From Nocardioides dongkuii (lineage in GTDB: Bacteria > Actinomycetota > Actinomycetes > Propionibacteriales > Nocardioidaceae): a stretch of 64,000 nt of DNA. The DNA lies in contig NZ_CP059903.1 in NCBI RefSeq assembly GCF_014127485.1, positions 1-64,000 on the forward strand, given 5' to 3'. Below the pieces are notes generated by a model, which saw nothing but the letters and a program-made list of their open reading frames with translations, was not told where the DNA came from and made no database searches. A program made the translations under genes and the position numbers. Below are positions 1-64,000 of the stretch, in pieces (position 1 is the first letter of the stretch; each line of letters begins with the position of its first letter).

Positions 1-34
1 TCTCCTCCAGCACTGCGGAGCCCGGTTCACAGCC

Positions 35-55
35 TGTGGACAAAGCTGTGGACAG
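35..55. promoter_or_regulatory. Two DnaA boxes upstream of dnaA
   Basis: TGTGGACAA at 35-43 is the exact reverse complement of the high-GC actinobacterial DnaA box TTGTCCACA, and TGTGGACAG at 47-55 differs from it by one base. They lie about 65 bp before dnaA in the same orientation, 12 bp apart. DnaA autoregulation through such boxes is known in actinobacteria; its use here is inferred. Confidence 0.6.
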
Positions 56-118
56 ACCGACCGACACCACCCGGGACACGTTCCCGGGCCCCCCGACTCG
101 ATGAAGGACACGGGAACC

Positions 119-1603
119 GTGGACCAGGACCCCTCCGGACGCCCCGACGCCCCGGGCGTCGACCTCGAGACGGCGTGGCACGGCGTCGTCAACGACCTGC
201 TGCCCAACCAGCGCGCCTGGCTGCGCGCCAGCGAGCCGGTGACGCTGCACGGCAACACCGCGATCATCGCGGTGCCCAACGAGTTCACCCGCAGCCAGCT
301 CGAGGGCCGGCTCCGCGGGCAGCTCGAGGACGCGCTCACCATCTCGTTCGGTCGCGAGATCCGGATCGCCGTGACCGTCAACCCGGTCCTCGAGGACGTC
401 GAGACGCCGCCGACGCCCGAGGTGCACGCTTCGCCGACAAGTGGACATGTCGACATGTCGACGCAGATGCGTCCGGTGGAGCCCGCCCCCGGCCCGCCCT
501 CGCTGTCCTCGGCCGACGAGTCGCTCGACCCGGCGCACACCGGCCCCACCAAGCCCGCGGCGCTCGAGACCCGGCTCAACCCCAAGTACACCTTCGAGAC
601 CTTCGTCATCGGCTCGTCCAACCGGTTCCCGCACGCCGCGGCGGTGGCGGTCGCCGAGGCGCCGGGCAAGGCGTACAACCCGCTGCTGGTCTACGGCGAC
701 TCCGGCCTGGGCAAGACGCACCTGCTGCACGCGATCGGCCACTACGTGCGCAGCCTCTACACCGGGGCGAAGGTGCGCTACGTCTCCAGCGAGGAGTTCA
801 CCAACGAGTTCATCAACGCGATCCGCGACGACCGGCAGGACCGCTTCAAGCGGCGCTACCGCGACGTGGACGTGCTGCTGATCGACGACATCCAGTTCCT
901 GGAGGGCAAGACCCAGACCCAGGAGGAGTTCTTCCACACCTTCAACACCCTCCACAACGCCAACAAGCAGATCGTGCTGACCTCCGACCGGCCGCCCAAG
1001 CGCCTCGAGGCGCTCGAGGACCGGCTGCGCAACCGCTTCGAGTGGGGGTTGATCACCGACGTCCAGCCGCCCGACCTCGAGACCCGGATCGCGATCCTGC
1101 GGAAGAAGGCGGCGATGGACCGGCTCACCGCGCCCCCGGACGTGCTGGAGTTCATCGCCTCGAAGATCCAGACCAACATCCGCGAGCTCGAGGGCGCGCT
1201 GATCCGGGTCACGGCCTTCGCCAACCTCAACCGCCAGGAGGTCGACATGACCCTGGCCGAGATCGTGCTCAAGGACCTGATCCCCGAGGGTGGCGAGCCG
1301 GAGATCACCGCGGCGCTGATCATCGCGCAGACCGCGGCGTACTTCGGGCTCTCCATCGAGGAGCTCACCGGGCCCAGCCGCGGCCGGCACCTGGTGATGG
1401 CCCGGCAGATCGCGATGTACCTGTGCCGCGAGCTCACCGCCCTCTCGCTGCCCAAGATCGGCGCGCAGTTCGGCAACCGCGACCACACGACGGTGATGTA
1501 CGCCGACCGCAAGATCAACCAGCTGCTCGCCGAGCGGCGGGCCGTGTTCAACCAGGTCAGCGAGCTCACCAACCGCGTCAAGATGCAGGCCCGGCAGTCC
1601 TGA
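119..1603 (+). CDS. dnaA: Chromosomal replication initiator protein DnaA
   Basis: ATP-dependent initiator that binds DnaA boxes, melts oriC and recruits the helicase. From the GTG at 119 the protein is 494 aa. An N-terminal helicase-interaction domain is followed by an acidic/proline-rich linker (about 85-150), an AAA+ core with Walker A GDSGLGKT near residue 193 and Walker B LLIDDIQF near 254, and the C-terminal box-binding domain with the signature GNRDHTTVMYA. I prefer GTG 119 because AAGGA sits 10 nt upstream; ATG 101 is in frame but has no visible ribosome binding site and would add 6 residues. It is the first gene of the replication cluster and is followed by an Ohr gene and the probable oriC. 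Confidence 0.97.
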   Translation: MDQDPSGRPDAPGVDLETAWHGVVNDLLPNQRAWLRASEPVTLHGNTAIIAVPNEFTRSQLEGRLRGQLEDALTISFGREIRIAVTVNPVLEDVETPPTPEVHASPTSGHVDMSTQMRPVEPAPGPPSLSSADESLDPAHTGPTKPAALETRLNPKYTFETFVIGSSNRFPHAAAVAVAEAPGKAYNPLLVYGDSGLGKTHLLHAIGHYVRSLYTGAKVRYVSSEEFTNEFINAIRDDRQDRFKRRYRDVDVLLIDDIQFLEGKTQTQEEFFHTFNTLHNANKQIVLTSDRPPKRLEALEDRLRNRFEWGLITDVQPPDLETRIAILRKKAAMDRLTAPPDVLEFIASKIQTNIRELEGALIRVTAFANLNRQEVDMTLAEIVLKDLIPEGGEPEITAALIIAQTAAYFGLSIEELTGPSRGRHLVMARQIAMYLCRELTALSLPKIGAQFGNRDHTTVMYADRKINQLLAERRAVFNQVSELTNRVKMQARQS

Positions 1604-1643
1604 CCGAGCGGCCCGATTGCACGGGCCGTCCTACGTTGGCGGC

Positions 1644-2060
1644 ATGACCTCCCTCTACACCGCCTCCGCCGCCGCCACGGGCGACGGCCGCAACGGCCAC
1701 GTCCAGTCCACCGACGGCGTCCTCGACCTCGACGTCCGCGTCCCGAAGGAGATGGGCGGCTCCGGGGGCGCCACGAACCCCGAGCAGCTCTTCGCCGCGG
1801 GGTACGCCGCGTGCTTCCACTCCGCCCTGCGCCTGGTCGCCGGCCAGGCGAAGGCCGACACCACCGACTCCGAGGTGGTCGCCGACGTCTCGGTCAACCC
1901 CACCGAGACCGGGGGGTTCCAGCTCTCCGTCCAGCTCGAGGTCTCGCTGCCCGCCGTCGACGCCGAGACCGCCCAGAAGCTGGTCGAGCAGGCGCACCAG
2001 GTCTGCCCGTACTCGAACGCCACCCGCGGCAACATCGAGGTCACCCTCAGCGTCGCCTGA
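1644..2060 (+). CDS. Organic hydroperoxide resistance protein, Ohr/OsmC family
   Basis: Thiol peroxidase that reduces organic hydroperoxides in the cytoplasm. The 138-aa protein has the two redox cysteines of the family, C57 in YAACFHSAL and C121 in VCPYSNATRG, and the usual Ohr start with TASAAATGDGRNG. Length is normal for Ohr (about 140 aa). The ATG at 1644 fits the family N-terminus better than the upstream in-frame ATG at 1617. Unusually, it lies between dnaA and dnaN, 40 bp after the dnaA stop, so it separates dnaA from the probable oriC. No MarR-type regulator (OhrR) is adjacent. Confidence 0.9.
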   Translation: MTSLYTASAAATGDGRNGHVQSTDGVLDLDVRVPKEMGGSGGATNPEQLFAAGYAACFHSALRLVAGQAKADTTDSEVVADVSVNPTETGGFQLSVQLEVSLPAVDAETAQKLVEQAHQVCPYSNATRGNIEVTLSVA

Positions 2061-2423
2061 GTCGGCTGAGCGACCCGGCAGCCTGTGCACTTCTTGTGGT
2101 CCAGGTCGACCACCTAGCCCGGCAGCCTGTGGAGGAACCACAGGAACACCGGCGGGACCCGGCCGAGTGCACAGGCCGCCGCGGTCCGTGCCCGCGTCGT
2201 GCACAGCCCCTGTGCACGACGATCGAGCGCGCTGACCTGCGACGACAGGAGTTGTCCACAGTTTCCACCGTTGCTGTGACTCCTCCTCACCTCCAACCAT
2301 GACGATCGACGGTCGAACTACACCTGGCCCCTTGCCTGGGGACAACCAGACCGCACCTGCCCGAACCCGCCGCCGCATGGCAGGATGCGCATCCCGGCAA
2401 CCCGAGTCGAAGGACCAGAAATC
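2061..2423. other. oriC: Probable replication origin (oriC) between ohr and dnaN
   Basis: This 363-bp gene-free stretch lies between dnaA/ohr and dnaN, the usual actinobacterial oriC position. It contains a perfect DnaA box TTGTCCACA at 2252-2260, a near-box TGGGGACAA at 2337-2345 (reverse complement TTGTCCCCA), a perfect 10-bp inverted repeat TCGTGCACAG-CCC-CTGTGCACGA at 2197-2219, and a 14-bp direct repeat CCCGGCAGCCTGTG at 2074-2087 and 2118-2131. Several further GTGCAC/CTGTG motifs resemble weak boxes. Perfect boxes are few for this phylum, so the functional origin might extend into the dnaA promoter. The call rests on position plus motifs. Confidence 0.65.
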
Positions 2424-3563
2424 GTGAAGTTCCGCGTCGAGCGCGACGTCCTCGCTGATGCCGTCGCCTGGGCTGCGCGCAGCCTCCCGGTCCGACCCAG
2501 CGTCCCTGTCCTGGCTGGCCTGCTGATCGAGGCGGGCGAGGAGGGTCTGGTGCTCTCCACCTTCGACTACGAGACCTCCGCCCGCGCCACCCTCGCGGCC
2601 GACGTCAGCGACGACGGCCGCGCGCTGGTCAGCGGCCGGCTGCTCGCCGACATCTGCCGCAGCCTCCCGGCGAAGCCGGTCGAGATGGTCCTCGACGGCA
2701 GCCGCGTCTCGCTGACCTGCGGCTCCGCCCGGTTCAGCCTCCAGACCATGCCGGTCGACGACTACCCGACGCTGCCCGAGATGCCGGCCGCGACCGGCAC
2801 CGTGCAGAGCGACGTGTTCGCGCACGCGGTGGCCCAGGCGGTCACCGCCGCGGGGCGCGACGACATGCTCCCCGTGCTCACCGGCGTCCGGATCGAGATC
2901 GACGGCTCCACGATCTCGCTGCTGGCCACCGACCGGTTCCGGCTCTCCCACCGCGAGCTCGGCTGGGACCCGCGCAGCCCCGACGAGTCGGTGGCCGCGC
3001 TGGTGCCGGCCAAGGTGCTCGGCGACACGGCCAAGTCCCTCACCGCCGGCTCCGAGGTGACCATCGCGCTCGCCGCGGGCGGCAGCGGCGAGGGCATCAT
3101 CGGCTTCGAGGGCGCGGCGGCCGGCGGCCTGCGGCGTACGACGACCCGGCTGCTCGACGGCGAGTTCCCCAAGGTCCGCAGCCTGTTCCCCTCCGAGCAC
3201 CTGACCGTCGCCAAGGTCGAGAAGGCAGCGCTGGTCGAGTCGGTCAAGCGCGTCGCGCTGGTCGCGGAGCGCAACACCGCGGTCCAGCTGTCGTTCAGCG
3301 ACGGCGTCCTGACCCTGGACGCGGGCTCCGGCGACGAGGCCCAGGCCTCGGAGTCGATCGAGGCCACCATCGAGGGCGAGGACATCACCACCGGCTTCAA
3401 CCCGCAGTTCCTGCTCGACGGGCTGACCGCGATCGACGAGCCCGTCGTCGAGCTCGCCTTCACCCAGGCGTCCAAGCCCGTGGTGATCAGCGGCTCGGTC
3501 GGCGACGCCGGCGGGGACCCGGGGTTCCGCTACCTGCTGATGCCGCGGCGCCTCCTCTCCTGA
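2424..3563 (+). CDS. dnaN: DNA polymerase III beta subunit (sliding clamp)
   Basis: Ring-shaped processivity clamp for DNA polymerase III. The 379-aa product has the typical start MKFRVERDVLADAVAWAARSL, three clamp domains, and the C-terminal family ending (SKPVVISG, then YLLMPRRLL). GTG 2424 is chosen because it matches the family N-terminus and has AAGGA about 8 nt upstream; the in-frame ATG at 2385 would add 13 unconserved residues. It is followed 66 bp later by gnd on the same strand. Confidence 0.97.
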   Translation: MKFRVERDVLADAVAWAARSLPVRPSVPVLAGLLIEAGEEGLVLSTFDYETSARATLAADVSDDGRALVSGRLLADICRSLPAKPVEMVLDGSRVSLTCGSARFSLQTMPVDDYPTLPEMPAATGTVQSDVFAHAVAQAVTAAGRDDMLPVLTGVRIEIDGSTISLLATDRFRLSHRELGWDPRSPDESVAALVPAKVLGDTAKSLTAGSEVTIALAAGGSGEGIIGFEGAAAGGLRRTTTRLLDGEFPKVRSLFPSEHLTVAKVEKAALVESVKRVALVAERNTAVQLSFSDGVLTLDAGSGDEAQASESIEATIEGEDITTGFNPQFLLDGLTAIDEPVVELAFTQASKPVVISGSVGDAGGDPGFRYLLMPRRLLS

Positions 3564-3629
3564 GCCGTTCCCGCGGCGCCTATGGTGGGCACCGACCGCT
3601 GGAAGCACCCCGAGGGAAGGACCCCGCAC

Positions 3630-4610
3630 GTGGACATCGGACTCGTCGGACTCGGCAAGATGGGCGGCAACATGCGCGAGCGCCTGCGCCGCGCGGGCCA
3701 CACCGTCGTGGGCTACGACCGCAACCAGGACGTCAGCGACGCCACCTCGCTCGCCGACATGGTCGAGCAGCTGCCCTCGCCGAAGGTGGTCTGGGTGATG
3801 GTGCCCGCGGGCGACGCCACCCGGGCGACGGTCGCCGAGCTCGCGGAGCTCCTCGGCGAGGGTGACGTCGTGGTCGACGGCGGCAACTCGCGCTGGACCG
3901 ACGACCTCGAGCACGCTGAGCAGCTCGCCAAGCTCGGCATCGGGTTCGTCGACTGCGGCGTCTCCGGCGGCGTCTGGGGCCTGGAGAACGGCTACGCCCT
4001 GATGTACGGCGGCGAGCAGGAGCACGTCGAGAAGGTCCAGCCGTTCTTCGACGCGCTCAAGCCCGAGGGTGAGTTCGGGTCGGTGCACGCCGGCTCGGTG
4101 GGCGCCGGGCACTTCTCCAAGATGGTCCACAACGGCATCGAGTACGCGATCATGCAGTCCTACGCCGAGGGCTGGGAGCTGCTCCAGAAGGTCCCGATGG
4201 TCGACAACGTGACTGAGGTCTTCCGGTCCTGGCGCGAGGGCACCGTCATCCGGTCCTGGCTGCTCGACCTGCTGGTCGCCGCGCTCGACGAGCAGCCCGG
4301 GCTCGAGGGCATCCGCGGCTACGCCGAGGACTCCGGCGAGGGCCGCTGGACCGTCGAGGCCGGCATCGAGCACGCGGTCGCGACCCCGGCGATCACCGCG
4401 GCGCTCTACGCCCGGTTCGTCTCCCGCCAGGACGACTCGCCGGCGATGAAGGCGGTCGCGGCGATGCGCAACCAGTTCGGCGGGCACGCCATGCAGACGG
4501 CGGCGCCCAAGGGCGGCGACGCCGACTCCGACGGCGGGGGCATGCCCGACCAGACCGGCTCCGCGCGGCAGGCGGGCTCCGGCGACGACGTCGAGCCCGC
4601 GGAGAGCTAG
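3630..4610 (+). CDS. gnd: 6-phosphogluconate dehydrogenase, decarboxylating (short GndA type)
   Basis: Oxidises and decarboxylates 6-phosphogluconate to ribulose 5-phosphate in the oxidative pentose phosphate pathway. The 326-aa protein carries a Rossmann motif GLVGLGKMG at residues 4-12, the substrate-binding stretch [17 protein letters not shown] and the catalytic-helix segment [21 protein letters not shown]. Length fits the short single-C-domain class rather than the roughly 470-aa class, and that class is often NAD-linked; cofactor use here is inferred. GTG 3630 has GGGAAGG upstream and begins directly at the fold. The C-terminal 30 residues are acidic and Gly-rich. A gnd between dnaN and recF is a known actinobacterial arrangement. 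Confidence 0.93.
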
Positions 4611-4620
4611 CCGGCCGCAC

Positions 4621-5772
4621 GTGCACGTCTCGCACCTGTCCCTGCACGACTTCCGGTCCTACGCCTCGGCGGAGGTCCCGCTGGAGCCGGGCGTCACGGC
4701 GTTCATCGGGCGCAACGGCCAGGGCAAGACCAACCTCGTCGAGGCGATCGACTACCTCTCCCGGCTCTCCTCGCACCGGGTGGCCACCGACGCCCCGCTC
4801 GTCCGGGCCGGCGCCGACCAGGCGGTGGTGCGCGCCGCGGTGGTCCGCGACGGTCGTACGGCGGTGCTCGAGGTCGAGCTGAACCCCGGCCGCGCCAACC
4901 GGGCCCGGGTCAACAAGACCCCGCTCCCGCGGGCGCGCGAGCTGGTCGGCCTGGTCCGCACGGTGGTCTTCTCGCCCGAGGACCTCACCCTGGTCAAGGG
5001 CGACCCGTCGGACCGGCGCCGGTTCCTCGACGACCTGCTGGTGCTGCGCGTCCCGCGGCTCTCCGGCACCCGCGCCGACTACGACCGGGTGCTGCGGCAG
5101 CGAAACTCGCTGCTGAAGACGGCCGGCGCGGCCCGCCGGGGGAGCTCCTCCCAGGAGGGTGCGCTCTCGACCCTCGGGGTGTGGGACGACCACCTCGCCC
5201 GCACCGGCGCCGAGCTGCTCGCCGCCAGGCTCGCGCTGGTCGAGGAGCTGCGCCCGTACGTCGGCAAGGCCTACGAGACCGTCGCCCGCGGGGCCAGCCG
5301 CGACGACGCCGAGATCGAGTACCGCCCGTCGTTCGACCTCGGCGGCGTCACCGACCAGGAGACGCTCACCGCGCTGCTGCTGGCGGAGGTGGAGCGCCGC
5401 CGCCGCGACGAGCTCGACCGCGGCGTCTCGCTGGTCGGCCCGCACCGCGACGACCTGCTGCTCACGCTCGGGCACGGCCCGGGCGAGTCCACCCTCCCGG
5501 TGAAGGGGTACGCCTCGCACGGCGAGTCCTGGTCCTTCGCGCTCGCGCTGCGGCTGGCGTCGTACGACCTGCTCCGCGCCGACGGCGACGACCCGATCCT
5601 GATCCTCGACGACGTCTTCGCCGAGCTCGACACCGAGCGGCGGGCCCAGCTCGCCGACCTGGTCGCCGGCGCCGAGCAGGTGCTGGTCACGGCCGCGGTC
5701 GGCGCCGACGTCCCCGAGGCGCTGGCGGGGGTGCGGTACCTCGTCGCCGGCGGCGAGGTCACCCGTGAGTGA
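4621..5772 (+). CDS. recF: DNA replication and repair protein RecF
   Basis: SMC-like ATPase that helps load RecA at single-strand gaps. The 383-aa protein has Walker A GRNGQGKT at residues 30-37, the segment [19 protein letters not shown], an ABC-like signature region [11 protein letters not shown] and Walker [12 protein letters not shown] near the C-terminus. It starts at GTG 4621, 10 bp after the gnd stop, and overlaps the next gene by 8 bp, which suggests one transcript with dciA. Confidence 0.96.
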
Positions 5773-6316
5773 GGACGAGGAGACCCCGGAGGCCGAGGCT
5801 GCCGCGCCGGCCGACCCCGACCGCCGCGACGACGGTCTCGACCTGGCCAAGGCGCTGACCCGCGCGACCGCGGGGTCGCTGCCCACCGCGCGCCGGCGCT
5901 CCCGCAAGCCGCCGCCGCGTACGTCGGGGGGCCGGGTCAGCGGGTCGCACCCCGATGACCGTGACCCGCAGCTGCTCGAGTCCACGCTCGGCCGGCTCGT
6001 GGGCGACCACGGCTGGGAGCTCGACCTGCGCGTGCACGGCGTCTTCGGCCGCTGGGCCGAGCTGGTCGGCGACGAGGTCGCGGCGCACTGCACGCCGGAG
6101 TCCTTCGCCGACGGCAAGCTCGTCGTGCGCACCGACTCCACCGCCTGGGCGACCCAGCTGCGGCTGCTCGCCCCGACCGTCGTCCGCCGGCTCAACGAGC
6201 AGCTGGGGCACGGCACCGTCGCGCTCCTGGAGGTGCTCGGCCCGAACCTGCCGTCGTGGAAGAAGGGCCTCCGCTCGGTCCGCGACGGGCGCGGTCCGCG
6301 CGACACCTACGGCTGA
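5765..6316 (+). CDS. DciA-like replication protein (DUF721)
   Basis: DUF721/DciA proteins help load the replicative helicase DnaB in bacteria lacking DnaC/DnaI; the family has been studied in mycobacteria. The 183-aa product has a disordered charged N-terminus (about 1-75) followed by the conserved domain with [19 protein letters not shown] and [19 protein letters not shown], and ends in a KH-like [10 protein letters not shown] stretch. The GTG start at 5765 overlaps the recF stop. The recF-dciA-gyrB order is the standard actinobacterial one. Confidence 0.9.
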
Positions 6317-6486
6317 CCGGGACGGGTCGACGGCGGCCGGACCGGCGAGGGGCACGCAGGACGATCCAGGAGCCGGGTCGACGTACGGGGATGCAGCGGG
6401 GACCCTGGTCGCCGCTTCCGGAGCCCTTCACGGGCCGCTCAGGGGCCGTCGCCGTCCACAGGGGACTCCCCGACACGGACAGACGC

Positions 6487-6515
6487 GTGTTCTGAGGCCC
6501 TCAGCGGGCTATCAT
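6487..6515 (+). promoter_or_regulatory. Possible gyrB promoter
   Basis: TATCAT at 6510-6515 is a fair -10 hexamer, with GTGTTC at 6487-6492 as a poor -35 at 17-bp spacing. It lies in the 290-bp gap between the dciA-like gene and the gyrB start. This is weak evidence by eye only. Confidence 0.3.
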
Positions 6516-6606
6516 GGGTCACAGGTCGCCGGTCCCGTGCCGCTGCGACCTTCTGTGTGTCACGCGACCTGCTCCAGGCGGGTCGCCCGTCAGCGAAGAG
6601 GTGTCC

Positions 6607-8742
<2,136 letters not shown>

Positions 8743-8793
8743 GGATCTAGCGACACCACTAGATATTCGTAGAACCGACCAGAGAGAGTCATC

Positions 8794-11570
<2,777 letters not shown>

Positions 11571-11574
<4 letters not shown>

Positions 11575-12170
11575 CGGATCGCTTCGCCGAGCGCGCCTCG
11601 ACCGGGCCCGGACGTGATGCCGCGCCGGACGACACCGCCGTACGGCCCCCGCTGAGGGAGCGCGTGCAGGCGCGGATCGGCAGCGTGGTGGAGGAGCGGC
11701 GCGCGAGCGCCGCCGACGCCTCCGCCGGCGGCGCGACCAAGGCCGGGGGGTCGGCGAACGCGAAGGCCGACTCGTCCGCGACCCCCGGCCTGTCGCGACC
11801 GGCCCGCCGGGCGCGGCTGCGGCTGACCCGGGTCGACCCCTGGTCGGTGATGAAGACGGCGTTCCTGCTCTCCATCGCCTTCGGCATCGTCACGATCGTC
11901 TCGGTGCTGATGGTGTGGAGCGTGCTCGACGCCGCCGGCGTCTGGGAGTCGATCAACACCTCGGTGCGCGACATCGTCGGTGGCGAGGAGGCTCGCGACT
12001 TCAACGTCGAGAACTACGTCGGCACCTCGCGGGTGGTCGGCTTCACGATGCTGATCGCCGTCGTCGACGTGGTCCTGTTGACCGCGATCGCGACGCTGGG
12101 GGCGTTCCTCTACAACATGGCGGCCGCGCTCCTCGGCGGCATCGAGGTCACCCTCTCCGAGGACAACTGA
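11571..12170 (+). CDS. DUF3566 membrane protein
   Basis: A 199-aa protein with a disordered, charged cytoplasmic N-terminus (about 1-85), the family motif [18 protein letters not shown], and two membrane segments around residues 97-120 and 155-185. Members sit just downstream of gyrA in many actinobacteria, as with the mycobacterial Rv0007 type. The function is not established; a link to division or envelope is suggested only by neighbourhood. It overlaps gyrA by 4 bp and so is probably cotranscribed. Confidence 0.85.
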
Positions 12171-12260
12171 GCCCCGGTGCCGTTTTGTCCGCCGCTTCAG
12201 CCGTGGGGTATCGTCACGCCTCGGTCGTCCGGCGACCACCTGGTCGGAACGACCAGACTC

Positions 12261-12334
12261 GGGCCTATAGCTCAGACGGTTAGAGCGCTTCCCTGATAAG
12301 GAAGAGGTCACAGGTTCAAGTCCTGTTAGGCCCA
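12261..12334 (+). tRNA. tRNA-Ile (GAT)
   Basis: 74-nt cloverleaf. The acceptor stem is GGGCCTA/TAGGCCC with discriminator A, the D-arm is AGCTCAGACGGTTAGAGC, the anticodon loop CTGATAA carries GAT, and the T-loop is GTTCAAGTC. CCA is not fully encoded. tRNA-Ile here, after gyrA/DUF3566, is the standard actinobacterial position. Confidence 0.97.
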
Positions 12335-12371
12335 CCCATCCCCCTCCGCCCCCTCACCTGAGGAGCCCGCC

Positions 12372-12500
12372 GTGAAGAAGCTCGTCCTCCTCGCGATCGC
12401 CGCCGCCGGCGCCGTCGTCGCGAAGAAGAAGCTCGACGAGGGCCGCACCGAGCAGGCGCTCTGGGCCGAGGCGACGGACTCCGTCACCCGCAAGGGCTGA
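12372..12500 (+). CDS. DLW-39-family small protein
   Basis: A 42-aa protein encoded from GTG 12372 with AGGAG about 7 nt upstream. It begins [16 protein letters not shown], a short membrane-like helix, and ends with the family stretch [10 protein letters not shown] (the name motif DLW is ALW here). Such tiny proteins lie between tRNA-Ile and tRNA-Ala in many actinobacteria. No function is known. Confidence 0.85.
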
Positions 12501-12518
12501 GCGGCTCCACTCCCGCCG

Positions 12519-12594
12519 GGGGCCTTGGCGCAATTGGTAGCGCACCTGCTTTGCAAGCAGGGGGTTAGGGGTTCGAGTCCCCTAGGCTCCACCA
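12519..12594 (+). tRNA. tRNA-Ala (TGC), attachment site of the element
   Basis: The 73-nt tRNA plus encoded CCA has acceptor stem GGGGCCT/AGGCTCC (one G-T pair), anticodon TGC in the loop TTTGCAA, and T-loop GTTCGAGTC. Its 3' half, from the anticodon loop through CCA, is the left copy of the 49-bp att repeat, so the intact tRNA is regenerated at the left junction of the integrated element. Confidence 0.97.
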
Positions 12595-12598
12595 GGTA
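12550..12598 (+). repeat. attL (49-bp direct repeat, left copy)
   Basis: Runs from TTTGCAAGCAGGGGG in the tRNA-Ala anticodon loop to CCACCAGGTA just past the CCA. It is identical over 49 bp to 26703-26751. Flanks diverge immediately (GC before and A after on the left; GA before and G after on the right). Confidence 0.95.
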
Positions 12599-12667
12599 AA
12601 TACGCAGGTCAGAAAGCCCAGGGCTGGTTTTGGACGGCATCCCTCCGCGGGGGCAAATCGGCCGCCG

Positions 12668-12687
12668 GGGGGACTGACGGGGGAAAG
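12668..12687 (+). repeat. Candidate integrase arm-type site (left)
   Basis: GGGGGACTGACGGGGGAAAG matches GGGGGACTGGTGGGGGAAAG at 26601-26620 at 18 of 20 positions, in the same orientation. On the circular form the two would flank the core repeat at about 70 and 82 bp, a usual spacing for tyrosine-integrase arm sites. The role is inferred. Confidence 0.45.
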
Positions 12688-12799
12688 ACCGCGGATGCGC
12701 CCCCTAGCTCACTCGGCCAGGAATGTTGGGGCGTCCCGGCTCTCGACCACACGGACCTTGTTGCCCGAACCGGCGACGGGAGGGCCAGGCGCAAGGACA

Positions 12800-13582
12800 A
12801 TGCGATCCGTGCACTCGATCCCTCGCTCCCTTGCGCCGCGCAAGGGAGCGCGACGGCTTGTCGACGTGCCGAGGGAAATTCTTGCCGCGCTAGAACGCGG
12901 CATGCCCTCTGCCAACCACATCGAGCAGATGGCGATGGATCAGGGTGCCCTCCTAGCCTGGATGTATCCGGAGTTGGCGAGAGAGGGCGGTAGGTTGCGC
13001 GTCCCGCGCTTCCTCGACCGCATGCGCGCTGGAGCCGCACTCTCGTTGGAGCGCTTTGACGACGACCTTGTGTCGGTTGCCGCAACCTGGCCGAGCGACA
13101 CCGCAAGAGGGTGGGCGGCGTTCGCCGTCGGCATGAGGGATCGACCGCTGCCCGCATTGGTGGCCGAGGCAGTGGTCTACGGGGCCGATCCCCACTTCGC
13201 GGTCCGAGAGTGGGCGTGGTTGGGCATTAGGGGTCCCATTACCGGCGCACCCGTTGGCGCCGTTGAAGAGTTGCAGCGGTTGACTAGTTCGAAGGACCCC
13301 AACATCAGGCGATTCGCCGTCGAGGCTACGAGACCGCGCGGGGTCTGGAGCCGGCACATCCCGCTTCTCCTTCGAGAGCCGTGGATCGGCGAGCGACTCC
13401 TGGACGCCGTGATAGATGACCCGAGCCGGTATGTGCAGGACTCCGTGGCCAACTGGGTAAACGACGTCAGCCGATCGAATCCGGATTGGGTTCGCGCAAC
13501 CTGTCTGCGATGGGCACTAGGGTCTGGAACCCGCACTCGGGCATACGTCCTGCGAAGGGCTCAGCGCTCATTGAGGGGGTGA
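12800..13582 (+). CDS. AlkC/AlkD-like HEAT-repeat protein (DNA alkylation repair family)
   Basis: All-helical HEAT-repeat protein of the family that excises alkylated bases. It shows LVDVPREILAALERG near the start, REWAWLGIRG, KDPNIRRFAVEATRPRGVW, and the characteristic DDPSRYVQDSVANWVNDVSR then DWVRATCLRW and TRAYVLRRAQRSL. From ATG 12800 it is 260 aa. The start is uncertain: AAGGA lies only 2 nt before ATG 12800, GTG 12809 is possible, and ATG 12695 would add 35 unconserved residues. It is the first gene after attL; the IS lies 9 bp beyond its stop. Glycosylase activity is not shown by the sequence. Confidence 0.65.
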   Translation: MRSVHSIPRSLAPRKGARRLVDVPREILAALERGMPSANHIEQMAMDQGALLAWMYPELAREGGRLRVPRFLDRMRAGAALSLERFDDDLVSVAATWPSDTARGWAAFAVGMRDRPLPALVAEAVVYGADPHFAVREWAWLGIRGPITGAPVGAVEELQRLTSSKDPNIRRFAVEATRPRGVWSRHIPLLLREPWIGERLLDAVIDDPSRYVQDSVANWVNDVSRSNPDWVRATCLRWALGSGTRTRAYVLRRAQRSLRG

Positions 13583-13591
13583 CGCAGGCCG

Positions 13592-14994
13592 GACAGAGCC
13601 CCGTGGGGTGGTGGGCTTTGAGGTGATCCCCGATGCCTACGCGTCGCCGTTGTCGATGGCGGCGACGGGTTCAGTATCGCTGGTGGCGTAGAGCTTGGCC
13701 ATGGATCCTTCGGAGAGGTAGCGGCGGTCGCCTGCGATCCATTCGTCGTGCATGTCGATGACCACCGCTCCGACCAGTCTGATCACGGATGCGGCGTTGG
13801 GGAAGATGCCCACGACGCGGGAGCGGCGCTTGATCTCCTTGTTGACCCGCTCGAGCGGGTTGGTCGACCACATCTTGCGCCAGTGCTCGCGTGGGAACGC
13901 GGTGAAGGCGAGGACCTCGGCCTTCGCCTCGTCCATCAGCGGCCCGAGCTTGGGGAAGCGGGCGGCGAGCTCGTCGCGGGTCTTGTCCCACGCGGCATGG
14001 ACGTCCTCGGCGCTGGGTTGGGCGAAGATCATCCGGAACGCAGCGGCCACGTAGTCGGCCTGGCCCTTGGGGACGTGGGCCAGGAGGTTGCGGGCGAAGT
14101 GGACCCGGCACCGCTGGTGCGCGACGCCCTGGAAGGCGCGCTTCAACGCTTTGACGAGGCCGGCGTGCTGGTCGCTGATCACCAGCTTCACGCCGGCCAG
14201 GCCGCGTTGCTTGAGGCTGAGCAGGAAGCTGCGCGAGAAGACCTCGTCCTCGCTGTCGCCGACGTCTAGGCCGAGGATCTCGCGTTCACCGGTGGCGGTG
14301 ACACCGGTCGCGACGACCACCGCCATCGACACGACCTGGCCGCCCCTGCCGGGTGCGTTGCGGACGTGGAGGTAGGTCGCATCGAGGTAGATGTAGGGAA
14401 ACTCGACGTGGTCCAGGGTCCGGGTGCGGAACGCACCGACGGTCTCGTCGAGGCCGGTGCAGATCCGGGAGACCTCGGACTTGGAGACGCCCGTGCCGCC
14501 CATCGCTTCGACGAGATCGTCGACGCTGCGGGTGCAGATTCCGTGGACGTAGGCCTCCATCACCACCGCATACAGCGCCTGGTCGATGCGGCGGCGGGGC
14601 TCGAGGATGATCGGGAAGAACGAGCCTCTCCCCAGCTTGGGGATCCGCAGCTCGACGTCGCCGGCCTTGGTGGTCAGGAGCCGCGGCCGGTGGCCGTTGC
14701 GCTCGGTGACACGGTCCTCGGTGCGCTCATAGGGTGCGGCGCCGATCCGTTCGGTCGCTTCGAACTCGATCAGGTCCTGCAACGCGACCCGGCCGAGTCA
14801 CGGATCAGGTCGACGCCATCACCGGCACGGAACGCCTCAAGGAGCTCGGACAGGGCAGACTGGGGCAAGGCCATCGGTGGACCTCTTTCGGTGAGTGCTT
14901 GGCCGTACACACCGAAGATCCCGCCGATGGCCGTCTACGTGCTGACGCCCCGCCGCTGGTCCCTCAAACCCCACCACTCCCAGGGACTCTTAAG
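13592..14994 (-). mobile_element. IS256-family insertion sequence
   Basis: A 1.4-kb insertion encoding a Mutator/IS256-type transposase on the minus strand. Imperfect terminal inverted repeats (24 of 29 matching) lie at 13595-13623 and 14962-14990. The 8-bp sequence GCAGGCCG occurs directly at both edges (13584-13591 and 14995-15002), the target duplication expected for this family. The outermost bases differ by one position between ends, so the exact tips could shift by a base. It lies just after the AlkC-like stop and before the merR stop, interrupting neither. Confidence 0.85.
13637..14874 (-). pseudogene. IS256-family transposase, frameshifted near the N-terminus
   Basis: DDE transposase of the Mutator/IS256 family. 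The main frame (13637-14782) contains IYLDATYLHVRN with the first catalytic Asp, LVISDQHAGLVKALK with the second, and HWRKMWSTNPLERVNKEIKRR with the catalytic Glu region. The usual N-terminus, MALPQSALSELLEAFRAGDG and following, is encoded upstream from ATG 14874, with a good AGAGG site, but in another frame. The join needs one extra base near 14790-14797, where GACTCGGCCGGG replaces an expected GACTCGGTCCGGG. A translated 381-aa piece lacks about 30 N-terminal residues. Sequencing error or programmed frameshifting are alternatives. Confidence 0.8.
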
Positions 14995-15015
14995 GCAGGC
15001 CGCAGGGCATCTCCC

Positions 15016-15522
15016 CTACGAGGACAGACGCGTCGTCTCTGTCCGACTACTCCGGGACTCCCTGCGTCGCCGCTTTTCCGAGCGCACGGCGACTTCTTCG
15101 GCGATTGCCGACGTCTCGGCCTCCCACTGACCCAGTGGAAGCACCGTCGTATGCAGGACGAGCTGACCCGGCTTACGGATAGCGCTGACGATGCTCCCCC
15201 ACTGGTCTTGCAGGAAAACGTCCTGACCGTCCCAAACGAGTCGTGTCGAGTGAAGCGAGGCACTCGACTTCTCCAGGAGCCGAACGGCCTCCCGCACCTT
15301 CTGGAGCGGGCACCCGCTCTCGCGCAGCGCCTTGACCGCGCGGACGGCCATCACGTCTTGGAGAGACCACCAGCGCTCGTAGCGCTTGCCGGTCGAGCCG
15401 ATAACGGAGGGCGAGACCACCCGCACTCGAATCCAGTAGGCAAGAGTCGACGGCGCGACGTTGACCGCGGCACAAACGACGCTTGTGCGCACAGCGAGGG
15501 TGACGGTCGGGGAAGACGCCAT
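15016..15522 (-). CDS. MerR-family transcriptional regulator
   Basis: Winged-helix DNA-binding protein of about 168 aa from ATG 15522 (a GTG at 15546 would add 8 residues). The N-terminal half has the MerR layout: VVCAAVNVAPSTLAYWIR as the HTH, GKRYERWWSLQDVMAVRAVKALR as the wing and second helix, then SGCPLQKVREAVRLLEKS. The C-terminal half is short, without the metal-binding cysteines of classic MerR and without a known ligand domain. It is transcribed away from the deoxyribosyltransferase-MazG gene across a 96-bp gap holding an operator-like dyad. It is the likely local regulator of the cargo operon; the signal sensed is unknown. Confidence 0.8.
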   Translation of the reverse strand: MASSPTVTLAVRTSVVCAAVNVAPSTLAYWIRVRVVSPSVIGSTGKRYERWWSLQDVMAVRAVKALRESGCPLQKVREAVRLLEKSSASLHSTRLVWDGQDVFLQDQWGSIVSAIRKPGQLVLHTTVLPLGQWEAETSAIAEEVAVRSEKRRRRESRSSRTETTRLSS

Positions 15523-15538
15523 ACCCCATAGTAAAGCT

Positions 15539-15569
15539 AATGTCACTTTAGTCTCAAGTTTGGTAGGAT
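15539..15569. promoter_or_regulatory. Divergent promoter with MerR-type operator
   Basis: The dyad ACTTTAG-T-CTCAAGT (15545-15559, one mismatch between arms) lies between a -35-like AATGTC (15539-15544) and a -10-like TAGGAT (15564-15569). The 19-bp spacing is the elongated spacing typical of MerR-controlled promoters. The stretch is strikingly A/T-rich for this window. It would serve the operon beginning at 15619, and its overlap with the merR leader suggests autoregulation. Confidence 0.5.
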
Positions 15570-15618
15570 CACCCTCAGGAGGCCCGCCGGGGCTGACATC
15601 CAGGACCGAGGTAGTCCC

Positions 15619-16407
15619 ATGACCGTTCAGACGCTGGCACCCGCAGAATTTTCACCGTCCTCTGCCTCGCGCCGACAGTTGATGCGGACTGTCCTCTGTG
15701 GAAGTTTCCGACGCGATCCCGTCGGGCTGCGCGAGACCTTCGACTCTCTCCAGGACGAATTCCAGGTCCTCGCGCCGCGCAGTCTCGACTTCGTCGATCC
15801 CAACGCGGCCTTCGTTCGGCTGGCCGACGAGCACGACGAGAGCGCCCTGACGGTTGAGCGACGCCACCTCGACGCGATCTCCAACGCAGACTTCGTCTGG
15901 CTGCACGCCCCGGACGGCTACGTCGGCCTCAGCGCCTCGATGGAGATTGGACACGCACACGCACTCGGCATCCCCATCTTCACTGACGCCGTCCTCGCGG
16001 ACGAGATGCTCAACGGCCTCGTCCACCAGGTCTCTTCGCCGATCGAAGTCGAGGTCGAAGAGGTCGCCGGCTCGGTTGCCCCCGGCGCAGGGATTGGGGC
16101 ACTCCAGAGCTATTACGGGCGCGCCGCAGGTCGGCGGGGCTGGGACCAGGAGGGCGCTCGTGACACGCTCCTCATGTTGACCGAGGAGCTCGGCGAACTC
16201 GCTCGCGCCGTACGCAAGGCAGAAGGCCTCTCCCGAGCCGGCGGGTATCAGGAGGTCAATGTCGCGCACGAGGTTGCCGACGTGCAGCTCTACCTCGTGC
16301 ACCTGGCGAATACGCTCGGAGTTGATCTGGCCACGGCTGTCTCCGACAAGGAACGCATCAACGCGGCCCGCGCCACAGGTGATTCCGCCGCTAGGGCTTC
16401 CGCCTAG
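15619..16407 (+). CDS. Nucleoside deoxyribosyltransferase-like / MazG-like fusion protein
   Basis: A 262-aa two-domain protein. Residues about 20-125 form a Rossmann-like nucleoside 2-deoxyribosyltransferase-type domain: VLCGSFRRD at the start, ADFVWLHAPDGYVGLSASME, and EIGHAHALGIPIF, where E109 aligns with the family nucleophile. Residues about 165-250 are a MazG-type NTP pyrophosphohydrolase: LLMLTEELGELARAVRK with metal ligands E189, E190 and E193, then HEVADVQLYLVHLANTLGVDL with E218 and D221, then KERIN. Together they suggest recognition or cleavage of a nucleotide or nucleoside; the substrate is unknown. ATG 15619 has GAGG 8 nt upstream. Only 5 bp separate it from the AAA+ gene, so they form an operon. 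Confidence 0.75.
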   Translation: MTVQTLAPAEFSPSSASRRQLMRTVLCGSFRRDPVGLRETFDSLQDEFQVLAPRSLDFVDPNAAFVRLADEHDESALTVERRHLDAISNADFVWLHAPDGYVGLSASMEIGHAHALGIPIFTDAVLADEMLNGLVHQVSSPIEVEVEEVAGSVAPGAGIGALQSYYGRAAGRRGWDQEGARDTLLMLTEELGELARAVRKAEGLSRAGGYQEVNVAHEVADVQLYLVHLANTLGVDLATAVSDKERINAARATGDSAARASA

Positions 16408-16412
16408 ATCCG

Positions 16413-18782
16413 ATGGCTGCCCCCCAGCACAGTGATTTTGACCAACTGGCCGCCGATCGCCACTTCGTCCAAGAGTTCGTGGTCGATCACGAGCGAAGCG
16501 TCTTGACCTTTCGTGATGATGAAGCCACCGGCGGGACCGGTTGGTTCAAGCATCGCGAGGATGAGCAGCACATTGTCACTGACGGTAAACCCGTACGGCA
16601 TATCACGACCGTCCACACTTGCTGGGAATCCCTGCTCGAGGACCGGAAGGGAATTAGGTCTGACAACGACTCGGGGCTTCGTTACGCAGAGCGCCTCGGC
16701 GAGTTGGTGAAGTTCGCGAAGCTCGCCTTGCAGCACCCCGAGCATTGGCGCTCTGAGGAGGCAGGTTTCATCTACTGCCGGACGCGGACGCTTGGCGTGA
16801 TCACGCGCTATGCGCAGGAAGCTATCGAAGCGTTTCCGAGCGAGACGAAGGCTCTACTGCAGCAGATCTGGTCCTGCCAACCGGATAACAAGTTGCTCGG
16901 TGCCTATGGCGCACGTGAGGTCGTGATCGACCCGAACCTGGCTTCGGAGGCTCCCGCCACAGTCTCCTACCCCACAAACGCCTACCACACGTACTGGGCA
17001 ACTACGGCACTCCGCCGGGCACCGGCCAGCGCCTCTCCGCCTGAGAAGAACCAGCATCTGGCGGCGGGCAGCCATCGGCTACGGCTGATTGCAAGCGAAC
17101 AGATGGCTCTGCTCGCCGCGGACTCGCCGTTCGCCGATCCGCAGCAGTTGGCATGGGCCGTCACGGGGATCGTCTGCCACGCCGAGGGAACCGATCTCGT
17201 TCAAGGTGCCCAGACTTATCACATCGTCCGGCAGGGACTTCGAAACTTCTTCGACCAACAGGACCCGCGCGGCGACTGGCCGCGAGGAGCCCCCCTGTTC
17301 AACTACTCGAACGGCTCAGGGAACGCGTACTGCTACATATTCGAGACCCTTGGCGAGATGCTCGCGGTAGCCACGGATCCTGCCGTCAATGAGCACCGCC
17401 AGTTCGCCAACATGCTTCGGCCGTATGCCGACAACTTGGTGAACCTTCTCCGGCACGCCGATGCCACTGCATTGAGGACCGGAGGTGGACGGGGATGGAT
17501 CTCCGGGCATAGTCCAAACGCATACAACGCCGAGGCCTGGGCTACGGCCTCGATATTCAGGTATGCGCAGAGACTGCGACTCCTCCTCGGATCATGGACG
17601 AATCAGACGGCCCAGGCGGACCTTGGAGCACGCACCGCGACGAAGGGCAAGAAGGATCTGGCTCGGCGGGGCGGAACATGGAACCTCGGATTCGGGACCG
17701 CCGGAACCCAGTTGTCGACGAACTTTGCCCTTCCCACAGTTGCCCTGGCTTTGAAGCATCCACCTTGCTCCGACCACTTCACTGAGGACCCAGACGAGGA
17801 GGTCATCGCGGATGGCGCAGGCCGGTCCGCGGTCCTCTTTGGCCCACCCGGGACGGGCAAGACCACCCTGGCCGAGGCACTGGCCGGACGGATGGGATGG
17901 CCGTTCGTGGAAATTACGCCCGACATGTTCCTGAATGAGGGACTGGACATGGTGTCGGCGCGTGCCGACCAGGTCTTCCGCCGGATGATGGAGCTCGACC
18001 GGTGCGTGATCCTCCTGGACGAGATCGATGAACTCGTCCAGAAGCGTGGACAAGACGCACCTCAGCTCTCGCGGTTCTTTACGACCACCATGCTGCCGCG
18101 ACTGTCGAAGTTGTGGACCGCAGGGAAGGTGCTCTTCTTCGCAAACACGAACAACATCGAGGACGTTGACCCCGCCATTAAGAGGTCCGGACGCTTCGAT
18201 GCCGCTCTTTTCGTCCTGCCGCCCGGGCCAGACGCAAAGACAACCGTGCTCCTGAAGGAGCACAAGATCGAGGTGTCGCCGGACGTATGGGCAAAGGCGG
18301 AAAGTGGGATTCGAAAGGGAGTCGACGACGATCAGGCTGCCGCGTGGCTGGCGTTGATCAGGTATGACCAGCTGGCCTCGTTGGCTCAGGCAGTCAAGAA
18401 CCTCCCCGATCTCAACGACAAAATCACCGCCACCAACGTCGAGTCGGGTGTGCGAGGCCTCAAAAGCGATCTCTTGACCAACGACTGGTCGCACGCCGCC
18501 GGGACCAACGGCGCGCAGGAGCCGACCCCGCACGATCTGGTGAAGAAGTTGATCGACAGTCAGAGGCGCGAGCAGAGGCTCTTCCCGGTAGTGGAGTACA
18601 GCGGCACGAGCCTTGACGACGCTGACCCGATCGTAGTAGGGCAGCCATACTGGCGCCTCCGGATCACGCCAAAGGACCTCGACAACCACTTCCCCGACGA
18701 GATGAACCTGCTCCCTAGCGGGGAACTTCAAGACGGCACGGTCGCTACGGTCAGCAGTGAAGTAGCAGCCGCCGGGTCATGA
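16413..18782 (+). CDS. AAA+ ATPase with large N-terminal helical domain
   Basis: A 789-aa protein in two parts. Residues about 1-440 are a helical region with aromatic- and glycine-rich repeats such as GDWPRGAPLFNYSNGSGNAYCY, then GWISGHSPNAYNAEAWATASIFRYAQRLRLLLG, which suggest an alpha-alpha toroid, though no LanC zinc ligands or terpene-cyclase acids are evident. Residues about 470-640 form an AAA+ domain of the FtsH/Cdc48 type: Walker A GPPGTGKT at 477-484, Walker B CVILLDEIDE with D536/E537, a sensor in LFFANTNN, and the arginine finger R594 in KRSGRFD. A 130-residue C-terminal tail follows. It may act as an NTP-driven unfoldase or sensor for its operon partners; function is unknown. Confidence 0.7.
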   Translation: MAAPQHSDFDQLAADRHFVQEFVVDHERSVLTFRDDEATGGTGWFKHREDEQHIVTDGKPVRHITTVHTCWESLLEDRKGIRSDNDSGLRYAERLGELVKFAKLALQHPEHWRSEEAGFIYCRTRTLGVITRYAQEAIEAFPSETKALLQQIWSCQPDNKLLGAYGAREVVIDPNLASEAPATVSYPTNAYHTYWATTALRRAPASASPPEKNQHLAAGSHRLRLIASEQMALLAADSPFADPQQLAWAVTGIVCHAEGTDLVQGAQTYHIVRQGLRNFFDQQDPRGDWPRGAPLFNYSNGSGNAYCYIFETLGEMLAVATDPAVNEHRQFANMLRPYADNLVNLLRHADATALRTGGGRGWISGHSPNAYNAEAWATASIFRYAQRLRLLLGSWTNQTAQADLGARTATKGKKDLARRGGTWNLGFGTAGTQLSTNFALPTVALALKHPPCSDHFTEDPDEEVIADGAGRSAVLFGPPGTGKTTLAEALAGRMGWPFVEITPDMFLNEGLDMVSARADQVFRRMMELDRCVILLDEIDELVQKRGQDAPQLSRFFTTTMLPRLSKLWTAGKVLFFANTNNIEDVDPAIKRSGRFDAALFVLPPGPDAKTTVLLKEHKIEVSPDVWAKAESGIRKGVDDDQAAAWLALIRYDQLASLAQAVKNLPDLNDKITATNVESGVRGLKSDLLTNDWSHAAGTNGAQEPTPHDLVKKLIDSQRREQRLFPVVEYSGTSLDDADPIVVGQPYWRLRITPKDLDNHFPDEMNLLPSGELQDGTVATVSSEVAAAGS

Positions 18783-19342
18783 CGAAGGTCGTAGTGCTGG
18801 CGGGGCCGATTGCCGTTGGAAAGACGGCGGTGGCGGACGCCCTGGCTGACCAACTTCTCGCAGATGTCGTAAGCGCCCGGCGTGTGCTGTTGCGAGAGAC
18901 AGGGGCCGAAGCGGACCGCACCTCGCTCCAGACCGGCGGCAGGCTCTTGGATCAACGCACAAACGGCCGGTGGCTGCTCTATGCCTTGGAGGAGCGCCTC
19001 GATCAGTCCGAAAAGGACCTGATCGTCCTCGACTCCGCTAGGACTATGCGGCAGACGGTCCCGATACTCGAGAACCTCAGCACAGCCCGGCTTGTCTACC
19101 TGGAAGCCAACACAGATGCGAGGCGGATCCGCTATGCCAGGTCCGCGGCGAGTGACGAGGTAAAGAGATCTGCCGACTTCGCGGTTAGTGGAGAGCACAT
19201 CACCGAGCGGAACATCTTGGACCTTAGGACTGGAGCGGATCTTCGGTTAGACACCACCTCGCTGACCCTGGGGGAGACCGTCGAAGCTGTCGTCCAGGAA
19301 CTTGGTCTCCGAACGTCCTGGCTTCAAGACGACCGACCGTGA
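18779..19342 (+). CDS. P-loop kinase-like protein (nucleotide kinase/AAA_33-like)
   Basis: A 187-aa single-domain protein with Walker A GPIAVGKT at residues 9-16 and the overall plan of small P-loop kinases: a LID-like middle with VDLxxx-type turns, ARLVYLEANTDARRIRYARS as the strand and helix after the lid, and a C-terminal RLDTTSLTLGETVEAV. It resembles dNMP/adenylate-kinase-type enzymes more than signalling GTPases. The ATG overlaps the AAA+ stop (ATGA), so translation is coupled. With the MazG fusion upstream, a nucleotide substrate is plausible but unproven. Confidence 0.6.
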   Translation: MTKVVVLAGPIAVGKTAVADALADQLLADVVSARRVLLRETGAEADRTSLQTGGRLLDQRTNGRWLLYALEERLDQSEKDLIVLDSARTMRQTVPILENLSTARLVYLEANTDARRIRYARSAASDEVKRSADFAVSGEHITERNILDLRTGADLRLDTTSLTLGETVEAVVQELGLRTSWLQDDRP

Positions 19343-19444
19343 GCGCAGCTACTGACGACAAGTCACGACAACAGAACTGCCAACAGAAGTAGCGCGCCGA
19401 GCCCCTCCAAAACGAGCGGCACGCATGCTACGAAGGTCCGTAGA

Positions 19445-19470
19445 TCGGTCCGCCCCTCGGGGTGGGCCGA
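19445..19470. terminator. Hairpin before the relaxase (terminator or oriT stem)
   Basis: TCGGTCCGCCCC-TC-GGGGTGGGCCGA forms a 12-bp stem with two mismatches and a 2-nt gap, 103 bp after the kinase stop and 38 bp before the relaxase GTG. It has no U-tract. It may end the upstream operon or be a stem of the origin of transfer, which for MobF relaxases usually lies beside the gene. Confidence 0.4.
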
Positions 19471-19508
19471 GCGTCATTTCAAGGCTAGATGACGAGTACT
19501 GACGGGCG

Positions 19509-22157
19509 GTGACGAGGCCGATGCACGGGGGAGTGAAGTTCTACCGCGGCTCCGCCGCCGCCGCGCGCTCCTACGTCGAGGCCGACCACTCACGCGCCGA
19601 CGACTACTACCTGGCCGAAGGCAGCGGCCTGGCCGAGCACTACCTCGCCGGCCCCGGAGCTGTGCGGCGCGTCGGCGACCTCGACGGCCCGACGTACGAG
19701 CGCTGGGTCGGCGGGTACGACGTGCTGACCGGCGCAGCCAAGGGGCGCCTGCGTGACGACTCACGGGCGCTGCGGTTCGTTGAGGTCACCGTGAACGGAC
19801 CGAAGTCCTGGTCGCTCGCCGCCGCCCTGCACCCCGACATCGCAGCGGCGTACGACGCCGCGATGGATCGAGCAGCGGGCGAAGTGATCGGGTGGGTGGC
19901 CGAGCACGCCACCACCCGGCTCGGGCCACGCGGCCGACAGGTGCAGGTGCCGGTCGAGATAGTTGAGGCCGCCGTCGTACGCCACTACACCTCGCGAGCC
20001 GGCGACCCGCACCGCCACCTCCACGTGCAGATCAACGCGCGCGTCTTCGCATGCGGAGCATGGCGCGGCCTGCACTCGGTCGGCGTCGTGGACAGCGTCG
20101 AGGCACTCAACGGCATCGGCCATGCCGCCGTGATGTGCGACCCCGAGTTCCGGGCCGCGCTCGCGGGCCGCGGCTACAGCCTCGACGACGACGGCGAGAT
20201 CCAGCAGCTCGCGCCGTACGCCGGCGGGTTCAGCCAGCGCACTGCCCAGATCAACCGCAACGTCGACCGCTACGAGGCCGCATGGCGAGCCGAACACCCC
20301 GACGAAGAACCCGGCCCGCGACTGCGCCGTACCTGGGACCGACGCGCCTGGTCGGACGCACGGCCCGACAAGGTCGTACCCCGGAGCGGCGCCGACCTCG
20401 TCTCCGCATGGAACAGCGAACTCCGCGACCTCGGCTTCACCCCACCGACCAGCCGCGCGTCAGAGCCAGGTCTTCAAATCGGCCGGCTCAACCGCGACGT
20501 CGCCGCCGACCTCGTGCTCACCCGGCTCGGCGCCAAGCGGTCGGCGTGGAACGCAGCCGACATCCGCGGCGAGGCCGAACGGCTGATCTCCTCCGCCGGG
20601 GTGGTCGCCGCGCGACCCGTCCGGCACGAGCTGGTCGAGGACGTCGCCGACCGTGCGCGAGCACGATGCGTGCCGCTGCTGGAACGCGACGACGTCCCGG
20701 GGCACGTCCGCAGCCTGACGTCCGAGCACGTCCTTACCGTCGAGGCCAACCTGGTCGACAGCATCGCTGTCCGCTCCATGCGGCCGGTCTCTGACGCGGT
20801 CCGGCTCCGCGGGATCGCGCGCCTCGACCCCGCACAACGGCGCGTCGTCGCGGCCCTCGCCGGGGACGCGGGCCTTCTGGTGATCGAAGGCGCAGCCGGC
20901 ACCGGCAAGACCACCACCCTGGCCGCCGCGCGCCAGGTCCTCGACGACGTCGATCGTCGACTGGTGGTCGTCACGCCCACGCTTAAGGCCGCCCAAGCAG
21001 CGCGACAGCAGGTCGGCACCGACGCCTTCTCCGCCGCCTGGCTCGTTCACCAGCACGGCTACCGCTGGGATGACGACGGAGACTGGTCGCGGACCGAGGC
21101 AGCGCCCGAGGCCCGCGCACGTCTGCTCCCCGGCGATGTCCTGCTCGTCGACGAGGCCGGCATGCTCGACCAGGACACCGCTCGCGCGCTGTTCGCCATC
21201 GCCGACCGGGCGGAGGCCACCGTCGCGCTCCTCGGAGATCGTCACCAGCTCTCGGCCGTCGGCCGCGGCGGCGTCCTCGACCTCGCCACGCGCTGGGTGA
21301 GACCCGAGGCGCACCACGAGCTCGAGTCGGTCCACCGGTTCAGCGATCCGGCGTACGCCGACCTCAGCCTCCTCATGCGAACCGGTGAGCGTGCTGGTGA
21401 GGTCTTCGACGCCCTCCTCGAACGTGGCGAGCTCGTCGTCCACGCCAGCCAGGTCGAACGCACGGCTGCCCTGGCCACCATCGGCGCCGACGGCGACCAG
21501 CTCGTCATCACCGACACCCGCGACCAGGTCGGCGCACTCAACGCGGCGATCCGCGACCGGCGCTTCGTTGGTGAGCAGTCTGGTGAACTCACCACGCGCC
21601 GTGGTGAGTCGATCGCTCTCGGTGACCGGGTCGCCACCCGACGCAACGACCGCGACCTCGAGGTCGCCAACCGCGACACCTGGACCGTGGCCGGGGTCGG
21701 TGATGACGGCAGCTTGCTCGTCACCGGGCGGGCAGGCCGACGCACCCTGCCCGCCGCGTACGTCACCGATCACGTCGAGCTCGCCTTCACCACCACCGCC
21801 TACGGAGCCCAGGGCGAGACTGTCGACTCGGCCCATCTTGCGATCGGAGAGACGACCGGCGCCGCCTCTGCGTACGTCGGCATGACTCGCGGACGCCACC
21901 GCAACACCGCCCACCTCGTCGCCGAGTCCACTGACGACGCCCGAAGCCAATGGGTCGACGTCTTCAACCGCGATCGCGCCGACCTCGGCCCCAGGAACGC
22001 AGCGGCGAGAGCCGAGGAGGACATCGACCGGTACGGCCCGAACCCCCAACCGTCTCTTGCTGGAATCCAAGCCGCGGCGCTACGAGACGCGTCCAGGCGC
22101 CAACCTCCGCCCCCGACCCCGGCCTTCCCGACCGGCTCCCGTGGGATCGGCCGCTGA
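19509..22157 (+). CDS. MobF-family relaxase-helicase (TrwC/TraA-like)
   Basis: Nicks oriT and unwinds DNA for conjugal transfer. The 882-aa protein has an N-terminal TrwC relaxase domain with the start MHGGVKFYRGSAAAARSYVE, tyrosines in ADDYYLAEG, and the three-histidine metal site DPHRHLHVQIN (H168, H170, H172). The C-terminal half is a RecD-like helicase with Walker A GAAGTGKT at 461-468, LLVDEAGMLD, GDRHQLSAVGRGG and a late AYGAQGETVDSAH motif. GTG 19509 and ATG 19521 are both possible; the family start favours 19521. Length is near that of actinobacterial TraA proteins. It is the only transfer gene visible in the element. Confidence 0.92.
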   Translation: MTRPMHGGVKFYRGSAAAARSYVEADHSRADDYYLAEGSGLAEHYLAGPGAVRRVGDLDGPTYERWVGGYDVLTGAAKGRLRDDSRALRFVEVTVNGPKSWSLAAALHPDIAAAYDAAMDRAAGEVIGWVAEHATTRLGPRGRQVQVPVEIVEAAVVRHYTSRAGDPHRHLHVQINARVFACGAWRGLHSVGVVDSVEALNGIGHAAVMCDPEFRAALAGRGYSLDDDGEIQQLAPYAGGFSQRTAQINRNVDRYEAAWRAEHPDEEPGPRLRRTWDRRAWSDARPDKVVPRSGADLVSAWNSELRDLGFTPPTSRASEPGLQIGRLNRDVAADLVLTRLGAKRSAWNAADIRGEAERLISSAGVVAARPVRHELVEDVADRARARCVPLLERDDVPGHVRSLTSEHVLTVEANLVDSIAVRSMRPVSDAVRLRGIARLDPAQRRVVAALAGDAGLLVIEGAAGTGKTTTLAAARQVLDDVDRRLVVVTPTLKAAQAARQQVGTDAFSAAWLVHQHGYRWDDDGDWSRTEAAPEARARLLPGDVLLVDEAGMLDQDTARALFAIADRAEATVALLGDRHQLSAVGRGGVLDLATRWVRPEAHHELESVHRFSDPAYADLSLLMRTGERAGEVFDALLERGELVVHASQVERTAALATIGADGDQLVITDTRDQVGALNAAIRDRRFVGEQSGELTTRRGESIALGDRVATRRNDRDLEVANRDTWTVAGVGDDGSLLVTGRAGRRTLPAAYVTDHVELAFTTTAYGAQGETVDSAHLAIGETTGAASAYVGMTRGRHRNTAHLVAESTDDARSQWVDVFNRDRADLGPRNAAARAEEDIDRYGPNPQPSLAGIQAAALRDASRRQPPPPTPAFPTGSRGIGR

Positions 22158-22329
22158 CCAACTTCACGTGACGCGTGATCGCTTAGAGGGTCCGAGTGAC
22201 TTAGGAGACCAGGAGATGCCCGGGTCTCGACAGGTGCGGTCACTATCGGCCACTTCGTCGATCGACGTGTTGCTTTCTCCAGGTAGGAGGCGCCGAATCG
22301 GTCGGTTGCCCACGGCGAGAGGTGAAGTG

Positions 22330-22569
22330 ATGGTGACACCCATCGGTATCCCGGACGACTGGGACGACGACGACCTGATCCTGTTCGAGGAGTTCTGCGA
22401 GCTCATCCGCACGCCGCAGCGCACCGTCCGCGACTGGCGCCGGCGCGGCGTCGGCCCGCGCTGGACCCGCTTCCAGGGCGTGGGCCGGCTCTACATCACC
22501 GTCGCCGAGGCCCGACGCTTCCTCGCCTCTGCCACGACCTCGAGGCCGGAGGTGCGTTCCGATGGCTGA
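22330..22569 (+). CDS. Small HTH protein (excisionase-like)
   Basis: A 79-aa protein with an acidic N-terminus (DDWDDDD) and an HTH_17/MerR-like domain: LILFEEFCELIRTPQRTVRDWRRRG, then VGRLYITVAEARRFLAS. ATG 22330 is chosen for the AGAGGTGA site just upstream; longer upstream frames are not conserved in character. It overlaps the next small HTH gene by 8 bp. The pair may control excision or transfer of the element. Confidence 0.7.
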   Translation: MVTPIGIPDDWDDDDLILFEEFCELIRTPQRTVRDWRRRGVGPRWTRFQGVGRLYITVAEARRFLASATTSRPEVRSDG

Positions 22570-22759
22570 GCGGCGCCCCATCCCGGTCTACCTCAGCCTC
22601 GAAGAGGCGGCCGAGGCCATGTCGGTCTCGGTCAAGACGATCCGGCGCTGGATCGCCGCCGGCACCCTCCCGGCGTACCGCTGCGGCAAGCGGGCCATCC
22701 GGATCAAGCTTGAGGACCTGGAGGCGGCGCCCCGGCACATCCCGTCAGCACGGTCGTGA
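22562..22759 (+). CDS. xis: Excisionase (Xis-type HTH)
   Basis: A 65-aa protein matching the excisionase HTH_17 pattern: VYLSLEEAAEAMSVSVKTIRRWIAAGTLPAYRCGKRAIRIKLEDLEA. Such proteins bend attachment DNA and steer the integrase toward excision. It overlaps the preceding HTH gene and is followed by a 389-bp leader region, then two cargo genes and the convergent integrase. In related elements xis usually abuts int; here 2.6 kb of cargo separates them. Confidence 0.8.
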   Translation: MAERRPIPVYLSLEEAAEAMSVSVKTIRRWIAAGTLPAYRCGKRAIRIKLEDLEAAPRHIPSARS

Positions 22760-22857
22760 TGGAGCCGCCCTGCTCCAGGCAGGCGACTCTCAGGGGCTGA
22801 TGCAAGTCTGCGGTCTCCGTCTAGGAGGTCCCGATTGGTGACACGATTTTTCAAACT

Positions 22858-22886
22858 TTGCGCATCTCGGCGTCTGTGGCTATCAT
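22858..22886 (+). promoter_or_regulatory. Promoter of the leader and module-2 genes
   Basis: TTGCGC (22858-22863) and TATCAT (22881-22886) with a 17-bp spacer form a good sigma-70-type promoter in an A/T-rich patch (ATTTTTCAAACTTTG). The transcript would start near 22893, about 255 nt before the next coding start. Confidence 0.5.
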
Positions 22887-22892
22887 TGCGCC

Positions 22893-23128
22893 ATCTCTAG
22901 GGAAGATGGTTCTATCTACCCCTAGCTAGATACCAAGTTCATACCGTCGTCGGGCCTCACCAGCCAGACGGCATACCGTAGCTGGTCGCCTCCGTGACGC
23001 CAACCGTCGCGATGCGAGAGGAACCAGCCTCCTACGGGGGTGGCGAGAGGTAACGAACGCCACACGGTCACTGCCCAGACGTGTCGACGACATGATCCGA
23101 GATAGCCCTCCTGGTCGGAGGGCTTTCT
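22893..23128 (+). ncRNA. Structured leader or small RNA ending in a terminator
   Basis: About 235 nt without a convincing reading frame lie between the promoter and an intrinsic terminator. Visible stems are CCATCT/AGATGG near 22891-22909, ATACCGTC/GACGGCAT at 22941-22974 (one mismatch), and CTGGT/ACCAG spanning 22982-23027 with extra pairing inside. ACCAGC in the second loop could instead pair with GCTGGT at 22981, giving alternative folds. It could be an attenuator, a stand-alone small RNA, or an RNA partner of the genes that follow. No recognised riboswitch consensus is seen. Confidence 0.4.
23104..23128 (+). terminator. Intrinsic terminator in front of module-2 genes
   Basis: AGCCCTCC-TGGTC-GGAGGGCT forms a perfect 8-bp stem with a 5-nt loop followed by TTCT. 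It ends only 8 nt before the AGGAGG ribosome binding site of the next gene, so it would cut transcription of that gene unless read through. Confidence 0.7.
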
Positions 23129-23148
23129 CTGCATTAGGAGGTCATGTC

Positions 23149-24129
23149 ATGACAACCGGTGAAGACATCAACGCCCGCCGCAACGAGGCGTTCGCGGCAA
23201 CGTGCGAGATAGTCCGTGATTGGCGTAATTCCGGCCGTCGCACCACCACCGCCGGGCTCACGTCGACGCTCAAGATCGACGGAATTCTGGACATCGAGTC
23301 CCTTGGGATGGCGACGAATAGGGAGTTCTGGGAGCAGGCGACTGCGTTGGGGTTCCTCTCCGTCCAGCAACAGTCGAATGGGCATCGGTTCGTGTTGTTG
23401 CCCGGCGAGCAGTTGAGTGACTTCGAAGAGGTGCACGCGGCGCAGCACCCCAGGACCGTCGCCCCGTTAGACGCCGAACTTCGCCTCAAGAGCGACGTGT
23501 GGACCTCCTTCGTCGATTGGAACTTGTCTTTTCGCCGTTTCTGGGACCGGTCGCACGATCGCGCCTTTATGGTTCCGGCTATTCCGGGCTGGACGCCCGA
23601 GGTGGTCGACGCCAGCCGTTTCTCCGAAATCGCACCCGCGCTGCAGGATATGCAGATCGATTGGATGAAAAGTTTCGCTGAAAGACAGCCGGACCCTGAT
23701 CGCACAGCTCTGCGGGTGTCGTTGTCAGAAAACGCGCCGCGCGGGGCGTTCCGCCGCGAACTGCGCGAGCGAGGCCTGAACCGGGCATGGCGAGAGGCTC
23801 TGAGGGCACACATTCTCGATGTGGCCATCGCTTGGGCCGACGAAGCCAACATCGAAGTGTCCTCAATCATGGAGACCCGGCATCGCGATACCGATCCGGT
23901 CACGCGGTCCGAGGCACCCACGCGCAGCCCAGCGGGGTCGGCCCCCGTGCAGGTGCGGACGGCCCGTCAGGGCGCGGCCACGGTGACTGGATGTGATGGG
24001 ACGGGCGAGACTTCGGGCCTCACGCGCACCGAGATGCTGCGTGCCAAGCTCCATCGCGCCATCGACCAGATGACATGGGACGAGCTCGCTCAGATTCCCG
24101 TGCGCGCCGAGCACCTGCTGGACTCCTGA
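23149..24129 (+). CDS. Hypothetical protein with UPF0158-like segment
   Basis: A 326-aa protein started by ATG 23149 with a strong AGGAGG 7 nt upstream. The N-terminus (about 5-90) could be a winged-helix fold: EIVRDWRNSGRRTTTAGLTS, FWEQATALGFLSVQQQSNGHRFVLLPG. The centre (about 195-245) resembles UPF0158: APRGAFRRELRERGLNRAWR, then LRAHILDVAIAWADEANIEV. The C-terminal third is low-complexity, then a helical end. No catalytic motif is evident. It is 10 bp upstream of the next gene, so the two form an operon behind the structured leader. Function unknown. Confidence 0.6.
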   Translation: MTTGEDINARRNEAFAATCEIVRDWRNSGRRTTTAGLTSTLKIDGILDIESLGMATNREFWEQATALGFLSVQQQSNGHRFVLLPGEQLSDFEEVHAAQHPRTVAPLDAELRLKSDVWTSFVDWNLSFRRFWDRSHDRAFMVPAIPGWTPEVVDASRFSEIAPALQDMQIDWMKSFAERQPDPDRTALRVSLSENAPRGAFRRELRERGLNRAWREALRAHILDVAIAWADEANIEVSSIMETRHRDTDPVTRSEAPTRSPAGSAPVQVRTARQGAATVTGCDGTGETSGLTRTEMLRAKLHRAIDQMTWDELAQIPVRAEHLLDS

Positions 24130-24139
24130 GGTTCGCGCT

Positions 24140-25291
24140 GTGTCCAAGAACGACAAGGCAAGGTTCGACTGTCGCGCCCTGCCCTACTTGGAGACGATCG
24201 GCAAGCCGTTGCCGCACGCCGACGTCGGCGCTGCGCTGCTCCGCTCCGGTTCCAGCAGTCCGATCCGTGCCGAGATTCAGGCTCGCAGCGACTTGTCGTT
24301 CGTTGAGGACGTCGTCTCCTCGCTCCATGCCCAGATCTCGGGCAACCTGACCGAAGCCGATGCGCGCAGCTTCGCGTTCGCCGTCCTCGCCCTCCCCACC
24401 GTCGCGACGCAGAACGGCAGCCGTGGCGAGCAACAGATCCTTCAGTCGGTCGTCGTATCTGGACATCCTGACGACTTCGACGCTGAGGTGACCGTGCGCC
24501 TTCGCGCCGTCCCTGGTGCACCTGGCACTGCGAAGCTCGTCTCAGCAGACCTCGGTCACGTAGACGCGGGCGATGCCGCTGACCAGTGCGCGCTCGTCGC
24601 GAAGGTCGAAGAGTGGTGGACCGAGTTCCCGATGCCGAACGTGCTGGTGCCCTCTCCGCTTCCGCTGAGGGATTGGGCGTGGCTCGGCGACCCTGAGCAC
24701 CTGGGCATTCTCGAAGTTCCCGCGGACTGGCGCGTTCGGGTCACGCGATTGGGCGGCGTTTACGGCGTCGCGCCGCTTGTCGTGGAGTCAGCGGGCCAGA
24801 TGCTCACGTGGAACGTCGTGGACCGCATCGAGCACGCGGTTGTGTTGCGCGGCAGCAAGGCAGCTGGCGAGCTTCCTACTGACTCTGACGTCGCTTCGGC
24901 CGACAGCTCCCTCGAAGTCACGGAATGGGGATACGGGGGAGAGCGGTTCGACGCCGTTCTGACGCAAGTGCGCAGCCACCTCCTCGCCGAAGCGGTTGCG
25001 GCCAGCCAGCCGGTCCCGTCGAGCAGGATGCTCGAGGCCGGAGAAGTGATTTACCACCGCAAGGTCGGCAACTCCAGGAAGTTCGACCGCTTCGATGCGG
25101 GCAGTACCGAACCGTGTGGCCATGGCGCCAGCGCGTTCAAAGCCTGGGGCGGGGACAAGGCAATCAAGGGTATGGCGCGCCGCTACGAGAACTTCACCGC
25201 CGCCATGCTCGTGCATTGCGAGAAGTTCCCCAACTGCGGGATGTACGGCGTGCAGGCTGCCCGGGGAGGGCTCAAGAGGACCGAGGATTAG
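24140..25291 (+). CDS. Hypothetical protein of element cargo module 2
   Basis: A 383-aa protein from GTG 24140 that I cannot assign to a family. It is mixed alpha/beta, Trp- and Pro-rich in the middle (EEWWTEFPMPNVLVPSPLPL, RDWAWLGDPEHLG), with no membrane segment or signal. The C-terminus has spaced Cys/His residues: CGHGASAFKAWGG, then VHCEKFPNCGMYG, which may bind a metal. It follows the UPF0158-like gene by 10 bp and ends 70 bp before the convergent integrase. Base composition is nearer the other cargo than the host genes. Confidence 0.5.
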   Translation: MSKNDKARFDCRALPYLETIGKPLPHADVGAALLRSGSSSPIRAEIQARSDLSFVEDVVSSLHAQISGNLTEADARSFAFAVLALPTVATQNGSRGEQQILQSVVVSGHPDDFDAEVTVRLRAVPGAPGTAKLVSADLGHVDAGDAADQCALVAKVEEWWTEFPMPNVLVPSPLPLRDWAWLGDPEHLGILEVPADWRVRVTRLGGVYGVAPLVVESAGQMLTWNVVDRIEHAVVLRGSKAAGELPTDSDVASADSSLEVTEWGYGGERFDAVLTQVRSHLLAEAVAASQPVPSSRMLEAGEVIYHRKVGNSRKFDRFDAGSTEPCGHGASAFKAWGGDKAIKGMARRYENFTAAMLVHCEKFPNCGMYGVQAARGGLKRTED

Positions 25292-25361
25292 CGCTGCTTT
25301 TCTCTCGTCAGGCTCGCGGAGAAAGAACTCACGGCCTCGGCCTCGGCCGCCCGCCACAAGG

Positions 25362-26537
25362 CTATGGTCGGTTCTCGAGCCACGCCTCGTAGGTTGCTCC
25401 GATCTTCTCCGCGAGTGACCTATCGCGGTCGACGGTGGCGTGCTGGTAGATCGCCATTGCGGCTTGGGAAGCGTGGCCGGCACGTGCCTGGAGCTCGGCC
25501 GCGGTCGCGCCGTGCTGACCGGCGATCGTCAGCGCGGTGTGACGCAGGTGGTGGATGGTCAGGTCGGGTCGACCAGCAGCCTCGCGGGCAGGGCGGTAGC
25601 GGTCCATCAGGTACCGCACGCTCATGTGGTCGGTCCGGTCGCCGCCGAACAGCAGTCCAGCCGGCCCGGGAGCGGTGTGCTCGAGCAGGTGCTTCTGCAG
25701 CATCGGGAGGAATGGCGGCGGGACATGCACGGTGCGAACTCCGCTGGCCGTCTTCGGTGCGCTGATGACCCGACCACAGTTGGGGCAGGCGTCCTTGGCC
25801 CCAGGGATCACGTCCTTGTCGACCTTGCGGGTCACGCTGACCCGACCGCTGATGCCGTCGATGTCGGAGCGTCGCAGCTCCAGCAGCTCGCCCTGGCGGA
25901 GTCCGACGAACGCGGCGAGCACGATGAGCAGTCGCAGCCGCTCGGGCATCGCCTCAGTGATGACTGCCAGCTCGTCGAGGGTCGCCGGCACGGCGAGCCT
26001 CTTCACGCGGGCCGATCCGGCGCCGCGGATCTTCGGTGGCGCACGGAAGATGAGCTCCTCCTCCTCGGCCGACTGGAGGATCGATCGCACGAGCCGGTAC
26101 GCCGCGGCGTTGCTCGACTCGGTCGCGGGATCGAGCGAGGCGCGCCACTGCTTGATCTCCGACAGGGTGACCTCGGTCAGCGGCATCGCGCCGAAGTACG
26201 GGAGGATCCGCGACCGCAGCAGCTGCTGGTAGTTCCGCTGGGTGGTGGGCCGCAGGCCGCGCTCGTCCAGGAAGCGCTCGGCGAACGAGCCGACCGTGTT
26301 CCAGGCCGCGGCGGACTGGCGCTTGGACTCCGCCACCTGGCGTGCCCTGGGCGGGGTCCACTCCTCCCGGTCGACCAACGCCCGCTCCGCGGCGAGCCAC
26401 GCCTCGGCGTCCATCTTGGTGGCGAGGGTGCGGGAGTAGCGGGTGCCGTCGGGCATGGCGTAGCGAGCGCGGTGGGTCACCTTGCCGGTCGCGCTGACCC
26501 GCCGCTCGACCTCACCGAAGCCCCGTCTCCTGGCCAT
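25362..26537 (-). CDS. int: Tyrosine site-specific integrase
   Basis: A 391-aa phage/ICE-type recombinase that integrates the element at tRNA-Ala. It has an N-terminal arm-binding region (1-75), a SAM-like core-binding domain (about 78-165) and a catalytic domain with R214 (VGLRQGELLEL), H329/R332 in HHLRHT, H355 in ARAGHAS and nucleophile Y364 in MAIYQHA. An unusual insert near 250-258, DACPNCGRV, carries a Cys-x-x-Cys pair like half a zinc ribbon. It starts 165 bp inside attR and reads away from it. Confidence 0.95.
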   Translation of the reverse strand: MARRRGFGEVERRVSATGKVTHRARYAMPDGTRYSRTLATKMDAEAWLAAERALVDREEWTPPRARQVAESKRQSAAAWNTVGSFAERFLDERGLRPTTQRNYQQLLRSRILPYFGAMPLTEVTLSEIKQWRASLDPATESSNAAAYRLVRSILQSAEEEELIFRAPPKIRGAGSARVKRLAVPATLDELAVITEAMPERLRLLIVLAAFVGLRQGELLELRRSDIDGISGRVSVTRKVDKDVIPGAKDACPNCGRVISAPKTASGVRTVHVPPPFLPMLQKHLLEHTAPGPAGLLFGGDRTDHMSVRYLMDRYRPAREAAGRPDLTIHHLRHTALTIAGQHGATAAELQARAGHASQAAMAIYQHATVDRDRSLAEKIGATYEAWLENRP

Positions 26538-26600
26538 CCGAGGGCCGCCCTTCGATCCCGAGTCCTAACCCCCTGCTTGGTTGGCAACGGGAGTCCCTGT

Positions 26601-26620
26601 GGGGGACTGGTGGGGGAAAG
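26601..26620 (+). repeat. Candidate integrase arm-type site (right)
   Basis: GGGGGACTGGTGGGGGAAAG is the partner of the left copy at 12668-12687 (18 of 20 identical, same orientation), lying 82 bp from the attR core. Within it GTGGGGGA is itself partly repeated. Role inferred from position. Confidence 0.45.
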
Positions 26621-26702
26621 AGTGTCCCGAATAGGGGAATCTTGTCCACTCGTGTCCGACGTTTCCGCAGGTCAGAGCCATCCTGCGCCTGCTCCAGGTT
26701 GA

Positions 26703-26751
26703 TTTGCAAGCAGGGGGTTAGGGGTTCGAGTCCCCTAGGCTCCACCAGGTA
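26703..26751 (+). repeat. attR (49-bp direct repeat, right copy)
   Basis: Identical over 49 bp to 12550-12598. It is the displaced 3' part of tRNA-Ala from the anticodon loop through CCACCAGGTA, without a 5' half, so it is not a functional tRNA. It marks the right junction. Confidence 0.95.
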
Positions 26752-26800
26752 GTTCTGGGTGGTTCTCCGGCGTCAGGCGCCGGCGAATCTCCCACGTCGG

Positions 26801-27826
26801 TCACTCCGACGCGGGGGCGATCCCGAACACCTCCGCCAGCAGCTCGTGGGAGCGCATCCGGTCCGCGGGGTCCGCGATCAGGTTCTGGATCATCAGCTCG
26901 TCGGCGCCGCTCTCCTCGACCATCCGGTCCAGGGTGGCTCGCACGTCGTCAGGGCCGCCGGCGACGAACCGCGGCCAGCGGCCGTCGAGGATCGCGGTCG
27001 GCTCCGCCTGCTCGGTGGGGGTGAGCTCGCGGGCGGCCTCGTCGGCCGACGGGATCGTCGCGCCGCCGCCGACCCGGCCCAGCCGCGCGTAGAACCCCTT
27101 CGCCGACCCCACCAGGCGCTCGCCGTCGGCCCGGGTCTCCCCGACGGTGACGTTGACGGCGAGGATCGCGCGCGGTGACTCCAGCCCGAAGCCCTGCGGC
27201 CGGAACGACTCGCGGTAGTGGCGCAGCGCAGACGCCGCCGCCGGCGGGTTGATGAACCCCGCGAACGTGTAGCCGATGCCCAGCCCGGCCGCCAGGGCGG
27301 ACCCGCTCGGGCTCGACCCCAGGAGCCACGTCTGCGGTACGCCGGGCGCCGTCGGCGCGAGGGGGTGGCCGGCGAACGGGTGGTCGTCGGGGAAGGTCCC
27401 GTACAGCCACGACAGCGTCTCCAGGACCTGTTGCTGGTGGTCGAGCTGGAGGCGGGTACGCCGGTCCTGCTGCAGCGCCAGGTCGACCACCGGGCCGCCG
27501 GTCGCGCGGCCCATCCCCAGGTCCACGCGGCCGGGGGCCATCGCCTCGAGCTGCTGGAACATCTCGGCGACCTTGAACGGGCTGTAGTGGTTCATCAGCA
27601 CCGCCCCGGACCCGAGCCGGATGCGCGAGGTCTGGGTCGCCGCCGCGGCGATCAGCAGCTCAGGGTGGTGGGAGGCACCCGAGCGGCTGAGGTGGTGCTC
27701 GGCGAACCACACCCGGTGGAAGCCGCAGCGCTCCGCGTGCCGGGTGACCGCGAGCGAGTCGGCCAGCGCGTCGCTCTCGGTGCTGCCGGGCGCAACGGTC
27801 CCGAGGTCGACGATCGAGAGCCTCAC
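26801..27826 (-). CDS. Luciferase-like monooxygenase (LLM-class flavin oxidoreductase)
   Basis: A 341-aa TIM-barrel protein of the bacterial luciferase superfamily that would use reduced flavin. Seen: LSIVDLGTVAPG at the start, CGFHRVWFAEHHLSRSG, SSRIRLG-type TSRIRLGSGAVLMNHYSPFKVAE, RVDLGMGRATGG, WLLGSSPSGSALAAGLGIGYTFAGF. This is the MsnO8/YhbW-like subgroup; the substrate is unknown. GTG 27826 overlaps the stop of the MBL gene (GTGA), so the two are coupled. First host gene after attR. Confidence 0.85.
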   Translation of the reverse strand: MRLSIVDLGTVAPGSTESDALADSLAVTRHAERCGFHRVWFAEHHLSRSGASHHPELLIAAAATQTSRIRLGSGAVLMNHYSPFKVAEMFQQLEAMAPGRVDLGMGRATGGPVVDLALQQDRRTRLQLDHQQQVLETLSWLYGTFPDDHPFAGHPLAPTAPGVPQTWLLGSSPSGSALAAGLGIGYTFAGFINPPAAASALRHYRESFRPQGFGLESPRAILAVNVTVGETRADGERLVGSAKGFYARLGRVGGGATIPSADEAARELTPTEQAEPTAILDGRWPRFVAGGPDDVRATLDRMVEESGADELMIQNLIADPADRMRSHELLAEVFGIAPASE

Positions 27827-28635
27827 GGGCGCGTGGTCCCCGCGCCGGCCAGCGCCGCGAGCTCGGCGGGATCGTGGGCGCAGAAGACGGTCAGCTCGTC
27901 GCGGCGCGCGGCGTACAGCTCGCGGACCCGCTGCTGGTTGGCGTGCCGCAGCCGGCTGTCGACCTGGGTGAGGGACTGGAAGGCACGCAGGCCGGGCGGG
28001 CAGGTGCGCGGGTCCTCCTTCTCGCCGGCCGAGAAGTAGGAGTCCCCGGCGTGCAGCAGCCAGCCGCCGCCGGGGCGGGCGACCGCGACGCCGCAGTGGC
28101 CGCGGCTGTGCCCGGCCAGCGGCACCATCACGACGTCGTCCCCGAGCGCCGTGACCGCCTCCAGGCCGAGCCAGCGGTCGCCGTGCGCGTGGTGCGGCAC
28201 CCAGCGGGGGCCGTGCGCCCACTGCGCGGCGCGGTAGCGGCCGCGCTCCTGGAGCGTGGGGTGCAGCGCCGCCTCGAGCTCGGCGTCGTACACGTGGACC
28301 CGCGCCCGCGGGAAGTCGCCGATCCCGCCGACGTGGTCGAGGTCGAGGTGGGTGAGCACGATGTCGGTGACCTCCGCCGGGTCGTGGCCCAGGGCGCGCA
28401 CCTGCGCCACCGCGGTCTCGTCGCGGTCGAGCACCGGGCGGACCAGGCCGCGGAACGGCTGGCCGAGCCGCTGGGGGTCAGCCACGTCGGCGGCCCCGAA
28501 CCCGGTGTCGACCAGGAGCAGGCCGGCCGCGCGCTCGACGAGCAGGCAGTGGGCCACCAGCGTCCGCGGAAGCAGCCGTCCGCCGCGGGCGCCGACGGGG
28601 TGGAACGAGCCGCAGTTCAGGTGGGTGACGGTCAC
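27823..28635 (-). CDS. Metallo-beta-lactamase-fold hydrolase
   Basis: A 270-aa MBL-fold protein. Metal motif LTHLDLDHVGG (H96, D98, D100, H101) is the variant in which the usual second His is Asp; further ligands are expected at LAGHSRGHCG, HAGDSYF and FCAHD. Such variants occur among lactonase-like and unassigned hydrolases; the substrate is not known. The start at GTG 28635 follows family length, with no ATG nearby. It overlaps the LLM gene by 4 bp, and it diverges from SURF1. Confidence 0.85.
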   Translation of the reverse strand: MTVTHLNCGSFHPVGARGGRLLPRTLVAHCLLVERAAGLLLVDTGFGAADVADPQRLGQPFRGLVRPVLDRDETAVAQVRALGHDPAEVTDIVLTHLDLDHVGGIGDFPRARVHVYDAELEAALHPTLQERGRYRAAQWAHGPRWVPHHAHGDRWLGLEAVTALGDDVVMVPLAGHSRGHCGVAVARPGGGWLLHAGDSYFSAGEKEDPRTCPPGLRAFQSLTQVDSRLRHANQQRVRELYAARRDELTVFCAHDPAELAALAGAGTTRP

Positions 28636-28701
28636 CCGCGCATCGTGCCAGGGTTCCGTGGCCCCCGGGGGCTGCGGCGAAGGCCTCCGTACCATGGAGG
28701 A

Positions 28702-29481
28702 GTGCCCGTCCTGCTCGCCCCGCGCTACTGGGGCGCGCACCTGCTCGCGCTGGTGCTGGTCGGGACGGCGAGCCTGCTGGGCTACTGGCAGTACGCCGCC
28801 TGGCAGGAGGATCGCGCGGCGGAGGCCGCCGACCTGACGTCCGCGGAGCCGGAGCCGCTGGCCGACGTCCTCGGTCCCGACGACGCGTTCCCGGGCGAGC
28901 ACGTGGGTCGCCCGGTCGAGGTCTCGGGCACCTGGGTGCCCGAGGGCACGGTCTTCGTCTCCGGCCGCGAGCACGAGGGCGAGGTCGGCTACTGGGCGAT
29001 CACCCCGCTCGCCGTCGGCGACGCGGACGCCCCGGCGCTGCCGATCGTCCGCGGCTGGGTCGCCGACCCGAGCGACGCGCCCCCGCCCCCCACCGGGACC
29101 GTCGACCTGGTCGCCCTGCTGCAGCCCACCCAGGGCACCAACGAGGTCGACGAGGACCGCAACGACGACGTGCTGCCCCAGGTGCGCACCGCCGACCTGA
29201 TCCAACACGTCGACCAGGACCTCTACGGTGCGTACGCCGTGGCCCGCGAGCCGATCGGCGGCCTGGAGCCGGCGACCCTCGACCAGCTCCCGGACGCGGG
29301 GACCTTCACCGCGCTGCGCAACCTGCTCTACGCGATCGAGTGGTGGATCTTCGGCGCCTTCGCCGCGTTCATCTGGTGGCGGTGGGCCCGCGACACGGCT
29401 GTGGCGAAGACCGCAGCCGAGGACGCCGTCGAGGACGCGGCCGAGAACGCCGTCGAGCACCCGGTACCGTCGAAGCCGTGA
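28702..29481 (+). CDS. SURF1-family cytochrome oxidase assembly protein
   Basis: Membrane protein that assists haem-copper cytochrome oxidase assembly. The 259-aa protein has an N-terminal membrane helix (LLALVLVGTASLLGYWQYAAW), an outside domain containing GRPVEVSGTWVPEGTVFVSGR and ALPIVRGWVADPSD, and a C-terminal helix ALRNLLYAIEWWIFGAFAAFIWWRW, followed by an acidic tail. GTG 28702 is directly preceded by GGAGGA, so the spacing is very short; leaderless translation is possible. It overlaps the DUF3817 gene by 4 bp. Confidence 0.9.
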   Translation: MPVLLAPRYWGAHLLALVLVGTASLLGYWQYAAWQEDRAAEAADLTSAEPEPLADVLGPDDAFPGEHVGRPVEVSGTWVPEGTVFVSGREHEGEVGYWAITPLAVGDADAPALPIVRGWVADPSDAPPPPTGTVDLVALLQPTQGTNEVDEDRNDDVLPQVRTADLIQHVDQDLYGAYAVAREPIGGLEPATLDQLPDAGTFTALRNLLYAIEWWIFGAFAAFIWWRWARDTAVAKTAAEDAVEDAAENAVEHPVPSKP

Positions 29482-29873
29482 ACGGCACCCTGACCCGCTA
29501 CCGCGTGATGGCCACGATCGTCGGTGTCCTCCTGGTCGTGCTGATCCTAATCGGCGTCCCGCTCGCCAACTTCGACGGCTCCGGCATGTGGGGATTCATC
29601 CCCTCGACGCCGGAGCTGGTCACCCCGGGATCGACGGCCCAGGAGATCGGGAACGCGATCACCGAGTACCTCGGCGTCGCCCACGGCTGGCTCTACATGA
29701 TCTTCCTGGTCACCGCGTTCCTGCTCGCCCGCCAGGAGGCGTGGGAGCCCAGCTTCACCCTCGTGACGCTGCTGTGCGGCACCGTCCCGATCCTCAGCTT
29801 CTGGGCCGAGCACCGCGCGACCGAGCGGGTGCGCGCCGAGCACGCGGCCGACGCCCTCGAGACCCCGGCGTAG
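29478..29873 (+). CDS. DUF3817 integral membrane protein
   Basis: A 131-aa protein with three membrane segments (about 12-31, 67-86, 92-110) and the family features RYRVMATIVGVLLVVLIL, GVAHGWLYMIFLVTAFLLA and ISFWAEHR-like ILSFWAEHRA. The family is common in actinobacteria beside SURF1 or guaA; no function is established. GTG 29478 overlaps the SURF1 stop. Confidence 0.85.
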   Translation: MNGTLTRYRVMATIVGVLLVVLILIGVPLANFDGSGMWGFIPSTPELVTPGSTAQEIGNAITEYLGVAHGWLYMIFLVTAFLLARQEAWEPSFTLVTLLCGTVPILSFWAEHRATERVRAEHAADALETPA

Positions 29874-29880
29874 GTCGTAG

Positions 29881-30705
29881 GTGACGACCGCGTTCGTCCT
29901 CGGTGGCGGAGGCGTGCTCGGGGCGGTCGAGGTCGGCATGCTGCGCGCGCTGCTCGAGCGCGGCATCACCCCCGACCTGGTGCTCGGCACCAGCGTCGGC
30001 GCCCTGAACGGCGCGCTGGTCGCCGCCGACCCCACCCCCGCGGTCGTGGACCGGCTGACCGGGCTCTGGCGCACCGCGGCCACCTCCGGCCAGGAGGTGT
30101 ACGGCGACCGCCCGCTGCGCTCGGTCCGGCGTGCGGTCTCGACCGGCACTCACCTGTGGTCGGCGAAGCCGCTGAAGCAGCGGCTCGTCGACGAGCTCGG
30201 CGAGGTGACGTTCGAGGAGCTCCCAGTGCGCTTCCAGGTGTGCGCGGCGAGCATCGAGCGGGCCGCGGAGCACTGGTTCTCCAGCGGCCCGGTCGTCGAC
30301 GCGGTCGTGGCGAGCGCCGCCGTACCCGGGCTGCTGCCGCCGGCGCGGGTCGGGGACGAGCACTACCTCGACGGCGGCATCGTGAACTCCATCCCCCTCG
30401 GCCGGGCGGTCCGGCTCGGGGCGACGCGGGTCTTCGTGCTGCAGGTGGGGCGGATCGACCGGCCGCTGAGCGTGCCGCGGCGACCGTGGGAGGTCGCGCG
30501 CGTGTCCTTCGAGATCGCCCGGCGGCACCGGTTCGTCCGCGAGCTCGACGAGCTGCCCGACGGCGTGACCGCGCACGTGCTGCCCGCGCGCGGCACCTCC
30601 GGGCGCGACGACTCCTTGCTCGGCACCCGCGACTTCTCCGGCGTCGAGGACCGCATCGAGGCGACGTACGCCGCGTCGGCGGCGTACCTGGACGGCCTGC
30701 GCTGA
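29881..30705 (+). CDS. Patatin-like phospholipase
   Basis: A 274-aa serine lipid hydrolase with a Ser-Asp dyad. Glycine-rich oxyanion loop LGGGGVLGAVEVGML, nucleophile S38 in GTSVG and catalytic D164 in YLDGGIVNSIPLG. Length is near the single-domain bacterial patatin class. It starts at GTG 29881, 7 bp after DUF3817, and is followed 18 bp later by an acyltransferase gene, so a lipid-remodelling pair is plausible. Confidence 0.9.
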   Translation: MTTAFVLGGGGVLGAVEVGMLRALLERGITPDLVLGTSVGALNGALVAADPTPAVVDRLTGLWRTAATSGQEVYGDRPLRSVRRAVSTGTHLWSAKPLKQRLVDELGEVTFEELPVRFQVCAASIERAAEHWFSSGPVVDAVVASAAVPGLLPPARVGDEHYLDGGIVNSIPLGRAVRLGATRVFVLQVGRIDRPLSVPRRPWEVARVSFEIARRHRFVRELDELPDGVTAHVLPARGTSGRDDSLLGTRDFSGVEDRIEATYAASAAYLDGLR

Positions 30706-30723
30706 GACCGCGATGATCCTGCG

Positions 30724-31749
30724 GTGACCCTGATCTGGCTGGTCCGCCGAGGCGTCGTGGCCCCGGCCCTCATCGGGATCACCGCGCTGCTGTGGTTCTC
30801 GCTGCCCCTGTGGCTGCTCGTCGCCGCCGCGCTCTCCCCGCTGCTGCCCGGCCGCTGGCGGGCGCTGCGGCTGCTGTGGGTGCTGGTGGTCTACCTGTCC
30901 ATCGAGACGGTGATGCTGCTGGTGCTGTGGGGGGCGTGGTTCGCGTCCGGCTGCGGGCGCGGGATCCGGCGCCCGTACTGGGAGGGCGTCCACTACGAGT
31001 GGGTCCAGGGCGTGCTGTGGGTGTTCTTCCGCGAGGCCCGGCGGGTGCTGCGGCTGCGGATCGAGACCGACGGGCCCACGCCGGACGCGCACCCCGGCGT
31101 ACCCCTGCTGGTGTGCTGCCGGCACGCGGGGCCGGGCGACTCCTTCACGCTCATCCACGCGCTCATGCATTGGTACGCCCGCGAGCCGCGGGTGGTCCTC
31201 AAGGACACGCTTGCCTGGGACCCGATGATCGACGTCGTGCTGCGGCGGATCCCGGCCCGCTTCATCACCCCGGACCCCGCGGAGGGCGAGGACCTGGAGT
31301 CGCAGATCGCCGGGCTGGCCGCCGGCCTGGACGCGAACGACGCGTTCGTGATCTTCCCGGAGGGCGGGAACTTCACGCCGCAGCGCCGCGACCGGGCGAT
31401 CGCGCGGCTGCGGCGGCTGGGCATGGACCGGATGGCCGAGCGCGCGGAGTCGATGATGCACGTGCTGGCCCCGAAGCCGGGCGGCTTCCTGGCCGCGCTC
31501 GACGCGGCGCCGGACGCCGACGTGGTGCTGGTCGCGCACACCGGGCTCGACCACCTGCTCACCGTCGGCGACGTGTGGCGAGAGCTGCCGATGGACAAGC
31601 GGATCGTGATGCGCTGGTGGCAGGTCCCGCGCGAGGACATCCCGCAGGGCCGCGAGGAGCGGATCGACTGGCTCTACGGCTGGTGGGCGGAGATCGACCG
31701 CTGGATACAGCAGAACCGGCCCGAGGAGGTTCCCCCGGGCCGGTCCTGA
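30724..31749 (+). CDS. PlsC-like acyltransferase
   Basis: A 341-aa membrane-linked protein of the lysophosphatidate acyltransferase superfamily. Two N-terminal membrane helices (about 8-35 and 48-70) precede the HX4D motif CCRHAGPGDSF and the FPEGGNFTPQR motif. The C-terminal part has RWWQVPREDIPQG and an EERIDWLYGWW helix. It probably moves an acyl chain onto a lysolipid; the acceptor is unknown. GTG 30724, 18 bp after the patatin. Confidence 0.82.
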   Translation: MTLIWLVRRGVVAPALIGITALLWFSLPLWLLVAAALSPLLPGRWRALRLLWVLVVYLSIETVMLLVLWGAWFASGCGRGIRRPYWEGVHYEWVQGVLWVFFREARRVLRLRIETDGPTPDAHPGVPLLVCCRHAGPGDSFTLIHALMHWYAREPRVVLKDTLAWDPMIDVVLRRIPARFITPDPAEGEDLESQIAGLAAGLDANDAFVIFPEGGNFTPQRRDRAIARLRRLGMDRMAERAESMMHVLAPKPGGFLAALDAAPDADVVLVAHTGLDHLLTVGDVWRELPMDKRIVMRWWQVPREDIPQGREERIDWLYGWWAEIDRWIQQNRPEEVPPGRS

Positions 31750-31765
31750 CGGTCGTGCGCTGCGG

Positions 31766-32467
31766 TCAGCTGTTCTTGTCGTCGAGCGCGATGACCTCGG
31801 CCGGCTCGTCCGGCGTGGTCACCGGGTGCGGGGTCTCGGCCTGGTCGGCGATCGCCTCGTCGGGCGAGGCTCCGCCGGGGTCGACGTCCGAGGTCACCGG
31901 GGGCGGCACCGGGGTGGTGGCGAGCGGCGTGTCCGTGCTCGGCCCGGTGCCCGTCGTGGAGGCGGGCGGCGGCGACGGGACGTAGGAGGACTGCCAGTTG
32001 TCGCTCTGCTTGCCGCCCTGCAGCTTCTTGGCCACGAAGCCGGCAGCACCGGCGACGACCGCGAACAGCGCCACCTTCTTGAGCTTGCCGCCCTTCTTCT
32101 TCTTCGGCGGCTCGCCCTTGAGGACCGCCACCTTGGCGTCGGCCATCTCCTTGACGGCCGCGGCCTTCTCGCTCGCGACCGCTGCGCCCGTGGCGATCAG
32201 CGGGGCCGCCTTGGCGCGCGCGTCGGCGACCACCGGTCCTGCCTTCTCCCGGGCGTCGGCGATCCCGGCCGCAGCGCGGGTGCGGGCGTCGGCCAGGGCC
32301 GGACCTGCCTTCTCGCGGGCGTCTGCCAGCGCGGGCCGGGCGGTGGTCTCGACGAAGTCACCGACTGCGTCGAGGGCCTGGTTCACCGCCGACTCGACCT
32401 GGGGTCGAACGGCATCGACGTAGTCCGAGGCCTGATCGAGGAGGGACTTCTTCTTGCGGAGACGCAT
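31766..32467 (-). CDS. Repetitive helical membrane-anchored protein, function unknown
   Basis: A 233-aa protein. Residues about 10-110 are a long amphipathic helical region with near-repeats of an ADARxKAGPxL unit (ALADAREKAGPALADARTRA, IADAREKAGPVVADARAKAAPLI), followed by a lysine-rich stretch KKKKGGKLKK, one membrane helix (VALFAVVAGAAGFVAKKL) and a Pro/Thr-rich tail. ATG 32467 has GAGAGGAAG upstream; ATG 32494 lacks a site. The layout recalls actinobacterial DUF5324-type proteins, but I cannot confirm that. It diverges from the cyclophilin gene. Confidence 0.65.
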   Translation of the reverse strand: MRLRKKKSLLDQASDYVDAVRPQVESAVNQALDAVGDFVETTARPALADAREKAGPALADARTRAAAGIADAREKAGPVVADARAKAAPLIATGAAVASEKAAAVKEMADAKVAVLKGEPPKKKKGGKLKKVALFAVVAGAAGFVAKKLQGGKQSDNWQSSYVPSPPPASTTGTGPSTDTPLATTPVPPPVTSDVDPGGASPDEAIADQAETPHPVTTPDEPAEVIALDDKNS

Positions 32468-32639
32468 GCGCGTCACTTCCTCTCGTTCGGTCATTGCCAG
32501 TCGATCATGTCGCGCGAGCGGCGACCAGCGCAGGGGCCCCTTGGGAGGCGTGCGAGGATCGGCGAGGCACAACGAAACGATCGTCGTCGCCTTCCTCGTA
32601 CCCACCTCGTTGACGAGTAGTCACATCAGAAGGGCAGTC

Positions 32640-33152
32640 ATGGCTGACCAGCAGGTCATCTTGAAGACCACCATGGGCGACATCGTCCTGAACCTGTTCC
32701 CGAACCACGCCCCCGAGACGGTCGCGAACTTCGTCGGTCTCGCCAAGGGCGAGAAGTCCTACGACGCCGGCAACGGCCGCAGCGGCCCGTTCTACGACGG
32801 CCTCGGGTTCCACCGCGTCATCGACGGCTTCATGATCCAGGGCGGGTGCCCGCTCGGCACCGGCACCGGCGGCCCGGGCTACACGTTCAAGGACGAGATC
32901 CACCCCGAGCTGGTCTTCGACAAGCCCTACCTGCTCGCGATGGCGAACGCCGGCCCGGGCACCAACGGCTCGCAGTTCTTCATCACCCTGGCCGCCACCC
33001 CGTGGCTGAACCGCAAGCACACGATCTTCGGCGAGGTGGCCGACCAGGCCTCGCGCGACGTCGTGGACAAGATCGGGAAGGTCAAGACCGGCCCGATGGA
33101 CCGTCCGGCCGAGCCGATCGTCTTCGAGTCCGTCGAGATCGTCGACGCCTGA
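32640..33152 (+). CDS. ppiA: Peptidyl-prolyl cis-trans isomerase (cyclophilin)
   Basis: Cytosolic proline isomerase of 170 aa. Cyclophilin motifs are all present: FHRVIDGFMIQGG with the catalytic Arg, LAMANAGPGTNGSQFFIT, and LNRKHTIFGEV. ATG 32640 with AAGGG upstream. Followed 21 bp later by the rhomboid gene; ppiA near crgA matches the mycobacterial near-origin order. Confidence 0.95.
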   Translation: MADQQVILKTTMGDIVLNLFPNHAPETVANFVGLAKGEKSYDAGNGRSGPFYDGLGFHRVIDGFMIQGGCPLGTGTGGPGYTFKDEIHPELVFDKPYLLAMANAGPGTNGSQFFITLAATPWLNRKHTIFGEVADQASRDVVDKIGKVKTGPMDRPAEPIVFESVEIVDA

Positions 33153-33173
33153 CCCTGCGCTGACCCTCCTCCC

Positions 33174-34079
33174 GTGACCCAGCCGTCCGAGCCCGCGGGC
33201 GGGGTGCCCACCTGCTACCGGCACCCCGACCGCGAGACCTACATCCGCTGCCAGCGCTGCGACCGTCCGATCTGTCCGGACTGCATGCGCGACGCCGCGG
33301 TGGGCTTCCACTGCCCGGAGTGCGTGGCGGAGGCGGCGCGGACGACGCGCCAGGCCCGCACGGCGTACGGCGGGCTGCGGCCGGGGAACGCCGCGATCAC
33401 CTCGATGGTGCTGATCGGGGTGAACCTCGCGGTGTTCGTCCTGGTGCTCGGCTCCGGCGGGTCCGGGGGAGAGCTCTTCCGCGAGCTGGTGCTGCGCCCC
33501 GCGGGGTTCTGCGCCGGCGCGTTCGGCGTCCCGGAGGGCCAGTGCGGCCCGACCTGGGTGCCGGGCGTCGCCGACGGCGCGTACTGGCAGCTGCTGACCA
33601 GCACCTTCCTGCACACGCGGCTGCTGCACCTGGGCTTCAACATGCTGGCCCTCTACTGGCTCGGCCCGCAGCTCGAGCTGCTCCTGGGCCGCGTGCGGTT
33701 CCTCGCGCTGTACCTGCTCTCCGGCCTCACGGGCTCCGCCGTCGTCTACTGGGCGGCCCCGGAGTACCAGGCCACGCTGGGTGCCTCCGGGTCGATCTAC
33801 GGCCTGTTCGGCGCGATGCTCGTCGTCGCGTACAAGATCGGCGGCCAGGTGCAGCAGATCCTGGTGCTGATCGGCGTCAACCTGTTCATCACCTTCGCGA
33901 TCCCGGGGATCTCCTGGCAGGGCCACCTCGGCGGCCTCCTCGGCGGCGCGGCGATCGCCGCGATCCTGGTCTACGCCCCGCGCGGTCCACGGCGTACCGC
34001 CTTCCAGACGGGCGGTCTGCTCGCCATCGCCCTCCTCACCGCCATCGCCATCATCGCCCGCACCGCCGTCCTGGCCTGA
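33174..34079 (+). CDS. Rhomboid-family intramembrane serine protease with zinc-finger N-terminus
   Basis: A 301-aa protein. Residues about 14-52 form a B-box-like zinc finger (CYRHPDRETYIRCQRCDRPI, CPDCM, HCPEC). The rhomboid domain has about six or seven membrane helices, the HLGFNMLALYWLGP motif, catalytic Ser in LGASGSIYGLFGAM and catalytic His in GHLGGLLGG. Cleaves substrates within membranes; the substrate is unknown. GTG 33174. Confidence 0.93.
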   Translation: MTQPSEPAGGVPTCYRHPDRETYIRCQRCDRPICPDCMRDAAVGFHCPECVAEAARTTRQARTAYGGLRPGNAAITSMVLIGVNLAVFVLVLGSGGSGGELFRELVLRPAGFCAGAFGVPEGQCGPTWVPGVADGAYWQLLTSTFLHTRLLHLGFNMLALYWLGPQLELLLGRVRFLALYLLSGLTGSAVVYWAAPEYQATLGASGSIYGLFGAMLVVAYKIGGQVQQILVLIGVNLFITFAIPGISWQGHLGGLLGGAAIAAILVYAPRGPRRTAFQTGGLLAIALLTAIAIIARTAVLA

Positions 34080-34126
34080 GCGGGCCCGCGGCCGTCGCCG
34101 GCCCCCGGCGTACCTGACCGACGGAC

Positions 34127-34189
34127 CTTCCGCTTGACCGACGAAACTCCGTCGGTCAAGCGGAAGATTCACCGGTCGACCGGTGAATC
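34127..34189. repeat. Two adjacent perfect palindromes (hairpins C and D)
   Basis: Hairpin C: 17-bp perfect arms CTTCCGCTTGACCGACG (34127-34143) and its complement (34150-34166) with a 6-nt loop. Hairpin D starts on its last base: a 24-bp perfect palindrome (34166-34189) with half-site GATTCACCGGTC. They start 47 bp after the rhomboid stop between convergent genes. They may terminate transcription; neither has a U-tract. Confidence 0.7.
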
Positions 34190-34222
34190 GTCCCCCCGGG
34201 AGCCCGCCCGCGACCCGGCAGG

Positions 34223-34282
34223 TAGTCCGGCACGTTCCGGTTGTCATTCCAGCCCCGGGGACGACCGGAACGTGCCGGACTA
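34223..34282. repeat. Type-B hairpin repeat, copy 1
   Basis: Perfect 19-bp arms TAGTCCGGCACGTTCCGGT (34223-34241) and its complement (34264-34282), 22-nt loop. The arms recur almost unchanged at 58884-58942 and 59058-59116. Confidence 0.8.
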
Positions 34283-34296
34283 TCCCGCCCCGGGGG

Positions 34297-34354
34297 TACT
34301 CCGACACACCTGTGTCGTTTCGGACCGGGAGAACGACACGCATGTGTCGGACTA
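34297..34354. repeat. Type-A hairpin repeat, copy 1
   Basis: Arms TACTCCGACACACCTGTGTC (from 34297) and the near-complement ending in GTGTCGGACTA (34354); about 20 of 23 positions pair. The same TCCGACACA/TGTGTCGGA ends occur at 58804-58861 and 58978-59035. Confidence 0.75.
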
Positions 34355-34380
34355 CCCGGTGAACCGGCAACCGCAGAAAG

Positions 34381-34458
34381 TTCTCCACAGCTGTGGACTC
34401 ACCTGTGCAGAACTACACCGGTGTAGTTCTCCACAGGTTTGTCCCCAGCTGTGCACAA
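34381..34458. other. Cluster of near-DnaA boxes around a palindrome
   Basis: Within 78 bp: TTCTCCACA at 34381 and again at 34427 (one mismatch each to TTGTCCACA), TTGTCCCCA at 34439 (one mismatch), TGTGCACAA at 34450 (one mismatch to the reverse box), and weaker TGTGGACTC at 34392 and TGTGCAGAA at 34404. In the middle is the perfect palindrome AACTACACCGGTGTAGTT (34411-34428). TTGTCCCCA and GAACTACACC also occur in the oriC region. A DnaA-binding role is inferred. Confidence 0.45.
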
Positions 34459-34460
34459 AC

Positions 34461-34490
34461 GCCGGCCCGTCCCAGGTGGGACGGACCGGC
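34461..34490 (-). terminator. Terminator hairpin downstream of crgA
   Basis: GCCGGCCCGTCCCA-GG-TGGGACGGACCGGC pairs at 13 of 14 positions and ends 33 bp beyond the crgA stop. On the minus strand it is followed by GTTTGTG. The 444-bp interval 34080-34523 otherwise holds only the hairpins and box cluster listed. Confidence 0.65.
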
Positions 34491-34523
34491 GTCAGAGGCG
34501 GTGCGGAGAGGGGGGCGGCCCGC

Positions 34524-34994
34524 TCACTCCCAGCGCGTGGCGTAGGTGAAGCCGATCGCCATGAAGCCGATGCCGACGAACAGGTTCTTCTGGCCCAGGT
34601 CGTTGAAGACCGGGATGCCGCCGGTGTCGGGGTCGTTGCTGAACAGGTAGAACGTGCAGATCCACAGCAGGCCGATGATGAAGCAGCCCAGCATGCCGAC
34701 GACGACGCCCTGGCCGCGGCCGAGCGGGGTCGAGGGGTGGGCGGCGATCGCCAGGCCGAGCAGCAGCGCGCCGAACCCGATCAGGTAGTTCCAGTCGCCC
34801 AGGTCGGCCATGAACTTCGGGCTGCCGGGGTCCGGGGCGGGTACGGCGGCCGGGTCGACCCGCACGACGGCGTAGTAGTACGCCATCCACGCGATCCCCA
34901 GCACGATCAGCAGCAGGGCGACCACGAACCGCGGCGTCAGGAGGGGTCCCCGGCCGGGCTCGGCAAAGGTCGGGAGGTCCTTGGACTTGGACAC
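34524..34994 (-). CDS. crgA: CrgA-like division regulator with internal duplication
   Basis: CrgA proteins bind FtsZ/FtsI/FtsQ and help place the division septum. The family is usually about 85-95 aa with two membrane helices; this one is 156 aa with four (about 22-42, 69-86, 97-117, 136-152). Each half has the family layout, a helix followed by a DLG-containing loop and a closing helix: FMADLGDWNYLIGFGALLLG in half 1 and VFNDLGQKNLFVGIGFMAIG in half 2, the latter ending YATRWE like known CrgA (MRWH). GTG 34994 with GAGGAG upstream. Position next to DUF881 supports the call. Confidence 0.85.
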   Translation of the reverse strand: MSKSKDLPTFAEPGRGPLLTPRFVVALLLIVLGIAWMAYYYAVVRVDPAAVPAPDPGSPKFMADLGDWNYLIGFGALLLGLAIAAHPSTPLGRGQGVVVGMLGCFIIGLLWICTFYLFSNDPDTGGIPVFNDLGQKNLFVGIGFMAIGFTYATRWE

Positions 34995-35063
34995 AGGTGT
35001 TGCTCCTCGGTTCGTGGTCCGCCCGCGACGTCCGCCCGCGGGTCGCGGGTTACCTTAGTCGTC

Positions 35064-35867
35064 GTGACGTCCGGCACCCACGCGAGGCCTACGACGCCAC
35101 CCGAGCACCCGCACGCCGGGCCGTCGAGGTGGCGCCGTCTGACGCGCCCGGGAGCCCTCGGCACGCCGCTGGTGCTCGCCCTCTGCGGCGCCCTGTTCGT
35201 GATCAGCGCCGAGAACAGCCAGGGCACCGACCTGCGCCCGGGTCGCTACACCGACCTCGCCAGCCTGGTCCGCGCGGAGTCGCGCCAGTACGAGCAGCTC
35301 GAGGAGCGGGTCGAGGACCTCACCGACGAGGTCACCAGCCTCTCGGCGTCGGTCGAGGACCGCACCGTCAGCCGCTACCGGGAGGGCATCGAGGAGCTGC
35401 GCGACCCCGCCGGCCTGGTCGAGCGCACCGGCCCCGGTGTCACCGTCACGCTCTCCGACGCCCCCGACGAGCTGGTGCAGGCCGCGATCGTGGCCGACGC
35501 GCCGCTCAGCGACTTCGTCGTCCACCAGCAGGACATCCAGGCCGTGGTCAACGCGCTGTGGCGCGGCGGCGCCACCGCCGTCACCGTGCAGGGCAAGCGG
35601 ATCGTCTCGACCACCGGCATCAAGTGCGTCGGCAACTCGGTGCTGCTGCAGGGCCAGCCCTACTCCCCGCCGTACGTCATCTCGGCGGTCGGCGACCAGG
35701 GCGAGCTGGTCGACGCGGTCTCCGAGGACGACATCCTGGAGACCTACCGCGAGCACGCCGCGTCGCCGGAGGTGGCGGTCGGCTGGGAGCTCGAGGTCGA
35801 CTCCGAGCTCACCGCCCCGGCGTACGACGGGCTGCTCGGCCTGACGTACGCGGAGCCGATCGCCTGA
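35064..35867 (+). CDS. DUF881 family protein
   Basis: A 267-aa exported, membrane-anchored protein: an N-terminal helix (TPLVLALCGALFVISAENSQ), a coiled coil (about 70-100: SRQYEQLEERVEDLTDEVTS), then the DUF881 fold with LVERTGPGVTVTLSDAP, DIQAVVNALWRGGATAVTVQG and KCVGNSVLLQG. The family is linked to division genes by neighbourhood only. A -10-like TACCTT lies 7 nt upstream of GTG 35064, so the mRNA may be leaderless. Its 3' end overlaps the pknB 3' end by 59 bp on the other strand. Confidence 0.88.
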   Translation: MTSGTHARPTTPPEHPHAGPSRWRRLTRPGALGTPLVLALCGALFVISAENSQGTDLRPGRYTDLASLVRAESRQYEQLEERVEDLTDEVTSLSASVEDRTVSRYREGIEELRDPAGLVERTGPGVTVTLSDAPDELVQAAIVADAPLSDFVVHQQDIQAVVNALWRGGATAVTVQGKRIVSTTGIKCVGNSVLLQGQPYSPPYVISAVGDQGELVDAVSEDDILETYREHAASPEVAVGWELEVDSELTAPAYDGLLGLTYAEPIA

Positions 35868-37674
35868 CCCGACCGGCCGGGGACGACGGGGTCGACCGGC
35901 CCTCGCCGTCGGTGCCCGGGCTGTCGGTGGGGTCGGTCGGCGTCGACGGCGCCGGGGTACCCGACGGGCTCTCGCTCGGGTCCGGCTCAGGCGTCTCGGT
36001 GGGCTCCACGAACGTCGAGACCGTGATGTAGACCGTGGTCCCGTCGTCGAGCTCCTGCCCGGCGGGCGGGTCCTGGGCGATGACCTCGCCGGCGGGGGCG
36101 GTGGTGTCGTCCTCCTCGAAGACCCGCGGGACGAACCCGCGGTCCTTGATGATCTGCTCCGCCTCGCCCCGGCGGCGCCCGACGACCTCGGGCATCTCCT
36201 CGCGCCCGTCGGAGTAGAAGATCGTGACCGTCGAGCTCGCCGACACCGGCGTGCCGGGCGCGGGGTCGGTGCGGATCACCTCGTCCTCGTCGGCGTCGGA
36301 CTCCTCCTCCTGCTCGCGCGGCACCAGGCCGAGGTCGAGGAGCCGCTGCTTGGCCTCCTCGCGGCTCAGACCGACCAGGTCGGGCGGGATGGTCACCTGG
36401 GGCTCACCGGTGGAGACCGTGAAGCTGACGCTGGTGCCGGGGTCGACGAACTGCCCGGAGGTGGGGTCCTCGGACCCCGGGATCACCCGGTTGGCCGGGA
36501 CCTGGGTGCTGGCCTCGCGCCCGATCCGGCCGACGGCGAGGCCGGCCTCGCCGAGGGCGGTGCGCGCCTGGCGCTCGGTCATCCGGCCGAGGTCGGGCAC
36601 CTGCTCCTGCTCCGGCGCGCCCGGGAAGAGCCGGGGCCACAGCAGCACGCCGCCGACGATCAGGGCGATCACCACCAGGCCGATCAGCACCAGCAGGCCG
36701 GTGCGCGGGCCGCGCTCCTCGGACTCCGGGACCGGCGGGCGTACGGCGGTCGCGTCGGCCGCCGCGGGGACGACGGCGGTCGCCGCGGTCTGCGGAGGGG
36801 GCACGGTGGCGTGGACCGGGCGGCCGGCGAGGTAGCGCTCGATGTCGCTGCGCATCGCCGCGGCCGACTGGTAGCGGTCCTCGAGGCGCTTGGTCAGCGC
36901 CTTCATCACGATCGCGTCGATCTCGGGCGGGAGCGAGGTGTCGTGGTCCGACGGCGGCAGCGGCTGCTCGCGGACGTGCTGGTAGGCCACCGAGACCGGG
37001 CTGTCGCCGACGAACGGCGGCCGGCCGGTGAGCAGCTCGTAGAGCAGGCAGCCGGCCGAGTAGACGTCAGAGCGGGAGTCCACGGTCTCGCCGCGCGCCT
37101 GCTCGGGGGAGAGGTACTGCGCGGTGCCGACGACCGCGGCGGTCTGGGTCATCGTGTTGGCGGCGTCGCTCATCGCGCGGGCGATGCCGAAGTCCATCAC
37201 CTTGACGTCGCCGGTCGGGGTCAGCATCACGTTGCCGGGCTTGATGTCGCGGTGGATGATCCCCGCGCGGTGGCTGTAGTCGAGCGCGGAGAGCACGCCG
37301 CTGGTGATCTCCAGCGCCCGCTCGGGCAGGATCTTGCGGCCCTCGCGGATGATGTCGCGCAGCGTGCGGCCGGCGACGTACTCCATCACGATGTAGGGCT
37401 GCGAGACGCCGCTGCCGTCGCTCGCGGGCTCCTCGCCGGTGTCGTAGACCGCGACGATCGAGGGGTGGTTGAGCGAGGCCGAGGACTGCGCCTCGCGCCG
37501 GAACCGGGCCTGGAACGTCGCGTCGCTGGCGAGGTCGGTGCGCAGCCGCTTGACCGCCACCACCCGGCCCAGGCGGGTGTCGACGCCCTTGCGGACCTCC
37601 GCCATCCCGCCGCGGCCGAGGAGCTCGCCGAGCTCGTAGCGCCCGCCGACGACGACCGGCTGTGAGCTGCTCAT
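35809..37674 (-). CDS. pknB: Ser/Thr protein kinase PknB with PASTA domains
   Basis: Transmembrane kinase that senses muropeptides/lipid II and controls wall growth and division. The 621-aa protein has a kinase domain (about 13-275) with K42 in VAVKRL, HRDIKPGN (D143), DFG at 161 and activation-loop threonines 174-178; a juxtamembrane linker; one membrane helix (about 331-352, LLVLIGLVVIALIVGGVLLW); three PASTA repeats; and a Pro/Ser/Thr tail. Homologues often carry four PASTA repeats. The ATG overlaps the pknA stop. Last gene of the fhaA-pknB operon. Confidence 0.95.
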   Translation of the reverse strand: MSSSQPVVVGGRYELGELLGRGGMAEVRKGVDTRLGRVVAVKRLRTDLASDATFQARFRREAQSSASLNHPSIVAVYDTGEEPASDGSGVSQPYIVMEYVAGRTLRDIIREGRKILPERALEITSGVLSALDYSHRAGIIHRDIKPGNVMLTPTGDVKVMDFGIARAMSDAANTMTQTAAVVGTAQYLSPEQARGETVDSRSDVYSAGCLLYELLTGRPPFVGDSPVSVAYQHVREQPLPPSDHDTSLPPEIDAIVMKALTKRLEDRYQSAAAMRSDIERYLAGRPVHATVPPPQTAATAVVPAAADATAVRPPVPESEERGPRTGLLVLIGLVVIALIVGGVLLWPRLFPGAPEQEQVPDLGRMTERQARTALGEAGLAVGRIGREASTQVPANRVIPGSEDPTSGQFVDPGTSVSFTVSTGEPQVTIPPDLVGLSREEAKQRLLDLGLVPREQEEESDADEDEVIRTDPAPGTPVSASSTVTIFYSDGREEMPEVVGRRRGEAEQIIKDRGFVPRVFEEDDTTAPAGEVIAQDPPAGQELDDGTTVYITVSTFVEPTETPEPDPSESPSGTPAPSTPTDPTDSPGTDGEGRSTPSSPAGRVRRSAPRTSGRAARRTPGR

Positions 37675-39281
37675 CGAGACGGGACCTCCCGGTCGTCCGG
37701 TTCGGGCCGCGGGACGTCGCTCGGCTCCTCGTCGCCCGGGGCGGTCGCGGCCGGCGGCGTGGTCCGCTCGCTCGGCGTGGGCTCGGGCGTCTCCGTCGGC
37801 TGCTGCGTGGGCTCCTGGGTCGGCTCGAGCGTCGGCTCCGGGCTGGGCTCCGGCGTGGGCTCCTGGGTCGGCTCCTCCGGGGTGGGCTCCGGGGTGGGTG
37901 TCGGCGTCGGCGTCGGCGTCGGCTCAGGGGTGGGCTCCGGGGTCGGCTCCTCCTCGGGCAGGTCGCCCCAGTAGGAGACCTCGACGGCGTCGCCCTCCCG
38001 CAGCCGGCCGGAGGGGTCGACCGAGGTCACGTGGCCCGGGCGGCGGTTGCCGGGGTTGGCCACCTCGGTGGTGGTCACCTCGAGGCCGAGGTCGCCGAGC
38101 TCGTCGGCGACCTCCTCGACCGGCCGAGTGAGGTAGTCGCTCTCGTCGACCCGCACGATCTTCGCGTCGGGGTCGGGCTCGTCGTCGCCCCCGCGGGTCG
38201 CGAGCACCGCGGCGGTCACTGCGACCACGCCGAGCAGCAGCAGGAGCGCCAGCACGATCCAGCGGGTACGCCGCCGCTCCTTGTCCTTCGGGTCGTCGGT
38301 CTGTACGGCGGCCTCGGTGCCGGTCGCCGGCGTCGGGACGGGTGCGGGGGCCGGCGGCACGCCGGTCATCACCTGGGTGCGCTGGTCGTCGCCCGGCAGC
38401 GGGGCGGCGACGACCCGGGTCGCGTCGTCGAGACCGGCGCCGGCGGGGTCCCGCAGCGCGGCGGCGAACGCCGCGCCGTCGGCGTACCGGTCGGCCGGGT
38501 CCTTGGCCAGCGCGCGGCGCACCACGCGGGCGAGGTCCGCGGGCACGTCCTCGGGCAGGTCGGGCACCTCGTCGTGCAGGTGGGCCAGCGCGGTCGCGAC
38601 CGGCGACTCCTTCTCGAACGGGCGCCGCCCGGCCAGGCACTCGAAGGCGACCACGCCGAGGGCGTAGACGTCGGAGGCGGGCGTGGCGGGGTTGCCCCGC
38701 GCCTGCTCGGGCGAGAGGTACTGCGGGGTGCCCATCACCTGGCCGGTCTGGGTGATGCCGACCCCCTCGGCGGCGCGCGCGATCCCGAAGTCGGTGATCT
38801 TGAGGGTGCGGTCGGGGGTGACCAGCAGGTTGGCGGGCTTCACGTCGCGGTGCACGATGCCGGCGGCGTGCGCGACGCCGAGCGCGTCGGCGGCCTGGGC
38901 CAGCAGCTCACGGGTCGCCACCGGGTCGAGGCCGTCGCCGGCGCGCAGCAGCGCCGAGAGCGGCTGGCCGTCGACGAGCTCCATCACCAGGTAGGGCCGC
39001 GGGATGCTCGAGCCGTCGCTGGTGAGCGCCTCGCCGAAGTCGTAGACCGAGGCGATGTTCGGGTGGTGCAGCGCCGCAGCGTGGCGGGCCTCGGTCTCGA
39101 AGCGCGCCCGGAACGTCGCGTCGTCGGCGTACTCGGACTTGAGCAGCTTCACCGCGACCTCGCGGCCCAGCGTCGTGTCCTCGGCGCGCCAGACCTCGCC
39201 CATGCCGCCGGTGGCGATCCTGCTGACCAGCAGGTAGCGCCGCGCGTCGTCGGCGTACGTCTCGGGGGTTCCTGCCGTCAC
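37671..39281 (-). CDS. pknA: Ser/Thr protein kinase PknA-like with repetitive extracellular tail
   Basis: A 536-aa transmembrane kinase: kinase domain (about 16-275) with K45 in VAVKLL, HRDVKPAN (D146) and DFGIARA; one membrane helix (about 338-361); then a single PASTA-like domain (VEEVADELGDLGLEVTTTE, GHVTSVDPSGRLREGDAVEVSYW); and a 90-residue tail rich in PTPEP/EPT repeats. Mycobacterial PknA lacks PASTA domains, so this architecture differs. It overlaps pbpA and pknB by 4 bp each. The tail is encoded by tandem GGCTCC/GGTGTC-type repeats around 37760-37960. Confidence 0.92.
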   Translation of the reverse strand: MTAGTPETYADDARRYLLVSRIATGGMGEVWRAEDTTLGREVAVKLLKSEYADDATFRARFETEARHAAALHHPNIASVYDFGEALTSDGSSIPRPYLVMELVDGQPLSALLRAGDGLDPVATRELLAQAADALGVAHAAGIVHRDVKPANLLVTPDRTLKITDFGIARAAEGVGITQTGQVMGTPQYLSPEQARGNPATPASDVYALGVVAFECLAGRRPFEKESPVATALAHLHDEVPDLPEDVPADLARVVRRALAKDPADRYADGAAFAAALRDPAGAGLDDATRVVAAPLPGDDQRTQVMTGVPPAPAPVPTPATGTEAAVQTDDPKDKERRRTRWIVLALLLLLGVVAVTAAVLATRGGDDEPDPDAKIVRVDESDYLTRPVEEVADELGDLGLEVTTTEVANPGNRRPGHVTSVDPSGRLREGDAVEVSYWGDLPEEEPTPEPTPEPTPTPTPTPTPEPTPEEPTQEPTPEPSPEPTLEPTQEPTQQPTETPEPTPSERTTPPAATAPGDEEPSDVPRPEPDDREVPSR

Positions 39282-40750
39282 CGGATCACCGCCTCCATGA
39301 TCGCCTTCGCGATCGGTCCGCCGATGGCCCCGCCGGCGATCTCGCCACGGGGGATGTCGGCCTTCTGGATCATCACCGCGACCGCGACCTCGGGGTCGTC
39401 GGCCGGGGCGAACGACACGAACCAGGCGTACGGCGGCACCTCGTCGATGCCGCTCTGCGCCGTGCCGGTCTTGCCGGCCACCTGGACGCCCGGGATCGCC
39501 GCGGGGCTCGCGGTGCCCTCGTCGACCGTGGAGACCATCAGCTCGGTCAGCACGTTCGCGGTCGAGGGGGACACGGCCTCGGAGTAGTCCTCGGGCTGGG
39601 TGGTCTCGACGACGTCGAGGTCGGCCGACTGCACCTCGTCGACGACGTAGGGCCGCATCACGATGCCGTTGTTGGCGATCCCGGCGGCGACCATCGCCAT
39701 CTGCAGCGGGGTCGAGCTCACGTTGAACTGGCCGATGCCGGTCTGGCCGACCTCCGGCTCGTTGGCCTTCTCGGGGTAGGTGGAGACCGCCTGCGGCCGC
39801 AGGTCCTCGAGGTACTCGTTGTTGAAGCCGAACGCCTCGGCCTGCTCCTTCATCCCCTCGGCGCCGACCTCGATCGCCAGCCGCGCGAAGGTGGTGTTGC
39901 AGGACTGCTCCATCGCCTGGGCGAACGGGATCTTGTCCTCGCCGCAGGACCGGCCCTCGTTGTCGATCAGGCCGCTCTCGCCGGAGGTCAGCGGCAGCTG
40001 GTACGTCGGCCCGCCCGGCACCAGGTCCTCGGCGGAGGTGTAGAGGCCGTTCTCGATCGCCGCGGCCGCCGTGACGATCTTGAACGTCGAGCCGGGCGGC
40101 AGGGTGGTCTGGGTGACCCGGTTCAGCATCGGGTCGGACTCGTCGGCCTGGAGCCGGTCCCAGGTGTCCCTCACCTCGGTGAAGTCGTGGGAGGCGAGCC
40201 GGTTGGGGTCGTACGTCGGGGAGCTCGCCAGCGCGAGGATCTTGCCGGTCTTGGGCTCCAGCGCCACGACCGCGCCCTCGACGTTCCCCGCGACCGACAT
40301 CAGGCCCTCGTACGCCGCGTTCTGCGCCGCCGGGTCGATGGTCGTCACCACGTTGCCGCCCTGGGTGTCCTGGTTGCTGAGCAGGTCGACCAGGCGGGTC
40401 ACGAAGAGCCGGTCGTCCTGGCCGGTGAGCACGTCGTTCTGGGTGCGCTCGAGCTGGCTGGCGCCGTACTGGTAGGCGAAGTAGCCGGTGAGCGGGGCGT
40501 ACTTGAACGGCTGGGTGTAGACGCGCTGGTACTCGAACTGGTCGTCGCTGGGCACGCTCTCGGCGATCGGCTCGTCGCCGACGACGATCGAGCCCCGCTC
40601 GCGGGAGTAGGCCTCGTCGAAGACCCGGCGGTTCTCGGCGCGGTCGTTGAGGGACTCGCTGCTGAAGTACTGCAGGTAGGTCGCGTTGGCCATCAGCGCC
40701 AGGAACAGCAGCAGGCAGAAGATCGCGATCGTGCGGATGGGCTTGTTCAT
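39278..40750 (-). CDS. pbpA: Class B penicillin-binding protein PbpA
   Basis: Septal/elongation transpeptidase partnered with RodA. The 490-aa protein has an N-terminal membrane helix (RTIAIFCLLLFLALMANATYL), a dimerisation-like region, and a transpeptidase domain with S221-T-F-K (PPGSTFKIV), SCN at 283 (EQSCNTTFA) and KTGTAQ near 425. ATG 40750 follows the rodA 3' end by an overlap of 4 bp. In actinobacteria PbpA is a PknB substrate; no phosphosite is claimed here. Confidence 0.95.
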   Translation of the reverse strand: MNKPIRTIAIFCLLLFLALMANATYLQYFSSESLNDRAENRRVFDEAYSRERGSIVVGDEPIAESVPSDDQFEYQRVYTQPFKYAPLTGYFAYQYGASQLERTQNDVLTGQDDRLFVTRLVDLLSNQDTQGGNVVTTIDPAAQNAAYEGLMSVAGNVEGAVVALEPKTGKILALASSPTYDPNRLASHDFTEVRDTWDRLQADESDPMLNRVTQTTLPPGSTFKIVTAAAAIENGLYTSAEDLVPGGPTYQLPLTSGESGLIDNEGRSCGEDKIPFAQAMEQSCNTTFARLAIEVGAEGMKEQAEAFGFNNEYLEDLRPQAVSTYPEKANEPEVGQTGIGQFNVSSTPLQMAMVAAGIANNGIVMRPYVVDEVQSADLDVVETTQPEDYSEAVSPSTANVLTELMVSTVDEGTASPAAIPGVQVAGKTGTAQSGIDEVPPYAWFVSFAPADDPEVAVAVMIQKADIPRGEIAGGAIGGPIAKAIMEAVIR

Positions 40751-42150
40751 CCGAGCCTCACCACCTGGGTCGCCTCGGCGGCGGCGTCGTCGTCGTCCGC
40801 CGAGAGGTCGGGGACCGGCCGCCGGGCCAGGTCGGAGATGCGCAGCAGCAGCGCGATGATGATCCAGTTGGCCACCAGCGACGACCCGCCCGCGGAGAGG
40901 AACGGGGTGGTCAGGCCGGTCAGCGGGATCAGGCGCGTCACGCCGCCGATCACCACGAACACCTGGAGCGCGAAGACGCTCGCCAGCCCGGTGGCCAGCA
41001 GCTTCCCGAACCCGTCGCGGGAGATCAGCGCGATCCGCAGGCCGCGCTCGACGATCAGGCCGTACATCACCAGCACGGCCAGCACCCCGGTCAGGCCGAG
41101 CTCCTCGCCGATCGCGCCCATGATGAAGTCGGAGTTGGCGAAGGAGATCCGCCACGGGTCGCCCTCGCCGAAGCCGCGGCCGAGCAGGCCGCCCCAGGCC
41201 ATCCCGAACATCGACTCGACCAGCTGGTCGCTCTGCGGCCCGGACCCGGTCTGGTAGTGGTCGAACGGGCTGAGCCAGATGTCGAAGCGGTTCCGGACGT
41301 GGCCGAAGAGGTAGTAGCCGCCGGCCGCGCCGGCGGTGAACAGCAGCCCGCCGACGACCAGCCAGCCCGGGCGCTCGGTCGCGACGAAGAGCATCACCAG
41401 GAACAGGCCGAAGAACAGCAGGCTGGAGCCCAGGTCGCGCTGGAAGACCAGGACGCCGAGGCTGATCAGCCACATCGCGAGGATCGGGCCGAGGTCGCGC
41501 CCGCGGGGCAGGTCGACGACCAGCAGCCGGCGCCCGGCCAGGGCGAGCGCGTCGCGGTGCAGGACCAGGTAGCCGGCGAACGCGATCACCAGCAGCACCT
41601 TGGCGATCTCGCCGGGCTGGAAGCTGAACGGGCCGACGCCGATCCAGATCCGGGCGCCGTTGATGGTCTTGCCCAGCCCGGGCACCAGCGGCAGCAGCAG
41701 GAGCACCAGCGCGCCGAGCCCGCAGGTGTAGGTGAACCGGGTCAGCACCCGGTGGTCGCGCAGCACGATCAGGGTCAGCGAGAAGAGCACCACGCCCAGG
41801 GTCATCCAGGTGAGCTGGGCGCGGGCGACCGCGGAGTCGCCGCCGGCGGCCAGGTCGAGGCGGTGGATGACCGCGAGCCCCAGGCCGTTGAGCGCGGCGA
41901 CCACCGGGAGCAGCACCGGGTCGGCGTACGGCGCGACGAAGCGGACCACCAGGTGGGCCGCCACGATCAGCGCGGCGAGCCAGCCGCCGTACCCGATGAG
42001 GTCGGCCGGTACCTCGCCCTGGACGCCGACCCCGACGGCGGCGTACGCCCCGACGCCGACGGCCAGCGCGAGCACGAGCAGGAACAGCTCGGCGCCCCGG
42101 CGGCGCCGGTGCACGAAGCCCATCAGGCCGGAGGCGGTCGCGGTGCTCAC
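40747..42150 (-). CDS. rodA: SEDS peptidoglycan polymerase RodA/FtsW
   Basis: Lipid II polymerase of the SEDS family. The 467-aa protein has about ten to twelve membrane helices and the conserved stretches RIWIGVGPFSFQPGEIAKV, FQRDLGSSLLFFGLFLVML, DFIMGAIGEELGL and LTGLTTPFLSAGGSSLVANW. GTG 42150 overlaps the pstP stop. The neighbour pbpA is its likely transpeptidase partner. Named rodA by synteny with the mycobacterial block; FtsW cannot be excluded from motifs alone. Confidence 0.93.
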   Translation of the reverse strand: MSTATASGLMGFVHRRRRGAELFLLVLALAVGVGAYAAVGVGVQGEVPADLIGYGGWLAALIVAAHLVVRFVAPYADPVLLPVVAALNGLGLAVIHRLDLAAGGDSAVARAQLTWMTLGVVLFSLTLIVLRDHRVLTRFTYTCGLGALVLLLLPLVPGLGKTINGARIWIGVGPFSFQPGEIAKVLLVIAFAGYLVLHRDALALAGRRLLVVDLPRGRDLGPILAMWLISLGVLVFQRDLGSSLLFFGLFLVMLFVATERPGWLVVGGLLFTAGAAGGYYLFGHVRNRFDIWLSPFDHYQTGSGPQSDQLVESMFGMAWGGLLGRGFGEGDPWRISFANSDFIMGAIGEELGLTGVLAVLVMYGLIVERGLRIALISRDGFGKLLATGLASVFALQVFVVIGGVTRLIPLTGLTTPFLSAGGSSLVANWIIIALLLRISDLARRPVPDLSADDDDAAAEATQVVRLG

Positions 42151-43418
42151 GGCGTCGCCTCCGCCGGCGACATCCGCTCGGCGAGGTTCTCGACGATCTG
42201 GTGGGCGTCCTCGAGGGAGCCGTTGCCCATGCCGTCGCGCAGCTGGTCCTGGTAGGTGTCGGCCAGCCGGTCGATGTCGACGTTGGTGGTCTCGTAGGGC
42301 TCGGAGAGCGAGATGCCGGGCAGGTCGGCGTTCACGCCGCGGAAGACGACGACCTCGCCGTCGCGCTCGGCGACGTAGTACTGGTGCTGGCTCCACGACC
42401 ACGCGGCGGCGGCGGCGATCCACAGGACGCCGACGACCGCGAGCAGCACGAGCAGCCGGCGCAGCCACCAGAACCGGCCGGGCGGCCGGGGCGCGTAGCG
42501 GGCCTCCTCGGGGTCGAGGGGGTCGGCCGGGATGGCGTACGGGACCTCGTCGGGGAGGTCGGGGACCGGGTCCAGCTCGCCGGTGTCGCCGGAGCGGTGC
42601 CCGCGGAACAGGGCGCGGCCGGTGGGCTTGCGGCGCAGCTCGGCGGCGGCGCCGACCAGCATCGGCTGGAGGGGCTCGCCGTCGAGGTCGACGGCGGGGG
42701 TGCCGTCGGAGGCGACGGCGTCCGCGACGATGCAGGTGACGTTGTCGGAGCTGCCGGCCTCCAGGCTGGCCCGGACCAGCTCGACGGCCGCGTAGTCGGG
42801 GGTGCCGGAGCCGAGGATGTCGGCGAGCCGGGCGTCGTCGAGGACGCCGCTCGCGCCGTCGCTGCACAGCAGCAGCCGGTCGCCCTCGGCGAGCTCGAGC
42901 ACGAACAGGTCGGGCTCGGCCTCGCGGACGCCGTCGAGCGCCTTGAGGATGAGGTTGCGGTGCGGGTGGACCCGCGCCTCCTCCTCGGAGATCCGGCCCT
43001 CGTCGATCAGGCTCTGCACGAAGGTGTGGTCGGTCGTGAGCTGGCGGAGCTGGCCGTCGCGGAGCAGGTACGCGCGGCTGTCGCCGACGTGCCCGATGCC
43101 GACCCGCTGGCCGTCGAAGAGCGCGACGGTCGCGGTGGTGCTGGTGCCGTTGAGGGAGGGGTCCTCGTCGACCAGCTCGGCGATCCGGTCGTGGGCGCGG
43201 TGCAGGGCGCCGGCGACCGCGCCGAGCAGGTCGTCGGTGGGCTGCTCGTCGAGGCGGCGCAGCTGCTGGACCGCGGTGCTGGAGGCGATGTCGCCGCGGG
43301 CGGCGCCGCCGACACCGTCGCAGACCGTGAGCAGCCAGGGGCCGGCGTACCCCGAGTCCTGGTTGTCGCGGCGCACCCGTCCGACGTCGGAGAGCGCGGC
43401 GTACTGGAGACGCAGCAT
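42147..43418 (-). CDS. pstP: PP2C-type Ser/Thr phosphatase PstP
   Basis: Metal-dependent phosphatase that reverses PknA/PknB signalling. The catalytic domain (about 5-240) has DVGRVRRDNQDSG, LLTVCDGVGG, GHVGDSRAYLLRDGQL, LLLCSDGASGVL and SSDNVTCIV, the canonical PP2C metal ligands. One membrane helix (about 325-345) and an extracellular C-terminus follow. From ATG 43418 it is 423 aa; a TTG at 43421 is also possible. The gap to fhaB is 13 bp. Confidence 0.95.
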   Translation of the reverse strand: MLRLQYAALSDVGRVRRDNQDSGYAGPWLLTVCDGVGGAARGDIASSTAVQQLRRLDEQPTDDLLGAVAGALHRAHDRIAELVDEDPSLNGTSTTATVALFDGQRVGIGHVGDSRAYLLRDGQLRQLTTDHTFVQSLIDEGRISEEEARVHPHRNLILKALDGVREAEPDLFVLELAEGDRLLLCSDGASGVLDDARLADILGSGTPDYAAVELVRASLEAGSSDNVTCIVADAVASDGTPAVDLDGEPLQPMLVGAAAELRRKPTGRALFRGHRSGDTGELDPVPDLPDEVPYAIPADPLDPEEARYAPRPPGRFWWLRRLLVLLAVVGVLWIAAAAAWSWSQHQYYVAERDGEVVVFRGVNADLPGISLSEPYETTNVDIDRLADTYQDQLRDGMGNGSLEDAHQIVENLAERMSPAEATP

Positions 43419-43431
43419 CAAGAGGAGCCCG

Positions 43432-43917
43432 TCACTTCCGGAGCTCCAGGATGGTCTTCCCGATCCGGACCTGGGTGCCGATCGTGATCGTGGTGGGCTG
43501 GGTGATGCGGACGGTGCCGATGTAGGTGCCGTTGGTGGAGCCGAGGTCCTCGACGAACCACTGGTCGCCGGACTGGGCGATCCGGGCGTGGCGGGTCGAG
43601 ACGTAGTCGTCGTCGAGGCGGATGGCGGCGTCGTTGCCGCGCCCGATCAGGATCGGCGCGTGGTCGAGGTCGGCGCGCTCGCCGGCGCTCGAGCCCTCGA
43701 CGACCAGGACGTGGGTGGGCGAGCCGCGGCGCTTGGAGGGGACCTTGGGCGCCTTCTCCTTGCTGCCGCCGCCGCGGCGCGGGGCCTTCTCGCGGGCGCC
43801 CTCGGGGACCCGCGCGCCGAACATGTCCGAGCGGATCACCGAGATCGCGGAGAGCACGAAGATCCAGAGGATCGCCAGGTAGGCGATCCGCACCAGCAGC
43901 AGGGTCAGCTCAGACAT
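43432..43917 (-). CDS. fhaB: FHA-domain membrane protein FhaB
   Basis: Reads phosphothreonine for the kinase pathway. The 161-aa protein has an N-terminal membrane helix (ELTLLLVRIAYLAILWIFVLS), a basic linker and a C-terminal FHA domain with LIGRGNDAAIRLDDDYVSTRHARI and LGSTNGTYIG. Mycobacterial FhaB (FipA) links kinases to division. It overlaps fhaA by 8 bp. Confidence 0.94.
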   Translation of the reverse strand: MSELTLLLVRIAYLAILWIFVLSAISVIRSDMFGARVPEGAREKAPRRGGGSKEKAPKVPSKRRGSPTHVLVVEGSSAGERADLDHAPILIGRGNDAAIRLDDDYVSTRHARIAQSGDQWFVEDLGSTNGTYIGTVRITQPTTITIGTQVRIGKTILELRK

Positions 43918-44635
43918 CGGCGTCCTCCTCGACCACGCGCACGGTCATCGTCGTGTTGCCGATCCGCACGGTGGAGCCGTCGGACAGCCGCGCCCGCGGG
44001 ACCTTGCGGCCGTCGACGAGCATCCCGTTGGTGGAGCCGAGGTCGTGGACCTCGATCTCGACGTCCTCGCGGTCGCGCGAGGAGGTGCTGTGCACCAGGA
44101 ACTCGATGTGCCGGCGGCTCACGCCCGGGTCGTTGATGCGGACGTCGGCCTCGGTGCCGCGGCCGATCACCAGGCCGGGAGGGTGCAGCGGGTGCTGGGT
44201 GCCGTTGACCTCGAGGACCGCCCGCGCCCGGCGTACCTGGGTGTAGGTGCTGTTGCCGGTCACCTTCGCCTGCGCCTGGCTGCGCACCCGGAACCGGCCG
44301 GTGGTCAGGTCGTCGGCGGACTCGAAGGACAGCGTGACCGGGCCCGGGAAGACGTAGCCCTGGGTCTCGGCGTGCAGCGTCACCTGGGCGACGAGCTCGT
44401 CGGCCATCGCGGTGTCGTACGGCGCGAGCCGCTCGAGGTCGGTGGGGGAGAGCTCGACGTGGAAGTCGTTGGGGACCATCCGCCGCTGGCGGGAGAGGAT
44501 CTGCGCGTTGTTGTCGCACTCGCGCTGCAGGGCGGCGGCGATCTCGACCGGCTGGACGGCGGAGCGGAACGCCCGGGCGAACGCGCCGGAGATCAGCTGC
44601 TCCAGCCGCTGCTCGAACTTCTGGAGCCCGCCCAT
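43910..44635 (-). CDS. fhaA: DUF3662 and FHA domain protein FhaA
   Basis: A 241-aa protein with an N-terminal DUF3662 domain (FEQRLEQLISGAFARAFRSAVQPVEIA, NDFHVELSPTDLERL) and a C-terminal FHA domain (LVIGRGTEADVRINDPGVSRRHIE, HDLGSTNGMLVDGR). Shorter than mycobacterial FhaA because the linker is short. First gene of the kinase operon. The 242-bp gap upstream to tRNA-Leu should hold its promoter; TACGAT on the minus strand near 44790 is a possible -10. Confidence 0.94.
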   Translation of the reverse strand: MGGLQKFEQRLEQLISGAFARAFRSAVQPVEIAAALQRECDNNAQILSRQRRMVPNDFHVELSPTDLERLAPYDTAMADELVAQVTLHAETQGYVFPGPVTLSFESADDLTTGRFRVRSQAQAKVTGNSTYTQVRRARAVLEVNGTQHPLHPPGLVIGRGTEADVRINDPGVSRRHIEFLVHSTSSRDREDVEIEVHDLGSTNGMLVDGRKVPRARLSDGSTVRIGNTTMTVRVVEEDADV

Positions 44636-44833
44636 CTCCGCGTCCCCCTTCCGTCCTCTGTCCGTGCCGGTGGTCGTGTCGGTGGTGGTGCCCTTGGCCG
44701 TGCCGGTGCCGTGCTCGCGACCCGCAGGGTGACCAGGACCGCCTCACGGCATGCCGGGCACCCGACGGGCGCCGGGTTCGCGACCGATCGTATCCATGCC
44801 CGGTCCCGGTGGTCCGACGCCCCGCTCCCCGGT

Positions 44834-44863
44834 TTGGGAATGTCCTCGCCGCTGGGATAGCGT
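44834..44863 (+). promoter_or_regulatory. Probable tRNA-Leu promoter
   Basis: TTGGGA (44834-44839) and TAGCGT (44858-44863) with an 18-bp spacer, ending 14 bp before the tRNA 5' end. Fair match by eye. Confidence 0.4.
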
Positions 44864-44877
44864 GAGCGGCGCTTCAC

Positions 44878-44961
44878 GCGCGAGTGGCGGAATAGGCAGA
44901 CGCGCACGGTTCAGGTCCGTGTGTCCGAAAGGACGTGGGGGTTCAACTCCCCCCTCGCGCA
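44878..44961 (+). tRNA. tRNA-Leu (CAG)
   Basis: 84-nt class II tRNA: acceptor GCGCGAG/CTCGCGC with discriminator A, anticodon stem CACGG/CCGTG with loop TTCAGGT giving CAG, variable arm TGTCCGAAAGGACG and T-loop GTTCAACTC. CCA is not encoded. In actinobacteria a tRNA-Leu often sits upstream of fhaA, as here. Confidence 0.97.
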
Positions 44962-44969
44962 CGTGATGC

Positions 44970-44998
44970 AAGGCCCCGGATCATCGATCCGGGGCCTT
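44970..44998 (+). terminator. Intrinsic terminator of tRNA-Leu
   Basis: Perfect 13-bp arms AAGGCCCCGGATC and GATCCGGGGCCTT with a 3-nt loop, 9 nt beyond the tRNA, followed by CGTCGTTCT. Confidence 0.85.
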
Positions 44999-45145
44999 CG
45001 TCGTTCTCCGGCGTCCGCCCGCCGATCCGCCTCGCAGGATGCCCTGAGCGGGCACACAGGAGGGTCACAGGATCCGGCGACACCCTGGTCTCACAGGCCG
45101 ATGACACGAGGTCGTCGGTCGCACCGAGACCGAGGAGAGAGCCTC

Positions 45146-45631
45146 ATGAACGACGAGACGATGCCGGTCGGCGCCCGTCCCGAGCCGCAGCGGCCGGCCG
45201 CGGGCACGACCCCGCCCCCGACCCCGACCCAGGGGAGCCCGGCCGCCGAGGAGAAGCGGAGCAGCCGGTTCCGCAAGGCGCTCACGCGAACCCGGGTGCT
45301 GGCCGGCGCGGCGGCGCTGGGGATGCTGCTCGTCGGTGGTGTCGGAGGCTTCGCGCTCGCCCACGCCACCGACGACGGCCCGGGCGGTCCGGGCGGCCCG
45401 GGTGGTCCGGGCGGCGGCCGGCACGGTGCCCCCTTCGACGGCGAGCACGGCCGCCCCTTCGGCGGCGAGGACGGTGGACCCTTCGGCGGCCCGGGCGGTA
45501 TGCCCCACGGCGACGAGGGCGGTGTCCCCTCCGAGGGCGCGCCTGAGCTGCCGTCCGAGGACGAGCTCCCGTCCGAGGGTGAGGGCGGCGCGCCCTCCGA
45601 GGACCTGGACGGGAACGGTGAGCCGTCCTGA
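45146..45631 (+). CDS. Gly-rich membrane-anchored small protein upstream of a two-component system
   Basis: A 161-aa protein: a Pro-rich cytoplasmic N-terminus, one membrane helix (about 59-79, VLAGAAALGMLLVGGVGGFAL) and an exported region made of GPGGPGG repeats, then PFGGEDG and PSEDELPSEG repeats. No enzyme motif. ATG 45146 with GAGGAGAGA upstream. It ends 63 bp before the response regulator on the same strand and may be its target or sensor accessory; that is inference. Confidence 0.7.
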   Translation: MNDETMPVGARPEPQRPAAGTTPPPTPTQGSPAAEEKRSSRFRKALTRTRVLAGAAALGMLLVGGVGGFALAHATDDGPGGPGGPGGPGGGRHGAPFDGEHGRPFGGEDGGPFGGPGGMPHGDEGGVPSEGAPELPSEDELPSEGEGGAPSEDLDGNGEPS

Positions 45632-45694
45632 CCCCTGCCGGGAGGACGGCCGCCGGGCAGCGGAGCCACGGGTAGCGTCGAGGAGGTGAGACCC

Positions 45695-46423
45695 GTGGCT
45701 CCCACAGACCCGCCCTCGCTGACCCGCCCCGACGGCTCGCCGCTGCGGGTGCTGGTGGTCGACGACGAGGTGAACATCGCCGAGCTGCTGGCGATGGCGC
45801 TGCGCTACGAGGGCTGGCAGGTGACCACGGCCCACACCGGCGCGAAGGCGGTGGCGGCGGCCAAGGAGGTGCGCCCCGACGCGGTGGTGCTCGACATCAT
45901 GCTGCCCGACCTCGACGGGCTCGAGGTGCTGCGCCGGATGCGCGCCAGCGAGCCCGACGTACCGGTGCTGTTCCTCACCGCCAAGGACGCCGTGGAGGAC
46001 CGGATCGCCGGTCTCACCGCGGGCGGGGACGACTACGTCACCAAGCCGTTCTCGCTGGAGGAGGTCGTGGCCCGCCTGCGTGGGCTGATGCGTCGCGCCG
46101 GCGCGCAGCAGGCGGCGTCGTCCTCGGTGCTGACCGTCGGCGACCTCACCCTCGACGAGGACAGCCGCGAGGTGTTCCGGGCGGGAGAGGAGATCACCCT
46201 GACCGCCACCGAGTTCGAGCTGCTGCGGTTCCTGATGCGCAACCCGCGCCGGGTGCTGAGCAAGGCGCAGATCCTGGACCGGGTCTGGAACTACGACTTC
46301 GGCGGCCAGGCGAACGTCGTCGAGCTCTACATCTCCTACCTGCGCAAGAAGATCGACGCCGGGCGGCCGCCGATGATCCACACCATGCGCGGCGCGGGCT
46401 ACGTCCTGAAGCCGGCCTCCTGA
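45695..46423 (+). CDS. OmpR-family response regulator
   Basis: A 242-aa two-domain regulator. Receiver (about 18-130): VVDDEVN acidic pair, phosphoacceptor D67 in VVLDIMLPD, Thr in FLTAKD and K in VTKPFS. C-terminal winged helix: EITLTATEFELLRFLMRNPRRVLSKAQIL, ELYISYLRKKID and MRGAGYVL. GTG 45695 has AGGAGG 8 nt upstream; GTG 45686 would overlap that site. It is 1 bp from the sensor kinase. Confidence 0.92.
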   Translation: MAPTDPPSLTRPDGSPLRVLVVDDEVNIAELLAMALRYEGWQVTTAHTGAKAVAAAKEVRPDAVVLDIMLPDLDGLEVLRRMRASEPDVPVLFLTAKDAVEDRIAGLTAGGDDYVTKPFSLEEVVARLRGLMRRAGAQQAASSSVLTVGDLTLDEDSREVFRAGEEITLTATEFELLRFLMRNPRRVLSKAQILDRVWNYDFGGQANVVELYISYLRKKIDAGRPPMIHTMRGAGYVLKPAS

Positions 46424-46424
46424 C

Positions 46425-47921
46425 GTGCGTGGCCCCGCGCTGCCCCGGCCCGGGTCGCTGACCGCCCGCCTGGTCGCCACCACCCTCGCGCTGGTGATGG
46501 CGGTCGCGGTGCTGATCGCGGTCGTGGCGACGCTGGGCGTGCGGGGCTACCTCGACGACCGGCTCGACGACGACGTACGAGCGGCGCTCGAGCGCGCGAG
46601 CCGACCCGGGCCGGGCGGGACCCAGCCCTGGGACGACGGCCAGCCCGGTCCGGGGCCCGGCGACGTGGACCTCGACGGCGACGGCGACGGTGATCGCCGG
46701 GGCCCCGGCGACGTCCGGGGCCAGGGCGTGGGCACGCTGACCGCGTTCCTCTTCGAGGACTACGAGGCTGGGCTGGGCGACGTGCTGGTCCAGGAGGAGG
46801 ACGGCGGGACCGCACGGCAGCAGCTCTCGGCGGCGGCCCTCGACGTCCTCGGCGACGTCCCGGTCGACGGGGAGCCGCACGACGTCGAGCTGCCCGGCCT
46901 CGGCAGCTACCGCGTCATCGCCGTCGCCGAGGGGGGCTCGAGCGCCGTCGTCGCTGGGCTGCCGACCGACGACGTCGACGACGTCGTGGGGACGCTGGTG
47001 GCCTGGGAGGTCGTCCTCGTCCTCCTCGGCGGTCTCGTCGCCTCCGTCGCGGGCCTGCTCGTCGTACGCCGCCAGCTGCGGCCGCTGCGCGAGGTCGCGG
47101 CGACCGCCCGCGCCGTGGCGGCGCTCCCGCTCTCGTCGGGCGAGATCGACCTCACCGAGCGGGTGCCCGACCGGCTCAGCGACGAGCGGACCGAGGTCGG
47201 CCAGGTCGGCGCCGCGCTCAACGCCCTGCTCACCCACGTCGAGGACTCCCTCTCGGCCCGGCACCGCAGCGAGCAGCAGGTCCGGCAGTTCGTCGCCGAC
47301 GCCTCGCACGAGCTGCGTACGCCGCTGGCGACCATCGCCGGCTACACCGAGCTCGCCCGCCGCCGTCCCGACCGCGAGACGACGGCCACCGCGCTGGGCA
47401 AGGTCGAGGAGGAGGCGCGCCGGATGACCTCGCTGGTGGAGGACCTGCTCCTCCTCGCCCGCCTCGACGCCGGCAGGCCGCTGGCCGAGGACACCGTCGA
47501 CCTCACCCGCCTGCTGCTCGAGGGCGTCGCCGACGCCCGGGTCCTCGCCCCCGACCACCGGTGGCGCCTCGACCTGCCCGCCGACTCGGTGGAGGTGACC
47601 GGCGACGAGGCGCGGCTGCGCCAGGTGGTCACCAACCTGCTGACCAACGCCCGCAAGCACACCCCCGCCGGGACCACGGTCACCGTGACCGCGACCCCGG
47701 ACGGGTTCGCCGTCCACGACGACGGCCCCGGCTTCCCGCCGTCCCTGCTCGACCACGCCTTCGAGCGGTTCGCGCGCGGGGACACCTCCCGGCACCGCGA
47801 GGGCGGCGCCGGCCTCGGCCTGTCCCTGGTCGCGGCGATCGTCGAGGCCCACGGCGGCGAGGTCGGCCTCGCGAGCCGGCCCGGCGACACCACGGTCACC
47901 GTGCGGCTGCCGCGGCGCTGA
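46425..47921 (+). CDS. Sensor histidine kinase
   Basis: A 498-aa membrane kinase: first helix about 13-38, an exported domain with an acidic, Gly/Asp-rich insert (about 65-100), second helix about 190-215, HAMP, then HisKA with H295 in DASHELRTPLA and HATPase with NLLTNARKHTP, DDGPGFP and GGAGLGLSLV. Pairs with the response regulator just upstream. The acidic insert might bind cations or peptides; the stimulus is unknown. Confidence 0.92.
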   Translation: MRGPALPRPGSLTARLVATTLALVMAVAVLIAVVATLGVRGYLDDRLDDDVRAALERASRPGPGGTQPWDDGQPGPGPGDVDLDGDGDGDRRGPGDVRGQGVGTLTAFLFEDYEAGLGDVLVQEEDGGTARQQLSAAALDVLGDVPVDGEPHDVELPGLGSYRVIAVAEGGSSAVVAGLPTDDVDDVVGTLVAWEVVLVLLGGLVASVAGLLVVRRQLRPLREVAATARAVAALPLSSGEIDLTERVPDRLSDERTEVGQVGAALNALLTHVEDSLSARHRSEQQVRQFVADASHELRTPLATIAGYTELARRRPDRETTATALGKVEEEARRMTSLVEDLLLLARLDAGRPLAEDTVDLTRLLLEGVADARVLAPDHRWRLDLPADSVEVTGDEARLRQVVTNLLTNARKHTPAGTTVTVTATPDGFAVHDDGPGFPPSLLDHAFERFARGDTSRHREGGAGLGLSLVAAIVEAHGGEVGLASRPGDTTVTVRLPRR

Positions 47922-48021
47922 CCCGCTCGTTCTCACGGCTGGCGCACAGGCTGCTCAGGAGCCCGGCCCAGGTCGGCGGCCCAAGGTGGTGGGCGACAGA
48001 CCAGCGATGGAAAGGACCAGC

Positions 48022-48543
48022 ATGAAGCTCCGCACGACCCGCACGACCGCCGCCGCCCTCGGCCTGCTCGCCGTCCTGTCGACGGCCGTGGCCTGCGGCA
48101 CCGAGTCGACCGACGTGACCACGCACCCCGACAGCGGCCCGGGGGCCCGGGTCGACGCCTCGTCGAGCACCAGCGAGGAGGACCTGGTCGCCCTGGTCGA
48201 GGACGCGTACGGCGACGCCGACCTCGGGCTGCACCGCGGCCACCGGCCGGTCCTGGACGTCCTCGAGGAGGTCCTGGGCCTCAGCCACGACGAGCTGCAC
48301 GAGCGCATGGACCAGGGCCAGAACCTCGCCGCGGTCGCCGAGGACGTCGGCGTCGACCCGCAGGCCCTGGTCGACGCCCTCGTCGAGTCCCGCAGCCCCG
48401 CGGTCGACCGGCTCCTGGAGGCCGGCACCCTCACCCAGGACGAGGCCGACGGCTACCGCGCCGCCCTCGAGGAGGCGTTCACCTTCCGCGTGACCTGGGA
48501 CGGCGAGGCGGAGACGCCCACGTTCGCCGGCCTCGACGGCTGA
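48022..48543 (+). CDS. Small lipoprotein associated with the two-component system
   Basis: A 173-aa exported protein with signal LGLLAVLSTAVAC (lipobox cysteine C25), a Ser/Thr linker and a helical domain VLGLSHDELHERMDQGQNLAAVAEDVG, then VDPQALVDALVESR, a pattern often seen in proteins encoded beside actinobacterial two-component systems. ATG 48022 with GGAAAGGA upstream. It lies 100 bp after the kinase and ends 2 bp before the convergent RidA gene. Confidence 0.75.
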   Translation: MKLRTTRTTAAALGLLAVLSTAVACGTESTDVTTHPDSGPGARVDASSSTSEEDLVALVEDAYGDADLGLHRGHRPVLDVLEEVLGLSHDELHERMDQGQNLAAVAEDVGVDPQALVDALVESRSPAVDRLLEAGTLTQDEADGYRAALEEAFTFRVTWDGEAETPTFAGLDG

Positions 48544-48545
48544 GG

Positions 48546-48959
48546 TCACTCGACCACGGCGACGACCTCGACCTCGACCAGCAGGGACGGGTTGGCCAGG
48601 GCGGCCACGCCGATGCCGGTCAGCGGCGCCTGCAGGAGGGAGTCGCTCCCCAGCCTCTCGGCTGCTCGATTGACGCCGTCGAGGTAGGACGCCAACTTCC
48701 CCGGCGTCCAGTCGACGAGGTACACGGTCACCTTGACCACGTCGTCGAAGGTGGCCCCTGCGGCGGCGAGGGCGGCGGCCAGGTTGAGGTAGCACTGCTC
48801 GGTCTGGGCCGCGAGGTCGTCCTCGCCCACCACCTGGCCGTGCGCGTCGACGGCCACCTGACCGGCGACGTGGACGAGGCGGCCCGGCGCGGCGACGGAG
48901 ACCTGGTGGTACAGGTCGACCTGGGGGAGCTCGGGGGGATCGATGAACAGGTGGGGCAT
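48546..48959 (-). CDS. RidA/YjgF-family protein
   Basis: A 137-aa Rid-family protein; RidA members hydrolyse reactive enamines/imines. Seen: HVAGQVAVDAHGQVVGEDDLAAQ, LAAALAAAGATFDDVVKVTVYLVDW and the C-terminal LLVEVEVVAV. The archetypal catalytic Arg (RTSG/CR-type near residue 105) is not visible: the equivalent stretch reads PLTGIGVAALANPSLLVE, so it may belong to a non-deaminating Rid subgroup. ATG 48959 has GGAAGGAAG upstream. Confidence 0.85.
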   Translation of the reverse strand: MPHLFIDPPELPQVDLYHQVSVAAPGRLVHVAGQVAVDAHGQVVGEDDLAAQTEQCYLNLAAALAAAGATFDDVVKVTVYLVDWTPGKLASYLDGVNRAAERLGSDSLLQAPLTGIGVAALANPSLLVEVEVVAVVE

Positions 48960-49053
48960 GGGGTGCTTCCTTCCGATCGATGCCGCGACGCGGGGCGGGA
49001 CGGCCCTGCTGAGGTCTCGATCGAGTGTGCACCCCGCGACGTCCGGCGGACGG

Positions 49054-50082
49054 TCAGGCAGGCATCGGGTCACCGGCGCCGGGGCGGACGCCGATCCGGT
49101 CGACGACGCCGCGCTCGAGGACCGCGGAGACGCCGAACAGCGTGACCTCGTCGGGCGCGGAGGCGGGACCCGCGAAGTACGACCGCGCGCCGAGCGGCAT
49201 CGGGGAGCCGGGGCGGAAGATCCACACCGCCGTGATGCCGGAGAACTCGTCGGTGCGGGAGATGCCGAAGCCGGTCCGCCCGATCGCGTCCTCGGCCTGC
49301 TCGACGAGCTCGACGCCGGGGAGCTTGGTCACGGCCTGGAGCAGCGTGCCGGCGACGTCCGGCGGCACGAGGTCCTCGAGGATGAGGTTCCCGATCGTCT
49401 CGAAGACGTGCTGCGCGGAGGTCTGGGGCGACTCCGGGTCCTGGTGGCTGGCGAGCTCGGAGATGAGCTCGTCGGGATCGCGCGGCAGCGTGGAGATCCA
49501 CCGGTAGGTAGGCCGGTAGCGGCCGGCCGGTGCGCCGGCCCCCACGATGGGCCAGTCCTGCCCGTACTCGCGGATCAGCCCCTGGTCCTTGGTGGCGGCC
49601 TCGACCTGGGACTGCCAGACCTCGCGCTCGTGCGGAGCGCCGAGCTCGGGTCCCCCGCCGTAGTGGCCCTCGTTCTCGATGACCGTGAGGCGGACGTAGG
49701 TGAACTGGTCCTCGCGGACCGTGGGGGTCGGTGTCGTGGAGGCGGCCGCGGCGAGCCCGTGGAGAGCGCGCACGGCGCCGGGGTCGGCCAGCACCGGCAG
49801 GGGCTCGGCGGACGGCGCGTCGGACGAGGTGCCGACCACCGACACTGTCAGGAGCGCAGCGATGGCCGCGAGGCAGGCGGCGACCAGGACGCCCGGGCCG
49901 AGGAGGGCCAGGCGCTGGGTCCCGCGGGCGCGCTGCGGGCGTGACGCCTCCTCGATGGTCGCGAGCAGGACGGTCTCGATGCGCGCGCGGGCGTCGTCCG
50001 GTACGCCGCCGGGCGCCGGGGCGGGCGCGAGCTCGCGCAGGTCGTGCAGCAGCTGCTGGTGCTGGGTGCCGGTGGTGGTCAT
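49054..50082 (-). CDS. CU044_5270-family membrane protein (probable sigma-factor partner)
   Basis: A 342-aa protein with a cytoplasmic N-terminus, one membrane helix (about 62-84, LLGPGVLVAACLAAIAALLTVSVVG) and a large exported domain with REDQFTYVRLTVIENEG, RPTYRWISTLPRDPDELIS and HVFETIGNLI. This family is usually encoded next to an ECF sigma factor, as here, 9 bp downstream of it. An anti-sigma role is inferred from context; no zinc HxxxCxxC motif is seen. Confidence 0.8.
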   Translation of the reverse strand: MTTTGTQHQQLLHDLRELAPAPAPGGVPDDARARIETVLLATIEEASRPQRARGTQRLALLGPGVLVAACLAAIAALLTVSVVGTSSDAPSAEPLPVLADPGAVRALHGLAAAASTTPTPTVREDQFTYVRLTVIENEGHYGGGPELGAPHEREVWQSQVEAATKDQGLIREYGQDWPIVGAGAPAGRYRPTYRWISTLPRDPDELISELASHQDPESPQTSAQHVFETIGNLILEDLVPPDVAGTLLQAVTKLPGVELVEQAEDAIGRTGFGISRTDEFSGITAVWIFRPGSPMPLGARSYFAGPASAPDEVTLFGVSAVLERGVVDRIGVRPGAGDPMPA

Positions 50083-50091
50083 GGGGTGCTC

Positions 50092-50724
50092 CTAGGCGGT
50101 GGGACGGACCGGGGCGGTGGTCCGCGATGACAGGGCGGGGGACCGGTGGTGGCCGGGCGCGGTGGGTTCCTCGCCGGCCAGGACGCGCAGGCGTCGGCGG
50201 GCACGGGAGAGCCGGGACCGGACCGTGCCCTCGGCCACCCCGAGCGCGTCCGCCGCGGCCCGGGTGCTGAGCCCGGACCAGACGCAGAGGACGAGGACCT
50301 CGACCTCTCTCCTCTCCAGGCGGTCGAGGGCGGCGCGGGTGCGCGCCAGGAGCTCGGCGTCGTCGAGCCGGGTGGAGACCTCCTCGGCGATGTCCGCCGT
50401 GGCGGTCTCGAAGCGGTGCCCGTGGCGCGCCACGAACCCGATCTGGCGTCGGCGGCCGCGGACGACGTTGAGCGCCTGCCGGGCGGCGATCGCGAGCAGC
50501 CACGGGGCGAGCGGGTCACCGCTGTCGGCGATCGTCGCCCGGATCTTCCACGCGGTCAGGAACGTCTCGGCTGTCACGTCCTCCGCGTGCGACCCGTCGC
50601 CGCAGAGGCTCGCCGCGAGGCGGTACACCCGGTCCACGTGCGCGCGGTAGAGGGTCGTGAACGCGTCCGCGTCGCCGTCTCGCAACTGCTGGCGCAACGC
50701 GCGCGTCTCCTGCTCAGGCTCCAC
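50092..50724 (-). CDS. ECF-type RNA polymerase sigma factor
   Basis: A sigma-70 family protein of about 210 aa. Region 2: DAFTTLYRAHVDRVYRLAASL, EDVTAETFLTAWK and PWLLAIAARQALNVVRGRRR. Region 4: LDRLERREVEVLVLCVWSGLS, TRAAADALGVAEGTVRSRLSRARRRL. The start is uncertain: GTG 50724 leaves the usual short N-terminus; GTG 50772 would add 16 residues. It precedes its membrane partner, and the operon faces away from nothing regulatory that I recognise. Confidence 0.9.
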   Translation of the reverse strand: MEPEQETRALRQQLRDGDADAFTTLYRAHVDRVYRLAASLCGDGSHAEDVTAETFLTAWKIRATIADSGDPLAPWLLAIAARQALNVVRGRRRQIGFVARHGHRFETATADIAEEVSTRLDDAELLARTRAALDRLERREVEVLVLCVWSGLSTRAAADALGVAEGTVRSRLSRARRRLRVLAGEEPTAPGHHRSPALSSRTTAPVRPTA

Positions 50725-50785
50725 ACCAGTAACTGTCCGTCGCCGCCTCGCTGTTGCCGTGACCTGAGTCACACCCGTCTCGGTG

Positions 50786-51364
50786 CTACGGCGCGGTGAT
50801 CCGGCGCACCGACTCCACGACCGCCTCGCGCAGGACGGCCCGCGGGGGGAGCTGGTCCTGCAGGGCCGGGGACGTGAGGTGCCAGGTCTGGGCGATGGCG
50901 AGGACGAGGGCCAGGCAGGTGCTCGGCGACAGTCCGGCCACCGCGGTCGCCTCCGGGCCGTCGGCCAGCTGCCGCAGGGCGTCCTGCTTCTCGGCGTACG
51001 ACCGGCTCTCCGCCGTGGTCGCCGTCGGCCTCTCGAGCTGGCGCCACATGCTGAGCCGGAAGGCCGAGGGGTCGTCCATCAGGGCGTCGAACATCGCGCC
51101 GGCGTAGGACGGCAGGTCCTCGGGGACCAGCGGGACCGCGTCGATCAGGCGCTGGAGCGCCTCGGCGACCACGTGGTCGAAGAGCTCCTCCTTGTTGCCG
51201 AAGTAGACGTAGATCATCCGCTTGTTGGCGCCCGCGGCGTCGGCGATCCGATCCACCCGGGCACCACTGAGGCCCCGGGCGGCGAACTCGGCGATGGCCG
51301 CGTCGAGGATCCGCCGCTGGGTCGCCGCCTTGTCCCGAGGCGCGGGGGAGCTCTTCTCGGTCAC
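50786..51364 (-). CDS. TetR-family regulator
   Basis: A 192-aa repressor-type protein. N-terminal HTH: QRRILDAAIAEFAARGLSGARVDRIADAAGANKRMIYVYFGNKEELF. The C-terminal ligand domain is of the TetR_C type seen with YcdC-like members. GTG 51364, divergent from an SDR gene across a 91-bp gap with two operator-like dyads. Confidence 0.9.
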   Translation of the reverse strand: MTEKSSPAPRDKAATQRRILDAAIAEFAARGLSGARVDRIADAAGANKRMIYVYFGNKEELFDHVVAEALQRLIDAVPLVPEDLPSYAGAMFDALMDDPSAFRLSMWRQLERPTATTAESRSYAEKQDALRQLADGPEATAVAGLSPSTCLALVLAIAQTWHLTSPALQDQLPPRAVLREAVVESVRRITAP

Positions 51365-51388
51365 CGGGGCACGGTACCGAAGAAGTGC

Positions 51389-51440
51389 TTGTCACCAACC
51401 GGTTAGTGGTCTACGTTGCAGTAACCAACCAGATGGTTAC
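51389..51440 (+). promoter_or_regulatory. Promoter and TetR operators of the SDR operon
   Basis: TTGTCA (51389-51394) and TACGTT (51412-51417) with a 17-bp spacer. A dyad around AACCGGTT (51393-51410) lies inside the spacer, and GTAACCA-N6-TGGTTAC (51421-51440) lies just downstream. Both carry ACCAACC, so one repressor could bind both; the adjacent TetR is the obvious candidate. Confidence 0.6.
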
Positions 51441-51455
51441 CAAGGAGATCCGACC

Positions 51456-52205
51456 ATGGCCACGAGATTCACCGACCAGACCGTCCTGATCACCGGCGCC
51501 ACCGGGGCGCTGGGAGCAGCCCTGAGCCACGCCTTCCACGCCGAGGGCGCGCACGTGATCCTCGGCGCGCGGAACCGGGAGGCGGGGGAGCGCCTCGCGC
51601 AGCAGCTCGGGGAGCGCGCCACCGCCGTCACGCTGGACGTGACCGACGAGCAGGCGTGGGTGGACGCGATCGCCCGTGCCGAGGCGGTCGCAGGTCCCGT
51701 GACCGTCCTGATCAACAATGCGGCCCACCTCGAGGTCGGAACCGTCGAGGGGGTCCCGGTCGAGGCCTGGCGGGCGGTGATCGACACCAACCTGACCGGG
51801 TCGTTCCTCGGCATCCGCTCGGTCGCCCCTGGCATGGAGCGGGCCGGCGGCGGCTCGATCGTCAACATCTCCTCGATCGCCGGGCTGCACGCCGCCCCGG
51901 GGCTCGTGGCCTACTCCTCGAGCAAGTGGGGACTGCGCGGCCTGACCCGCACGGCGGCGGCCGAGCTGGCGCGCAAGAACATCCGCGTCAACGCCGTCCA
52001 CCCCGGGATCATCGACACGCCGCTGGCCTACGACCCGACCACCCACGAGGAGCTGGTCCCGGTCGGCGGCCTCGCCATCCCCCGTCAGGCGACCACGGCC
52101 GAGATCGCCGAGTACGTCCTCTTCGTCGCCTCCGAGGACGCCTCGTTCTCGACCGGCTCGGAGTTCATCGCCGACGGCGGCTTCGCCCTCGGGCCCGTCG
52201 CCTGA
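51456..52205 (+). CDS. Short-chain dehydrogenase/reductase (3-oxoacyl/hydroxysteroid type)
   Basis: A 249-aa classical SDR: cofactor motif TGATGALGAAL, NNAAHL, catalytic Ser in VNISSIAG, YSSSK (Tyr/Lys) and PGIIDTPLA. Ends with the FIADGGFALGP pattern of family members that use NAD(P). The substrate is unknown. ATG 51456 with AAGGAG upstream. First gene of the TetR-controlled pair. Confidence 0.9.
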   Translation: MATRFTDQTVLITGATGALGAALSHAFHAEGAHVILGARNREAGERLAQQLGERATAVTLDVTDEQAWVDAIARAEAVAGPVTVLINNAAHLEVGTVEGVPVEAWRAVIDTNLTGSFLGIRSVAPGMERAGGGSIVNISSIAGLHAAPGLVAYSSSKWGLRGLTRTAAAELARKNIRVNAVHPGIIDTPLAYDPTTHEELVPVGGLAIPRQATTAEIAEYVLFVASEDASFSTGSEFIADGGFALGPVA

Positions 52206-52240
52206 CCGGCCCGACCACCACGCACCCTGAAGGGAAGACC

Positions 52241-53071
52241 ATGACCACCTGGTTCATCACGGGAACCTCGAGCGGCTTCGGCCGCCACCTCACCGAGCTG
52301 CTGCTGGAACGGGGCGACACCGTCGCGGCCACGCTCCGGCGACCCGACACGCTCGCCGCGCTGCAGGATCACCACGGCGACCGGCTGTGGGTGCGCGCCC
52401 TCGACGTCACCGACACCGCCGCCCTGCGGCGGGTCGTCGACGAGGCCTTCGCAGACCTCGGCACCATCGACGTCGCGGTCTCCAACGCCGGCTACGGGCT
52501 CTTCGGTGCAGCCGAGGAGCTGGCCGACCACGAGATCGCCCGCCAGCTCGACACCAACGTCCTCGCCTCGATCCAGCTCGCGCGCGCGTTCGTGCCGCAC
52601 TTCCGGCGCCAGGGTGCGGGACGGATCCTGCAGCTCTCGAGCCTCGGGGGCCAGGTCGGCTTCCCGGGGATGTCGGCCTACCACGCCTCGAAGTGGGCGA
52701 TCGAGGGCTTCTACGAGGCCTTCGGTCCGGAGGTCGCGCCGTTCGGCATCCAGACCACCCTGGTGGAGCCCGGGATGGCCCGGACCGAGTTCGCCGGCAG
52801 GTCCGCCGTCGCGGGCCGCGACCCCCGGTACGACGACGCCGGCGTCCTCCGCGTCGGTGCCGTCCCGAGGGAGGCGATGCCCGGTGACCCGCGGAAGATG
52901 GCGCAGGCCATGATCGACGTGACCGAGCGGGAGCAGCAACCGGCTCGCCTGGCCCTGGGCTCGGATGCCTACGCGATGATCCGCGCGGCGCTCGAGGACC
53001 GGATCGCCGCCCTCGACGCGCAGCGCGAGATCGCGCTGTCCACCGACGCCGACGACGTGCTCAGCGCGTAG
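52241..53071 (+). CDS. Short-chain dehydrogenase/reductase (second)
   Basis: A 276-aa SDR of the YbbO-like type: TGTSSGFGRHL cofactor motif, ALDVTD, SNAGYGLFG, LSSLGGQVGFPG with catalytic Ser, YHASK and VEPGMARTEF. ATG 52241 with AAGGGAAG upstream, 35 bp after the first SDR, so probably the same transcript under the TetR. The substrate is unknown. Confidence 0.9.
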   Translation: MTTWFITGTSSGFGRHLTELLLERGDTVAATLRRPDTLAALQDHHGDRLWVRALDVTDTAALRRVVDEAFADLGTIDVAVSNAGYGLFGAAEELADHEIARQLDTNVLASIQLARAFVPHFRRQGAGRILQLSSLGGQVGFPGMSAYHASKWAIEGFYEAFGPEVAPFGIQTTLVEPGMARTEFAGRSAVAGRDPRYDDAGVLRVGAVPREAMPGDPRKMAQAMIDVTEREQQPARLALGSDAYAMIRAALEDRIAALDAQREIALSTDADDVLSA

Positions 53072-53072
53072 C

Positions 53073-53843
53073 TCAGCCCGCGTCCAGCACCCGCGACAGG
53101 AACCGGCGGGTGCGCTCCTCGAGCGGATCGGTGAGCACCTCGGCGCTGCCGCGCTCGATGATGAGGCCCTCGTCGAGCACCAGCACCTGGTCGGCGACGT
53201 CGCGGGCGAAGCGGATCTCGTGGGTGACGATGACGAGCGTCCAGTCCTCCTCGGCGAGGTCGCGGACGACGGCGAGCACCTCGCCGACGAGCTCGGGGTC
53301 GAGCGCGGAGGTCGGCTCGTCGAGCAGCAGCACCTCGGGACGCAGCGCGAGGGCACGGGCGATCCCGACCCGCTGCTGCTGCCCGCCGGAGAGCTGGGCG
53401 GGGTAGGCGTGCTCGCGGCCGGCGAGGCCGACCCGCTCCAGCAGGACGCGGGCGTCGGCCTCGGCCTCCTCGCGCGGGCGGCCCTGCACCTGCACCGGTC
53501 CCTCGATCAGGTTGCCGAGCACGGTCTTGTGGGGGAAGAGGTTGTGGGACTGGAAGACCATGCCGCTGCGGGAGCGCAGCGCGGCGATCTCGCGTCGGCG
53601 TACCGCCTTGTCGCGGGGGAGCGCGTCGAAGTCGACGGCCGCCTCGCCGATCCGCACGCGGCCGGCATCGGGGGTCTCCAGCACGTTGAGCGACCGCAGC
53701 ACGGTCGTCTTGCCGCAGCCCGAGGGCCCGACCAGCACCGTGGCGGTGCCGCGGCGGGCCGTGAAGCTGATCCCGCGGAGCGCGCGGCGCTCGCCGAAGG
53801 ACTTCTCGATCCCCTCGACCTCGATCAGGTCGCTCGTGCTCAT
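53073..53843 (-). CDS. Polar amino-acid ABC transporter, ATP-binding protein
   Basis: A 256-aa ATPase of the PAAT class (GlnQ/HisP-like): Walker A GPSGCGKTT, Q-loop MVFQSHNLFPHKT, signature LSGGQQQRVGIARAL, Walker B VLLLDEPTSALD and H-loop VTHEIRFA. It overlaps the upstream fused permease gene by 4 bp, so the two form a complete importer. Confidence 0.94.
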   Translation of the reverse strand: MSTSDLIEVEGIEKSFGERRALRGISFTARRGTATVLVGPSGCGKTTVLRSLNVLETPDAGRVRIGEAAVDFDALPRDKAVRRREIAALRSRSGMVFQSHNLFPHKTVLGNLIEGPVQVQGRPREEAEADARVLLERVGLAGREHAYPAQLSGGQQQRVGIARALALRPEVLLLDEPTSALDPELVGEVLAVVRDLAEEDWTLVIVTHEIRFARDVADQVLVLDEGLIIERGSAEVLTDPLEERTRRFLSRVLDAG

Positions 53844-55348
53844 CTGACGTACCTGCCCAGTCGTCGTTCCAGCGGTCCCTGCGCGAGGCTGATGAGGAAG
53901 CAGATCACCCAGTAGTACAGCGCCGCGAGGGCGTAGAGCGGGAGGTACTCCGTGCTGAGCGAGGCCGCCAGCTGCGCCTCGCGGAACAGCTCGGGCACCA
54001 GCACCACGGAGACCAGCGAGGTGTCCTTGACCAGCGAGAGCAGCGTGTTCGACAGCGGGGGTACGGCGATCCGCGCGGCCTGCGGCAGCACGATCCGCCG
54101 CATGCCCTGCCAGTAGTCCATGCCGATCGTGGTCGCCGCCTCGAACTGGCCGCGCGGCACCGAGAGGATCGAGGCGCGGATGATCTCGGCGCCGTACCCA
54201 CCGACGTTGAGGCTGAGCGCGAGGCACGCGGCGGTGAAGCCCGGCAGCTTGAGCCCGACCTGCGGCAGCCCGTAGAAGACGATGAAGAGCTGCACCAGCA
54301 GCGGCGTCCCGCGGATGATCGAGACGTAGGCCCGCGCCGGGAGGTCGAGGGCGCGGATCCCGGAGAGCCGGGCCAGGGCGGTGGCCAGCGCGATCAGCAG
54401 GCCGCCGAGGAAGCTGATCGCGGTGAGCGGGAGGGTGCCGACCAGCGCACCGCGCAGCATCGGCCAGGCGGCGTCCTCCAGCACCTGCCACCGGCTGCGG
54501 CCCCGGTCGGAGCCCTCGACGTCGACCTCGCCGCCGTCGGGCACCGACACGTCGGCGCCGAAGTACTCCTCGGAGAGCTCGGCGAGGGTGCCGTCGGCGG
54601 TGATCGCCTGCAGCGCCCGGTCCGCCTCGTCGCGCAGCGCCTGGTCGGACTGGGCGAAGACCAGGGCCTGCTCGCTGACCTCCCCGCCGGCCTCGCCGGC
54701 GATCTCGATCTCGTCGGAGCCGGTGGAGGCGAGGTAGTCGAGCACCGCGATGTTGTCGTTGACGATCGCGTCGACGCGGCCCTGCACGAGCAGCTCGACG
54801 GCGGGCGCGAACCCCTCGACCGACTGCACCCGCGCGCCGGCGTCCCGCGCCACCTGCGCCCAGTTGCTGGTCTCCGACTGCGCGGTCGTGCGGCCCTCGA
54901 GGTCCGCGAGCGTGGTGATGTCGTCGTCGCCGGCGGCGGTCACGATGACGCCGCGGGAGTAGGTGTAGGGCGCGGTGAAGAGGTAGCGCGCCTCGCGCTC
55001 GGGGTTGATCGTCACCTGGTTGGCGATCACGTCGATCCGGCCCGCGTCCAGCGCCGGGAAGAGCGCGTCGAAGGAGGCCTGGGTGAAGTCCAGCTCCCAG
55101 CCGGCCTCCTCGGCGATCGCCTCCATCACCTCGATGTCGTAGCCGGTGAGGTCGCCGGTGCGCGGGTCGACGTACGTGAACGGCGGGTAGGTGCCCTCGG
55201 TGCCGACCCGGACGACGCGCCGCTCGCCGTCGCTGCCGCTCGTCTCGTCGGCGGTCGCCGGCGACCCGGTGGCCGCCACCAGCCCGCACGCGAGGGCGAG
55301 GAGCAGCAGCACGCGGACGACGTACGCCGGCGCGGGGTCGGTCCGCAT
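53840..55348 (-). CDS. Fused substrate-binding protein and permease, amino-acid ABC transporter
   Basis: A 502-aa fusion. After a signal-like N-terminal helix (VVRVLLLLALACGLVAATG), residues about 45-265 are a type II binding protein (VRVGTEGTYPPFTYVDPRTG, GYDIEVMEAIAEEAGW, FDALFPALDAGRIDVIANQ). Residues about 290-500 are the permease with RAYVSIIRGTPLLVQLFIVFYG, GGYGAEIIRASILSVPRGQFEAA and the EAA-type loop GMDYWQGMRRIVLPQAARIAVPP. Such fusions occur for glutamine and other polar amino acids; specificity is not shown. Confidence 0.92.
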   Translation of the reverse strand: MRTDPAPAYVVRVLLLLALACGLVAATGSPATADETSGSDGERRVVRVGTEGTYPPFTYVDPRTGDLTGYDIEVMEAIAEEAGWELDFTQASFDALFPALDAGRIDVIANQVTINPEREARYLFTAPYTYSRGVIVTAAGDDDITTLADLEGRTTAQSETSNWAQVARDAGARVQSVEGFAPAVELLVQGRVDAIVNDNIAVLDYLASTGSDEIEIAGEAGGEVSEQALVFAQSDQALRDEADRALQAITADGTLAELSEEYFGADVSVPDGGEVDVEGSDRGRSRWQVLEDAAWPMLRGALVGTLPLTAISFLGGLLIALATALARLSGIRALDLPARAYVSIIRGTPLLVQLFIVFYGLPQVGLKLPGFTAACLALSLNVGGYGAEIIRASILSVPRGQFEAATTIGMDYWQGMRRIVLPQAARIAVPPLSNTLLSLVKDTSLVSVVLVPELFREAQLAASLSTEYLPLYALAALYYWVICFLISLAQGPLERRLGRYVR

Positions 55349-55353
55349 GCGGC

Positions 55354-55836
55354 TCAGGTACCCGTGACGGCGGCGAGCACCCGCGGGTCCTCGCAGGCGC
55401 GGGCGAAGGCGGCGATGCGGGCGCGGATCTCGCGGCCGAGCAGCCAGCTCCCGACCCGGTCGGCGACCGGGGCGAGCCAGGCCGGCTTGCCCGCCCAGGT
55501 GTACTTCCAGACGGTGCGGGTGCCGGCGACGCCGTCGCGCTCCTCGGGCGTGAACCGCCAGCCGCCGCCGAAGGTCGCGAAGAACCACGGCCCCTGCTCC
55601 ATCGTCATGCCGACCGAGGTGGGCGGGCGGTAGGAGACGTAGCGGCTGACCATCTTCGGGCCGACCCGCGCGTGGGTCCAGGTGTGCACGCCGGCGCCGG
55701 GTCGGTCGGCGTCGATCAGCCGCTGCGCGCGGATGAAGGGGTCCCAGAGCAGCCGGATCTCGCCGGTGGTCTGCGAGACGGCGAACGCGGTCTCGGGGGG
55801 GACCGGCACCCAGGTCTCGGCAGTCACGTGTGGCAC
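55354..55836 (-). CDS. SRPBCC (START-like) family protein
   Basis: A 160-aa helix-grip protein that should bind a hydrophobic ligand: ETWVPVPPETAFAVSQT, LWDPFIRAQR, SYRPPTSVGMTM and the C-terminal helix REIRARIAAFARACED. GTG 55836. It lies between the alditol-oxidase-like gene and the ABC genes on one strand, with gaps of 10 and 5 bp. Confidence 0.8.
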   Translation of the reverse strand: MPHVTAETWVPVPPETAFAVSQTTGEIRLLWDPFIRAQRLIDADRPGAGVHTWTHARVGPKMVSRYVSYRPPTSVGMTMEQGPWFFATFGGGWRFTPEERDGVAGTRTVWKYTWAGKPAWLAPVADRVGSWLLGREIRARIAAFARACEDPRVLAAVTGT

Positions 55837-55846
55837 GCCGGTGAAC

Positions 55847-57115
55847 CTACGCGAGGTCGAGGTGCCGGGCGAGGAACGCGTTGCGGAACCTGCCGGCGGG
55901 GTCCAGCCGCTCGGCCAGGGCGCGGAAGTCCTCGAAGCGCGGGTAGAGCGGCCGCAGCTCCTCCGCGGTGGCGAGGAAGACCTTCCCCCAGTGCGGCCGG
56001 CCGCCGAGCGGCAGCAGCGCGTCCTCGATCGCCGGCAGCACGGCGCGGACGGCGGCGACGTCGCGGACCCAGGTGAAGTGGAACGCGACCACGTCGACGC
56101 CCGACGCGCCGCTGAGCCAGAGCGGGTCGGCAGCCACGGTGCGGACCTCGGCGACCTGCAGCAGCGGCGCGAAGCTCTCCGCCAGACCCCGGAGCGCGTC
56201 GACCGCGTCGAGGGCGCGGCCGCGGGGCACGAGGTACTCGCTCTGCAGCTCCTCGCCGCGGCTCGGCGTGAACGCCATCCGGAAGTGCGGCAGCCGCTCG
56301 TGCCACGGCCCGGGGACCCCGCCCTGCGCGGTGACCGCCGCCGCGTCGGCGCCGGAGAGCATGTGCAGGGTCGCGGTCGCGGGCTGCGCTCCGTGCAGCG
56401 CTCCGTGCAGCTGGGCGGGCGGCTCGGTGCCGCGGCTCTTCAGCCACACCTGCGCCACCCGGCCGCTCGCCCAGTCGGTGAACAGGCTGACGCTCTGCGC
56501 ACCGCCGGTGATCGCGTCCAGGTTCGCCGCCGCGACCTCCCAGGGCAGGTCGGTGTAGAGGTCCTGGCGCACGTCGTACGTCGGCTCCACGTCGAGGGTG
56601 ACGTGGGTCGTGACCCCGAGGGCGCCGAGCGCCACCACCTGGCCGTCGAAGTCCGCCTCGCCGCGGCGTACGACGCGCAGGTCGCCGTCGGCGTCGACCT
56701 GCTCGAGGCCCGCGACCGCCGCGGCCAGCGAGCCGGTGCGGTCCCCCGACCCGTGGGTGCCGGTGGCGATCGCGCCGGCCACCGAGATGTGCGGGAGCGA
56801 GGCCATCGTCGCCAGCGCCCACCCGCCCTCGTGCAGCACCTCCGCGAGCCGGCCGTACGTCGTACCGCCCGAGACCCGCACCTGCCGGGCGCCGGGGTCG
56901 ACCACGATCACCTCCGGCAGCGCGTCGGTCGCGACGAGCGTCCCGCCGGTGTCGGCGGTGTGGCCGGCGTCGGCGACGTCGGTGAAGGAGTGCCGCGAGC
57001 CCAGGGCGTGCACGTGGCCCGCCCCGGCCACGGCCTCGGCCAGCTCCTCGACGGAGGCGGGGCGGAGCACGCGCGCGGCGCGGTAGGCGTGGTTGCCGGA
57101 CCAGTTGGTGAGCAC
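55847..57115 (-). CDS. FAD-linked alditol oxidase-like protein (AldO/VAO family)
   Basis: Flavoprotein oxidase of 422 aa resembling Streptomyces alditol oxidase, which oxidises xylitol/sorbitol with O2. Seen: TNWSGNHAYRAARVLRP, LGSRHSFTDVA where H42 matches the covalent flavin His, NMASLPHIS-type ATMASLPHISVAGAIATGTHGSG, SVSLFTDWASG, VPGPWHERLPHFRMAFTPS and the C-terminal RPHWGKVF, LDPAGRFRNAF. GTG 57115 fits the family start. The substrate in this organism is inferred, and L-gulono/arabinono-lactone oxidase is an alternative. Confidence 0.85.
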   Translation of the reverse strand: MLTNWSGNHAYRAARVLRPASVEELAEAVAGAGHVHALGSRHSFTDVADAGHTADTGGTLVATDALPEVIVVDPGARQVRVSGGTTYGRLAEVLHEGGWALATMASLPHISVAGAIATGTHGSGDRTGSLAAAVAGLEQVDADGDLRVVRRGEADFDGQVVALGALGVTTHVTLDVEPTYDVRQDLYTDLPWEVAAANLDAITGGAQSVSLFTDWASGRVAQVWLKSRGTEPPAQLHGALHGAQPATATLHMLSGADAAAVTAQGGVPGPWHERLPHFRMAFTPSRGEELQSEYLVPRGRALDAVDALRGLAESFAPLLQVAEVRTVAADPLWLSGASGVDVVAFHFTWVRDVAAVRAVLPAIEDALLPLGGRPHWGKVFLATAEELRPLYPRFEDFRALAERLDPAGRFRNAFLARHLDLA

Positions 57116-57163
57116 CCGCCCATGGTGCCCCCGAGGTGGGGGCGGCCGGGGATACTGCTCGCC

Positions 57164-57811
57164 ATGACCGACTCCCGCCGTGCGCGACCCCGCCGCGGGT
57201 CGGTCGTCCTCCTGCTCGCCCTGCTGCTGGCCGTCAACCTGCCGCTCGTGCACAGCTCCTGGCAGCGTCGCCAGGTCGAGCGGACCGGCACCGACGTGGT
57301 GGCCGAGGTGACCGCGGACGCCGAGCGCGGCGGGCGCTACCTGCTCTCCTACCGGCTGCCCGACGGCGGCCCCTCCGGCACCGCCCAGGTCGACGAGGAG
57401 ACCCACGACGCGGCGGTCGAGCGCGGGACCGTGACGGTGCGGGTGCTGCCCGACGACCCGGCCGTGCACGTGGTCGAGGGCGAGGTGCGCGGCGCCACCA
57501 TCTGGGTGATCACCCTGCTGGCCGACCTGCTGCTGGTGGCCGCGGCCCTGCTGTCCTGGCGGTACGGCGGGCGCCGGCGGCCGCGGCTGGTGCTGCGGGC
57601 CACCACCGACGTGGCGCACAGCCGGCCGGGTGCCGTCCTCGAGCCGGAGCCGGGCGGCGTGCACCTGGTCCGCGGGGAGGTCGTCGAGGTCGCCCCCGGG
57701 TCGCTCGTGCTCGAGGTCGGGGACCGCGAGGTGCTGGTCGAGCTCGACGGCCACGCGAACCCGGTCGGGCACCAGGCGACGGCGGAGGTGCGCGGACGCC
57801 TGGTGGGGTGA
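57164..57811 (+). CDS. DUF3592-like membrane protein
   Basis: A 215-aa protein with two membrane helices (about 14-30 and 109-132) around a small exported beta domain (GTDVVAEVTADAERGGRYLLSYRLPDG, VTVRVLPDDPAVHVVEG), as in DUF3592 proteins, and a cytoplasmic beta-rich C-terminus. GATACT (a -10-like hexamer) precedes ATG 57164. No function known. Divergent from the oxidase. Confidence 0.65.
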   Translation: MTDSRRARPRRGSVVLLLALLLAVNLPLVHSSWQRRQVERTGTDVVAEVTADAERGGRYLLSYRLPDGGPSGTAQVDEETHDAAVERGTVTVRVLPDDPAVHVVEGEVRGATIWVITLLADLLLVAAALLSWRYGGRRRPRLVLRATTDVAHSRPGAVLEPEPGGVHLVRGEVVEVAPGSLVLEVGDREVLVELDGHANPVGHQATAEVRGRLVG

Positions 57812-57835
57812 CCACGGCCCGGTCATACTCCGGGT

Positions 57836-58327
57836 ATGGAACCCACCACCCCCACGCTCACGGACTTCGAGGCCCGCTCGATCGAGGGCCAGGACGTCGA
57901 CCTCGCGGCGTACGCCGGCCAGGTCGTCCTGGTCGTCAACACCGCGTCGCAGTGCGGCTTCACGCCGCAGTACCAGGGGCTGCAGGAGCTGCAGGACCGG
58001 TTCGGCGAGAGCGGCTTCGCGGTGCTGGGGTTCCCGTGCGACCAGTTCGGCGGCCAGGAGCCGGGCAGCGACGAGGAGATCTCGGGGTTCTGCGAGCGCC
58101 GGTTCGGCGTCACCTTCCCGCTGTTCTCCAAGGTCGAGGTGAACGGCGACGGCGCGCACCCGCTCTTCCAGTGGCTCAAGTCCGAGCGGGGCGGGCTGCT
58201 CGGCGACCGGATCAAGTGGAACTTCACCAAGTTCCTCATCGGCCGTGACGGCACGGTGCTCGCGCGGTACGCGCCGACCACGAAGCCGGAGAAGCTCGCC
58301 GCCGACATCGAGAAGGCGCTGGCGTGA
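57836..58327 (+). CDS. Glutathione peroxidase-type thiol peroxidase
   Basis: A 163-aa Cys-type GPx: peroxidatic C40 in NTASQCGFTPQY, Q74 in QFGGQEPG, W128/N129 in KWNFTKFLI, and the resolving-type cysteine C86 in GFCERRFG. Such enzymes usually run on thioredoxin or mycothiol-linked systems in actinobacteria. ATG 57836. The stop overlaps the next GTG. Confidence 0.93.
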   Translation: MEPTTPTLTDFEARSIEGQDVDLAAYAGQVVLVVNTASQCGFTPQYQGLQELQDRFGESGFAVLGFPCDQFGGQEPGSDEEISGFCERRFGVTFPLFSKVEVNGDGAHPLFQWLKSERGGLLGDRIKWNFTKFLIGRDGTVLARYAPTTKPEKLAADIEKALA

Positions 58328-58806
58328 CCCGGTTCTCCGCCTCGACCACGGCGGAGGCCGTCGTACCCGCTCCGCGGCAGCGGATCTGGGACCTGCTCGT
58401 CGACCCCGCCAAGATCGCGGAGATGACGCCGTTCCTCGAGTCCGTGGTGGCCGACGGTGAGCACTGGCGCTGGGAGATGTCCGGCCTGGACGTCCTCGGC
58501 CTGAAGGTGGCGCCGTCGTTCACCGAGCGGATGGTCTTCGAGGACCGCGCGCGGATCGAGTTCCACCACGACCCGCCCGCCGGCACCACCGAGCGCTCGG
58601 GCGTGGCGGGCTGGTACGCGCTCGCGGACGCCGACGACGGCGGCACCCACCTCGCCACCAGCCTCGAGATCTCCCTCGACCTGCCCCTGCCGCGACTCTC
58701 CGCCCCCGCCGTCACCTCCACCATGCGCGGCGTGATGGCCACCATGGGCGACCGGTTCGCTGCCAACCTGCTGCGGGAGCTCGGGGTCGGCCCGTTGGCG
58801 GGGTAG
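58324..58806 (+). CDS. SRPBCC (polyketide cyclase/dehydrase-like) protein
   Basis: A 160-aa ligand-binding-type protein: VVPAPRQRIWDLLVDPAKIAEMTPFLE, then EMSGLDVLGLKVAPSFTERM and a C-terminal helix MATMGDRFAANLLREL. GTG 58324 overlaps the peroxidase stop. Its TAG stop is the first three bases of the type-A hairpin that follows. Confidence 0.82.
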   Translation: MTRFSASTTAEAVVPAPRQRIWDLLVDPAKIAEMTPFLESVVADGEHWRWEMSGLDVLGLKVAPSFTERMVFEDRARIEFHHDPPAGTTERSGVAGWYALADADDGGTHLATSLEISLDLPLPRLSAPAVTSTMRGVMATMGDRFAANLLRELGVGPLAG

Positions 58807-58942
58807 TCCGACACACCCGTGCTGTGGTCGGGGGCCGGGACGACACGGGTGTGTCGGACTATCCCGACCAGTCCAGAAAGAAGTAGTCCGGCACGTTCCG
58901 GTCGTGATCCGCGGTGGCGGGCGACCGAAACGTGCCGGACTA
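58804..58942. repeat. Type-A plus type-B hairpin repeats, copy 2
   Basis: Type A: perfect 18-bp arms TAGTCCGACACACCCGTG (58804-58821) and its complement (58844-58861). Type B: arms TAGTCCGGCACGTTCCGGTC (from 58884) and the complement ending at 58942 with one mismatch. The A-B unit is repeated 174 bp downstream, and related A and B units are at 34.2-34.4 kb. Confidence 0.85.
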
Positions 58943-58977
58943 CCTCGGGATGGGTCTCGGATCGGTGGTGGGCGGGG

Positions 58978-59116
58978 TACTCCGACACACCCGTGCTGTT
59001 GTCGGCGGCCGGGACGACAAGGGTGTGTCGGACTATCCCGACCGGCCCAGAAAGAAGAAGTCCGGCACGTTCCGGTCGTGATCCGCCGTGGCGGGCGACC
59101 GAAACGTGCCGGACTA
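58978..59116. repeat. Type-A plus type-B hairpin repeats, copy 3 (tandem duplicate)
   Basis: Type A arms at 58978-58995 and 59018-59035, type B arms at 59058-59078 and 59096-59116. Nearly identical to 58804-58942, including the spacer CAGAAAGAAG, with a period of 174 bp. It fills the rest of the 323-bp gap between the convergent SRPBCC and MMPL genes, which holds nothing else visible. Confidence 0.85.
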
Positions 59117-59129
59117 TCCCCGGGAAGGG

Positions 59130-61448
59130 TCAGACGCGGACCGTGTCGTCGGCGGACTCGTCGAGACCGTCGGCGTAGGTGCGCAGGTGCGGGCGGTCGA
59201 GGTTCTCGCCCTCGACGTCGACGTTCGGCAGGATCCGGTCCAGCCAGGCGGGGAGCCACCAGGCCTTCTCGCCCAGCAGGTACATCAGGGCCGGGATCAG
59301 CGTCATCCGCACCAGGAAGGCGTCGAAGAAGACCGCCACCGCGAGCGCGAAGCCGATCGAGCGGATGATCGGCTCGTCGATCAGGATGAACGCCGCGAAC
59401 ACCGCGATCATGATCGCCGCCGCCGCGGTCACGACCCGCGCGCTGTTGCGGAAGCCGTCGACCACCGCCTCGCGGGTGGACATGCCGTGGACGTGCGCCT
59501 CGCGCATCCGGGTCACCAGGAACACCTGGTAGTCCATCGCCAGGCCGAAGACCAGGCCGATCAGGAAGATCGGCATGAAGCTGACGATCGGCTGGCCCTC
59601 CATGATCCCGAAGGCCCCCTCCTGGAACACCGCGACGGTGGCGCCGAGGGTCGCCAGGACGGTCAGCAGGAAGCCGAGGGTGGCGGTGAGCGGGATCAGG
59701 ATCGAGCGGAAGACGATCATCAGCAGGATGAACGCCAGCCCGATGACGACCGCGAGGTAGATCGGCAGCGCATCGCTCAGCCGCTCGGAGACGTCGGTGG
59801 TGATGGCGGTCAGGCCGGTGACGCCGGTCGTCGTGCCGGTCTCCTCCTCGATCTGCTCCTGCCCGTCGCGCAGGGCGGTGAGCAGCTCCTCGGTCTCGGT
59901 GTCCTCGGGACCGGTCTCCGGGGTGACCAGCACCTGCGCGCCGGTGCCGTCCTCGTTGGTGCCGATCAGCTGGGCGTTCTGGACGTTCTCCTGCCCGGCG
60001 GCCCAGGCGACGACCCCGCCGTACGCCGCCATCTGCGCCTCGGCGTCGGGCAGGTCGCGGCCGTCGACCACGACGATCAGCGGCGCGTCCCGGCCGGGCC
60101 CGAAGGACTCGGCGATCAGGTCGGAGGCCTTGCGCTGCGTGGTCTCCGGGGAGGCGGTGCTGTCGGTGGGGAAGGCCAGGTGCAGGTTGCTCAGCGGGAG
60201 GGCGACGGCACCGAGGGCGACCACGACCAGGACCGTGGCCGTGATCGTCCGGCGACCGACGAGGCGGGCCCAGCGCACGCCGTTGTTGCGGGTGAGGTTG
60301 TCGGTGTCCTTGTGCACCCGGTGCTTGCGGACGGTGCCGCCGAAGGCGCGCTTCTTCAGCAGGCCGAGCACCGCGGGCAGCAGCGTGAGGGCGACGAGCA
60401 CGGCGATCAGCACGGTCGCGCCGGCCGCGAGACCCATGGTGGTGAGGAACGGGATCTTGACGAGCGCCAGCGCGGAGAGCGCGATGAGCACGGTGAGGCC
60501 GGCGAAGACGACGGCGGACCCGGCGGTGCCGACCGCGACCCCGACCGCTTCCTCCCGGTCGTCGGTGTGCTCCAGCTCGGTGCGGTAGCGGGCCAGGATG
60601 AACAGCGTGTAGTCGATGCCGACCGCCAGGCCGATCATCGTGGCGAGCATCGGGGTGGTCGACCCGATGTCGAAGAAGGCGGTGCTCGCGGTGATGCCGG
60701 TGATGCCGAGCCCGACGCCGACCAGCGCCGTGACGATCGGCAGGCCGGCGGCGATCAGGGAGCCGAAGGTGAGCACCAGGATCAGCAGGGCGACGGCGAT
60801 GCCGATCAGCTCGGACTTCGCGCTGACCTCCAGCATGCCGGCCGAGCCGGAGCCGTTGGCCTCGACCGTCAGGCCGCCCTCGCTGGCGTCGTCCATGACC
60901 TCGCCGAGCTTCTCGATGGTCTCCGGCTTCACGTCGGCGACCGTCTCGACGTCGAAGTTGTAGGAGATGGTGCCGACCCGGCCGTCCTCCGACAGCGGGG
61001 ACAGCGCCGCGGCGTTGGTCCGGGCGGTCTCGACGTCGCCGCCGGACTTCTGGGCGGCGTCGACGAGGGCCTTCTCCTGCTGCTCGGCCGCGGTGACCGG
61101 GTCGACCAGCGGGGTGTCCGGCATCTGCGGCAGGCCCTGGAGGTCCTTGATCAGCGCCTGGACCTGCTCGGCGTACTCCGGCTCGTCGAGGGTGTGCCCC
61201 TCCGGCGCGGCGACGACGACCTTCACCGCGGCCTGGTCGAAGGCGTCGACGGCGTCGGGGAACAGCTCGGCCTGGAGGTCGGCGGCCTTCTCCGAGGGGA
61301 TGCCCGGGATGGAGAAGGCGTCGGTCATCGGCTTCGACATCGTCCCCGCGACGACGCCGACGGCGATGAACGCGACCAGCCAGGCAGCGATGACGATCGG
61401 CCAGCGGCGGTAAGCCGCCTTGCCGAGGCGGTGGAGCAGGGTGGCCAT
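59130..61448 (-). CDS. MMPL/RND-family membrane transporter
   Basis: A 772-aa exporter with the MMPL layout: helix near the N-terminus, exported domain (about 45-190), helices 2-6 with ATMIGLAVGIDYTLFILARYR and EAVGVAVGTAGSAVVFAGLTVL, a second exported domain (about 410-520), and helices 8-12 with FILLMIVFRSILIPLTATLGFLL, GLAMDYQVFLVTRMRE and a final FFDAFLVRMTLIPALMYLLG. MMPL proteins move lipids or drugs; the substrate is unknown. ATG 61448, 30 bp after its TetR regulator gene on the same strand. Confidence 0.93.
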   Translation of the reverse strand: MATLLHRLGKAAYRRWPIVIAAWLVAFIAVGVVAGTMSKPMTDAFSIPGIPSEKAADLQAELFPDAVDAFDQAAVKVVVAAPEGHTLDEPEYAEQVQALIKDLQGLPQMPDTPLVDPVTAAEQQEKALVDAAQKSGGDVETARTNAAALSPLSEDGRVGTISYNFDVETVADVKPETIEKLGEVMDDASEGGLTVEANGSGSAGMLEVSAKSELIGIAVALLILVLTFGSLIAAGLPIVTALVGVGLGITGITASTAFFDIGSTTPMLATMIGLAVGIDYTLFILARYRTELEHTDDREEAVGVAVGTAGSAVVFAGLTVLIALSALALVKIPFLTTMGLAAGATVLIAVLVALTLLPAVLGLLKKRAFGGTVRKHRVHKDTDNLTRNNGVRWARLVGRRTITATVLVVVALGAVALPLSNLHLAFPTDSTASPETTQRKASDLIAESFGPGRDAPLIVVVDGRDLPDAEAQMAAYGGVVAWAAGQENVQNAQLIGTNEDGTGAQVLVTPETGPEDTETEELLTALRDGQEQIEEETGTTTGVTGLTAITTDVSERLSDALPIYLAVVIGLAFILLMIVFRSILIPLTATLGFLLTVLATLGATVAVFQEGAFGIMEGQPIVSFMPIFLIGLVFGLAMDYQVFLVTRMREAHVHGMSTREAVVDGFRNSARVVTAAAAIMIAVFAAFILIDEPIIRSIGFALAVAVFFDAFLVRMTLIPALMYLLGEKAWWLPAWLDRILPNVDVEGENLDRPHLRTYADGLDESADDTVRV

Positions 61449-61478
61449 GGGAGATCTCCAGGGAGGGGAGGGGAAGGG

Positions 61479-62066
61479 TCAGGCGAGCAGGGTGCGGGCG
61501 GTGCGGAGGTTCTCGTCGAAGAGCACGGGCAGCGGCCGGTCGGCACCGTCGACGAACGCGGTCATGGCGGCGTCGAAGACCGACACCAGGAGCCGGATCA
61601 GCAGGCGGGCGCTGCGGGCGTCGATCCGCGAGCCCTCGCGCTCGACGACCAGGTCCGCGAAGTCCTGGCACAGGTCCTCGAAGCGCTCGTGGACGGCGCC
61701 CACGAGGCGCGGGTTGCAGACGACGACCCGCTTGGTGAGGTCGACGTCGTCGCGCTCGACGTCGTGGGTGCCGAGGATGACCCCGGCGATCACGGACAGG
61801 TCCTCCAGCAGGTCGCCGGTGGGCCCGCCGGCGACGAAGGTCGCGCGCGCCTCCGCCGTCAGGCTGGGCATCGGGCCGAGGACCGCGTCCAGCTTCGTGG
61901 GGTAGTAGTTGAACAGGGTGCGGCGCGAGACGTCCGCGACCTCGGCCAGCTCGTCCATCGTGAAGCCGTCGAGGCCGTTCTTCTCCGTGAGCAGCTGGGC
62001 GCAGCGAGCGATCCGGCGCTCGGTGCGCTGCCGCTTTCCCTCGCGGCCCGTTGCACTCTCGGTCAT
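61479..62066 (-). CDS. TetR-family regulator of the MMPL gene
   Basis: A 195-aa repressor: RRIARCAQLLTEKNGLDGFTMDELAEVADVSRRTLFNYYPTKLDAVLG as the HTH, then a helical ligand domain. ATG 62066; the in-frame ATG 62075 lies on the other side of an operator-like dyad. Same strand and operon order as the exporter, so it probably represses both. Confidence 0.9.
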   Translation of the reverse strand: MTESATGREGKRQRTERRIARCAQLLTEKNGLDGFTMDELAEVADVSRRTLFNYYPTKLDAVLGPMPSLTAEARATFVAGGPTGDLLEDLSVIAGVILGTHDVERDDVDLTKRVVVCNPRLVGAVHERFEDLCQDFADLVVEREGSRIDARSARLLIRLLVSVFDAAMTAFVDGADRPLPVLFDENLRTARTLLA

Positions 62067-62068
62067 GG

Positions 62069-62084
62069 AGTGCATTCTTGCACT
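62069..62084. promoter_or_regulatory. Operator-like dyad at the TetR start
   Basis: AGTGCATTCTTGCACT has perfect 6-bp arms AGTGCA/TGCACT with a 4-bp spacer and sits 2 bp upstream of the TetR ATG. A further AGTGCA half-site is at 62096-62101. Fits autorepression. Confidence 0.55.
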
Positions 62085-62191
62085 ACGGACCAAAGAGTGC
62101 AGATTTGTGACGGCCGTCACGTACGCCGCCGCACGGTGCCCCGGGCCGTTGCGACTTGCCGGTAACCGGCGTCGGGGCGGAAGGTGTTCCG

Positions 62192-63580
<1,389 letters not shown>

Positions 63581-64000
63581 TCAGGCGGTCGTGGTCGCGT
63601 AGAGCGCGGCGCCCACGACGCCGGCCTTGTTGCGCAGCGTCGCCGGCACGATCTCGGTGTCGAGCTCGAGCAGCGGCAGGAACTCGTCGCTGCGCTTGCT
63701 GATCCCGCCGCCGACGACGATCAGGTCGGGGGAGAAGAGCTTCTCCAGCGTCCGGTAGTAGCGGGTCAGCCGCTCGGCCCACTGCTTCATCGTCAGGTTC
63801 TCGGCCTCGCGGGCGCTGTTGGCGGCGCGCGACTCGGCGTCGTGGCCGTCGATCTCGAGGTGACCGAGCTCGGCGTTCGGCACCAGCACCCCGTCGTGCA
63901 CGAGCGCGGACCCGATGCCGGTGCCGAGGGTGGTGACGATGACCAGGCCGCCGCGGCCGCGCGCCGCGCCGTACGCCACCTCGGCGAGGCCGGCCGCGTC
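63581..64000 (-). CDS. ppgK: Polyphosphate glucokinase, 3' part (truncated by window edge)
   Basis: ROK-family kinase that phosphorylates glucose with polyphosphate or ATP. Visible C-terminal 139 residues: VIVTTLGTGIGSALVHDGVL, ELGHLEIDGHDAE (zinc-less ROK), ERLTRYYRTLEKLFSPDLIVVGGGISK and PATLRNKAGVVGAAL, which match actinobacterial PpgK. The 5' part lies outside the window. Confidence 0.9.
   Translation of the reverse strand, partial: DAAGLAEVAYGAARGRGGLVIVTTLGTGIGSALVHDGVLVPNAELGHLEIDGHDAESRAANSAREAENLTMKQWAERLTRYYRTLEKLFSPDLIVVGGGISKRSDEFLPLLELDTEIVPATLRNKAGVVGAALYATTTA

What the first reader, a model, noticed from the sequence alone, without database searches (positions are those of the whole stretch)
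15016..19342. Candidate undescribed module: MerR regulator plus deoxyribosyltransferase-MazG fusion, toroid-like AAA+ ATPase and P-loop kinase
Three genes are packed as an operon (gaps of 5 and -4 bp), divergent from a MerR regulator with an operator-like dyad, and carried as cargo on a mobilizable element. All three products are built from nucleotide-handling or ATP-driven parts. Such compact sets on elements are often defence or nucleotide-surveillance systems. I do not know a described system with this gene set. Function is inference; operon layout and motifs are direct.
Basis: partly seen in the sequence, partly recalled or inferred. Interest (0 to 1): 0.85.

Follow-up and report, generated by a model that had tools for sequence, protein, structure and literature searches.

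The report
Mobile deoxynucleotide-handling gene island
A mobile DNA element in a bacterium carries a rare but conserved set of genes predicted to break down particular DNA building blocks and to remove bases from DNA, probably as a defence against phages or DNA-damaging chemicals; no described system with this gene set was found in the searches made.

Summary
Inside a 14.2-kb integrated element (49-bp repeats at tRNA-Ala, integrase, TrwC relaxase) lie an AlkC-type DNA glycosylase-like gene, a MerR-like regulator and a tight operon: deoxyribosyltransferase-like (NDT)-MazG fusion, AAA+ ATPase with an unassigned N-terminal half, and P-loop kinase. A Mutator/IS256-type transposase gene separates the glycosylase from the rest. 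The same order recurs in two other species near tRNA-Leu, with an unrelated HTH-like protein in the regulator's place. Among 215 congeneric genomes, the AAA+ protein, the near-full-length fusion and the strongest kinase matches occur in the same three.

Distant relatives tie the parts to deoxynucleotide metabolism on mobile DNA: the kinase is fused to PurZ-like synthetases elsewhere, and AAA+/NDT-like pairs lie on rhizobial plasmids and a viral contig. A characterised Z-phage enzyme, DmtZ-DutZ (PMC12884076), has the same two-step logic.

Best reading: a regulated module that destroys a selected deoxynucleotide (dNTP to dNMP to base plus sugar phosphate) and removes bases from DNA, for defence against phages or genotoxins. 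All functions are inferred. The 'toroid' was not confirmed; of the operator dyad only a short, weak form was seen.

The parts
12550..12598 (.). attL-like 49-bp direct repeat (3' part of tRNA-Ala, gene 12519-12594)
   Evidence: exact repeat with 26703-26751
12695..13582 (+). AlkC-type HEAT-repeat DNA glycosylase-like protein (295 aa as called; the true start may lie further in)
   Evidence: profile of it and 2 homologues matches AlkC structures 5vhv/5vi0 at 3e-22 over 131 of 285 profile positions; Pfam DNA_alkylation above cut-off in L010, below it (0.092) in the window protein itself; same place and orientation in L010 and L051
13637..14782 (-). Mutator/IS256-type transposase gene between the glycosylase and the rest; not at this place in L010/L051
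   Evidence: Transposase_mut 1.4e-138
15016..15546 (-). MerR-like regulator (start may be the in-frame ATG at 15522)
   Evidence: MerR_1 1.6e-6
15532..15550 (.). short dyad TAAAG-N9-CTTTA between regulator and operon; weak, may be chance
   Evidence: read; no arms of 8 bp or more
15619..16407 (+). NDT-like + MazG fusion (262 aa): Glu109 at the NDT nucleophile position and the EExxE...ExxD metal motif conserved in 3 of 3
16413..18782 (+). AAA+ ATPase (789 aa) with unassigned N-terminal region (about 1-470) and C-terminal tail
   Evidence: AAA 1.7e-25; Walker A/B and neighbouring core motifs invariant in 3 homologues
18779..19342 (+). P-loop kinase (187 aa), same family as the kinase domain fused to PurZ-like synthetases elsewhere
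19509..22157 (+). TrwC-type relaxase/helicase of the carrier element
   Evidence: TrwC 2.6e-51
25362..26537 (-). tyrosine integrase of the carrier element
   Evidence: Phage_integrase 3.3e-14
26703..26751 (.). attR-like 49-bp direct repeat

Best explanation
A mobile, regulated module that removes a chosen deoxynucleotide from the pool and bases from DNA. Steps: (1) the MerR-like protein controls the divergent operon (inferred from layout). (2) The MazG half cuts a dNTP to dNMP plus pyrophosphate (inferred from family and intact metal motif). (3) The NDT-like half, in the same polypeptide, cleaves that dNMP to base plus deoxyribose 5-phosphate (inferred; the same two-step logic is shown biochemically for phage DmtZ-DutZ, and the second step for DNPH1). 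(4) The AAA+ protein acts as an ATP-driven sensor or switch that gates the enzymes (a guess). (5) The P-loop protein is a deoxynucleoside-monophosphate kinase (inferred from fusion of its family to PurZ-like enzymes). (6) The AlkC-type protein excises the matching or damaged base from DNA (inferred from family). The purpose most likely is defence of the cell or the element against phage or other foreign DNA replication.
For: Conserved order and orientation in 3 genomes at 2 sites despite only 41-55% protein identity to the window's. Near-full-length copies confined to the same 3 of 215 genomes. AAA+ with a DUF4406 (NDT-superfamily) gene on Rhizobium and Sinorhizobium plasmids, and a similar pair on a viral contig downstream of a phage lysozyme gene. 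Parabacteroides: ThyX, AAA+, HIT and PRA-PH genes in a row. Kinase family fused to synthetases with PurZ's Ser instead of PurA's Asp, near PurB-like, DCD-like and PRA-PH genes in G128 and one gene away from a family A DNA polymerase in a viral contig. The third rhizobial partner (P3) also sits by a gene annotated as anti-phage dGTPase. DmtZ-DutZ chemistry: PMC12884076.
Against: No activity was tested. The NDT assignment is sub-threshold in Pfam; the DNPH1/Rcl match of the fusion profile is weak (E 0.06-0.34) and was absent with the NDT-only profile A17. By eye no Tyr stands where DNPH1/DmtZ have a catalytic Tyr. The AAA core alone matches 651 plasmid records, so core similarity singles nothing out; the N-terminal link to the rhizobial and Parabacteroides proteins is weak (hhalign single-comparison E 1e-4 to 7e-4, probability 26-56%). 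No PADLOC model marks the module or the four other element proteins scanned, apart from AAA/P-loop matches. The regulator is not conserved. Only one genus carries the full set, so the three loci may stem from few transfers.
Confidence: 0.42

Rival explanations
1. A self-protection kit against DNA-alkylating or base-analogue genotoxins: a MerR-type sensor of the chemical induces a pool cleaner (MazG, then NDT, removes damaged dNTPs) and an AlkC-type glycosylase that removes the damaged base from DNA.
For: AlkC-type gene in 3 of 3 loci; an AlkD-related glycosylase serves self-resistance in a genotoxin cluster (PMC8626424, abstract start and passages; PMC8934636, search listing only); the MazG half best matches dCTP pyrophosphatase, and DNPH1 is a pool sanitiser (PMC10603095, passages); MerR regulators often sense small molecules (established knowledge).
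Against: Relatives of the kinase and AAA+ sit with PurZ-like, thymidylate synthase or, through P3, dGTPase genes, which are not repair genes; a tRNA-site mobile element fits defence cargo equally well; two AlkC-like relatives opened elsewhere stand with MarR and DUF6616 genes, without this module, so the glycosylase can travel alone; the regulators of the other two loci are not MerR by Pfam. Whether biosynthetic genes lie elsewhere in the genome was not searched.
Confidence: 0.25
2. A module tied to non-canonical deoxynucleotides such as 2-aminoadenine (Z): it makes, senses or removes a modified deoxypurine.
For: The kinase family is elsewhere fused to PurZ-like synthetases with the PurZ serine; the NDT-dNTPase fusion parallels DmtZ-DutZ of Z-phages; G128 holds PurZ-like, PurB-like, DCD-like and PRA-PH genes together.
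Against: The window's genome has one adenylosuccinate synthetase, of PurA type with Asp; the PurZ-like fusions form their own branch (32-40% identity to the two phage enzymes, 30-31% to two PurA), so their substrate is unproven; MazG replaces the Dut fold of DutZ.
Confidence: 0.18
3. Neighbouring but functionally separate cargo genes (nucleotide hydrolase, ATPase, kinase) that happen to have been carried together.
For: Separate MazG-like and NDT-like genes are common (72 of the 75 matching genomes of 215 have partial hits only); AlkC-like genes occur elsewhere without the module.
Against: Order kept in 3 genomes at 2 sites while sequences diverged to 41-55%; overlapping frames; near-full-length copies confined to the same 3 genomes.
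Confidence: 0.1

Closest known systems
DmtZ-DutZ fusion of PurZ0-type Z-DNA phages (PMC12884076)
   Same: NDT-fold N-terminal domain joined to a C-terminal dNTP pyrophosphohydrolase; two-step dNTP to dNMP to base plus deoxyribose 5-phosphate; the Glu nucleophile column lines up with the window protein (phage HunterDalle protein taken as DmtZ-DutZ by its position and dUTPase domain)
   Different: C-terminal half is a dUTPase fold (PF00692), not MazG; phage gene near PurZ0, no AAA+, kinase or glycosylase operon seen beside it
Kinase-PurZ-like fusions on rhizobial and Methylobacterium plasmids, a viral contig and in G128 (this work)
   Same: same P-loop kinase family; mobile or variable contexts; nucleotide enzymes around
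   Different: kinase fused to a synthetase; DUF7002, P3 and HD genes (in those opened and scanned) instead of AAA+ and NDT-MazG
AAA+/DUF4406/P3 sets on Rhizobium and Sinorhizobium plasmids and a similar pair on contig L080 (this work)
   Same: AAA+ with a long unassigned N-terminal half next to an NDT-superfamily protein
   Different: N-termini only about 17% identical to the window's; no MazG, kinase or glycosylase seen beside them; extra P3 protein
Nucleotide-targeting defence systems: dGTPase type, retron NDT-like effectors (both largely recalled), and DefensePredictor systems (PMC13092281, passages), whose validated set names thymidylate synthase, dNMP kinase, 5-hmdU kinase and NMAD domains in a figure legend
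   Same: use nucleotide-metabolism enzymes, including kinase-type parts
   Different: this gene set is not named in the passages seen; MazG there is only a prediction
AlkC/AlkD DNA glycosylases
   Same: profile match to AlkC, 3e-22
   Different: no tested activity; key AlkC residues were not checked against a paper

Membership tests
MazG/all-alpha NTP pyrophosphohydrolase | sequence match above curated cut-off | tested here: met
   PF03819 25.1 bits, cut-off 22
MazG/all-alpha NTP pyrophosphohydrolase | metal motif EExxE...ExxD (motif recalled) | tested here: met
   3 of 3 homologues
NDT/DNPH1 superfamily | sequence match above curated cut-off | tested here: not met
   PF05014 14.1 bits (window) and 18.8 (L010), cut-off 28.8; Rcl/DNPH1 E 0.06-0.34 with A14, none with A17
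NDT/DNPH1 superfamily | Glu nucleophile in the conserved ExGxA segment | tested here: met
   E109 invariant in 3 of 3 and aligned with the phage NDT-dUTPase protein and two DUF4406 proteins
NDT/DNPH1 superfamily | catalytic Tyr near the N-terminal strand | tested here: inconclusive
   no Tyr at the matching place by eye; the alignment there is poor
DmtZ-DutZ | dUTPase-fold C-terminal domain | tested here: not met
   window has MazG; phage protein has dUTPase
AlkC/AlkD glycosylases | profile similarity to solved AlkC | tested here: met
   3e-22 over 131 of 285 positions; window protein alone is below the Pfam DNA_alkylation cut-off
AlkC/AlkD glycosylases | catalytic residues and base excision | not tested
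   AlkC paper not held
IetAS / other PADLOC systems | match over the whole protein with its partner gene | tested here: not met
   best IetA match covers the AAA domain only (474-613); no partner model in the proteins scanned
Z-DNA synthesis cassette | PurZ (PurA homologue with Ser for the catalytic Asp) | tested here: not met
   one PF00709 match in the window's genome, with Asp
Anti-phage defence system | reduced phage plating when expressed | not testable with these tools
   needs an experiment

The most novel reading that the evidence does not exclude
Bacterial mobile islands hold an undescribed network of cassettes, built from interchangeable parts (N-terminally extended AAA+, NDT/DUF4406, MazG/PRA-PH, P-loop kinase, PurZ-like synthetase, P3, DUF7002, HD, glycosylase), that make, sense or destroy a non-canonical deoxynucleotide. 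The window's module would be the branch that destroys it and cuts it out of DNA, perhaps directed against phages with modified purines such as 2-aminoadenine.
Probability: 0.22. Interest if true: 0.9.

Novelty: new variant of a known kind. Interest (0 to 1): 0.7.

Why it matters
It links parts not known to belong together (an AlkC-type glycosylase, an NDT-MazG fusion, a AAA+ protein with an unassigned N-terminal region, and a kinase family elsewhere fused to PurZ-like enzymes) in one conserved mobile unit. It suggests that the chemistry phages use to change their DNA has counterparts on bacterial mobile elements. The enzymes are small and can be assayed directly, so whether bacteria defend themselves by editing single deoxynucleotide pools becomes testable here.

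Tried and rejected
AlphaFold2 on the AAA+ N-terminal region (476 aa) and on the kinase, each from one sequence: pLDDT 36 and 37, not used; no fold search was run. So 'toroid' is neither shown nor excluded. PDB profile searches with the AAA+ N-terminal regions: nothing useful. Scans of genome contigs with the AAA+ protein (no relative) and with the fusion (one MazG-only locus). Viral contigs with the fusion and with the AAA+ pair: none. Plasmids with the fusion: no match. Phages with the window's AAA+ protein: 42 records, the 20 listed matching around the AAA domain only. Phages with the L051 fusion: 8 records, short C-terminal hits at E 0.03-1. Plasmid hits H3 and H35 were opened, showed no nucleotide-enzyme neighbours and were dropped; most of the 651 plasmid records were not opened. 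Of the partial hits, four were opened (G782, G524, G428, G467, two cut by contig ends); none showed the module. A 2-aminoadenine synthesis cassette in the window itself was rejected: its genome has only a PurA-type synthetase. The regulator is not conserved: BLASTP of window versus L010 found nothing; those of L010 and L051 have only sub-threshold HTH matches.
Full report
THE THING ITSELF. G+C falls to 62-64% there, against 0.69-0.77 in most other 1-kb bins. An exact 49-bp repeat (12550-12598 and 26703-26751) contains the 3' part of tRNA-Ala; between the copies lie a tyrosine integrase and a TrwC relaxase. So the module is cargo of a roughly 14.2-kb integrated element. Two other element genes (23092-24129, 24140-25291) have no Pfam match at 0.1.

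A FIFTH GENE. The first gene inside the element, 12695-13582, had no NCBIfam match and only sub-threshold Pfam matches, but a profile of it and two homologues matches the DNA glycosylase AlkC at 3e-22 over 131 of 285 positions. It is separated from the regulator by a Mutator-family (IS256-type) transposase gene (Transposase_mut 1.4e-138). In both other loci the glycosylase gene stands directly next to the HTH-like gene, with no transposase between. The transposase in the window is therefore probably a later insertion; its exact ends and target repeats were not found.

CONSERVED UNIT. In 215 congeneric genomes the AAA+ N-terminal profile matches 3. The fusion profile matches 75 at E <= 0.001; 3 of them cover nearly the whole fusion (model positions 1-269, 4-269, 15-268 of 269) and 72 only partly. 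The kinase profile matches 41: 3 at E below 1e-76, one at 9e-31 (G128), the other 37 at 2e-5 or weaker. The three strong genomes are the same each time. In flipped orientation all three loci read glycosylase>, <HTH protein, NDT-MazG>, AAA+>, kinase>. Identities to the window are 49% (glycosylase), 53-55% (fusion), 41% (AAA+), 45-46% (kinase). G357 and G1137 have the set near tRNA-Leu(CAG); the window has a tRNA-Leu(CAG) gene at 44878 and the module at tRNA-Ala instead. No second copy of that tRNA's end was found within the fetched 19 kb of those two loci, so they are not shown to be the same kind of element. The regulators do not align (window versus L010), and those of L010 and L051 have only sub-threshold HTH matches. 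Both tRNA-Leu loci carry a second NDT-like gene after the kinase; none was seen in the window between the kinase and the relaxase. Wider sampling found no further full set: order, 391 genomes, 2 hits, own and one congener; class, 393, own only; phylum with the fusion, 396, 54 with any match, own only at full length. These sets are drawn from larger groups, so absence elsewhere is not shown.

PROTEIN PARTS. Fusion: MazG above the Pfam cut-off; best solved relatives are dCTP pyrophosphatase and MazG proteins; metal motif EExxE...ExxD in 3 of 3. The NDT half is sub-threshold in Pfam (0.054; 0.0018 in L010), weakly like Rcl/DNPH1 (0.06-0.34; no such match with the NDT-only profile), with an invariant Glu that aligns with the NDT nucleophile. 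In DNPH1 D80 and E104 are catalytic, with Y24 in the triad (PMC10603095, passages); the window's D91 and E109 fit by position, but a catalytic Tyr is not evident. AAA+: canonical ATPase core, N-terminal 470 residues unassigned. Kinase: weak matches to nucleotide-kinase-like P-loop families and to RapZ-like proteins.

RELATIVES ELSEWHERE. (a) AAA+/DUF4406: Sinorhizobium meliloti psymA (L053) and Rhizobium beringeri pRlX4 (two records, L054/L055) have an AAA+ protein followed by a DUF4406 protein, fused or next to a ~450-aa protein here called P3. Viral-collection contig L080 has a 43% identical AAA+ followed by a 649-aa protein that by eye looks like the L053 fusion (Pfam reported no domain in it), downstream of a phage lysozyme gene. 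The AAA core alone matches 651 plasmid records, so it does not single these out; what does is the match running into the N-terminal half (from 330 or 361) and the NDT-type neighbour. The N-terminal halves are only about 17% identical, with hhalign single-comparison E of 4e-4, 7e-4 and 1e-4 among the three groups and probabilities of 34, 26 and 56%: a shared N-terminal domain is suggested, not proved. (b) Parabacteroides (L052): ThyX, AAA+, HIT and PRA-PH genes in a row, followed by dihydrofolate reductase. (c) Kinase: tblastn finds 7 plasmid records (4 Rhizobium, 2 Agrobacterium, 1 Sinorhizobium; best 2e-13), 6 of them under a gene annotated as adenylosuccinate synthetase, of which it is the N-terminal part (both domains confirmed by Pfam in L011). 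The same fusion is in Methylobacterium (L058), in a viral contig one gene away from a family A DNA polymerase (L079) and in congener G128. The four fusions aligned and the two phage enzymes aligned have Ser (GSE) where the two host PurA have Asp (GDE). PMC12884076 states that this Asp is 99% conserved in the PurA group and is Ser in all 147 phage PurZ-group sequences (passage). G128 also has PRA-PH, DCD-like (just below cut-off), lyase-family (PurB-like by reading), IrrE-type peptidase and DUF7002 genes nearby. A small tree puts the fusions apart from the phage enzymes and PurA, with weak support inside. (d) P3 is in 13 plasmid records: 3 with AAA+/DUF4406; 8 with kinase-PurZ-like (seven share the accessions, six of these opened as L011, L012, L061-L064 and one judged by coordinates only; plus Methylobacterium, L058, opened); 2 with dGTPase, PfkB and QueC-like genes, one of these dGTPases annotated as anti-phage.

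MECHANISM. PMC12884076 (abstract, passages and the Discussion section seen) shows that Z-phages use DmtZ, an NDT-family enzyme that hydrolyses dAMP and transfers its sugar phosphate to the Z base, and DutZ, which hydrolyses dATP and dGTP; 77 of 85 dmtZ genes are fused to dutZ. The window protein has the same order, NDT first, dNTP pyrophosphohydrolase second, with MazG in place of the Dut fold. This makes a two-step destruction of a deoxynucleotide the simplest reading. The kinase's relatives suggest a dNMP kinase, and the AlkC-type protein would act on DNA. The AAA+ protein's role and the regulator's signal are guesses. Shown here: gene set, element, conserved order, motifs, co-occurrence. 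Inferred: all activities, and the purpose.

KNOWN OR NEW. PADLOC gives only AAA-domain or P-loop matches for the module proteins and none for the glycosylase, three other element genes, DUF4406, P3 and DUF7002; the kinase-PurZ-like protein has a weak P-loop match to VakA. Literature searches (open full-text library only) listed no paper that I recognised as describing this set. DefensePredictor (PMC13092281, passages) validated a thymidylate synthase and a 5-hydroxymethyluracil kinase among new defence domains, names dNMP kinase and NMAD domains in the same figure legend, and predicts MazG systems; the 2015 nucleotide-centric survey that it cites is not held, so overlap with that survey cannot be excluded. 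Hence 'new variant of a known kind'.

LIMITS. One genus carries the full set; the three loci may stem from few transfers, so identical distributions of neighbouring genes are not independent evidence. E-values from 2- to 5-row profiles are rough. No function was tested.

Noticed in passing
window 13637-14782: Mutator/IS256-type transposase gene inside the element, between the glycosylase gene and the regulator; the two homologous loci lack it at that place.
   Followed up: partly
L081 (G128) 2625-9986: A congener carries DCD-like, PurB-like lyase, PRA-PH, IrrE-peptidase, kinase-PurZ-like and DUF7002 genes together: a possible bacterial modified-purine cassette.
   Followed up: partly
L079 3792-9677: Viral contig with a kinase-PurZ-like fusion one gene away from a family A DNA polymerase; possibly a modified-DNA phage.
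   Followed up: partly
L059 4151-10024; L060 6929-13087: The P3 protein of rhizobia near dGTPase, PfkB kinase and 7-cyano-7-deazaguanine synthase genes.
   Followed up: no
L048 5775-7960; L009 7875-10735: MazG-type genes next to a large helicase-like protein (by eye) in two genomes; may be another recurring pair.
   Followed up: no
L010 7065-7673; L051 about 7743-8159 (within ORF 7407-8357): Second NDT-like gene behind the kinase in both tRNA-Leu loci, not seen in the window.
   Followed up: partly
L052 6472-11177: Parabacteroides row of ThyX, AAA+, HIT and PRA-PH genes, a possible distant cousin of the module.
   Followed up: partly
window 26564-26579: A 16-base inverted copy of part of the att repeat lies just inside the right end of the element.
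   Followed up: no
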